From Tubulanus polymorphus (lineage: Eukaryota > Nemertea > Palaeonemertea > Tubulaniformes > Tubulanidae), in contig NC_134033.1 of NCBI RefSeq assembly GCF_964204645.1, positions 15,750,155-15,814,154 of the forward strand: a stretch of DNA of 64,000 nt, written 5' to 3'. The translations under genes were made by a program, and so were the position numbers. The notes below the pieces were generated by a model, which did no database searches, was not told where the DNA came from, and worked only from the letters and a program-made list of their open reading frames with translations. Below are positions 1-64,000 of this stretch, in pieces; within the stretch, counting starts at the first letter, position 1, and each line of letters starts with the position of its first letter.

Positions 1-3000
1 TATCCGACGATTTATTTTGCGTTTCTGATGAAACTCGAATCGACCTAAAACGAAATAGAATAACGATGATATTGGAAACGAAAGTAAAGCAAGCGATGAT
101 CCAGATAACTGCTGTGAGGACAGTGTTCTCAATGAGGTCTGAACACGATGAGAATTGATCAGGATCCGGGAGACACCGGTCAATATTCGGTGCCATACAA
201 CAGAATTTATACGCGTCCGAAGCGAGAAAATATAAAGACGTCAAATTATCGAAGATATTATTTTCCACAGAAATTATCCGAGAGTTGTTGGTGATATCTA
301 GAACTCCCAGTGAACTCAACCCAGTAAACGCGTATCTGGATATTGATCTGATAGCGTTACTGCTGATATTCAAATATTTCAGCGCTGGTAAACCTCGGAA
401 TACGTTACGAGTAAGAGCCGATATAGAGAGACCGTGCAGATCCATAACCGGAAGTGACGTCAAACCGTTGAAGCTTCCGTCGTTCAAATATCTCAGCGGA
501 TTTCCAGCGAGTAAAAGTTGTTTTAAACTGTTTAAACCAGTGAATATATCAGCATGTAGTGATACTAGGTGATTATAGGACAGATCTAATATATTTAGAT
601 TGCGTAGATTAGAAAACGCGTTGGAGACAATATCAGATAAATCATTACGGGAAATATTGAGTATAAAAAGGTATAAAAATGGAGAAAATGTCGATTCATT
701 GAATCTAACTCGGTTATTCGATAAAATCAGAACGCGAGTCGACGCCGCAAAAATTTTAGAAATATCTGATAATAAAGCGTTTTCACAATCAATCAAACGA
801 CCTTGACATTTACAGTAGTTAGGACACGTGACGTCGCAGAAAGCCTCGTCATCCGAGTTGTGTTTACAATTTACGACGCCATCGCAAACTTCCGACTGAG
901 GAATACATCTGTGTTCATCACCGCATTTCAACATTCCTGGACACGAAAACGTTTCACAGTTGAATTCATCTTCTGAATGAGGACAATCTGATCGACCATC
1001 GCACACGTGTCTAATCGGTATACAGTAAGACGATGGACATTTCACTGTACCAGCTGCACATTCAAACTCGTTACAATTCAGTAAATGTTCGAGTCTTCTA
1101 CAAACAGGAAAACCTGACGACATTCTTTCTAAAATACATCTATCTCTTCTCGCGTAACAATGAGGAGAATTGAATGAACATCTTTGTTTATCCGATTCTG
1201 TACAGAGTGAAGTGAAATTGGTCGTGCAGTAGTTCTCTTTAGTGCAGTGAATTTGTGGTTTAATCGTTATGTCGGTTGTTACTATTTCATCTTCTTCGAG
1301 GTCCCCGCCACAATCTACAACACCATCCCGGAACAACAGAGAACTGATACATTCGCCATTTACACACAAAAACCCGTTACATTCGTCGGAAGAGCAGACG
1401 ATTTCATCGGATTTATCTTTACAATCAACCAGTCCATCACATCGTTTATATTTACCCACACATTGTCCGTTTTTACACTTAAACTGTTCAGAGGAACATA
1501 AAGTATGATAGCACGAGTTCTCATCTGATCCGTCAGCGCAATCTCGTACAAAATCACATAAATTACTCACTGATATAACTTCTCCATCTGAACACTGGAA
1601 CTGACTGTGTAAGTTTGAACCCGAACAATCGAGTTCATCTTCACCGTGTTGACAGTCGTTTCTAGTATCACATACGCGATGGTCGCTGATACATCTTTGA
1701 TCGTTACATTGAAACTGCCACGATTTACATCCGCTTATAGAAGCTAACTCTTCACCAGTTACATTATAGGAACATAGCACGGAATGAACTACATTTGTCC
1801 CATTATCGAAGGCAGTCACTGACCATTTCACTGTTTTAATATACGTTATCCAATCTCTAATTACAACTGGTTTTATTGCCACAATTCTTCCGCTTGTATG
1901 ATTAGTCAGTATAGCGCCATATTGATGCTGATAGTGGAAAACATTTATCAAATTCTGAATATCAATATTAGATGTTATTATACCTATGTCTCCACCGATT
2001 GTAAGACAGATTTCTTTGGCTGTCTGGATTGTTAGACTTTTAGTATGGAGCGTTTTCCAGGCTGTAAGTATCTGATAGCAATGCGCTTCTATATGAATCC
2101 ATCCTCTCAGACACGTGGAGTTAAATCGTTTAAAGTTGTTGCGTGTTATTTCAGTTGTATCGTTTTGTGAAGATGGATTAAAGTCTTTTCTTTCTGTTTC
2201 GCAAATGAATGTTGTATGTATTTGTATGATTTGACACGGGAATCGAACCCAGTTCGCTGATCCTCGTGGATTATTCAGTATCATCGCCGCACACGGCATA
2301 TTGACGTCATTTATCGGTTGTTTTAGTTGGGGAGATATCAATCCTAGAATAACTTCTGGTATTGTTTCATTAACAGCAGGTTTAAACCACTCTGTGTAAC
2401 TCAACGGTTTTCCATCAGACCACGAGTAATAACCACTGGACTCCTTTAAAAACAAACAAACACGTGTTATACATTAGTGAACATTCTTATTAGATTTTTT
2501 CCTGTGTTCTATATTTTTAGAAATAACTCAACAAGTGGTTAGAAAATTAATCACAATATCCAAATGTTAATGATAAAATAAATTGCATGTTACCTGCCAT
2601 TTCAATCCAATCATCACAATAAGTCCCGCCTGTGAATATGCCTCATGAAGCAGTTTTGTAGCGAACCGTTTTTTTACGGCCATCATTTCATGTTGAGAGT
2701 TGATACTAAGAAGATGTCCTCCATATTTCTGTTGACAGTAAATTTCAGCGTTTTCCCAATTCAGACGTTTGTGTTTGATGTATCTAATACACGAAACACC
2801 AGAATCTAGAAAATCTGATCGGCAGCCATTAATTAGATTTTTCAGTAAAGGCGATTGTTCTAAAGTGTATTGAATTTTAAATATTGGCATGTACCCCTCA
2901 GTCTTGAAGTACAAGTCATACCCGAGTAGACTGTACAATACAAGTCCTGCTACTGCGTTATTTTCACATACTTTCGTTATATGACGGGTTTCCGATATAA

Positions 3001-5271
3001 ATGACAATAATAAATTGTTCGGGTCATCAAATATTTTGATAATTTGTGTCAGTGATATTGATTCCCTGGTGCGATAATCAAGAGATTTAGAGCATGATGT
3101 TTGTCCGATAAATTTAAACAGGAATCTGATGTAATAATTTATATTTTTGTCAGTAGGATTAGAAAAATCAAAGAATTGTGTTTTATGAAAGGAAGAAAAT
3201 CCAGGGAAGTTTGGTGACTGCACGAGTCCACAATAATCAATCTTTTTTATTCCACCAATAAGAATTCGCATCACTTGAATTATCTTTAATTTCTGACATT
3301 TACGCCGTAATACAATCATTAGTGGTGACCTCCAGAATTCATATTTAGTGCGCAATAATTTCACGTGGTTTAATACGAGACTGGTATTAAACACATGATT
3401 ATTGAGACTTATCGCTGAACAGGGATTCCTGGCTCCACGATAACAACTGTCAATTTGATATTCATGATCTGATAAAACATCTATATTTTCTATCGGTAAG
3501 CGTCGATTTTCAGGTGTAATCACGAGACAATGTGATGTCATAGTGATCTGGCGTTCTCCCTCCCGTAGAACATACCCGTCACAGTCGGTAGGAACAAACA
3601 TGAGGTCACGAGTTGATACTAGTTTATCATGCCAGTTGTAAGCGTATGTTACTACAGTAACCGGTCCTCCTGATGTAATCAGACTAACAACAGATCGACC
3701 ATCATAGTTTCCCAGACCAGCAGGACAATACGGACCATAGCGTCTAGCTGTAAAATTACTACCATCATATATATAAAATCCAGCTCTTTCACAATTCTCT
3801 GATAAAACTGTTAGTTTTAATCCAGACTCATAGATGTCGATTTTCGAGCTGAGTGCAAATCTACTGACACGATATTGTAACTTCCGTTTCGAATGTCTAG
3901 GGATGATATGAAAGAATGGCACTTTATGACCATATAATATCTACAATATATTTGAAAATAAAAACATATTATGAGGATTTTATTATTACGATATTTTCTG
4001 CCTCAATACAATAAATCGGCAGCATATTTTGTGTTTTTACTCACTTTTTTATTTTCCACTTTGACGTCTGTTTCCTTCAATGATTCTATTTTGTATTCGA
4101 TCAATGTTGAATTTCTAAACGATTTTCCGACAAAATTCTCTGATAACAGTAAACACAATATCACGAGAAATCCGTCAGATTTTACACTTAAAGATTCCAG
4201 GTAGTTTTTACCGAGTAAAATATCAGTTCCGACAACCGTTAAACCTTCCAGTTTATAAACACCGATGACGTCACCGGAAGTGACGAGATCACGTGACCAG
4301 TTGAAGACGACGTACTGCAGTATTTCAGCTCTGATAAACCAGCAGTATAAGCGTTTAGACTGAGTTATTACGTGCGGCCTATCACCAGGTATGAGCACTC
4401 CGGATTTGTTTTTGTAGATCGGAATCGATGGATTAGAAATATTCCAATCAGATATTCTATACATTTTAACGAATAGATTAGTTTTGAGCTCTGACTGGAC
4501 CTGTTTCATTGAAAAAGTGACGATAGCTTTGTTAGTTTTAGTGTAAATAGAGATGGGCGGATGTCCGGTTTGTTCCCGTATATTCATTATAGGTTCACTT
4601 GAGTTCCATCCGTCATAAATCTGAACGGTCACATATAAACCTGCTTGTTTGATTCTAAAATCTATTTTCTCAAAAGTCAAATTCATACCGAATCCCTCTG
4701 GTATCCCGGACCACTCCAGCCGGAAGAGGTGACAAAGTATATTCATGTAGATGGCAAATTTATAACCAGTTCTAATAGTTTGTAATTGTTTTATTCTGTT
4801 TGAGTGACAGTCGTGAACAGTTTTTAAATGTATTTCCTCCAAACGATAAAATACATAAACTCGACTTCCTTTCACAACATCATTTACATCACTCTTGAAC
4901 ATCAACGATAATGAATTACTGCGGTAAATATCTAATTGTTTTCCATCACCGCACAGTAAGTTATCAGAATCGCTGATGCGAAGATAGTTATCTCTACAGA
5001 ATATAGACTGTTCGATGTCGTAGTAAACTTGGATGTAAAAGGTACTTGGTAAAGAGCTGTTGATGAACCAATAACATTGAACACCGCGCGTAAACGACGG
5101 ATAATTCGGTGAAACGATGTAACCGGACGTAGAATCGAGTGAAAACCACGTATTGTTACACCGTGAACTGACAGTTACAGACGGTTGATCGGTAGAGATC
5201 CGATCAGTCGTCTGAACCGACGACAGTTTCATTAGTAGAATGAGTAATAACGTTAAGAGACTACGCGTCAT
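1..5271 (-). CDS. Copy A: GRL101-like CUB/C-type lectin/LDLa/LRR receptor (GPCR), 3' end outside window
   Basis: First member of the tandem array, read right to left. Exons: 4045-5271 (409 codons), 2594-3940 (449 codons) and 2443 to beyond position 1, all joined in phase 0. Donors are AAA|GTGAGT and CAG|GTAACA; acceptors are TTGTAG and TTTAAAG. Exon 1 encodes a signal peptide (MTRSLLTLLLILLMKLSS) and CUB-like modules. Exon 2 adds CUB-like modules and the first half of a C-type lectin fold. Exon 3 holds the rest of that fold, a second lectin-like domain, LDLa repeats, leucine-rich repeats and the start of the 7TM region. The window edge cuts it just after TM1, in the first intracellular loop. 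Exon 3 aligns with copy B at a constant offset of 8648 bases, so I see no frameshift. Its exon 2 has divergent patches against B and C, notably around 3229-3297. Ligand unknown; a surface recognition role is inferred from the domains. Confidence 0.85.
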
Positions 5272-5496
5272 GTTGACATTCTCCTCGATCAGTTTAACTC
5301 TAACTACAGCGAATAGATTTTAATCCAATTAATGTAGGGCGTTTCCCAGTGAATATGGATAGAGCTGGATGAGACTGACTCGGACTACACGGCGACCGTA
5401 AAAAGAAATTCAATAATCTACGAAACCGAATTAATGATTAACGAGATTTAAACGAGGTGTAAAAATATAATTCGATATCTAATGCCGAGTCAGTTC

Positions 5497-5502
5497 TATA
5501 TA
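5497..5502 (-). promoter_or_regulatory. Possible TATA box of receptor copy A
   Basis: On the minus strand TATATA lies about 226 bases before the copy A ATG, directly followed by a block (CTGACTCGGCAT) kept in all three copies. Position conservation is the only support; the transcription start is not known. Confidence 0.3.
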
Positions 5503-5570
5503 CATACCATTTTTCAATGTTATTTCAAAACTCTAAATACGTTCTATTTCGAATACTGTCTCTGCCTTGA

Positions 5571-5690
5571 CGTAAGGTGCTGCCGCAATACTCCTTGTAA
5601 GTGGGTTTTCTAGATACTGACTTTAGTCGACTCTGGCCATCGACGTGTTGAGGAGCACGTGGCGATTACCAGAGGCGATTCATATTTTTT
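5571..5690. mobile_element. Half of a palindromic MITE-like element (CCGTAAGGTGCTGCCGC family)
   Basis: Begins CGTAAGGTGCTGCCGC and runs through the element's left arm and centre, with a degenerate right arm. It is the array copy of the family seen complete at 6324-6489 and 55283-55442. No coding capacity. Confidence 0.55.
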
Positions 5691-6323
5691 TTATCTTGAA
5701 ATAGGTATTAAACCTGTAATCTATTTGATTCGTAAAGATTTACAATAATCTTATTGTGAATAGTTTTATTTCTTATTCATATGTCAACCTGGAAGCGGAG
5801 ACAAAGTACAAAAGATAAAGAGTGAATTAAAGTGACAGTGATTAATAGTGAATATATCATCATATTACATAATATTTGCATCAATCACGAACCCTGGGTT
5901 CTTGTAGATCAGATAATTCAAAATTTCCTGATAGTCACCTGATATTCCCTGACAGATTTTCAAGAAAACTGTTCCGGAATCCGGAATTCGCTGATTTCCC
6001 TGATCTGTATAAGAACCCTGTAAATCATTGTGCTGATTACTTTCCCAGTCTTGTGTCGGTTCACTAAATTTTAAAATCAAAAACAAAGTTTCCGAATATT
6101 TCAGTGCGGCTTGTTACTTCGGTAAATATTCATTATGATTCTCGAGGATAGAAAATAGAGTGCGTTTGCATCGCGGATTTAGGGATCACCGGGATAATTC
6201 TCAGATACCAACCGAAGAGGGAGCGATGGTTGTCAGTCATAACGAACAAGGGCACGGGATAATCAGAGATAATCGGTTCCGTTGTAAGCGCAGTCTTGTG
6301 CAGCGCGTAGTTCGTAGTAGGTA

Positions 6324-6489
6324 CCGTAAGGTGCTGCCGCTATGCTCGTCGTAAGCGGATTTTCCAGACACTAATCTCAGCCAACTCTGGCAACCAACTT
6401 GCAGAAGAACAAGTCTCGGTTGCCAGAGTCGGCTCGTATTAGTGTGTGAAATATCCGCTAACGACGAGCATAGCGGCAGCACCTCACGG
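6324..6489. mobile_element. Palindromic MITE-like element, complete
   Basis: About 166 bases with long inverted arms: the left end CCGTAAGGTGCTGCCGC is mirrored by GCGGCAGCACCTCACGG at the right end, and the GCTCGTCG...TAGCGG and CTCTGGCAACC blocks are mirrored inside. It is non-coding and would fold into a near-perfect hairpin. The superfamily is not identifiable from this alone. Confidence 0.7.
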
Positions 6490-7869
6490 AATATCGTTAC
6501 TACGGATGACTGCGCCAGAAAATGCTGTCCGTTATAATCGATAGTTTTAGAACTTCGTTCGCGCGACTAGATAACGACTAATATCTATATAATACTCATT
6601 AATAGTTTACGGCGAAATGTTTTTGGTTGTGTACAAAATTCCGTTTGACGAAGCGACGCTTTTGATTTTAACGGGACCGGAATAATACACCAATTGTCTT
6701 TCACCAGCGCCGACTCGCAACGTCTGTCGACGTTACACTTGAAAACGCAGTCGTCACCTTTTTACTTCTTACAAATATATTCTATTTGTCTATTTATTAT
6801 TCAATTGCTTATTCATTTATGTGTCTATTACATTTCATTCTCGTTTTTTGTTATCGGTAGTAGTGAATCATTTTGTTTTTGCGAATACATTTGAACCTCT
6901 ATATTTATGCATCTATAGTGTGTACAGTGGTGGTTGTGGAAGCATTTTGACATTTGTAAATATAATATAATAATCATTGCATGCATTGGACATTAGAATA
7001 CATGGCTGCGCCGGTCACTGAGTCGTTTGTCTCGCATGGCGGGAGTACGCGTGATAATCAGAGGCTTTCGACTCGCACCGGGGGCTAAACGCTAATAATA
7101 CTTCATGAAATCTAAGTTCGATATGATTCGAAAGAATATTGCTCATTCACATTTCGAAATTGATCGTTTTTTCCAGATGTCAGAATAAGAGCTATGTTTT
7201 ATTCTTATTTTCATCATTTTAGGTCCGCAATAAAATCCAATTTTCGAGAGAATCAAAAAAGACGTCACAAACTTTTTTCGTTGTTGGATAATTTTTGCTT
7301 TTCTAAATGTAATTCAGAGATACATAATAAAAACTAGATGATATTCATAGACTGTGTATAATATTTATCTTGAATTGTTTTGTGTTCGAGACATAATTCA
7401 ATCATCTTTTCGACCGTGCACCACTCATAAATGCTGGTGGATCCGGACTCCGAGTAAAGCTCTGGTCTGTTTTTGTCCTACAATGTATAATCTACCGGTA
7501 ATGTTCTTTTGTAACTGCAGATTTTAACAAATCGATATAAATGCGCAGAAGGCTATAAGAACTCTTTCCATTTCTGTAACTAAACCCTTGGAGTAATCAT
7601 ATTGTCAAATGATTCATAACCATGAGTGTTAATTTCTCCTCGAGAGTAAAATACAGTATTGGATCTTGGGTCATTTACTGTAACGAGGTAGCAAGTGATT
7701 ATGGGGCGAATCGGGCCGATTATTGGTTGTCGTCACACGAATCAAGACCCGCGATAATCTCCGGTAATCCGAGCTACAGTAAAAATCATCTTTAACCCGA
7801 TTTGTTTCGTAAATAAATTCGATCCGATCGTAAATAAGATATAGATTTCATTTGCACAACGCCGTGAGG

Positions 7870-10800
7870 CTATTTGTTTGGTTTTCTGCGTTTATTTCGA
7901 GCTCGTATGGATTTCATATCGATTGTTAGAATAGTATAAAGAAGTGGGTTCAGAGTTGAGTTTATCGGTAAGAAAAGAACGGCCAGCCAAGCGGCGACCT
8001 GGTTCGGTATCTCGACCAAAAATACGGCGCACAACTGAACGATTATTAACGGTAACCAGCAAAATAAATTACACAAATTGATGACTAAACTGCGTCGAGC
8101 TAGAACGAGTTCTGTAGGATCAGCTCTACCCGAACCGGACCTGCTTCCGGATACATACTTGTACATCTGAGCGTACGACATCATTATCAGAGTGAGAATA
8201 ATCGCGTTTAATACAGCGAATATAGCGAACGAATATTGCCAACCATTGACATCTATAGATATTAAATTCATAGGTAAACAGATACCCGTGCTACCGTAAA
8301 AATTATCACCGAAATAAGATGAACGGGACAGCGGCAGAAAGGCGATGAAACTCAGAAATATCCAGCATAAACAAGACAGAATCATAATAATATTTGAGGA
8401 TAAAACTGGGTTACCAGAAAATGGATCGACGATATTCGAATATCTGAAACGCGTGAGGAGAAAGAGAAATGTTAAAGAACCTTCACAAGATATCGTCACC
8501 ACAATTCCTGCAACGCTGCATAATGAACTGCGAGTCCAAGTTTCAGAATACAGAAAATAAACACCTTTATAAACGTGATCAGTTCCAGCGATCAGAAACA
8601 GATAAACAGACATCAGCAAATCACAAAGCGCGATATTAATGATGAGGATATCTGAAGATTTATTTCGCGTTTCTGATGAAATTCGAATCGACCTAAAACG
8701 AAATAGAATAACGATAATATTGGAAACGAAAGTAAAGCAAGCGATGATCCAGATAACAGCTCTGAGAACAGTGTTCTCAATGAGGTCTGAACACGATGAG
8801 AATTGATCAGGATCCGGGAGACACCGGTCAATATTCGGCGCCATACAACAGAATTTATACGCGTCCGAAGCGAGAAAATATAAAGACGTCAAATTATCGA
8901 AGATATTATTTTTCACAGAAATTATCCGTGAGTTGTTGGTGATATCTAGAACTCCCAGTGAACTCAACCCAGAAAACGCGTATCTGGATATTGATATGAC
9001 TGCGTTACTGCTGATATTCAAATATTTCAGCGCTGGTAAACCTCGGAATACGTTACGAGTAAGAACCGATATAGAGAGACCGTGCAGATCCATAACCGGA
9101 AGTGACGACAAACCGTTGAAGCTTCCATCTTCCAAATATCTCAGCGGATTTCCAGCGAGTAAAAGTTGTTTTAAATTGTTTAAACCAGTGAATGTATCAG
9201 CGTGTAGTGATACTAGGTGATTATACGACAGATCTAATATATTTAGATTGCGTAGATTAGAAAACGCGTTGGAGACAATATCAGATAAATCATTACGGGA
9301 AATATTGAGTATAAAAAGGTATAAAAATGGAGAAAATGTCGATTCATTGAATCTAACTCGGTTATTCGATAAAATCAGAACGCGAGTCGACGCCGCAAAA
9401 ATTCCAGAAATATCTGATAATAAAGCGTTTTCACAATCAATCAAACGACCTTGACATTTACAGTAGTTAGGACACGTGACATCGCAGAAAGCCTCGTCAT
9501 CCGAGTTGTGTTTACAATTAACGACGCCATCGCAAACTTCCGACTGAGGAATACATCTATTTTCATCGCCGCATTTAAACATTCCCGGACACGAAAACGT
9601 TTTACAATTGAATTCATCTTCTGAATGAGGACAATCTGATCGACCATCGCACACGTGTCTAATCGGTATACAGTAAGACGATGGACATTTCACTGTACCA
9701 GCTGCACATTCAAACTCATTACAATTCAGTAAATGTTCGAGTCTTCTACAAACAGGAAAACCTGTTGACATTCTTTCTAAAATACATCTATCTCTTCTCG
9801 CGTAACAATGAGGAGAATTGAATGAACATCTTTGTTTATCCGATTCTGTACAGAGTGAAGTGAAATTGGTCGTGCAGTAGTTCTCTGTAGTGCAGTGAAT
9901 TTGTGGTTTAATCGTTATGTTTGTTGGCACTATTTCATCTTCTTCGAGGTCCCCGCCACAATCTACAACACCATCCCGATACAACAGAGAACTGATACAT
10001 TCACCATTTACACACAAAAACCCGTTACATTCGTCGGAAGAGCAGCCTATTTCGTCGGATTTATCTTTACAATCAACCAGTCCATCACATCGTTTATATT
10101 TACCCACACATTGTCCGTTTTTACACTTAAACTGTTCTGAGGAACATAAAGTATGATAGCACGAGTTCTCATCTGATCCGTCAGCGCAATCTCGTACAAA
10201 ATCACACACATTACTCACTGATATAACTCGTCCATCCGAACACTGGAACTGACTGTCTAAGTTTGAACCCGAACAATCGAGTTCATCTTCACCGTGTTGA
10301 CAGTCGTTTCTATTGTCACATTCGCGATGGTCGCTGATACATCTTTGATCGTTACATTGAAACTGCCACGATTTACATCCGCTTATAGAAGCTAACTCTT
10401 CACCAGTTACATCATAGGAACATAGCATGGAATGCGCTACATCTGTGATATCATCGAAGGCAATCACTGACCATTTCACTGTTTTAATATACGTTATCCA
10501 ATCTCTGATTACAACTGGTTTTATTGTCACAATTCTTCCGCTTGTACGATTAGTCAGTATAGCGCCATATTGATGCTGATAGTGGAAAACATTTATCAAA
10601 TTCTGAATATCAATATTAGATGTTATTATACCTATGTCACCTCCGATTGTAAGACACATTTCTTTGGCTGTCTGGATTGTTAAACTTTTAGTATGGAGCG
10701 TTTTCCAGGCTGTAAGTATCTGATAGCAATGCGCTTCTATATGAATCCATCCTCTTAGACACGTGGAGTTAAATCGTTCAAAGTTGTTGCGTGTTATTTC

Positions 10801-13800
10801 AGTTGTATCGTTTTGGGAAGATGAATTAAAGTCGTTTCTCTCTGTTTCACAAATGAATGTTGTATGCGTTTGTATAATTTGACACGGGAATCGAACCCAG
10901 TTCGCTGATCCTCGTGGATTATTCAGTATCATCGCTGTACACGGCATATTGACGTCATTTATCGGTTGTTTTAGTTGGGGAGATATCAATCCTAGAATAA
11001 CATCTGGTATTGTTTCATTAACAGCAGGTTTAAACCACTCTGTGTAACTCAACGGTTTCCCATCAGACCACGAGTAATAACCACTGGACTCCTTTAAAAA
11101 CAAACAAACACGTGTTATACATTATTGAATATTTTTTTTTAGATTGTTCTATTATTTTAGAAATAACTCAATATCTCAACACGTGGTGATAAACTTATCA
11201 AAATTTCCAAATGTTTGTGATAAAATAAATTGCATGTTACCTGCCATTTCAATCCAATCATCACAATAAGTCCTGCTTGTGAATATGCCTCATGAAGCAG
11301 TTTTGTAGCGAACAGCTTTTTTACGGCCATCATTTCTTGTTGAGAGTTGATACTGAGAAGATGTCCTCCATATCTCTGTTGACAGTAAATTTCAGCGTTC
11401 TCCCAATTCAGACGTTTATGTTTGATGTATCTAATACACGAAACACCAGAATCTAGAAAATCTGATCGGCAGCCATTTATTCGATGTTTCAATAAAGGAG
11501 ATTTTTCTAAAGTGTATTGAATTTGAAATATTGGCATGAACTCTGACAGCTCGAAATACAAGTCATACCCGAGTAGACTGTACAATACAAGTCCGGCTAC
11601 TGCGTTATTTTCACATATTTTTGTTATATGACGGGTTTCTGTAAACGCGGAAAATAAATCGTTTGGATCGTCAAATATTTTGAAAATTTGTGTCAGTAAT
11701 ATTGATTCCCTGGTGTGGTAATCCGTAGATGTAGAGCATGATGTTTGTCCGATAAATTTAAACAGGAATCTGATGTAATAATTTATATTTATGTCGGATG
11801 AAAAAGAAAAAATATAGAATAATTGTGCAGTATAGGTAGTTAATCCAGGGAAGTCCGGTGACTGCACGAGTCCACAATGAATCTTATTTCTCGTGTTCCC
11901 TCCCATAAAACCTGGATTGCGTTGACTCAGTTTTAGTTTCTGACATTTACGTCGTAATACAATCATTAGTGGTAACCTCCAGAATTCATATTTAGTGCGT
12001 AATAATTTCACATGGTTTGATACGAGACTGGTATTTAACACGTGACTATTGAGACTTATCACTGAACAGGGATTCCTAGCTCCACGATAACATCTGTCAA
12101 TTTGATATTCATGTTCTGATAATACATCTATGTTTTCTATCGGTTGGCGTCGATTTTCAGGTGTAATCACGAGACAATGTGACGTCATAGTGAGCTGACG
12201 TTCTCCCTCCCGTAGAACATACCCGTCACAGTCGGTAGCAGCAAACACGAGGTCACCAGTTGTTACTAGTATATCATGCCAGTTGTAAGCGTATGTTACT
12301 ACAGTAACCGGTCCTCCTGATGTAATCAGACTCGGAACAGATCGACCATTGTTTCCCAGACCATCAGGACAATACGGACCATAGCGTCTAGCTGTAAAAT
12401 TTGCACCATCATATATATAAAATCCAGCTCTCTCACAATTCTCTGATAAAACTGTTAGTTTTAATCTATAATTTGATCGTATATCCTCATAGATGTCGAC
12501 TTTCGAGCTGAGTGCAAATCTACTGATACGATATTGTAACTTCCATTTCGAATATCTGGGGAACAGATTAGAATGTGACACTCTCCGATAGTATGGTACC
12601 TACAAAAGATGCAAACATGAAGTAGATCATCAGCATCCAATGAAATATTTCATGCCTTATTTATATTTACCATTCCACAGCAAAATATTGCCACTTGACC
12701 ATTCTAAACGAATTATGTTCGAAAGAAAGTTGGTAGCTCGAGTCAAATTTAAAAGTTTTAAACATTTCGTCATTGTCATTGAGAAAAAAACCCACAAAAA
12801 ACTGTCGACATATTTTCGTGCTGTTTTACTCACTCCTTTATTTTCTACTTTGACGTCTGTTTCCTTCAATGATTCTATTTTGTAGTCGATCAATGTTGAA
12901 TTTCTAAACGATTTCCCGACAAAATTCTCTGATAACAGTAAACACAATATCACGAGAAATCCGTCAGATTTTACGCTTAAAGATTCCAGGTAGTTTTTAC
13001 CGAGTAAAATATCAGTTCCGACAACCGTTAAACCTTCCAGTTTATAAACACCGATGACGTCACCGGAAGTGACGAGATCACGTGTCCAGTTGAAGACGAC
13101 GTACTGCAGTATTTCAGCTATGATAGACCAGCAGTATAAGCGTTTAGACCGAGTTATTACGTGCGGCCTATCACCAGGTATGAGCACTCCGGATTTGTTT
13201 TTATAGATCGGAATCGATGGATTAGAAATATTCCAATCTGATATTCTATACATTTTAACGAATAGATTAGTTTTGAGTGATAATCGGACCTGTTTCATTG
13301 AAAAAGTGACGATAGCTTTGTTAGTTTTCGTGTAAATAGAGATGGGCGGATGTCCGGTTTGTTCCCGTATATTCATTATAGGTTCACTTGTGTTCCATCC
13401 GTCATAAATCTGAACGGTCACATATAAACCTGCTTGTTTGATTCTAAAATCTATTTTCTCAAAAGTTAAATTCATACCGAAACCCTTTGGTATCCCGGAC
13501 CACTCCAGCTGGAGGAGACGACAAGTTAACATGTAGATGGCAAATTTGTAACCAGTTTTAATAGTTTGTAATTGTTTTATATATTTTGAGGAACAGTCGT
13601 GAACAGTTTTCAGATGTTTTTCCTCCAAACGATAAAATACATAAACGCGACTTCCTTTCACAACATCATTTACATCACTCTTGAACATCAACGATAATGA
13701 ATTACTGCGGTAAATATCTAATCGTTTTCCATCACCGCACAGTAAGTTATCAGAATCGCTGATGTGAAGATAGTTATCTCTACAGAATATAGACGGCTCG

Positions 13801-14057
13801 ATGTCGTAGTAAACTTGGACGCGAAAGGTACCCGGTAAAGAGCTGTTGATGAACCAATAACATTCAACACCGCGCGTAAACGACGGATAATTCGGTGAAA
13901 CGATGTAACCGGACGTAGAATCGAGTGAAAACCACGTATTGTTACACCGTGAACTGACAGTTACAGACGGTTGATCGGTAGAGATCCGATCAGTCGTCTG
14001 AACCGACGACAGTTTCATTAGTAGAATGAGTAATAACGTTAAGAGACTGCGCGTCAT
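7870..14057 (-). CDS. Copy B: complete GRL101-like CUB/C-type lectin/LDLa/LRR receptor (GPCR)
   Basis: Complete gene, exons 12834-14057 (408 codons), 11241-12599 (453) and 7870-11091 (1073 plus stop), all phase 0, giving about 1934 residues. Order: signal peptide 1-20; CUB-like modules through about 780; C-type lectin domain about 785-943, split by intron 2; second lectin-like domain about 971-1085; six LDLa modules about 1100-1397, of which two lack cysteines; Cys-rich LRR cap (CPNYCKC) and about eight LRRs 1400-1605; 7TM about 1636-1911. Seen in the 7TM: the NIALCD Asp of TM2, Cys in TM3 and loop 2, FCWLP in TM6 and NPLLY in TM7. The D/ERY site at the end of TM3 reads LTRFRY. The tail is short and basic. 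LDLa+LRR+rhodopsin 7TM is the plan of snail GRL101 and relaxin receptors; the CUB and lectin modules are extra. The first ATG is chosen because a signal peptide follows directly. Confidence 0.9.
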
Positions 14058-14282
14058 GTTGACATTCTCCTCGATCAGTTTAACTCTAACTACAGCGAAT
14101 AGATTTTAATCCAATTAATGTTGGGCGTTTCCCAGTGAATATGGATAGAGCTTGATGAGACTGACTCGGACTACACGGCGACCGTAAAAAGAAATTCAAT
14201 AATCTACGAAACCGAATTAATGATTAACGAGATTTAAACGAGGTGTAAAAATATAATTCGATATCTAATGCCGAGTCAGTTC

Positions 14283-14288
14283 TATATA
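14283..14288 (-). promoter_or_regulatory. Possible TATA box of receptor copy B
   Basis: Same position and sequence (TATATA, then the conserved CTGACTCGGCAT block) as in copy A, about 226 bases before the ATG on the minus strand. Confidence 0.3.
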
Positions 14289-14355
14289 CATACCATTTTT
14301 CAATGTTATTTCAAAACTCTAAATACGTTCTATTTCGAATACTGTCTCTGCCTTG

Positions 14356-14475
14356 ACGTAAGGTGCTGCCGCAATACTCCTTGTAAGTGGGTTTTCTAGA
14401 TACTGACTTAAGTCGACTCTGGCCATCGACGTGTTGAGGAGCATGTGGCGATTACCAGAGGTGATTCATATTTTT
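14356..14475. mobile_element. Half of a palindromic MITE-like element in spacer B/C
   Basis: Duplicated counterpart of 5571-5690, carried along by the array duplication rather than inserted independently. Confidence 0.5.
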
Positions 14476-15112
14476 TTAAATCTTAGAATAGGTATTAACC
14501 CTGTTATCTATTTGATTCGTAAAGATTTACAATAATCTTATTGTGAATAGTTTTATTTCTTATTCATATGTCAACCTGGAAGCGGAGACAAAGTACAAAA
14601 GATAAAGAGTGAATAAAAGTGACAGTGATTAATAGTGAATATATCATCATATTACATAATATTTCCATCAATCACGAACCCTGGGTTCTTGTAGATCAGA
14701 TAATTCAAAATTTCCTGATAGTAATCTGATATTCCCTGACAGATTTTCAAGAAAACTGTTCCGGAATCCGGAATTCGCTGATTTCCCTGATCTGTACATG
14801 AACCCTGTAAATCATTGTGCTGATTACTTTCCCAGTCTTGTATCGGTTCACTAAACTTTAAAATCAAAAACAAAGTTTCCGAATATTTCAGTGCGGCTTG
14901 TTACTTCGGTAAATATTCATTATCTTCTCGTGGGTAGAAAATAGAGTGCGTTTGCATCGCGGATTAAGGGATCACCGGGATAATTCTCAGATACCAACCG
15001 AAGATGGAGCGACGATGGGTTGTCAGTCATAACGAATAGGGGCACGTGATAATCAGAGATAATCGGATCCGTTGTAAGCGCAGTCTTGTGCAGTACGCAG
15101 TTCTGTAAGGTG

Positions 15113-15268
15113 CTGCCGCTATGCTCGTCGTTAGCGGATTTTCCAGACACTAATCTGAGCCACATCTGGCAACCAACGTGCAGAAGAACAAGTGTCGGTT
15201 GCCAGAGCCGGCTCGTATTAGTGTGTGAAATATCCGCTAACGACGAGCCTAGCGGCAGCACCTCACGG
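15113..15268. mobile_element. Palindromic MITE-like element in spacer B/C
   Basis: Duplicated counterpart of 6324-6489. The arms CTGTAAGGTGCTGCCGC and GCGGCAGCACCTCACGG face each other, so the insertion predates the array duplication. Confidence 0.7.
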
Positions 15269-16648
15269 AACATCGTTACTACGAATGACTGCGCCAGAAA
15301 ATGCTGTCCGTTATAATCGATAGTTTTAGAACGTCGTTTCCGCGACTAGATAACGACTAATATCTATATAATACTCATTAATAGTTTACGGCGAAATGTT
15401 TTTGGTTGTGTACAAAATTCCGTTTGACGAAGCGACGCTTTTGATTTTAACGGGACCGGAATAATACACCAATTGTCTTTCACCAGCGCCGACTCGCAAC
15501 GTCTGTCGACGTTACACTTGAAAACGCAGTCGTCACCTTTTTACTTCTTACAAATATATTCTATTTGTCTATTTATTATTCAATTGCTTATTCATTTATG
15601 TATCTATTACATTTCATTCTCGTTTTTTGTTATCGGTAGTAGTGAATCATTTTGTTTTTGCGTATACATTTGAACCTCTATATTTATGCATCTATAGTGT
15701 GTACAGTGGTGGTTGTGGAAGCATTTTGACATTTGTAAATATAGTATAATAATCGTTGCATGCATTGGACATTAGAATACATGACTGCGCCGGTCACTGA
15801 GTCGTTTGTCTCGCATGGCGGGAGTACGCGTGATAATCAGAGGCTTTCGACTCGCACCGGGGGCTAAACGCTAATAATACTTCATGAAATCTAAGTTCGA
15901 TATGATTCGAAAGAATATTGCCCATTCACATTTCGAAATTGATCGTTTTTTCCAGATGTCAGAATAAGAGCTATGTTTTATTCTTATTTTCATCATTTTA
16001 GGTCTGCAATAAAATCCAATTTTCGAGAGAATCAAAAAAGACGTCACAAACTTTTTTCGTTGTTGGATAATTTTTGCTTTTCTAAATGTTATTCAGATAT
16101 ACATAATAAAAACTAGATGATATTCATAGACTGCGTATAATATTTATCTTGAATTGTTTTGTGTTCGAGACATAATTCAATCATCTTTTCGACCGTGCAC
16201 CACTCATAAATGCTGGTGGATCCGGACTCCGAGTAAAGCTCTGGTCTGTTTTGGTCCTACAATGTATAATCTACCGGTACTGTTCTTTTGTAACTGCAGA
16301 TTTTAACAAATCGATATAAATGCGCAGAAGGCTATAAGAACTCTTTCCATTTCTGTAACTAAACCCTTGGAGTAATCATATTGTCAAATGATTCATAACC
16401 ATGAGTGTTAATTTCTCCTCGAGAGTAAAATACAGTATTGGATCTTGGGTCATTTTCTGTAACGAGGTAGCAAGTGATAATCGTGCGAATTGGGCCGATT
16501 ATTGGTTGTCGTCACACGAATCAAGACCCGCGAAAATCTCCGGTAATCCGAGCTACAGTAAAAATCATCTTTAACCCGATTTATTTCGTAAATAAATTCG
16601 ATCCGATCGTAAATAAGATATAGATTTCATTTGCACAACGCCGTGAGG

Positions 16649-19600
16649 CTATTTGATTGGTTTTCTGCGTTTATTTCGAGCTCGTATGGATTTCATATCG
16701 ATAGTTAGAATAGTATAAAGAAGTGGGTTCAGAGTTGAGTTTATCGGTAAGAAAAGAACGGCCAGCCAAGCGGCAACCTGGTTCGGTATCTCGACCAAAA
16801 ATACGGCGCACAACTGAACGATTATTAACGGTAACCAGCAAAATAAATTACACAAATTGATGACTAAACTGCGTCGAGCTAGAACGAGTTCTGTAGGATC
16901 AGCTCTACCCGAACCGGACCTGCTTCCGGATACATACTTGTACATCTGCGCGTACGACATCATTATCAGAGTGAGAATGATCGCGTTTAATACAGCGAAT
17001 ATAGCGAACGAATATTGCCAACCATTGACATCTATAGATATTAAATTCATAGGTAAACAGATACCTGTGCTACCGTAAAAATTATCACCGAAATAAGACG
17101 ACCGAGACAGCGGCAGAAAGGCGATTAAACTCAGAAATATCCAGCATAAACAAGACAGAATCATAATAATATTTGAGGATAAAACCGGGTTACCGGAAAA
17201 TGGATCGACGATATTCGAATATCTGAAACGCGTGAGGAGAAAGAGAAATGTTAAAGAACCTTCACAAGATATCGTCACCACAATTCCGGCAACGCTGCAT
17301 AATGAACTGCGAGTCCAAGTTTCAGAATTCAGAAAATAAACACCTTTATAAACGTGATCAGTTCCTGCGATCAGAAACAGATAAACCGACATCAGGAAAT
17401 CACAAAGCGCGATATTGATGATGAGGATATCCGACGATTTATTTTGTGTTTCTGACGAAACTCGAATCGACCTAAAACGAAATAGAATAACGATAATATT
17501 GGAAACGAAAGTAAAACAAGCGATGATCCAGATAACAGCTGTGAGGACAGTGTTCTCAATGAGGTCTGAACACGATGAGAATTGATCAGGATCCGGGAGA
17601 CACCGGTCAATATTCGGCGCCATACAACAGAATTTATACGCGTCCGAAGCGAGAAAATATAAAGACGTCAAATTATTGAAGATATTATTTTTCACAGAAA
17701 TTATCCGTGAGTTGTTGGTGATATCTAGAACTCCCAGTGAACTCAACCCAGAAAACGCGTATCTGGATATTGATTCGATTACGTTACTGCTGATATTCAA
17801 ATATTTCAGCGCTGGTAAACCTCGGAATACGTTACGAGTAAGAACCGATATAGAGAGACCGTGCAGATCCATAACCGGAAGTGACGTCAAACCGTTGAAG
17901 CTTCCATCTTCCAAATATCTCAGCGGATTTCCAGCGAATAAAAGTTGTTTTAAATTGTTTAAACCAGTGAATGTATCGGCATGTAGTGATACTAGGTGAT
18001 TATAGGACAGATCTAATATATTTAGATTGCGTAGATTAGAAAACGCGTTGGAGACAATGTCAGATAAATCATTACGGGAAATATTTAGTATAAAAAGGTA
18101 TAAAAATGGAGAAAATGTCGATTCATTAAATCTAACTCGGTTATTCGATAAAATCAGAACGCGAGTCGACGCGGCAAAAATGTTAGAAATATCAGATAAA
18201 GAAGCGTTTTCACAATCAATCAAACGACCTTGACATTTACAGTAGTTAGGACACGTGACGTCGCAGAAAGCCTCGTCATCCGAGTTGTGTTTACAATTAA
18301 CGACGCCATCGCAAACTTCCGACTGAGGAATACATCTGTGTTCATCACCGCATTTAAACATTCCTGGACACGAAAACGTTTCACAATTGAATTCATCTTC
18401 TGAATGAGGACAATCTGATCGACCATCGCACACGTGTCTAATCGGTATACAGTAAGACGATGGACATTTCACTGTACCAGCTGGACATTCAAACTCATTA
18501 CAATTCAGTAAATGTTCGAGTCTTCTACAAACAGGAAAACCTGTCGGCATTCTTTCTAAAATACATCTATCTCCTCTCGCGTAACAATGAGGAGAATCGA
18601 ATGAACATCTTTGTTTATCCGATTCTGTACAGAGTGAAGTGAAATTGGTCGTGCAGTAGTTCTCTGTAGTGCAGTGAATTTGTGGTTTAATCGTTATGTC
18701 GGTTGTTACTATTTCATCTTCTTCGAGGTCCCCGCCACAATCTACAACACCATCCCGATACAACAGAGAACTGATACATTCACCATTTACACACAAAAAC
18801 CCGTTACATTCGTCGGAAGAGCAGACGATTTCATCGGATTTATCTTTACAATCAACCAGTCCATCACATCGTTTATATTTACCCACACATTGTCCGTTTT
18901 TACACTTGAACTGTTCAGAGGAACATAAAATATGATAGCACGAGTTCTCATCTGATCCGTCAGCGCAATCTCGTACAAAATCACATAAATTACTCACTGA
19001 TATAACTCGTCCATCTGAACAGTGGAACTGACTTTGTAAGTTTGAACCCGAACAATCGAGTTCATCTTCACCGTGTTGACAGTCGTTTTTAATGTCACAT
19101 ACGCGATGGTCGCTGATACATCTTTGATCGTTACATTGAAACTGCCACGATTTACATCCGCTTATAGAAGCTAACTCTTCACCACCAGTTACATTATAGG
19201 AACATAGCACAGAATTAACTACATCTGTCCCATTATCGAATGCAGTCACTGACCATATCACTGTTTTAATATACGTTATCCAATCTCTAATTACGACCGG
19301 TTTTATTGCCACAATTCTTCCGCTTGTATGATTAGTCAGTATAGCGCCATATTGATGCTGATAGTGGAAAACATTTATCAAATTCTGAATATCAATATTA
19401 GATGTTATTATACCTATGTCACCTCCGATTGTAAGACACATTTCTCTGGCTGTCTGGATTGTTAAACTTTTAGTGTTGGGCGTTTGCCAGGCTGTAAGTA
19501 TCTGATAGCATTGCGCTTCTATATGAATCCATCCTCTTAGACACGTGGAGTTAAATCGTTCAAAGTTGTTGCGTGTTATTTCAGTTGTATCGTTTTGTGA

Positions 19601-22600
19601 AGATGGATTAAAGTCGTTTCTTTCTGTTTCACAAATGAATGTTGTATGCGTTTGTATAATTTGACACGGGAATCGAACCCAGTTCGCTGATCCTCGTGGA
19701 TTATTCAGTATCATCGCCGTACACGGCATATTGACGTCATTTATCGGTTGTTTTAGTAGAGGAGATATCAATCCTAGAATAACATCTGGTATTGTTTCAT
19801 TAACAGCAGGTTTAAACCACTCTGTGTAACTCAATGGTTTCCCTTCAGACCACGAGTAATAACCACTGGACTCCTTTAAAAACAAACAAACATGTGTTAT
19901 ACTGAATATTCTTTTTAGATTGTTCTTTTATTTTAGAAATAACTCAATATCTCAACCCGTGGTGAGAAAATTAATCACAATTTCCAAATGTTTATGATAA
20001 AATAAATTGCATGTTACCTGCCATTTCAATCCAATCATCACAATAAGCCCCGCCTGTGAATATGCCTCATGAAGCAGTTTTGTAGCGAACAGCTTTTTTA
20101 CGGCCATCATTTCATGTTGAGAGTTGATACTGAGAAGATGTCCTCCATATTTCTGATGACAGTAAATTTCAGCGTTCTCCCAATTCAGACGTTCATGTTT
20201 GATGTATCTAATACACGAAACGCCTGAATCTAGAAAATCTGATCGGCAGCCATTGCTTCTATGTTTCAGTAAAGGTGATTGTTCTAAAGTGTATTGAATT
20301 TGAAATATTGGCATGAACTTTGACAGCTCAAAATACAGGTCATACCCGAGTAGACTGTACAATACAAGTCCTGTTACTGCGTTATTTTCACATAATTTTG
20401 TTATATGACGGGTTTCTGTAAACGCGGAAAATAAATCGTTTGGATCATCAAATATTTTGATAATTTGTGTCAGTAATATTGATTCCCTGGTGTGGTGACT
20501 AGTAGATTTAGAGCATGATGTTTGTCCGATAAATTTAAACAGGAATCTGATGTAATTACTTATATGCATGTCGGTAGAAAAAGAAAAAACATAGAACAAT
20601 TGTGCAGTACCGGTAGGTAATCCAGGGAAGTTAAGTGACTGCACGAGTCCACAATAATCTATCTCATTCCTTCCACCAATAGCGGCCGGAAAGCCTCGTT
20701 TTAATTTCTGACATTTACGCCGTAATACTATCATTAGTGGTGAACTCCAGAATTCATATTTAGTGCGCAATAATTTCACGTGGTTTAATACGAGACCGGT
20801 ATTTAACACGTGACCATTGAGACTTAACGCTGAACAGGGATTCATACCTTTACGATAACAACTGTCAATTTGATATTCATGTTCTGATAATACATCTATG
20901 TTTTCTATCGGTAGGCGTCGATTTTCAGGTGTAATCACGAGACAATGTGACGTCATAGTGATCTGACGTTCTTTTCCCCGTAGAACATACCCGTCACAGT
21001 TAGTAGGAGCAAACTTGAAAAAAACAGTTGCTAGTAGATCATGCCAGTTGTAAGCGTATGTTACTACAGTAACCGGTCCTCCTGATGTAATCAGACTCAC
21101 AACAGATCGACCATAGTTTCCCAGACCAGCAGCAGGACAATACGGACCATAGCGTCTAGCTGTAAAATTACCACCATCATATATATAAAATCCAGCTCTC
21201 TCACAATTCTCTGATAAAACTGTTAGTTTAAATCCAGACTCATAGATGTCGATTTTCGAGCTGAGTGCAAATCTACTGATACGATATTGTAACTTCTGTT
21301 TTGAATATCTGGGGAACAGATTAGAATGTGACACTTCATGGTGATACAGCACCTACAACAGATTTAAACATAATGCGAGTCATCATTAATCACAATTAAA
21401 ATGTTAATGATTTATATTAAAAAATTATAAATCGGTAAAATGTTTCGTTAAAACTTAGAGATTGTATCATCATCTTATTGGTTTGAAAACAAACTAAAAT
21501 CACTACAATGAATTCACCACATATTTTCGTGCTGTTTTACTCACTTTTTTATTTTCCACTTTGACGTCTGTTTCTTTCAATGATTCTATTTTGTATTCGA
21601 TCAATGTTGAATTTCTAAACGATTTCCCGACAAAATTCTCTGATAACAGTAAACACAATATCACGAGAAATCCGTCAGATTTTATACTTAAAGATTCCAG
21701 GTAGTTTTTACCGAGTAAAATATCAGTTCCGACAACCGTTAAACCTTCCAGTTTATAAACACCGATGACGTCATCGGAAGTGACGAGATCACGTGACCAG
21801 TTGAAGACGACGTACTGCAGTATTTCAGCTGTGATAGACCAGCAGTATAAGCGTTTAGACTGAGTTATTACGTGCGGCCTATCACCAGGTATGAGCACTC
21901 CGGATTTGTGTTTGTAGATCGGAATCGATGGATTAGAAATATTCCAATCTGATATTCTATACATATTAACGAATAGATTAGATTTGAGGTATAATCGGAC
22001 CTGTTTCATTGAAAAAGTGACGATAGCTTCGTTAGTTTTCGTGTAAATAGAGATGGGCGGATGTCCGGTTTGTTCCCGTATATTCATTATAGGTTCACTT
22101 GTGTTCCATCCGTCATAAATCTGAACGGTCACATGTAAACCTGCTTGTTCGAATCTAAAATCTATTTTCTCAAAAGTCAAATTCATACCGAATCCCTCTG
22201 GTATCCAAGACCACTCCAGCCGGAAGAGGCTACAAAATCTATCCATGTAGATGGCAAATTTGTAACCAGTTTTAACAGTTTGTAATGGTTTTATATATTT
22301 TGAGGAACAGTCGTGAACAGTTTTCAGATGTTTTTGCTCCAAACGATAAAATACATAAACTCGACTTCCTTTCACAACATCATTTACATCACTCTTAAAC
22401 ATCAACGATAATGAATTACTGCGGTAAATATCTAATCGTTTTCCATCACCGCACAGTAAGTTATCAGAATCGCTGATGTGAAGATAGTTATCTCTACAGA
22501 ATATAGACGGCTCGATGTCGTAGTAAACTTGGACGCGAAAGGTACCCGGTAAAGAGCTGTTGACGAACCAATAACATTCAAATCCGCGCGTAAACGACGG

Positions 22601-22771
22601 ATAATTCGGTGAAACGATGTAACCGGACGTAGAATCGAGTGAAAACCACGTATTGTTACACGGTGAACTGACAGTTACAGACGGTTGATCGGTAGAGATC
22701 CGATCAGTCGTCTGAACCGACGACAGTTTCATTAGTAGAATGAGTAATAACGTTAAGAGACTGCGCGTCAT
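16649..22771 (-). CDS. Copy C: complete GRL101-like CUB/C-type lectin/LDLa/LRR receptor (GPCR)
   Basis: Rightmost array member. Exons: 21545-22771 (409 codons), 20018-21352 (445) and 16649-19873 (1074 plus stop), all phase 0, about 1928 residues. Domain plan and order match copy B: signal peptide, CUB-like modules, split C-type lectin domain, second lectin-like domain, LDLa modules, LRRs and 7TM. The 7TM keeps the same altered TRF motif and the NPLLY motif. Exon 3 differs from B by scattered substitutions and one extra codon (ACC ACC in the stretch before the first LDLa). Exon 2 differs more, with different residues and lengths at 20651-20705 and about 20995-21040. Intron 1 (21353-21544) does not align with those of A or B beyond its ends. 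It is probably the array end, because sequence homology stops about 210 bases upstream of its ATG. Confidence 0.9.
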
Positions 22772-22993
22772 GTTGACATTCTCCTCGATCAGTTTAACTC
22801 TAACTACAGCGAATAGATTTTAATCCAATGAATGTAGGGCGTTTCCCAGTGAATATGGATAGAGCTGGATGAGACTGACTCGGACTACACGGCGACCGTA
22901 AAAAGAAATTCAATAATCTACGAAACCGAATTAATGATTAACGAGATTTAAACGAGGTGTAAAAATATAATTCGATATTTTGTGCCGAGTCAG

Positions 22994-23000
22994 TTTTATA
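22994..23000 (-). promoter_or_regulatory. Possible TATA box of receptor copy C
   Basis: Here the box reads TATAAAA on the minus strand, closer to consensus than in A or B, and is followed by the same CTGACTCGGCA block. Homology with the other copies ends at this point, so copy C may have a different upstream control region. Confidence 0.35.
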
Positions 23001-23069
23001 TTAATAAAATTTCAAAAATTTCTACATTCAAGATTTCTCAATTATTTCCAATAGTACAACTAGCTTGTC

Positions 23070-23215
23070 GTGAGGCTATGCTCGTCGTTAGCGGGTTTTC
23101 TAGACGCTTACTTCAGTCGACAGTGGCAAACTTGAGGAGCACGCGTTGGTTGCCTGAGTCGATTCACATTCGTGTATGAAAATCGCGCTAACGATGAGTT
23201 AGCGGTAGCTACCTC
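23070..23215. mobile_element. Diverged palindromic MITE-like element at the array edge
   Basis: GCTATGCTCGTCGTTAGCGG on the left is mirrored by CGCTAACGATGAGTTAGCGG on the right, with the usual mirrored centre around GTCGA. It belongs to the CCGTAAGGTGCTGCCGC family but is more degraded. It sits about 70 bases beyond the point where copy C stops matching A and B. Confidence 0.55.
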
Positions 23216-23328
23216 CCTTCATTTCCAGTAGGAATCAATCATCGAACAGTGTCTTGAGAAACCACGATATGTGCGACATTAAGCAAAAAAACAATTTAAT
23301 GTATGTAAACACACACAATTTGTTAATA

Positions 23329-23804
23329 CAGTCGACCCCCGATATATCGCCCTCTACCGCCACCCCCGCCTACTGCCAGGTTTTCTCAATGTACATCTCA
23401 ATACAAATACATAGTAAGACACCCCTGATATACCGCCCTCCCATATACCGCCACCCCCGCCTACTGCCAGGTTTTCTCAATGTACATCTCAATACAAATA
23501 CATAGTAAGACACCCCTGATATACCGCCCTCCCATATACTGCCACCCCCGCCTACTGCCAGGTTTTCTCAATGTACATCTCAATACAAATACATAGTAAG
23601 ACACCCCTGATATACCGCCCTCCCATATACCGCCACCCCCGCCTACTGCCAGGTTTTCTCAATGTACATCTCAATACAAATACATAGTAAGACACCCCTG
23701 ATATACCGCCCTCCCATATACCGCCACCCCCGCCTACTGCCAGGTTTTCTCAATGTACATCTCTATACAAATGCATAGTAAGACACCCCCGATATACCGC
23801 CCTC
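23329..23804. repeat. 91-bp minisatellite inside a possible TIR element
   Basis: About five units with an exact 91-base period, measured on the CATAGTAAGACACCCC motif at 23410, 23501, 23592, 23683 and 23774. The array opens with CAGTCGACCCCCGATATATC, and that theme (CCCCCGATATACCGCCCTC) recurs at its right end, as if a short transposon end had been amplified. Confidence 0.8.
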
Positions 23805-23966
23805 GGGGTCATTCATTTATTACGTACGCATTAGGGGAGGGGGAGGGGTCAGTGCAATTGCGTACTGTAATGCTTAATGTATACGAAAAATGGCCGATTT
23901 TGCGTACAGAGAGGGAGGGGTTGAAAAATTCAAATTTTATGCGTACGTAATTAATGAATGATCCCC
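23805..23966. mobile_element. Palindromic MITE-like element ending GGGGTCATTCATT
   Basis: 162 bases. GGGGTCATTCATTTATTACG at the left is mirrored at the right by TACGTAATTAATGAATGATC then CCC, and internal blocks are mirrored as well. Non-coding. It abuts the 91-bp minisatellite directly. Confidence 0.6.
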
Positions 23967-24143
23967 TCCCATATCAGGAGTTATCTGTACGTACATGTAC
24001 ATGACACGTTTTTAACAAAAAAGAATAACCCTAAATACATATTTTCAATGCACAAAATATTAAGTGTCAGAATAAGGTCGGGTTCAAATGTTGCTGGTGT
24101 TTCAGTAAATTTGTCTGCTCGTCATGCAAATACAGCACGCGTA

Positions 24144-26215
24144 TCATCCCTCGCGATGCGAATGCACGGCCGCCAGGTGGCGCTGTAGGTACGCTTCGCT
24201 TTTGAACTGTTTATCGCAAATCGAGCAGCGACGCTGCTTTTTATTCAGCACGCGACACGCGACGCGCCGGTGACCGGTCAGGTGACATTTTTGCGAGAAG
24301 GACTTGCCGCACGCGTCGCAGAGGAACGGTTTGATTCGATCGTGCACGACGCTGTGTCTACGCAGACGACCGACCGTCGGGAACAGCTTCCCGCATGAGT
24401 CGCAGCTGTAGAATACATCCGACCCCGACCGTTCGACGCCCGGTCTCTTCGAACCAGAGTGAATTTTCAAATGTCCTTTCAAATGGCATTTCTGCGCGAA
24501 TTTCTTACCGCATTCGTCGCACTGCCAGCGTTTAATTCCCGTATGACTGTCGAGATGGCGCTCTAGTCGACTGCGGGTCGGAAATCGCTTCCGACAATCC
24601 GGCGCTGCGCATTCGAATTGACCGCCGTCGATCAGCGCCCCCTGTTGATCGTCGCCGCTGAAATCGTTGATCGATTCCGGGTTGGCTTCGCGTTTCGAGT
24701 GCCGTATTAAATGGTCGTGAAAATCGTTGAGATATTTAAATCGCAACGAGCAGATTTTACACGAGATCGGATCATCGTCGCCGGTCGACCGTTCGAGTAA
24801 GAATTCGTGGAGAACGTCGTCGCAAGTCGAACACGATTTCATCGATATCGAATGTTCCGATAATAGATGACCGGATAATTCTAACCGAAACGCGCACTCG
24901 AAATCGCAATGATGACACAATTGTCGAACCGTCGAGTCGAAACCCGCGCTTTCCTCTTCTGACTTGCAATCTGCAGAAAGTAAAAACAAGTTCGTTGTAA
25001 CACAGTTTCACTAATAGTTCTCTTTGTATCAAGTCAATGGACCTTATTAGGCCCAATAAATCATCATGTACTTGATACCAATATTAATAATAGTTTTAAG
25101 CACAGACTTTCTAAAGTAATGGAGCTGAAACGTTTTATCAAAACGCCAGTTTTCAACTGAATTAAAATAACAATTCACTATTGTAAATATAAGAATTTGG
25201 AACGAGATTCACTCAAACTCATGATTATAGCGTCCGTTGTTTCGAGGAATTCAGCCGTCAACGTTTCTTCGTTCTTTTCTTCTTCAGCGCGATAAACACC
25301 GGCGACCGAATTCAGCCGATTTGTTTTAGGTTCGTTGTTTACAACAATTTCATCTACAACAAAAATATCATACGTTAATCATAACAAGTGTATACCAGCT
25401 GGGTTTTCAGTGGCTAGGCCAGGGTAAAAAGAAGTACTTAGAAGGACTTTTTCAGCAATTTAAGACCCAAAAGGAGGGAGGGACTTGTGGACTCGGAAAG
25501 AAGTACTTTCCAGTAAAATGAGGGCCCATAAAGGAGCATTTTCGCAATGCCTTTGCCCGAATACTCGTCATGTAGACCAGTCATATATTTCAGGGTAAAT
25601 CCATAACACTTTCCTGTATATTCAATATTACTGATAATTGAATTACCAGGCCCGAGTAATGAAATACTTCAACAGTCGTATTCGCGACAAAATTGCGCGC
25701 GAAAATTCATAAAAATTAAATTTGGAAGGACTTTTTCATCAAAAGGAAGGATTTAGATTCAAAAAGAAGGACAAAGATGATGTTTGTCCAAACTTTTTCC
25801 AAAAGGACTTGGAGGGACTGCTGGAAACCCTGTACCAGATAGATATACCAAAAAGATAAATTTTGAAAATAAACAATATCCTAAGTCGTTGTTCTTTGAC
25901 TCACTTTCAACTCGGCGATTTCGACGTCGACATTCCGACCACTTGCACCAAGTCACCTCGTCAACACTCGCGACGAATTTCTCCAAGATCTCCGGACATG
26001 ATTTCAGAGTACTGACGATTAGTTCTTCGGGAATATCTGTTACGAAATAGGAGGAACGCAACGATCATGTCGTCTTTTTATAAAAAAAACAAAACTTAAG
26101 ATAGATTAGTCTGAACACCAGTCGTTGTTACCGGTTCCCTGTAGAACAGAAGTTCAAGTTTACTTCGTGGATAAAAAATTATGCAATCAAACAGAACAGC
26201 AGAAGTAGTAGACAT
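24144..26215 (-). CDS. C2H2 zinc-finger protein, probable transcription factor
   Basis: Proposed exons: 26164-26215 (ATG, weakest), 25905-26036, 25213-25353 and 24144-24970. All junctions are phase 1 with GT/AG ends, giving about 383 residues. The last exon encodes seven zinc-finger-like units. Units 3-5 (CAAPDC, CDECGKKF, CDSCGKLF) and 7 (CSICDKQF) are clear C2H2. The sixth (CDACGKSF) ends in Cys instead of His, a C2HC form. Fingers 1-2 are separated from the rest by an acidic linker. Linkers are HTGIKRWQ and HDRIKPFL, not the canonical TGEKP. The upstream exons are acidic with no domain I recognise. A nuclear DNA-binding role is inferred from the fingers. It is divergently paired with CMC1. 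The last three exons are firm; the first is a best guess from an ATG and a phase-matched donor. Confidence 0.72.
25396..25832. mobile_element. Possible non-autonomous hAT-like element in zinc-finger intron
   Basis: The left end CAGCTGGGTTTTCAG and the right end CTGGAAACCCTG are imperfect inverted copies, and the interior has GGAAGGACTTTTTC blocks on both sides. No transposase is encoded. A clean target duplication is not visible, so the element limits are approximate. Confidence 0.35.
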
Positions 26216-26504
26216 GAGAATTTAATTTTTTTTTAAACTCCTTTTAGGCTTTAGTCGCTGGGATCACAAAAACTCACCAAACCAAACCATGCTTTTTCTT
26301 TTAATCTTCAGCTCAATCTAACTTTCATTCGGTCAAGAGTCGATGATTTAATTCGTAAAACTTTTGGAATTTTTCCGCTAAACCATGGGCGCCGCCATTT
26401 TGTCCACGGAATTGGTCATGTGATCTGCCCGTTAACTGGTTCCTAATCAAGAGAAACTGACGCCAGTTACACTCGGATTCGAATCCCGCATTTTCTCAAA
26501 CAAC
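26216..26504. promoter_or_regulatory. Shared head-to-head promoter of the zinc-finger gene and CMC1
   Basis: Only 289 bases separate the two proposed ATGs. The interval holds GCCGCCATTTTG at about 26391-26402 (a YY1-type site on the minus strand), an inverted CCAAT box (ATTGG) at about 26411 and CATGTGATC just after it. The CMC1 start itself reads CAACATGGCGACC, a YY1-like motif over the ATG. These are motif matches only. Confidence 0.5.
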
Positions 26505-27574
26505 ATGGCGACCGCTTGTGATACTTCGCAACAAGAAGATGATCTTACAGTTCTAGCGGGTAATCTTGGCGGTGGACCGAAAGGCTTAGGTATGAACTAC
26601 GTTTTCTAAATATGTTTTCTTTCATTGGCTCAGGTCAAATTATTTCCTAACGTGCCTTATTCTCCAAAATCATAGATATTCGGTGAATAATACGCCATCG
26701 AGCACCCTAAAATACGGAATTGGACTCGCACTGCTAACTTGTGCGATTTTTGATATTTTTTAGGAGACCCGGACAGTAGATTATTACGGAGAGTTGAAAG
26801 AGAAATATTGATACCGAAAAAAATGAAGAAAAAAGCGCACGAAGTCCATTGCAAAGAAATAGTTGATGGTTCGTTAAAAATGTGGCATTTTTGGAAGCAG
26901 AAATGTAGAGAATTTATATTTTTCAATGAATAATCATCTATTTATTTCTTTACAGCTTTGACGAAATGTGGCAAAGAAAGTGGTTTATTTTTACCATTTT
27001 TGTGTCGAAAAGAAAATAAAGCGTTGGAACAATGTTTAGACAAGTGGTAATGATAATTTTATCGAGTTGGATAACAGTGTTGTACCTAAAGCATCTGATA
27101 TTTTTTTTTAGTGGGGCCAAAGAAACCCGAAAAAGAGCAGTTCTATAACAATAACATTTTCGACAAGGGCACTTTTCCAAAATTTCTTGCAGGGGGGCAA
27201 CATGTTTTTGAAGAAAAATCCGACAATTATTATTAAGAAAAACTAAGTAGACCTTAATTTGAGTTGAGTTGATACTCAATTCTATCAGCCATTTTCAAAA
27301 CGTTTTTGAAAATGGCTCATACAATTGAGTTAAAACGCCACTATTCCCTTAGTTTCTCTCCATAATTGTCGGTTTTATTCCTTAATTGAATTACAGACAG
27401 TCACTTGTATATGGCATTCAACTCTTAGGGTTTTTTTTTTGTTTTAATCATTTTAGGTATCACAATAAAGATTTCGTAGATGAATGCACCCAGGAGTACC
27501 TAGCAGAGAGGGCTGAATACCGACGCACCGGAATTAAACAAAAACAACATAAAAAAGAAGTCACCGGATTTTAA
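26505..27574 (+). CDS. CMC1: COX assembly mitochondrial protein CMC1 (twin CX9C)
   Basis: Four exons: 26505-26589, 26764-26868, 26956-27046 and 27457-27574; phases 1, 1 and 2; 132 residues. The core carries the family hallmark, two CX9C motifs (HCKEIVDALTKC and LCRKENKALEQC), then DEC and the conserved YLAERAEYRRTGI stretch near the C terminus. Known role of the family: a small intermembrane-space protein that binds copper and supports early assembly of cytochrome c oxidase through COX1. The N terminus is about 25 residues longer than human CMC1 (106 residues) and comes from its own exon, acidic then glycine-rich. The ATG is the first in the frame and lies in a YY1-like context. Identification rests on the CX9C spacing and the flanking LIPKKMKKKA and YRRTGI motifs. 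Confidence 0.92.
27272..27332. repeat. Hairpin in CMC1 intron 3
   Basis: Inverted repeat with arms of about 28 bases (ACTCAATTCTATCAGCCATT against its mirror AATGGCTCATACAATTGAGT) and a very short loop centred near 27302. Probably the core of a small MITE. Confidence 0.55.
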
Positions 27575-27721
27575 TGATTTCTCAAGTCGTGATACGAGTC
27601 AAACTCCGTAAAAGTTGAAAAGCTGGGATCATTGACGACTTTTATCCATTTGAGACTGAAAATTAGAGACAAATTCAGTGATGTGACTTTTTTATCAATG
27701 ATGATTTCACCGAGTTTGAGT

Positions 27722-27898
27722 ACAGTAGAATCCGCTTAATTCGGATCATTTTGGGACCAACAAAATTCATCCGATTTACGAGAAATCCGCATTAAAAAGT
27801 CATTTTCTTGTATATTAATGAACAAATGGACTGCAAATATTGTCCAGATTAGACCATTATCCGGATTAAGCTGATCCGGATTAAGCAGGTTTGACTGC
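27722..27898. mobile_element. Pogo/Tc1-like MITE, first of a pair
   Basis: TACAGTAGAATCCGCTTAAT at the left and ATTAAGCAGGTTTGACTG at the right form terminal inverted repeats of the type seen in pogo/Tigger relatives. The interior (AAAAAGTCATTTTCTTG) recurs in the adjacent element. No transposase. Confidence 0.5.
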
Positions 27899-27899
27899 A

Positions 27900-28062
27900 C
27901 AGTCCAACCCGGTTAATCTGGATCGGCTTAATCCGGATATTGGTCTAATCCGGACAATATTTTCCGGATTAAAAAGTCATTTTCTTGTATATTAATGAAC
28001 AAATGGACTGCAAAAATTGTCCGGATTGGACTGTAATCCGGATTAAGCGGTTTTGACTGTAG
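27900..28062. mobile_element. Pogo/Tc1-like MITE, second of a pair
   Basis: Directly adjoining copy: it starts CAGTCCAACCCGGTTAATC and ends GATTAAGCGGTTTTGACTG, with the same AAAAAGTCATTTTCTTG interior. Palindromic and non-coding. Two copies sharing an end suggest nested or tandem insertion. Confidence 0.5.
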
Positions 28063-28904
28063 TTTCTTGATGTCTGCTGAACTTGTGTGGAATATTTCAA
28101 AACTATCGGGAAAATCGATTGTGATACTATGTACATATTGCAGTATGTGTAGAAATGATAGGATTAGGAATAAAGATTTAAGTGATTTTGTGAGAAGGTT
28201 TTTGTTTCGCGTCAGTCAATATTTTACGACCGATTGCAATACGGTGGAAAAGGCGTAAAAAGCGAATCTTGTGGCCAAAAATGAAATCATCGTGTATTAA
28301 AAACGGGTTTCGTCTACGAGGTTCAACTGTATGATTCGTTTGCCCGGAGGTTCAGGCGAGGAGTCGTTCTTCGCCAAATAGGCCAATTTTGAGCTAGTTC
28401 AACAGTGTTCCTTTTTAAAACAGACCCTGTACTACAGTCGTGACGACTGTACTTCCTTTAAAAAATGGTTTTAAATCAGAAAACTGGTTTGTGCGTTTAA
28501 GATGCTCACAGAACTGAAACGTTTCGACCGGACTTAAATCTGATTGGCGCACTTGAACCGGGACCAGTTCCACCGCTTGTCAATGACAGTCAACTCCGAG
28601 TCAAATCTTGAAACCAGGTCCAGAAGACTTACCACGACTAGCGGTATTTACTAACTAGATTTGAGTGCTTGATAGTCCGCTGCGAATGAAGCGTATGCAC
28701 TTATTGTCGTCGTATTGATTTTCGGTGACATTTTAGAATTGACGACACGGTCATAAAATGTTCTATATTGATTTATCGACTGGTAGATATCGATACTGAT
28801 CCAAATAATAACAGCGCCACACCCTTCATAAATACATAAACACATGTATATCGTTCAGCTCTATTTGACCTTAGCTGCAGGAAATCAGAACGGGGGGTTG
28901 GTTC

Positions 28905-29150
28905 AAACTGTGGAACTGAATCAAATTAAACCCACACAACTGTGGAACTGGGTCCCGAGTCAAATTAAACAACAAACACAACTGTGGAACTGGGTCCCGA
29001 GTCAAATTAGACTCACGCAACTGTGGAACTGGGTCCAGCGTCAAATTAGACCCACACAACTGTGGAACTGGGTCCCGAGTCAAATTAGACCCACACAACT
29101 GTGGAATTGGGTCCCGAGTCAAATTAAACCCACTGTGGAACGGGGTCCAT
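28905..29150. repeat. Minisatellite of about 39 bp, CAACTGTGGAACTGGG type
   Basis: About six units of 39-42 bases containing CAACTGTGGAACTGGGTCCC followed by GAGTCAAATTAGACC. It reads through in frame as LWNWVPSQI repeats, but the unit is an interspersed DNA repeat also found at 35075-35420 in the opposite orientation, so I do not call it coding. Confidence 0.75.
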
Positions 29151-29159
29151 TAAACATTT

Positions 29160-30210
29160 GTGGAAATGGATCCAAGAATCATATTACCCAAGTAAAACTG
29201 ACTCATTGTCAACTTATGATCAGAAACATTTCAAGGTCGAAAGTTTTGCCCACGAAACGGAAAGGAAATGCGGAATTAGACCGGGAGGGACTCAATGCAC
29301 CAGAGATTGACGTCAATCGGTGTGAATGATAGAATCATCAATACATATTTGCGTAGTCCGTCCGTTTTGAGAAAGGCGGATATTAGAACCAGGCGGCGGA
29401 TTACGGGAATTAAGGGCGTATGAAAATAAGAAACCTCTTATCATCAGTATAAATCACCTTCCCTTGACTGCGTGACGCACATCGTGGATTACAGCCATAA
29501 CAAACAATATGATGAAAATCAGAGAAAAAATAGTCAGTAAATTTTCTTGAAATACATAAGAAAACTAACTTGAAAGTTTATCCACGCCTTAAAAAATAAC
29601 ACACATCGACAATGAATATTATAATATGAATTTATTACGGTTTAAAGGATCAACATGTTGAATATATCGATAATTGAATTGAATTGACTTGACAACCAGT
29701 CTTCTAGCCCCGATGTATTGATGTAGTTGTGCGCATGCGCTTAAAATGTAACGAAAATAGAATAACATATAAAATTACAAAATAAACGCCAAATAATTGT
29801 GATTGTAATTTTGAAACGCTAATATTGATGACGTAGTGCACATCGACTCCCGCTGAGAAACCCCTTAAATAACTAGGTATCAAATGTATATAAACATCAG
29901 TGTAACGGTTTTTACGGCATCAAAAAAAACGTGATTCACGCGCAGCCGATGATAAAATACACTATTTCGTAAATACGAAATTTACAATAATTGTCACGGG
30001 GACAATGTTGCTAATTTTCTTTGAAATCAATTTGATAACATCATTTACGCTTCGAAACCCGGAATGAGCAATTAATCTATTCATAAATGATTAGTAGGTG
30101 TTTAAACCGACCTATTGGGAAATTCAGTTTAACTTGTAATAAACTCTAGAATTTCGCCATTGATAAAACACTATATCCGCGTTGTGGCGATAATGCACAA
30201 AAATGATGCG
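29160..30210. other. Gene-free stretch, nothing recognisable
   Basis: AT-rich sequence. I see no convincing exon, RNA gene or tandem repeat. Confidence 0.4.
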
Positions 30211-30218
30211 AAAATTAA

Positions 30219-30340
30219 GTCCGAAAATGTTTCCTTAAGCTGGTAGTTTTTTCAACGTTTCGGCTATATCCTGATAGTCATCTTCAGGATAGTCTCGAAA
30301 CATCGAATAAAATACCAGCTCAACGAAACATTTTCGGACT
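30219..30340. mobile_element. Hairpin element, AACATTTCGGAC family
   Basis: GTCCGAAAATGTTTCCTTAA at the left is mirrored by GAAACATTTTCGGAC at the right, with a mirrored CTGAAGATGACTATCAGGAT-like centre. Related copies lie at 40355-40493, 46311-46412, 51578-51690 and, degraded, 53315-53430. Confidence 0.6.
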
Positions 30341-30654
30341 TTTTTTCGTCATTATTGTGGGATTCTCGTTATATTCTAGTATTGCATAGTTTGGACTACT
30401 ACTCGCGGACAATGTTCTACCATCTATTGTCATCGGTAACAATTTGGAACCAAATCGACGTAAACATCATAATAACAAATTAACGCAATTAACTAATTAA
30501 CGTAATCAACTATACTTAGATGTAGAAATAATTAGTTGATTAACTGTGCATCAAACGGATTCTGTTTTGGCGGTTAGCGCGGCGGCGCTGAGCGGAGGAT
30601 GATCTGTGACTTATTCATCAAACAAAGACACTAGTGTTTGATGAGATATTCAGT

Positions 30655-30935
30655 TGCTCATGAGACACGAGAGCATCGAGACTTCACAACCTATAGATTA
30701 CACAGCAAGGATTCGGGGTCATTCAGACATCTACGCGCAACAAGAACTTCGGGACATTGAGACATCACATCTATAGTTTAGATCTACGTACAACAAGGAG
30801 CCAGGGACATTGATACATCAAATGTATAGCTTAAACCTACATACATCAAGGACTCGGAGTGAGACATCACATCTGTTGAGAAGACCTACATACAGCAAGG
30901 ACTGACCGGGACATTGAAATATCACATCTAGACTC
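30655..30935. repeat. Degenerate tandem repeat of about 60-65 bp
   Basis: Four to five diverged units around ACATCACATCTATAG, TACAACAAGGA and GGGACATTGA. Non-coding. Confidence 0.55.
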
Positions 30936-31265
30936 CATTTTACCGCGAAAACTCCGGGTAAAACTAATCAAGAAACGGTAAGGGATTCATGTTGGTGATT
31001 TGTGCCCACTAAATGATACTATTTCTAGGTTAATTGACCCGGCCTCCCTCGTCTACTTACGACGGTACGTATACTTCCGTGTCAAAGACTCATCGCTACT
31101 GGAATACCTGTCGTTAATGTTAATACGAGCGTGAAACTTTCACTACCACCGGAGAAGGAAGCGAAACTGTTGTGTAGCCCATGATAGAATAAAATCCTGT
31201 ATTTAGTTCACGGCAGTACCGTCGTGAATGTCAGCTGTTTCTATTTGAAATGAGTGGCTCTATTT

Positions 31266-31524
31266 AGGGGTGGATTTAGAAGGTGGTCTCGTGGACCCCT
31301 TCTTCCGATTGAGGTGGCCCATTTCATCGAGAAACTGATATCTTTAAAACATACTGCAAATATGACTATCATCCTTGAAGAAATAGCATATTTTCAGTTG
31401 CGTTTCTTAGCAAATATCTAATACCGAAGTTGGGATCTCTATTAGTAGCCTATGACAAGAATGCTCGGAAAAATGCATTTTCTTCTTGACCCAAGCCTTC
31501 TGAATTTCCTAGATCCGCCACTGC
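31266..31524. mobile_element. Possible hAT-type MITE remnant (CAGTGGCGGATCTAGG end)
   Basis: The left end AGGGGTGGATTTAGAAGG is mirrored by CCTAGATCCGCCACTG at the right. Ends of this type are common in hAT-derived non-autonomous elements. Similar ends occur near 33300-33675 and 44510-44770. Confidence 0.4.
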
Positions 31525-33290
31525 TATTACTATAGTATATACGACTAGGCCTATAGTCTAGTCTATAACGCAGTGTAATACGTAGATGGAATTTAAAAGA
31601 TGAACCACTTTTGACGAATTTAAAAAGTGTTCATTTGTAAAGTTGTGACCCTGATCTTCCCGCAGAGGAAATTGTTCTCTACCCGGATATTAAAGATCAT
31701 TTTTAAAATCAATGTTTGTTTTGCAATGAAGTTCCGGTCGTGCACTCATTGCGCTGAATTTTGTTGTCGAAATAGATTTCTGAAAAAAAAGATTATTTAT
31801 TTTTCGATTTTTCTGTTTATTCAATGATTTTGATAAACATTCCGCAATATCTATTTAAAGTATATTTCATCCTTGTCGCAGGCAATCCACGCGTCTGTTT
31901 TAGGGCAATAGAATTTCCTTATTTGGTCAGCGAATTGAAATAGAAACAAATAATTAGATTTCAATTGTCCTCGTTATCTTGACATTTACAGTTATTTGAT
32001 AATTTACAGTTGCTAGCCGCCATTTTGTTATGGGTACTTTTATGCCATGATTAAGCATTACAGACCGGTCAGTTATAGAAATGAACTGTTTACAAATTCT
32101 GATGATGCAAATGACCGGCCGATAAGGAGAAACAAGGTATCATTTCAATTCAGCCTCGGTTTCCATAGACCGAGTAATTGTCTAATTCATTTGAGGAAAG
32201 AGAAACCCACAATAACGAAGTCAAACTCATCGAGACAGCGGCAGATCCAGACGCGAGCACGCGGTGCAATTTGTCTCCCGTCGCAATTTTTCCGTGCCCT
32301 TTAGCAAAACACAATGGCATTATTCATTTTTCCACCCACAACTAATAAGAGGTAGTCCGCAGCGCATGATTTAGCTTGTTTTGGATACTGAACTTGCCCT
32401 TTTTCAGTATATATGCCCTTTTCATTTCTTTGTGCTCAGACTGTCGAAGTCTGCCCTTGGATCCGCCCATGAAATATGAGCTTTACTTTTGATTTCGGCT
32501 TTTTTTCTGCGTTCTGCGGATGTGTCAAACAGGTCGCTTCGAGTGTCGTGTTGTCGGTTTAGTCAGTGTGGCATGTCGCGCGCGCGTGACTGCGACAGAC
32601 AGATATAGAGCCACCACCGACTGTCTCGACACCAGTACCGCGTACTGCAGTACATACACGCGCGCACTAACGGCACAATACTGTATTGATTCACTTTGCA
32701 GTACTAAATATCATACGTATATGGGCACTAGTTGATGATATACAATGTATTTGATTAAATACAACAGCGCCGAGTGATTTTAATTCTAAATTGGAAATAT
32801 TTGTGATTGTGTTATTTAAAGGCTCATCAATGACAGGTAAGGATTCAGTACCTATGATTTCAGGTATTCGTGTGTACACTGCTCGCAGGGCACCTCTCGT
32901 ATTTACTGGATACTTTCCATTATATTCAAACCACTATAATCTATAGCAAATGTGATATCGATATTTCGAATAATTTACACACATCACGTGTATTTACCAG
33001 AATTTCATTTCCATTGAATATTTCCATTGAATGTTTTGATTTTTGATTTTCATTACGGATATGACGTCACCGCTAGAAGTGATAGATCGATATCGCCCGT
33101 GTTGTTGTTTTTTAAAGTACGCAGACGGCTCGTGTAACGGGCGTTGACAGCTCTGATTTTTTTCAACCGTCAAATGAAATCTGAATTACGTGTCGTTCGC
33201 GGAATACAGTTCGTTATCGAACTGTTTTATTCTGAAGCACGTGTTATTATACATTCTATTCAATGATAATAAACTGTTTATCGGCCTACT
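31525..33290. other. Gene-free stretch
   Basis: No exon I can support. There is a CpG-richer patch at about 32520-32690, with CGCGCG runs but no recognisable gene. The short ORFs here have no domain features. Confidence 0.35.
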
Positions 33291-33296
33291 AAGTAT

Positions 33297-33672
33297 TTTC
33301 CTTCCAAATGTGGATTTAGGGGGATGGACCAAGTGGACTGGTCTACCACCTTCAAAATTCGAATGTGCTTTCCAAAGAGACGGGAAAAATATATTTGATT
33401 AATAAATCCAAATGGGCCCTGACCAGAACCAGAAAAGCCCTTTTTGTCATAGATTTCCTGTTGGAGGGGCCCCCATCCCAACAATGTACTCACTATGCCA
33501 AACCTGCCCTTATCATATTATAAGTCCCCATCCCAAATTTTCAGCGCCACCCCTTCTCGAAATCAAGGCTAGTTTTATAGACTGGTATTATCGTGGGTTA
33601 ACTCAATTCGTTTTCAATCGAGTTAGCCCCCGGGTTAATCTAACACTAGTCTATAAAACCGGGCCCTAGATC
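33297..33672. mobile_element. Nested transposon remnants
   Basis: The outer ends resemble the element at 31266-31524 (TTTAGGGGGATGGACC and CCTAGATCCGCCC). Inside, 33571-33661 is a separate palindrome whose arms CTAGTTTTATAGACTGG and CTAGTCTATAAAACCGGG face each other around CGAGTTAGCCC. Reading: one MITE inserted into another. Confidence 0.45.
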
Positions 33673-33679
33673 CGCCCTC

Positions 33680-35070
33680 GTTGTCTTGTCATTAACAAAG
33701 AAAACTATAACTAGAAGGTTTCTCGACTCATAGAAAAATAAGGTTTAGAATATCTAGCTTGACAGGCAATGACGACGGTAATATGAGAGTACTTGTTGGG
33801 AAAGATGAAGAATTAAATACGTATATATTTAGTGCGTGTATACGTATGAAAAAGCATTCTCATATTTTATTGATATTGACGTAGCGCGAGCTATTTACTG
33901 GGAGATTCTATGTAAATATATATATACCCATTCAGCTTAGCTGTATATTATCAAACCCTCCCCCACATCGACGATGGCCACATCCTGCCGAGATGAAGGT
34001 CATTAACCTAAACCGGAGTCGCGCGGGGAAACTTCGCGGAAATAATCGCCATTAGAACAATGGATGTTTATTGATTGTTACGATACGCGTTGATTACACG
34101 GAACGAGAAACGTCAGTATTCGTCGTCGTCGTCGCGGAGCCGATCATTTCAAAATTAACGGTCACCGTTTCCGCCTGCGATGACGCATGAACTCATCTGA
34201 TCTGATCATCAATTTATAACCTTTGACTCATTTCGAAGTTACGAGACTAATCGATAAACTCGTGTGATAGTTCCGAATCTTCCACCTTAAATTCCCCGAG
34301 GTTATTTGCAAGAATCTAGACTCGTTCTCGGTAATAGCCCGCGTGGAGTCGAAGATGACAACAGGTTTTCCTGCATCTCACATCTAGATTCTGATCCACG
34401 ACTGAGGGCTAACAACGTGAAACTCAAGTTTAAAAAGATCTGACCGGAAGTGTACACATGCTGTCTGTATGAGATTGCCAAATAGACACGTGATGTTTAT
34501 CATTATTATTATTATTTTTATTACTATCATTATCATAATCATCATTGGTTACCATATTTGGTGCCTTATTCAATACGATATTGCGCTGAGGAGTGCGTAC
34601 ATAAAACATTGATACATAATAAAAAGTGCTGATCTAAGATGGTTAGAATTGTGGATATTTTTAAACTATCGGGTAAAAAGTTCCGAAGTATTTGTCCATA
34701 AACTTTAAAAGATCTGACACCGTAGTTAGATGGTGAACACGTGAACAGTGCGATTACTCGGTTCGTCATCCACTGGTTTGTGTTTGAAGACTCCTATTTG
34801 TCCGCTGCCTGACCCCTCCACCCCTTACACAGAGAAAGCTGCTTTCACCTCATCAATCGCCGGTTCACTGAATTATAACACTATTCATTTATCTATCTGA
34901 CAATTAGATGAATGTACATCTTATAATTAGTAATGATAAGTAGCTTAAAGATTCGATGAAACGGAAATTGTCGCTGACCTCGGAGTGTATCATCGCGGTC
35001 ACAGCCTGAAGACAGCACGGCCTCGAACACTTCGTCAGTCGTCAACTACAGTGAATGAGCAACAGGTCCC
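33680..35070. other. Gene-free stretch with a GC-richer patch
   Basis: No gene seen. 34000-34250 is richer in GC and contains motif-like strings such as ACAATGG, TGTTTATTG and GATGACGCATGA that could be regulatory. 34500-34530 is an ATT-rich simple repeat. Confidence 0.3.
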
Positions 35071-35074
35071 GTTT

Positions 35075-35420
35075 AGAGCTGTTGGTTAATTTTACTCTGA
35101 ATCCAGTTCCACAGTTGTGTGGGTTCATTTTGACTCTGAATCCAGTTCTACAGTTGTGTGGGTTTTGACTTAGGATCCAGTTCCACAGTTGTGTGGGTTC
35201 ATTTTGACTCTGAATCCAGTCCCAACGTTGTGTGAGTTAATTTGACTCTGAATCCAGTTCCACAGTTGTGTGGGTTCAATTTGACTCTGAATCCAGTTCT
35301 ACAGTTGTGTGGGTTTTGACTTTGGATCCAGTTCCACAGTTGTGTGGGTTCAATTCGGTCCAAAGTCGTGTGAGTTTAATTTGACTCTGAATCCATGCAG
35401 TTCTGCACAGTTGTGTAGGC
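35075..35420. repeat. Minisatellite of about 39 bp, reverse orientation of the 28.9 kb array
   Basis: About eight units of ATCCAGTTCCACAGTTGTGT then GGGTTCATTTTGACTCTGA. This is the reverse complement of the unit at 28905-29150. Some units are shortened. Confidence 0.75.
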
Positions 35421-35656
35421 TTTCGCATTTTTGCACGACGAAATCATTAAATGTAATTCTCCAGATTCCGTTTAGTTTTACGAAGTGTACCTCGTCCATA
35501 CAAACACTGTTTATTTGTGCTTTAGACAATTTTTCATCAGTAAAAAAACCTCCGCCGCCGCCATACTCAACACACTAATTCATCATCGTTGATGACACAC
35601 CTGTATTAGATATCATTTCATTACGTGCCGCTCCCAGATCAATTCGATTTTTTCAC

Positions 35657-39100
<3,444 letters not shown>

Positions 39101-39109
39101 CGGTCAGTT

Positions 39110-39240
39110 TTGATGGTGTTCAGGCAGTGCGAGGGTAGTCTAGGGTTCAGGCTGAAGGGCTGCAGGGTTTAGGCAGTGCGGGGGTAGCCTGGGGTCCAGG
39201 CTGAGAGGGTACAAGGTGTAGGCTGAGGGGCTGTACAGGA
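39110..39240. repeat. Short GC-rich minisatellite
   Basis: Three to four diverged units containing GGTTCAGGCTGA, GGGCTG and CAGTGCGGGGGTAG. Confidence 0.55.
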
Positions 39241-39699
39241 CCGACATAACAGATTGATACTTTCATTAGAGGGTACAAGCCCATCGTGACAAGAAGTACC
39301 CTAAATATCATCTTCAATTAACTTCTCCTGAAGTGCATACGATAAAACCGACAGCACTCGGCGGGTGATAAGTGCCTTCAAGCACTCGCTATAATCCACT
39401 AATTCGCGCGTCGTATTATCGCAATTACTAAACATGCGAGTGAAACCTCCACAAATTCAATCACCGGTTTAACTATTTATAACGAGACACGTATTAAAGT
39501 GTTGCTGATAATATCCGATATCGTCATTAACTGATATTTATTTCCACACGTAAGTGTATTTATTATATCGAAGCCCTGATATCCGGTATATTGAGTATGT
39601 ACGCGCGGTATGATGAGAGGGGGAGGGGTAGCGATAGGTTATAAATCTGAATGTTGTAATGTGTATAAGGCCGATAAAACCTTAATGTCAACGTCGGTT

Positions 39700-39935
39700 T
39701 AAAATTGCTTGACTTGTTGTGTTCAAATGCCTCTATAACCTGGCACCCTCTTACCTTATCCAGCCTGTTAACAGTAAACCGACCAGCCCGATCACTTGGC
39801 TCGGAGTCACAAAACCTTCTCTCATAGTTAGAGCTTATCGTCTGAAGTCATTTTGGTGGGCACGTGCATTTGGGATATTTACACCCATCCCCCAACCCGT
39901 CCGTGATATTGACTCTGTCCCAGCATTTACATGAC
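39700..39935 (+). mobile_element. LINE remnant (C-terminal end of a non-LTR retrotransposon ORF)
   Basis: The frame reads VFKCLYNLAPSYLIQPV followed downstream by KSFWWARAFGIFTPIPQPVR. This matches the usual C-terminal end of jockey/CR1/RTE-type reverse transcriptase ORFs (KCL..LAPSYL, then a conserved W/LP block). It is short, with no catalytic core, and so a dead fragment. Confidence 0.5.
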
Positions 39936-40354
39936 ATTTCGAGACACCTGTTTCTGTAAAGTGCGCCTTTGGTTATGGCTTCCTACTTTTACAAATCACA
40001 ATCCTATCCTAGGTCTTGCTGGAAGGTCGTTCCCAATTATTCGAATTTACCATTCCCATATTCCTGACACCCACACGTGGGTGACCTATGCGCGGAGGGG
40101 GCGTTAGATTCTGATATCTATATTCAGTGAAACTCCAGACATGTTTTGTATTCATAACCATTCTCGTATTACGCTTTGGCTGAAGATGCCTGTGTAACTT
40201 GAGGTCTGAGAAGAATGATAACCATTGAAGAAACACGCCCGAGCCGTAAAATGATCCCACACTTCGACTAAAAAGTTTCTGAAATATTTCGTTAAGCGAA
40301 TATCTATTCGGCCTTTCCGATGATAAGTTGTCATCTTCGGGAATGAGAGTAAAA

Positions 40355-40493
40355 AGAGTCTGAAATGTTTCCTTGAACTCATATTCATTCGGTTCTTCGA
40401 CTATATCCTTAGTAGTCATTATAGTAGTATTCCAGAAGATAACCATCAGGATAAAGTCGCGAAGTCGAATAGCAAGGAAACATTTCGGACTCG
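40355..40493. mobile_element. Hairpin element, AACATTTCGGAC family
   Basis: AGTCTGAAATGTTTCCTTGA at the left is mirrored by AAGGAAACATTTCGGACT at the right. A second, partial left end lies just upstream at about 40270-40350, so two copies may be nested. Confidence 0.6.
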
Positions 40494-40499
40494 TTTTAT

Positions 40500-41450
40500 T
40501 CTTATTGTGGTATTTCATTTTACGCAGAACAACAATTTACAGGAAAGAGAAATGCCAATGTAAAACAGTGATAAAAAACCATATAGATATGACATATATA
40601 TGGGTTTCTCGGTATCTTTAGGGCGTTTAGTTTCTCTTATTTTTATCGATATTATATGACGTCAACAGTTATTTATAGAATCGAAATATCTATTTTCGGT
40701 TAGCTCGATGATTCGATGACTTTGACATGCCTAAGAGAAAAATGCAGAGGTAGATATTCCGTAGGGCTTCAGACGGGGACGTTTTATAGGTTGGTAAATT
40801 CAACCTTCTTCGGTACTGCTTCTCAAAGCAGGACTACGACTAAAACAGTTCGGAACTAATATCGACGCCTGAAACAATCACTTTTGAGCAGCTGACCTCT
40901 ATGCCCGTTTCGAGACTTATGACCAGTTTGTACTTCGGTTTAAACACAAACAAAAAAGTCTGTAAATTCAACGCATCATGCCACTTTATCTGTGCATTGA
41001 TTTCCGATTTCAAAATCAAACCCATTTTTTCGTTTCCGACTGGTGGTTTCGTGAGGAACACCGAATCAAATGAAATCAATCAAATAAAGATGATGTTCAA
41101 TCGTATATCATATTTCATAATCAAGACCTTTGGCCATTTTGGACTCGAGTCGTAACCGTGGTGATAGACACGGTAATTTAGGTCGATATCAAGTTGAACG
41201 AACGAGTCAATCTCCTCTGATATTTTTGTACAGGCATTCTCTCATGAATGATGTATCTTATGATGTCTTTGTAAAACATTAGCTTTCTTTGTTCACATGC
41301 ACTTATTTCACAGTTCACTTGTTTGTATCTTATTTCGCCATATGTTTCACTTGTTGTTGTTACATGGAATTTTATATAACGTTCTTCAGTCTATAAATTT
41401 TGAGTTGAATATAACAGTAGACTTGCTGATTGGAATCGATTGTAACACAG
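40500..41450. other. Gene-free stretch
   Basis: AT-rich. Its ORFs are short with no domain signature; nothing else recognised. Confidence 0.35.
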
Positions 41451-41454
41451 TCTG

Positions 41455-41735
41455 TCGGCAGGTGGAGGAGTTAATACCTCCTGTAACACAGCCTGTCGGC
41501 ATGTGGAGGGGGTTACAGCCTGTCGGCTGGTGGAGGGAGGGGGTCCTGTTAATACCTCCTGTAACACAGCCTGTCGGCAGGTGGAGGGGGTTACAGCCTG
41601 TCGGCTGGTGGAGGGAGGGGGTCCTGTTAATACCTCCTGTAACACAGCCTGTGAGGTGGCGAGAAAGGGGGTTAATACCTCCTGTAACACAGCTTGGTAG
41701 GTGGAGGGGGTTAATCCTGTAACATACCTCCTGAA
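41455..41735. repeat. 78-bp minisatellite
   Basis: Units repeat every 78 bases, measured on CCTCCTGTAACACAGCCTGT at 41477, 41555 and 41633, with shortened units at the right end. Open frames across it on both strands are repeat translations. Confidence 0.8.
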
Positions 41736-42169
41736 GCTACTGGCGAAGAACAATGGAACACGGTTTAATATACGGTTTGTATATTGTACCCAATAATGGA
41801 CGACACGATCATTGATTTATCAGAGATCGATTTGGAAGATGGAAAGTGAATATCTATATTGTCGACACACGCGGGCGTCTCTCCGGTGAAATATTCTTTC
41901 ATCTAAATTGCAATAGAACTGATTTTCTTTTTGTTCATGTGTAATTTGATCCAGGGCCCAGTTGTTCCACAATTGTGACGTAATTCTGAAGCATTCGTTG
42001 AAAAAAATTAACTCGAATATATCTCAATTTACTGCGGAATTCATGGTCCCTGAAATCTGGCATTTCCATTAGCATTCCAAAGTGTTCTTAATCGCGATGA
42101 ACTCCGCGAAAAATAGTCAGTTTCAAATGTGTGATTTATCGCTAAAGTAGTTTTTCTTTTTTTCCGTTT

Positions 42170-42314
42170 TGTAGTCGTGACGTCGCGCGAACCCTCCGAA
42201 ACCGGAAGCGATAAACAAACGGAAATCGAATATCTCGCTATGTGCCTACAGTGACGACAGCTACAGCGGCGACACTCAGCGGCGGTTGCGCGAAACGAAC
42301 AACCGGCACACAAA
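42170..42314 (+). promoter_or_regulatory. Putative promoter and 5' UTR of the FAM43-like gene
   Basis: CpG-rich compared with its surroundings, with a CRE-like TGACGTCGCGCG at about 42178-42189. It ends at the ATG in the context CACAAAATG. Confidence 0.35.
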
Positions 42315-43388
42315 ATGAATATCTTCAGACGAAAAACGTTAAAAATCAGCGAAAAAGATCCGACTTACAAAGTGATGTATCTCGGTAACGTGCACACGAC
42401 GATGATGAAAGGTGAAGGTTGCGTGGACAAACCGGTATCGATTTTATGGAATAATTATTTACAAAATGGCCACTGCGGAACGGAAATGAAACTGACGATT
42501 CAATCGTACGGTATGCTCGTGCATACTAAAACACAGGGCTCGACCGAGTATTTCTATCGGTACATGTCGTACTGTATCGCCCATCCTGACTATCCGAAAC
42601 TGTTCGTTTGGGTCTACCACCATAAAGGTAACAAATTCGGCAAGGTGAACACTCGATGCCACGCGGCCTTGTGTCAAAAGGAATCGAAGGCCAAGGTCAT
42701 GGCGGTAATGTTGACTGAACGGATATCGTTAGCGGTGAAAGAGTTCACGCGAATGAAACATCGTCAATCAAAAACTCGAGAATGTTTAATGCGTACGAAC
42801 TCCTGCCCCGTCAATGGCGGCGTCGACGGAAGTATACATCCGTTACGTACGCGCATGCTCAGCACGGGTCACAACTTCCGGCCGAGCAGCGATAAGCTCA
42901 AGTCGCCATCTTTAAACGCAATAACGGAAGATCGCGACGGTGAGGAGATAGTCGAGGAAGAGGAGGAGGAAGAGGCGGAAGAAGAGGTGGCGCCACTGGG
43001 CAGTTCGCCGTCTGCCAGTCCGCAGTATATTCGCAGACGACCCAGTCGCGAATCCCTCACGAATTTAACCGCCATTTTAGAAGACAAAGAATTAGACCAG
43101 GGCGATAACGATAACGTGGTCGCCTACGGGGAGGACAATGTCGATTTCAGCGACGACCCGATGGGCGATTCCCCGGAAGGCTCCGACGGCGGTTCGTCGT
43201 CCGATTTGATGATGGATTCGTTGAATTTGATTCCGGGAACGTTGTTAGAGTTCGAAATCGGCAATAACGTGGAGGAGTTGCTACAGGACGCTCAGGTTCA
43301 GAATGATCTACAGAATTTAGATATTTCCGACGACGATTCCGACGGGAAGGACGATAATACGTCGAATAATTCGTACGATTCGTTGTAG
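42315..43388 (+). CDS. FAM43: FAM43-family PTB/PID-domain protein
   Basis: Intronless ORF of 357 residues. Residues about 8-150 form a phosphotyrosine-binding (PID) type domain of the FAM43 family. The lead-in KTLKISEKDPTYKVMYLGN closely parallels vertebrate FAM43 (ITSEDPTYTVLYLGN type), followed by GEGC, TEMKLTIQSYGM, YCIAHPDYPKLFVWVYHH and CHAALCQKESKAKVM. The C-terminal half is low complexity: an acidic Glu run at about 209-225, then Asp/Ser-rich stretches ending DDNTSNNSYDSL. Vertebrate FAM43A and FAM43B are likewise single-exon with a Glu-rich tail. A cytoplasmic adaptor role is inferred from the PTB fold; the biochemical function of the family is poorly defined. A and B paralogues cannot be told apart for an invertebrate homologue. 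Stop codon TAG at 43386-43388. Confidence 0.9.
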   Translation: MNIFRRKTLKISEKDPTYKVMYLGNVHTTMMKGEGCVDKPVSILWNNYLQNGHCGTEMKLTIQSYGMLVHTKTQGSTEYFYRYMSYCIAHPDYPKLFVWVYHHKGNKFGKVNTRCHAALCQKESKAKVMAVMLTERISLAVKEFTRMKHRQSKTRECLMRTNSCPVNGGVDGSIHPLRTRMLSTGHNFRPSSDKLKSPSLNAITEDRDGEEIVEEEEEEEAEEEVAPLGSSPSASPQYIRRRPSRESLTNLTAILEDKELDQGDNDNVVAYGEDNVDFSDDPMGDSPEGSDGGSSSDLMMDSLNLIPGTLLEFEIGNNVEELLQDAQVQNDLQNLDISDDDSDGKDDNTSNNSYDSL

Positions 43389-43424
43389 TGTCCGAAAACA
43401 CCACGCGGGTGAAGAAAACAGAGG

Positions 43425-43720
43425 ATCCAGTTCCACGCTGAATGTTAACTCTTAACTCAATGTCACCCAGTTCCACAGTTATGAGTTAGAGTTAACACTT
43501 TGATAATTGATTTTCAATGAGTTATCTCCGAGTCAAAGCTTAATTCATAACTGTGGAACTGGGATCCTGAATCCAGTTCCACAGTTGTGAGTTAGATTTA
43601 ATTCGTGAGTTGAAATTAGTTCACAAGCTGAGTCCGACTCGTATCTGAATTCAGAACTATGGAACCAATCAACTTACTGGTTCACCGTTCCACAGTTAAC
43701 CTCTAACCTCACGGGCCACA
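43425..43720. repeat. Scattered CCAGTTCCACAGTT motifs after the FAM43-like gene
   Basis: At least five copies, in both orientations, of a CCCAGTTCCACAGTTRTGAG core next to GAGTTAACTC-like blocks. This is the same core as the 39-bp minisatellites but not a regular tandem array; it probably lies in the 3' UTR. Confidence 0.55.
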
Positions 43721-43971
43721 GGTGTCCCTAAAATCCTCAATTCTTTGATAGCTCGCAGAACGATTCATAGCTGTAACGAGAAGGGCCAAAATAGCCACAA
43801 TATATATGAATATATGATTATGTCGCTTTCATATCATCCTTAGGGGGATCATAACGCCTTCGAGTCGACAATCCGAAGACAGTTCGCAATCATCACTCGC
43901 TCATAAACATTAAGGCTTCGACGTTCGCCGACGCGAAAAAGTGTTTTGATATTTGGCGACAAGAAGACCAT

Positions 43972-43977
43972 AATAAA
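43972..43977 (+). terminator. Candidate polyadenylation signal of the FAM43-like gene
   Basis: AATAAA about 585 bases after the stop. A second AATAAA lies at 44026-44031. Which is used cannot be told from sequence. Confidence 0.35.
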
Positions 43978-44029
43978 ACTATAAACGCTGCAGTTCTATA
44001 AAATGCTTTTTATTCGTTGCATCGCAATA

Positions 44030-46300
44030 AATGAATTGCTCGGTTGATGTCGCCGCGCGTTCTCCCTCTCGTCTGTCATAGTCTAAAACCAAAACAGTTC
44101 TCAGAAACTAATTACGCGTCTGTTGTTGTTTTTCCTGAATAGCGCGCGCAGTTTCTCGGTGTCGAGTCCTAGCGTGGTTTTTAAGATCGGTGTTCTTCTT
44201 ATTTTGATGAATACGCGCTCATTAGATTCTTGTCGGTGTGTGGTTTGATAGTCGGGGGATGGTGGTTAGTTATTTCTGGGTGGTTTCTTATTTCTGCGAT
44301 CTTGGTCGCGCTCTGCTATTGAGATTCTATCACGTAATCTCCCACCTACTCGCGGTTAAACTTTGGCCGTAGTTGATTTCGTCGAGTTGAGAATCAGGGG
44401 AAATTGAAAGTCTCTTTCCAGGAGGTGTACACGTATATAAGAAGGAGTTTGACAAGAAATTATCATGGATTATTTCGACGAGTTTCGACTATAAAGAGAA
44501 ACACCCTGAGGGCCGGAGCTAGCAAAGGTTTCTGAGTACTGCTCAGCTGTGGAAGGGCACCCTATATCGTAAAAAAAACTTTGCAATCTGAGCATGTTTG
44601 GGCATCAATTTGGCATTTTGAACTGTTTACTAAAATATAATTGATAAGTTTACCATTTTCGATTATTCAAATTGACCATGTTAATGACTACTACCAGAAT
44701 TTGAAAAAAGAAGGACACTTCTATAAACGTGAGTACCGCTCAATAGCAGCGGTGGGCTGGATCCGCCCTTGACGCTGCTTTGAAAAAAAATATCTTGAAA
44801 AGAATGAATCTGGAACTTAAGTAGCCCTGATATCAGCGTATTAGAGAGAAAGGGAAAGACAGGGAGAGACCGAGGCGGGAAAAAGAGATAGAGGGAGAGA
44901 GAAAGAGAGAAAGAGAGAGCTGTAAGATATCGGTTTTAAAATAGAACTCATATATTAATGTATTCACACAATGATAAGTTGCTCACTGCGGATAACGAAT
45001 AACACAAAATATATTTTTTCTGTAAATTATTAATGAAATTATTTAAATATCGTATTTATATATATTATATTATACTGTGAATATGAATGTGTATTAAAAA
45101 AGCAATCATGTTTTGTTCACCTGACTCGCTCGACCTCGTTAAGAGCTGATTGAGGGCAAAACGAATCATTGTCCTCGTAGAAAAAGTCAGACAATCTGTG
45201 TTATCCCTCTGTTCATTTTTGTTCTAATCGGTAATACGGGAACGAAGTAGATTTATAGAGACTCTGCAAGGATTCGAATTTGATTAAGTACTGAGACAAC
45301 GGCGCCCCGTAACCAGAAATTTCGTGTCTATCGAAAAGGAATACTTTTCTAAGAGATTTTGAGAAAAAAAATCTATAGGACTCGAACCCGATATGCCAGT
45401 TCTACGAATCGGCAATTACACCGTCGTGCTCTAGTGACTCGAATCTAAACGATGGTTTAATATGTGGCGGGTGGGTGACCATCAGTCAGGTGTACGTGGT
45501 GACCCGAATGCGGCGTGTGACTTACTGTGGCAATCGAATCTTTGCAAAGACTGAACTGTTTTTATTACGACGACTACAATTTGGGACTTTCAGCATAGGA
45601 TAAAAACCGTTATTGAAATTTAATGACGCATATTCGTCGACTCCAGGTGTTAACTATCGGAGTTCTCCTCTATATGTCCAATATTCTAACTCCCGGAGTC
45701 CACCTGTATTCGCCCACTATGACTCCTGGAAGAGTCCAGATGCTGTGTTGTACCACGCACTACTGTATAACCACTGTGTGTACATGTACAAACATATAGA
45801 ATATACAATATATATCAATGTTAATTTTATGAATAAAATTATAATATACGTTTTTCACTGAGACTTCGAAAAGTTTTCGAATCAATTCAATTCAGGATTT
45901 TTTTTCCGAGGTCGGACTCGAATTTCGAGAGGGATGTATGCTGGATTTCGGTGGCAACTGACACTCGAGCATTTCCGAGATATCGGTTGCTGGGGGAGAT
46001 ATGCTACAGTCGTTTCGTAGGTAGCACAGCGCGAGGGATTGTCTCTCGGCGCTTCGATATATTCTCACAATCTCATTCTCAAATATTCGATCGATTGTCC
46101 TTCACTTTATTCATCAATAGTTACATAAAATCATTGAATTCTGATTGAAAATTCGTCGGTTAAAATCACGTTCAAATTACTGATCTCGAGTATCTGAAAA
46201 TGAAGAGAAATGAAAAATATCATTACATCAGTAGATGTTCGAGTCTTAATAGCAACATTCGATTCACTCATTTGTACATACTGCAGTTCAGAAATAAATG
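44030..46300. other. Gene-free stretch
   Basis: No gene supported. It contains a possible hAT remnant with a GGATCCGCCC end at about 44510-44770, a purine (GA)-rich tract at 44845-44925, and an AT-rich segment at 44930-45110. Confidence 0.35.
45370..45450 (-). mobile_element. tRNA-like SINE fragment
   Basis: On the minus strand, GGGTTCGAGTCC (a good RNA polymerase III B-box) lies about 40 bases after a CACTAGAGCACGACGG stretch resembling the D-arm part of a tRNA. The acceptor and T stems do not pair properly, so it is not a functional tRNA. Confidence 0.35.
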
Positions 46301-46310
46301 TCTTAGAAAT

Positions 46311-46412
46311 GCCGAAATGTTTCCTTGAGCTAGTAGTTTATTCGACGAAGAGGACAAAGGTTATAGTAGAAATGTTGAATAAGCTACTAGCTAAAGGAAA
46401 CATTTCGGACTC
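46311..46412. mobile_element. Hairpin element, AACATTTCGGAC family
   Basis: The clearest copy of the family: GCCGAAATGTTTCCTTGAGC then TAGTAG, mirrored by CTACTAGCTAAAGGAAACAT then TTCGGAC. It lies about 85 bases beyond the 3' end of the glucosidase gene. Confidence 0.65.
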
Positions 46413-46496
46413 TCTGTCTTTTAATGTTGTATTGCTTTTTTTTATATGTTGTCGTTTCAACACGGGAAAAGTGTTTCGTCGGTAGGAAAAGCTTTT

Positions 46497-54494
<7,998 letters not shown>

Positions 54495-55280
54495 GATTCA
54501 GAATAATTGGAGAGAGGGAAAACACCTAATATCAGCAGACGGAAAACATCTGGTTGGCTGATAGGGTTTCGATGGTCGGGAGCCGAAACAGCTGCCAGGG
54601 TTTTCAGTTTATTTACGCGTAGAAAGAAGATAAGATATGATACAATAAACCATTAAAGCGTTTATTTCGAATTTGGAAATTTGTTTACAGTGTTTTACTA
54701 GAATACAATATCACATAATAACAGATTTAATTTATGTTCAGTTATCAATTCGGAACCTATTAAATCTACTTTACATTGTGTACTTTATATTAGTAGACTG
54801 ATCGTAATCGATAGATTAATATGAAACAGAATCAAATTCACCGAGTCTGAAATATCAAGAGTAACCTGGGTTTAATTACAGGCTGACCTGCCTCTGTCTT
54901 CATTCAAACATGTGGCTGTCTGTAGCAGTTCAACCTGCTTGTAACAGGCTGACCTGCCGCCTTGATTCGGCGATTAATTAGAGATAGATGTCGGTCTATA
55001 ATAAACCAGTTTAGTTATGTTTGGCATCGAGACAATTTCAATGCTTTACCACCACATCCTGCCCACCTCATCCCTACCCCCGGCTGGTTCCTGGCATTTC
55101 TAAAAGCAATAGTCTTTATAATATTAATAAGCCTTCATTATACTGAATCATCAGGTATAGTTTAAATAGATATTAGTCTAATATTGATTGAACTACCTTC
55201 TCAACTTAGTTGTAGCATGTTTAAAAGATTACATTCCAAATAATTCATTTACTTCTTAAAATCGTGTGACGCCTGACACC
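54495..55280. other. Gene-free stretch with the glucosidase promoter side
   Basis: No gene. A short direct repeat (CAGGCTGACCTGCC) occurs at about 54881-54894 and 54946-54959. No clear core promoter element. Confidence 0.35.
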
Positions 55281-55282
55281 AT

Positions 55283-55442
55283 CAAGTGCTGCCGCTATGC
55301 TCATCGTTAGCGGAATTTTCATACACTAACAAGAGTCGTCTCTGGCAATCAGTGTAGAGGGCTAACCCTCGATTGCCAGAGTCGACTTACATTAGTGTAT
55401 AGAAACTCCGCCAACGATGAGCATAGCGGCAGCACCGTACGG
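55283..55442. mobile_element. Palindromic MITE-like element, complete
   Basis: Arms GTGCTGCCGCTATGCTCATC and GATGAGCATAGCGGCAGCAC face each other, with a mirrored CTCTGGCAATC centre. Same family as the elements in the receptor array 40-50 kb away. Confidence 0.7.
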
Positions 55443-55533
55443 TAAAATTTGGCAGCACGTTGATTGCCAGAGCTGACTTACGTTAGTGTATCAACATAAC
55501 GCTAACAATGAGCATAGCGGCAGCACCTTACGG
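55443..55533. mobile_element. Half copy of the palindromic MITE-like element
   Basis: Only the right half (GATTGCCAGAGCTGAC to AGCGGCAGCACCTTACGG), lying directly after the complete copy, probably from an incomplete tandem duplication. Confidence 0.55.
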
Positions 55534-55539
55534 TACATT

Positions 55540-56090
55540 GGGCAGCGCGTTGATCCGCATCAAGATACCGATTGCTTACTATCATCATCGATTGCTCATA
55601 GGAATAACTGACCTGCGTAAATTGCGCCGGCCTTAGATTTCACTAGACCGTGTGTATCTTATCCGTCGATACAGATTTCAATTACAACATCTACCCCCAA
55701 ATTTAAAATTCCCCAAACACAAAACCTATCCACCCATTCGCAGGCCCGGTGCCGAACTTTATGAGGGGCAGTTCTATTTCGAGAAAAATGGCACTTTATC
55801 ACCGTAAAAACGGGCACTTTCTTATTGAAAAAGGGTAGATCTTAAACGAAGTGCCCGGGTACTTCAACAAATTATCTGAGAACTTTTCTTTTTCCAAAAA
55901 ACATGAAAATTTTATTCAAATTTCGAAAAAATATTGATCAAAATTTTTTGATACAGACTTTTTGAAAATTTAAGCCAGTTCGTTCGCACGGGTCTTGGCA
56001 CGGGTCTGATTCGTATGATCTATGGGCAACTGGTCCTTCTGGGTTCTTTCTGTTACCGTGAAGGGTCACACACTGCATTATACTTGTTGT
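55540..56090. other. Gene-free stretch downstream of the GT11 gene
   Basis: AT-rich with a degraded GGCACTTTATCACC repeat at about 55785-55860. Nothing coding seen. Confidence 0.35.
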
Positions 56091-56093
56091 ATC

Positions 56094-57494
56094 TTAATCC
56101 ATAGACTTCCATTTGGGCGGATAGAATTCCGACAGATTCATATCATTGGCAAAATCAGAACCGGGTCGAGCCGGGTATCGATAGTAGACAACTTCACCAC
56201 CGGCGAGGAACGACGCCCACCAACCGAATGTACCCACCGACATAATGCTGTGATTACAACTCATCAGTAACGAGAAATCCTCGTGTGACGAACGATTCCG
56301 CGATATCTTCACCCGACTGATCATTTCCGCATCTTCTTTCGAAGAACGTGTCTTATTATTCCCGCTAGACTTCGAATTAGGCAGCAGGGCAGACGACGGA
56401 ATAAGATTTTCTTGGACCCACCGAACCGAATCGCTGCATACTATGAATATACAATTCGCGTACTTATTCCAAAAATATCGCATCGCTTTGAGAAAATAGT
56501 CCGCGGGTGCGTATTGATATCCGTAATTTTGGAAGTGAACCGACCGTTTTATATCGAGCACGCGGACGTGCACACCGACGAATGTCGTCGTAACGTCGGC
56601 GCTATTTTTCAACAAATTCAATTCGATTTTCGCGTGGGTTAAAAAGCGCCGAGCGCTCGCTTCCGATTCGCTTCGTAAACGAAATTCTTTCTTCAAATCG
56701 TCGAAATACGGCCAAATATATTTCCACGACTGTCTGTATCCGATAACTGTAATATTCCTGGGCAGAGAAGCGTTCATCTTGCGCCAGAAATCGGGGTCGT
56801 ATTTACCGTAGGATTTTTCCCAAATCGGACTCCATCGTTTGGCGTACGACCAAACGTTATCGAGCGCGGTCGCCGTGCCCTGAAACAGCTGCAAGATTTC
56901 GTCGTTTTCGCCAACGACATGTGTCACGTTCAGCCGCTTGGTGGCGCTGAATCCCAGCGCGTACTCGAATAGTTTGTTGCCCAGACGAGCCATGTAGGTT
57001 ACGTACACGAGCGGTTTCGAAAATTGAATTTTAGTCTCGGAGGAATTCCTCCAAGTTTCAGTCGAGTTCAGCCGCATTTTTATTGGAGTTGATACCATAG
57101 TCGATGGCACTCGAGAAATCTGTAGTGTGATCGATGATTTTTTCATCCTCGCCAAACTTTTTACGATTTTTCCTTTGTTCTTAGCCGACATTCTATTCTC
57201 TTCCACCGCATTGCGATGATTAACGCGTCGAGTGCTTTTCGTCTTTATCAACATAATTGATGAGGTCGAACGGAATTCACTGAATACCTTTCTTCTCGTC
57301 GTCGGTCCCAGGAATATATGTTTCGATCTATCCAGGCTGCTTGTAGTCTCCTGTGTTAGCGGCAATTCTATCATCTTATGAATGACGTTTCGCCGTGGAG
57401 AGTTTTGCCGCAGATAATCTGAGTAGAATTTTATCGTCGTAACGAAGAAAACGCTCGTGATCAACAGCGATACGGACAAACATCGAAATCGCGG
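56094..57494 (-). CDS. GT11-family glycosyltransferase (alpha-1,2-fucosyltransferase-like), main exon
   Basis: Open for 466 codons from a splice acceptor (TTTTCCAG|CCG at 57494) to the stop at 56094. No ATG lies at the front of the frame, so the initiator Met should be in an unlocated upstream exon. A hydrophobic segment (LSVSLLITSVFFVTTIKF) at the start fits a type II Golgi membrane anchor, then a basic stem of about 150 residues. GT11 hallmarks, counted from the Leu of LSVSLL: ARLGNKLFEYALGF at 164-177 (family GRLGNQMFEYA), VGVHVRVLDIKRS at 301-313, and CNHSIMSVGTFGWWASFLAGG at 408-428. Expected reaction: transfer of fucose from GDP-fucose to galactose in an alpha-1,2 link. The GDP-binding motif, HVRRGD in typical members, reads HVRVLD here, losing the second Arg. 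Activity may thus be altered. Confidence 0.85.
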   Translation of the reverse strand, partial: PRFRCLSVSLLITSVFFVTTIKFYSDYLRQNSPRRNVIHKMIELPLTQETTSSLDRSKHIFLGPTTRRKVFSEFRSTSSIMLIKTKSTRRVNHRNAVEENRMSAKNKGKIVKSLARMKKSSITLQISRVPSTMVSTPIKMRLNSTETWRNSSETKIQFSKPLVYVTYMARLGNKLFEYALGFSATKRLNVTHVVGENDEILQLFQGTATALDNVWSYAKRWSPIWEKSYGKYDPDFWRKMNASLPRNITVIGYRQSWKYIWPYFDDLKKEFRLRSESEASARRFLTHAKIELNLLKNSADVTTTFVGVHVRVLDIKRSVHFQNYGYQYAPADYFLKAMRYFWNKYANCIFIVCSDSVRWVQENLIPSSALLPNSKSSGNNKTRSSKEDAEMISRVKISRNRSSHEDFSLLMSCNHSIMSVGTFGWWASFLAGGEVVYYRYPARPGSDFANDMNLSEFYPPKWKSMD

Positions 57495-58450
57495 CTGGAA
57501 AACGAATTAGATAAAACTGTAAATAATGACAGACTTAGAAAAAATGTTTCTCCACCCAGTCCAGGAAGCGATAAGATAAGATAATCTATTAAACTCTAAC
57601 GAAAACCAAAACTTTTGGTACATAAAGGATTTACAAATCGTCATTTACAAATTGACATAAGAAAAATTGATGCAAACTTGTTGAAGAAAAATTTAATATA
57701 CAAATATTTCGGGCGCGATAAATCATTAGAAAAAGATAAAAGCTTAGCTTATTTAAGCTTTTTGAGACCAGCATGTATTAATTTAGCAGTTTTTGAAATG
57801 GTTGTACCCACAGGGCCCTCTACCATACTATAGTGTACCCAACCGGGTACACTGATACTAGGGTACTTAGTTAAACATGATCCATGCTTTCCATGAAAAG
57901 AATGCATTTCGTCTTAAGGTAAACAGCTTGCTGCAAACAAACCAAATCCTTAGAATGCGTTATATAGTACCAATTACAGTGTCTTACCATTTTAGGATTT
58001 TTGTTATACAAGTTATCCCACTGTGTGTTTGCTACGAACCCGCCCCGATTCTTACAAATATCCACCATATAAATTCCATATACAAGATCCAAGTGTTTCT
58101 TCAATGGTTATCCAAAAAAAATAACTTTGATAGCGTGGGGTTGAGAGTATCCTATATAGGTCGTCTTATCCTTATTGATATTCTACTTAAATAAACACAT
58201 TTTAGATATATATATACCACATAAATTGGCCTTAGCACGCAACGGGAAAAATAGTATGAACGGAGACAATTTCATATCTCTGTGGGCCTACTTACGATCT
58301 ATCAGTAGATTGGCAAACGAACCGAGATTGCGGTCGTGCCACACTCGTAAACTGTGTCATATCATTTTAGTTGGCCACTGTGTGGTCGTCGTGTTCCCGG
58401 CTCTTGTCATTTGATTACATCTGAGCTGGAACCCGGTATCAGTAACCTCG
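57495..58450. other. Gene-free stretch upstream of the GT11 exon
   Basis: Should hold the missing 5' exon of the GT11 gene, but I could not identify it. A short palindrome (TAGTGTACCCAACCGGGTACACT) lies at about 57831-57855. The ORFs have no domain features. Confidence 0.3.
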
Positions 58451-58454
58451 GACC

Positions 58455-58990
58455 TCAAAGGCCGTGAGACGGGGGTATCCTCGGTATCACAGGTAACCTT
58501 TGGTCTAACATGCCGTGAGACGGGTATCCTCGGTATCGTTGGTATCACAGGTAACCTTTAGTCTCACAGGCCATGAGACGGGTATCCTCGGTATCGTTGG
58601 CATCACAGGTAACCTGGGATCTCATAGGCCATGAGACGGGTATCCTCGGTATCGTTGGTATCACAGGTAACCTGGGATCTCATAGGCCATGAGACGGGTA
58701 TCCTCGGTATCGTTGGTATCACAGGTAACCTCGAATCTCATAGGCCATGAGACGGGTATCCTCGGTATCGTTGGTATCACAGGTAACCTTTGGTCTCTCA
58801 CAGGCCGTGAGACGGGTATCCTCGGTATCGTTGGTATCACAGGTAACCTGGGATCTCACAGGCCGTGAGACGGGTATCCTCGGTATCGTTGGTATCACAG
58901 GTAACCTGGGATCTCATAGGCCGTGAGACGGGTATCCTCGGTAACCTGGGATCTCTCATGCCGCGAGACAGGTATCCTCGGTATCAACGG
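58455..58990. repeat. 58-bp minisatellite
   Basis: About nine units of 58 bases, some 60-62. GAGACGGGTATCCTCGGTATC occurs at 58513, 58575, 58633, 58691, 58749, 58809, 58867 and 58925. Non-coding. Confidence 0.9.
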
Positions 58991-59214
58991 TAACCTGGGT
59001 TTGTGCAGAGACAAGTGCCCTGGTATCTTTGGTATAGATGACTCATGATAGCAACATGGATGACTCTGACTATCAGTAATGTACGTAAAAAGTGAAGCTG
59101 AAGACAAATGATAATCCTTCGATTTAATTCTTTCAATTAATCGTTATTCATTTCAGTTTTCCATTCTATTTCAGATTCAATATAATATCAATTGATAATC
59201 AATTTTCTTTTATT

Positions 59215-59665
59215 GACCCCTTCGAAACCACCCAGAATCAGTAGCCAATATGCAAATCGGGTTCGGATCTGGGACAAACCTGCCTATCAAATGCACCTAT
59301 TAGATGATGAATGCAGCACACCCCGTCACTCAGAACCAATAGACCGAGTTCCGAACCCGGGATACCCTCGTTTAATATCTAACAGTATCCAGTTCACTCA
59401 GAATCAGTACCAATAGACCGGACTCGAGCCCAGGAATCCCCCATTTATCATATATTCAATATCTAGGTCACTCAGAATCAGTAAATAGACCGGGTTCAAT
59501 CACCTGTACATCCTCTAGTGCACCATGACCACTCTGAATCATTATCTGTAATTACTGGTTTCGAACCCACACACCCCTGTACATCGTTTATTCAGCTTCA
59601 GTACCACTCTGAATCAGTATTGGTAATAACCGGGTTTGAACCTGGGACACCCCTCAACATGCTCT
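59215..59665. repeat. Degenerate tandem repeat with B-box-like motifs
   Basis: About six diverged units of roughly 70-90 bases, each with CACTCTGAATCAGTA-like and GGGTTCGAACCTGGGA-like blocks. The second block resembles the RNA polymerase III B-box. Confidence 0.55.
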
Positions 59666-59669
59666 ATTT

Positions 59670-60930
59670 CAGCATCAGAAGTAATTACTGATGAGCTCGT
59701 ACCTGTGACATCTATTTTCAGTATTCCGCCATTGATGGAATCAGTGTGCACCGCAGATTGATACTGCTACATGAAATTCTTTAAGACTGATGGAATTCTA
59801 ATAATTAAGTAATTAGAGTCTCATTACTCTTAAGTCGGCGAGTTGCAGTAAAAGGTAGCTCATGCAGGTTTTAATCTGCTGCCTGCCGTACCACAGACCT
59901 TGAATAGCAGACACATCTGAAAGGGATCGGTGTCGAGGTGTGTTTGAAGAGTGAGGTAGTAAGTGAAAGTAGCAAAGTCTAAACGGGCGTCTCAATCTGT
60001 TAATCTGTTAATCTTCCTGTTAAACACGAATCTTAAGGGCAAAAGTGAATTTGTTGTACATGTAATAACCAGGTTTCATATTATCCAAATCTGGATTGAT
60101 ATAGTTAATTTAGCTCGGACAAGCTACTAACAGAATCGTATTAATGAGGTTCAACTGTACTCTAATTTCATTTAATTCACTTCCGGAGCAAAAATAATCC
60201 ATGTACAATAGACTTCTAACTGGAATCAATTAAGACAAGGTGATAGTTCTAGTCACCTGTAGACAATAGAACTTCAATGCAATAGTTCAATGTGTTTATG
60301 TCTGGGTTGGTGTTTGGAGAATGACTACTCCAATATTTAAGTAACTAGACTTGAAATTAGTCGAATGAAACACTCTAATCCGTGTCTTAAGGATTAGATA
60401 GTCTTAATTAGACTTGAAATGATTCCAGTTAACAGAGAGTCCACTGTACATTATATGAAGAAAAAGTAACACATATAATTTGTAGCGAACCACTGACCAC
60501 TAGTGATACTGATGTTACAACAACTAGTGGTTAGTGTAGTTCAATATGTATTGATAAAAAATAGTTCAACCAATATTCAAACACCATAAAAGCAATGTAT
60601 TGAGCAAACCAACAAACCAACATCCTCAGAATGAGATAGAACACAACTATCATTTTAAAGAAATGAGTATTTACAAACGCAGTCACAAGTACAAAATCTC
60701 CACATATACAGCACATACAACTATATTTCAGAAATCATTTAACAAGCACAAAAGCAAGCAAGAGAAGCCCCTTGAAACATTTACACTCAAAACGCAGTCG
60801 CAGCAAATCAGTAATTAATAACCCACAATCAGATTCAACAACAAACCAGCCAATCAAACTATCAATTCATATTTATTTTTCAATAGATGTACAATGTGAA
60901 TTTACATTCAACCTGTACTGAAGCTATCAG
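59670..60930. other. Gene-free stretch
   Basis: AT-rich, no exon supported. A small inverted repeat (CCACTAGTGAT... ACAACTAGTGG) lies at about 60495-60530. Confidence 0.35.
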
Positions 60931-60934
60931 CCTC

Positions 60935-61320
60935 GGAGAAATTGGTCGGCATCTCTGGAACTATGATAACTCGCAGCGGCACATAACACTGAAAGTCCCG
61001 ATTTGACGGAGAAATTGGTCGGCATCTCTGGAACTACGATAACTCGCGGTAACAAACACTGAAAGTCCTGATTTGACGGAGAAATTGGTCGGCATCTCTG
61101 GAACTACGATAACTCATAACTCGTGGTAACAATCACTGAAAGTCCCGAATTGACGGGGAAATTGGTCGGCATCTCTGGAACTACGATAACTCGCGGTAAC
61201 AAACACTGAAAGTCCCGATTTGACGGAGAAATTGGTCGGCATCTCTGGAACTACGATAACTCGTGGTAACAATCACTGAACGTCCCGAATTGACGGGGAA
61301 ATTGGTCGGCATCTCTGATT
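60935..61320. repeat. 70-bp minisatellite
   Basis: Six units starting GAGAAATTGGTCGGCATCTC at 60936, 61009, 61079, 61156, 61226 and 61296. Spacings are 73, 70, 77, 70 and 70, not multiples of three, so not an in-frame protein repeat. Confidence 0.85.
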
Positions 61321-61442
61321 TGATCTTTTCCTGTCGTCTGAATTCTACAGCCAACCACAAGCTCAATACATGTACTACAATGTGAAAACACAAAATATGA
61401 ATAATGATATCATTTTTGAGACTTCTTCAAAATAAATTTCAA

Positions 61443-62620
61443 TTATACCTGATTTTTAGTAGATTCAGACACATGAATCTTCGGTTTTTCAAGAAGAAAT
61501 TGATCTGCATCATCGTTATCGTTTCCATCTTGATATCTGGTATTGTGTAACGAATAACTCAATACCAACTGCAACAACAATGTTATAAATAAACTATGAT
61601 TTTCATTCATAAGACTCTTCATAAAAACAAAATTCATCTAATTTCAATTTTACCTGATTTATAGTCAATTCAGATTCATGACTCGGACCTTGAGGAATTT
61701 GCTCAATTCTTCCTGAACTCTGATGTTTTCCTTTCCTCTGGTTTTGAGCATCTCTAACAACAACAGTCCACTAGCTACAACAAAAATACATAAAATAAAA
61801 GTAAACCATCTTCATTGAGTCGACTGTTCCTGCAAAGAAATTCAAGTTCAATTTTACCTGATTAATAGTCAATTTAGACACACGACTTAGAAGAGAAATT
61901 GCTCAGAACTTCAGTAACTTTTCGTATCATCTTGAACTTTCGGTTTGATGTGGAGATTCCCAGAGTACTTCGATTTCTGCATACAATCACTGAAATAAGT
62001 CCGGAATTGACGGGGAAATTGGTCAGCATCTCTGATCTCTGATCTTTTCCAGTCGTCTGATATTTTACGGCCAACCACAAGCTCAATACTGCAATGATAA
62101 AACACAAAATATGAATAATGATATCATTTTTGAGACTCTTCTCCAAAATAAATTTCAATTATACCTGATTTATAGTCAATTCAGATTCATGACTCGGACC
62201 TTGAGGAATTTGCTCAACACTTCTCTGATGTTTTCCTTTCCTCTGGTTTTGATCGTCTCTAACAACAACAGTCCACTGGCTACAACAAAAGTACATAAAA
62301 TAAACGTAACCATCTTCTTTAAGTCGGTTCCTGCAAAGAAGTTCATATCAAGTATAATTTTACCTAATTCATAGTCAATTCAGACTCATGACACCTTAAA
62401 TATTTCTCAACGACAACTGGAACAATCCTGGATGTTTCCTGTCGATCGTTTGGTATTTTGTACTTGCCGACCAAATCAATACACGCTACAACAGGGAAAT
62501 ATGAAATACATGTAATACTAACTTACAGTCTTAGTTGAGAACATTCTTATCTACAAATAAATTCATAGCAATTTATACTATACCTGATTTATAGTCTTTA
62601 CTTAGTAAAATTTCTAAGAA
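61443..62620 (-). repeat. Array of about 200-bp exon-like units
   Basis: On the minus strand, six blocks end in a shared CTATAAATCAG|GTAAAATT or close variant at about 61449, 61653, 61858, 62165, 62365 and 62583 (spacings 204, 205, 307, 200, 218). Upstream of each is a TTGTAG- or TTGCAG-like acceptor. Two units read openly in phase 0 and are nearly the same (WTVVVRDAQNQRKGKHQ... and WTVVVRDDQNQRKGKHQ..., both ending ESELTINQ); others have stops. It is either a satellite that happens to look like exons or the relic of a repeated-exon gene. Confidence 0.5.
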
Positions 62621-63025
62621 CCTCAGGAACTTTCAGTATCATCTTGAACTTTCTGTTTGGGGGGGGGGGGTTGGTGTGGAGATTCCTCAGTAGAGTACCT
62701 CACATTTCTGCTGACAACAGACACCAATCCAACACTTCTCTTTCTGGTACTTTCATCTTTCTCTTTCCTCTCATTTTACAAATTGATATTTAATTATTTG
62801 ACATTTTGATATTTTACCATCATAAAATTGATTTTATGTTTTTCTTTAATCATCGCTATTTGAGATTTTACAAGAAATGATACAAATAATACGTTCCTTA
62901 ATTTTAAACTCACAGCTGTTTTCAAAATTCTATCCACACACAAAGATGGCATGCTGCATGCTGATCAATTTGTTTACCATGCGCATGGACCCGCGGGTGT
63001 GCCAGTGCTGTTTAGTGCAATTGAT

Positions 63026-63170
63026 GCATCGGTGCAAGTGCATAGTGAGACGTCAAGTGCAAAGTGGGACGCCAAGTGCAAAGTGAGACGTCAAGTGCAA
63101 ATTTGGACATCAAGTGCAAAATGGGATGTCAAGTGTAAATTGGGACGTCAAGTGCAAATTGAGATGTCAA
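63026..63170. repeat. 19-bp minisatellite
   Basis: Seven units of GACGTCAAGTGCAAAGTGG with substitutions. It reads as QVQ/KCK-like repeats in one frame, but the 19-base period shifts frame each unit. Confidence 0.8.
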
Positions 63171-63339
63171 TTGTTTTCACCAGTGTTTACGATGATCAAC
63201 CATCTTTCTGAAGATGTTTAAAGCAATTTGAATTCTTAAAGTTTTTTACACTGTCGGCTCACAGACTTAGAAACTGGTTTACCTCATCATCAGAGTTTAG
63301 ACGCTGACAATTTTATCACTCCTTAAGTGGAGTAATATA

Positions 63340-63785
63340 ATCAAGTCACTAACAATTCAGTTTTGTCAATTCAAGAAGGGAAAGGAGGGGAAGGCATTAA
63401 ACCTCAATATCACCCCAGCCTTAAGTCACTTACAATTCAGTTTATGTCACAATTAACTTGACAATTCAAGAGGGGGAGGGATCACTAAATTTCAATTTTA
63501 TCACAACAAATTGTTTTAGCAGTAATTTACCGACAGTGTTTTGTAAAACATAACTTTTATCAACACCTTTTGAAGGAGGCCATCAGTGTTGTAACACACT
63601 GACAATTCTGTTCATTAGTCACGTTTCTACATGACAGTTGAAGAAGGAAGGAGGAGACTCCTGACCTAAATATCACCCCTGAACAGAGTGTATCAATTAA
63701 GCAGCTGTATTAAAGGAGGTCATCAGTGTTGTAACACACTGACAATTCTGTTTGTTTGTCACGTTTCTATATGACAGTTAACAAC
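63340..63785. repeat. Tandem repeat of about 140 bp near the right edge
   Basis: The clearest pair is 63572-63640 and 63712-63782, sharing CATCAGTGTTGTAACACACT then GACAATTCTG and GTCACGTTTCTA. Two older units at 63345-63500 share ACAATTCAG, TCAATTCAAGA and GGGAGGG. The last about 200 bases of the window hold nothing recognisable. Confidence 0.55.
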
Positions 63786-64000
63786 CTTCAGGTGCAAGGA
63801 ACCAAAGTAAAGCTATCAAACAATAGCATCTTTGAGTATAACACTTTTAAAATGTGTAATGTGATAATAATTTGCTGATACAGTATACACAGAACCAACA
63901 CCAGCATTATTTCAATGATTCTACCACCACAAAGCTATCGATGGATAGCTGTTTTGAATATTTATACATTTAAAACGCTAAGTCGCAAAAAAGACGATCA

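Follow-up and report, generated by a model that had tools for sequence, protein, structure and literature searches.

How a relaxin-receptor-like protein would come to carry CUB and C-type-lectin-like modules at its N-terminus, and why neighbouring copies of its gene differ most in the middle, are questions raised by a locus of the nemertean Tubulanus polymorphus. The window analysed here is the whole 64,000-nucleotide stretch of contig NC_134033.1 from positions 15,750,155 to 15,814,154; all coordinates below are counted within it.

Three receptor genes in tandem

The locus consists of an 8.7-kb direct repeat that corresponds to three head-to-tail genes on the minus strand (genes A, B and C), the strand of all features below except the intergenic spacer, to which no strand is assigned. 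Gene C (16649..22771; exons 22771-21545, 21352-20018 and 19873-16649) and gene B (7870..14057; exons 14057-12834, 12599-11241 and 11091-7870) are complete, with 1928 and 1934 aa respectively, while gene A (1..5271; exons 5271-4045, 3940-2594 and 2443-1) is cut by the window's left edge and encodes at least 1672 aa, its sequence ending shortly past TM1 with the rest of its 7TM outside the window. The three tandem genes of a preliminary description are thus present, and the length of about 1930 residues given there holds for B and C, A being truncated. On the exon 1 side the repeats are spaced 8,786-8,789 and 8,711-8,714 bp apart, over much of the exon 2-3 side 8,647-8,648 and 8,768-8,782 bp, and neighbouring units are covered by a single BLAST match (8,576 bp at 95.4%), in agreement with the local expansion described earlier. 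Right of position 23100, a tblastn search with protein B as query (E up to 1) detected no additional copy in the window.

All six introns (three exons per gene) are GT..AG and in phase 0. None of the three copies contains an internal stop, whereas random substitution would be expected to produce ∼14-15 per pair among the 270-300 coding differences, and gaps in the aligned coding part are multiples of three. The regular repeat, the open frames and the in-frame gaps therefore place a three-gene array far beyond chance, and we read the locus from its sequence as three tandem genes, each predicted to encode one chain from exons 1-3, with A cut by the window edge. Scans of viral_contigs and genome_contigs, with two peptide patterns each, gave 86 and 34 pattern matches respectively, among which no relative was confirmed; as these collections by description hold no animal genomes, the empty scans say nothing on rarity.

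Module order of the predicted chain

From N- to C-terminus the chain starts with a signal peptide, a clear CUB domain and a sub-threshold one; ∼500 residues without any match follow, then two C-type-lectin-like domains, the second degenerate, and finally LDLa modules, LRRs and a rhodopsin 7TM. CUB domain 1 (gene C, aa 45-135; 22367..22639) scores 39.1 bits against a Pfam cut-off of 21.4, and 43.7-44.4 bits in B (exon 1 of A was scanned in part), and also matches cubilin and MASP. Probable CUB domain 2 (gene C, ∼aa 190-256; 22004..22204) falls within the third of exon 1 that diverges most and stays below the same cut-off in C, B and A (15.0, 17.5 and 18.9 bits), with weak matches to C1s (E 0.06-0.26). 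The several CUB-like modules first proposed are therefore reduced to one that is clear and one that is probable, no more having been found.

In gene C the divergent ectodomain core, made up of intron 1 and the first two thirds of exon 2 (20465..21544), belongs to no recognised family. No Pfam family was matched in any of six segments (four of gene C and one apiece of B and A) drawn from exon 1 past residue 280 and from exon 2 ahead of the lectin domain. The core of gene C contains a CUB-style start, CGLVQSxxFPG, at ∼20653; a PDB search with the CGLVQSPDFPG segment of B gave one match, to desmocollin (E 0.13) and not to a CUB domain. The AlphaFold model of exon 2 built with the three copies (mean pLDDT 26.9, pTM 0.17) is too poor for a fold search. 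Comparison of nine ectodomain segments in 36 pairs by hhalign revealed no internal repeats, with a maximum probability of 7.6% (CUB1 against the final stretch of that core in exon 2). Since neither lectin half was linked to the lectin-like module that follows (0.13% and 0.07%), nor CUB1 to probable CUB2 (0.09%), this repeat test is insensitive and decides nothing. Four weak NCBIfam matches to bacterial models were rejected as far under cut-off.

C-type-lectin-like domain 1 (19631..20248) is split by intron 2 (20017-19874), and in B, the copy in which splicing was tested, Lectin_C scores 38.9 bits for exons 2 and 3 joined versus 20.6 for exon 2 alone (cut-off 22.6). The second module (19196..19546), starting CLRGWIHIEAxCY, is degenerate; in B it has no Pfam match and four weak PDB matches (E 0.4-1.0), all to C-type-lectin folds, so that of two lectin-like modules originally suggested one is clear. 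Classical sugar-binding C-type lectins possess EPN/QPD and WND calcium-site motifs. Compared by eye in the spliced domain, B and C have QPIN and NWVRF at these places, a replacement that, as far as such motifs are a guide, speaks against a sugar-binding C-type lectin and against the carbohydrate binding initially attributed to these receptors.

The LDLa region (18263..19156) comprises six Pfam stretches in C, B and A alike; four stretches of B, picked by eye among ten raw pattern matches, show LDLa-type six-cysteine spacing. The LRR region (17570..18253; LRR_8, 83.3 bits in C), with a Cys-rich N cap (CPNYCKC) and a hinge (CCMAP...CSDL), sits directly before the rhodopsin-type 7TM (16715..17539), which is RXFP1-like and has a short C-tail. 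Among solved structures the 7TM of B scores 147.9 bits with RXFP1, compared to 68.4 with LHCGR, 64.0 with FSHR, 53.5 with TSHR and 35.3 with LGR4, consistent with the GRL101/relaxin-receptor kinship previously noted for the LDLa-LRR-7TM part. Several LDLa modules precede the LRRs, as in GRL101 and type C2 LGRs, rather than the single module of RXFP or type C1 LGRs, and the proteins have no Pfam match to the GAIN/GPS domain that marks adhesion GPCRs. By these features the receptors are classed as type-C LGRs (relaxin/GRL101 branch), probably most like GRL101, which does not figure among the PDB matches listed. E/DRY, CWxP and NPxxY are motifs of signalling-competent rhodopsin GPCRs. Here CWLP and NPLLY are present, and FRY replaces E/DRY in both complete copies, B and C; RXFP1 has EKY at this place. 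G-protein signalling, as proposed at the outset, is plausible from CWLP and NPLLY, with FRY weighing on the other side.

Comparison with known receptors

RXFP1/2 (type C1 LGRs) give the closest solved match for the 7TM and the LRR-7TM part, and to our knowledge have no CUB or lectin part. Sea urchin Sp185/333, a further system of interest, is not a GPCR. Like the present array, its immune genes are clustered and similar, and they lie in unstable repeats (PMC5103432). RXFP1/2 have an N-terminal LDLa module (PMC4837482), as opposed to six stretches here. Lymnaea GRL101 and type C2 LGRs share several LDLa modules, LRRs and a relaxin-receptor-like 7TM with our proteins, but Lymnaea GRL101 has twelve LDLa modules and six LRRs, and the relevant part of the source mentions no CUB or lectin module (PMC8286064). 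The Ciona LDLRR-GPCR/LGR-like expansion is also lineage-specific, with 32 receptors, 30 of them with a relaxin-receptor-like TM part and some with LDLa repeats; LRRs are named in two only, and the account given describes no lectin head and, as far as it goes, no CUB head (PMC2396169). Amphioxus receptors likewise join CUB, lectin C or LDLa modules to a 7TM (PMC2246102), but are of the adhesion family, whose GPS/GAIN match is absent from the present proteins.

The SudRes2 locus of the snail Biomphalaria sudanica contains a dense cluster of 12 GRL101-like genes, 10 with all three ectodomain types. The locus, rich in lectin-bearing GRL101 genes, is associated with schistosome resistance, and a recognition role has been suggested, while its strongest variants fall in a neighbouring gene that is not of the GRL101 kind (PMC12297450). 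As in these receptors, C-type lectin, LDLa, LRR and rhodopsin 7TM are here combined in one chain and clustered, so the architecture initially regarded as unusual was to that extent already published (PMC12297450). Unlike SudRes2, for which CUB occurs 0 times in the main text (PMC12297450), the present receptors have one clear and one probable CUB domain and ∼500 unrecognised residues before the lectin domain, and a divergence peak within the array is mapped. No CUB-bearing LGR is described in the passages of open-access papers that were consulted, although such receptors may already be annotated in animal protein databases.

A divergent core between similar ends

The copies differ from one another by 1-3% in spacer and 5' flank sequence; the figure is 3-5% for exons 1 and 3, rises to 9-12% for exon 2 and reaches 36-41% for intron 1. 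Between B and C it is 2.6% in the spacer (n=2356), 3.0% in the 5' flank, 3.5% in exon 1, 35.9% in intron 1 (n=184), 9.1% in exon 2, 5.6% in intron 2 and 3.4% in exon 3. The spacer between C and B (14288..16648) is 2.6% diverged from that between B and A, a low value that could partly reflect constraint. Intron 1 has conserved donor and acceptor ends around a core that cannot be aligned reliably, both in gene B (12600..12833, 234 nt) against A or C and in gene A (3941..4044, 104 nt) against B or C, which limits its divergence figure; its excess over the spacer has a p of about 1e-45, from counts worked back from rounded fractions. The sequence comparison, new in this analysis, thus shows a strongly divergent ectodomain core flanked by low divergence on both sides.

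In all three copy pairs, which are not independent, exon 2 exceeds exon 3 in synonymous differences (p 4e-4, 9e-6 and 0.015), reaching 0.14-0.20, and replacement changes are enriched in exons 1 and 2 together relative to exon 3 (p 0.019, 0.021 and 0.002). Between B and C the 7TM has 20 synonymous versus 7 replacement differences. Copy-specific sites are unevenly spread along the unit (p 7e-4), those of A being high at the end of exon 2 and in intron 2. As dN/dS is below 1 for every exon and pair (exon 1 0.54-0.87, exon 2 0.57-0.60, exon 3 0.28-0.35), diversifying selection is not demonstrated. pN/pS is above 1 in 7 of 39 pooled 50-residue windows, as raw ratios, and one more has no synonymous change; three of the seven fall in the LDLa/LRR part, outside the core. 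Selection alone is ruled out as the cause of the divergence, intron 1 and synonymous sites being raised as well.

Competing explanations and a putative role

It is very improbable that exons 1-2 and exon 3 are separate genes, a secreted CUB protein beside an LDLa-LRR GPCR. While the intron 1 join is predicted from splice signals and frame, joins are in phase 0 in all three copies with conserved splice ends, and the lectin domain of B is complete only when exon 2 meets exon 3, so the single chain first described is supported. We give equally little credence to an assembly effect placing one gene's alleles side by side: alleles of a heterozygous invertebrate could differ by the 2.6-4.7% observed along much of the unit, but there are three different copies with continuous spacers and no N characters in the window, and the divergent block is explained no better.

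Two further explanations accept the array and would account for its core differently. It is unlikely, in our estimate, that the array is a mosaic by descent, with a core block that is older or was recombined in from paralogues or haplotypes of greater divergence, and whose differences are under no functional selection. The elevation common to silent sites and introns and the patchiness of copy-specific sites agree with such an origin; the replacement excess in exons 1 and 2 does not, while in-frame indels and the lack of stops show function rather than selection for difference and so leave it unweakened. Slightly less probable still is a recent amplification of an ordinary GRL101-type hormone receptor that binds an insulin/IGF-like peptide, its added modules forming a passive stalk and its core being weakly constrained. 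Type C2 LGRs have been proposed as IGF receptors (PMC8286064), the LRR and LDLa regions are well conserved and dN/dS stays below 1, but weak constraint alone does not give such values in intron 1 and at exon 2 synonymous sites beside a spacer at 2.6%, and in ambulacrarians each such receptor is reported as one ortholog only (PMC8286064).

The explanation we favour, at roughly even chances, is an array of GRL101-type type-C LGRs, extended N-terminally by CUB and C-type-lectin-like modules, that serve in recognition, with ends that are homogenised and a core that diversifies. The distal CUB/unrecognised/lectin-like head would catch a large extracellular ligand, whether a non-self surface, a parasite, a gamete or a food cue. 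Capture would be relayed to the 7TM by the LDLa/LRR stalk, on the model of relaxin receptors, whose LDLa module does the same and is required for RXFP activation (PMC3822782); the 7TM would then signal via a G protein. Unequal crossing-over and gene conversion may keep the receptor ends alike, with selection for different specificities holding the cores apart. The recognition role in the preliminary description remains inferential, with the divergence map as added support: near-identical signalling ends and a differing ligand-facing middle are as might be expected of sensors for varied targets. Counting against this explanation are the dN/dS values below 1, the core, which has no recognised fold or family, the missing acid of E/DRY and the position of the strongest SudRes2 variants outside the GRL101 genes.

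More speculatively, and with rather low probability, the locus may represent a germline-diversified GPCR recognition system of the invertebrate immune or self/non-self class, in which gene conversion homogenises the promoter, signal peptide, LRR and 7TM and an exon-2-centred, possibly CUB-like cassette is kept different between copies, perhaps alleles, coupling many specificities to one output that would run directly through a heterotrimeric G protein. Well-known innate recognition receptors have kinase, TIR or ITAM-like outputs. If the present receptors are a diversifying tandem family with CUB and lectin-like capture on a relaxin-receptor-type 7TM, a rhodopsin-class GPCR would be sensing patterns or self/non-self directly. 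The schistosome-resistance association of the snail GRL101 lectin locus makes this sensing idea testable (PMC12297450), and the divergence map puts exon 2 ahead of both the 7TM and the lectin-like domain as the first part to test.

Structure of the receptor array

A direct tandem repeat, ending near position 23001, occupies the leftmost 23 kb of the window, with one minus-strand gene per unit: A (1..5271, cut by the window's left edge), B (7870..14057) and C (16649..22771). Adjacent units are 95.4% identical across an 8,576 bp match, with copy spacings, taken on the exon 1 side, of 8,786-8,789 and 8,711-8,714 bp. Joined at conserved GT..AG sites, always in phase 0, the three exons encode 1928 aa in C and 1934 aa in B, while A is readable for 1672 aa up to the window end. 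No copy contains a stop, whereas about 14-15 per pair would be expected had the differences arisen by random substitution, and all coding indels in the aligned part are multiples of three.

The proposal in the preliminary description that exons 1-2 and exon 3 encode one chain is supported at the sequence level by these phase-0 joins and by a C-type lectin domain, within which exon 2 ends, that the exon 2-3 join would complete; in B this domain scores 20.6 bits from exon 2 alone and 38.9 bits when joined to exon 3 (Pfam cut-off 22.6). Exon 1 begins with a hydrophobic stretch whose hydropathy is consistent with a signal peptide. Intron 1 (104, 234 and 192 nt in A, B and C) has a common donor, GTGAGTAA, and TTGTAG acceptor in all three copies around an unalignable core. 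In B, reading in frame from exon 1 through this intron (12600-12833) gives IIRLEWSSGNILLWNGKYK, which by eye, and in this copy only, is similar to the RLEWS stretch that exon 1 has in its second CUB-like module; the read-through may be what remains of a CUB exon that was lost.

Ectodomain and transmembrane modules

Of the CUB modules previously proposed, one stands above cut-off, in exon 1 of C and B (among solved structures, the three-copy profile comes closest to cubilin and MASP), and a second, also in exon 1, is only sub-threshold, in all three copies. Exon 1 residues 280-409 and the first ~365 residues of exon 2 gave no family match in the segments scanned; this stretch may consist of divergent CUBs, the internal comparison of ectodomain segments being low in power. 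The first C-type lectin-like domain spans exons 2-3. Judged by eye, it appears to lack the classical sugar-site motifs, so the carbohydrate binding earlier attributed to it is unsupported.

Exon 3 further encodes a degenerate lectin-like module, six LDLa stretches, LRRs and the 7TM. Searched whole against the PDB, it finds LRP2 chains at the top, via the LDLa part, and the best match spanning LRR and 7TM is RXFP1. With the 7TM alone RXFP1 scores 147.9 bits, and the runner-up among leucine-rich-repeat GPCRs (LGRs) less than half as much. CWLP and NPLLY motifs are present, and the E/DRY position reads FRY in B and C.

Divergence between copies

Divergence lies mainly in intron 1 and the unrecognised ectodomain core (the first two thirds of exon 2), the lectin-like domain being better conserved between copies. 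B and C differ by 2.6% in the spacer (compared for this pair only, A's spacer lying beyond the window), 3.0% in the 5' flank, 3.5% in exon 1, 35.9% in intron 1, 9.1% in exon 2, 5.6% in intron 2 and 3.4% in exon 3. Pairs with A have a similar profile (5' flank 0.9-2.2%, exon 1 4.3-4.7%, intron 1 36-41%, exon 2 12%, intron 2 17-21%, exon 3 3.4-3.7%), and copy-specific sites are unevenly placed along the unit (p = 7e-4). The peak 150-bp coding window reaches 21-25% in all three pairs and lies in exon 2 (20751-20602 of C). Exon 1 has a lesser peak over the probable second CUB: 10.5% of sites vary in the exon's middle third, versus 3.9% in the remaining two thirds.

Synonymous sites follow the same pattern, with dS of 0.14-0.20 in exon 2 versus 0.05-0.08 in exons 1 and 3; exon 2 exceeds exon 3 significantly in every pair, and exons 1 and 3 do not differ significantly (p = 0.57, 0.44 and 0.09 for the three pairs). 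The relative share of replacement changes is higher in exons 1 and 2 together than in exon 3 (p = 0.019, 0.021 and 0.002); B-C differences within the 7TM comprise 7 that replace a residue and 20 that are synonymous.

The spacer is about three times less diverged than the silent sites of exon 3 and about 14 times less than intron 1. Barring constraint on the spacer as well, this contrast is not readily explained by a single duplication age with differing constraint. Either conversion or unequal crossing-over has homogenised the ends of the unit while the core escaped, or the core was acquired by exchange with copies that had diverged further. A profile of this shape would be maintained by selection favouring differing core specificities. 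As dN/dS is below 1 for all exons in all pairs, and three of the seven windows with pN/pS above 1 (out of 39) fall in the LDLa/LRR part, such selection is no more than an inference.

Relationship to known receptors

The array shares LDLa, LRR and a relaxin-type 7TM with GRL101 and the type C2 LGRs, as that plan is described (PMC8286064, PMC11863921, PMC4079206). In Biomphalaria sudanica, a lectin domain is reported as added to the GRL101 plan in the tandem cluster of SudRes2. That region shows an association with resistance to schistosomes, though its strongest variants lie in an adjoining non-GRL101 gene; the authors call the lectin domain unique to the SudRes2 GRL101 genes (PMC12297450). The Tubulanus array shows that the tandem combination of lectin, LDLa, LRR and 7TM recurs. 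Whereas the Biomphalaria account stresses the lectin domain, here that domain varies less than the core. Relaxin-receptor-like GPCRs with LDLa repeats are reported as expanded in Ciona (PMC2396169), and CUB, lectin C and LDLa modules among amphioxus adhesion GPCRs (PMC2246102); among the results viewed from searches of the open-access literature, CUB-specific queries included, there was no CUB-bearing LGR.

Other features of the window

A repeat of ~150-170 bp (76-81% identity) is dispersed at 6322-6491, 15101-15268, 23075-23215 and 55286-55444. Between the two copies within the array the match shown is in inverted orientation, despite the direct orientation of the receptor units; the element is hence partly self-complementary itself, and it is probably a small mobile element. 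Just outside the array's right end lies a 91-bp unit in tandem (23355-23804, 4.9 copies, 98% matches), and further right a C2H2 zinc-finger frame (24144-25007) and a long (TA)n run of ~142 units (35660-35945). A single open frame on the plus strand (42255-43388) encodes a PID_2 phosphotyrosine-interaction domain (162.8 bits) and is presumably FAM43-like. The minus strand carries a gene frame for a small protein that looks secreted and has two trefoil (P-type) stretches (54039-54497) and a 470-aa open frame matching Glycosyltransferase family 11 (56094-57506, 103 bits).
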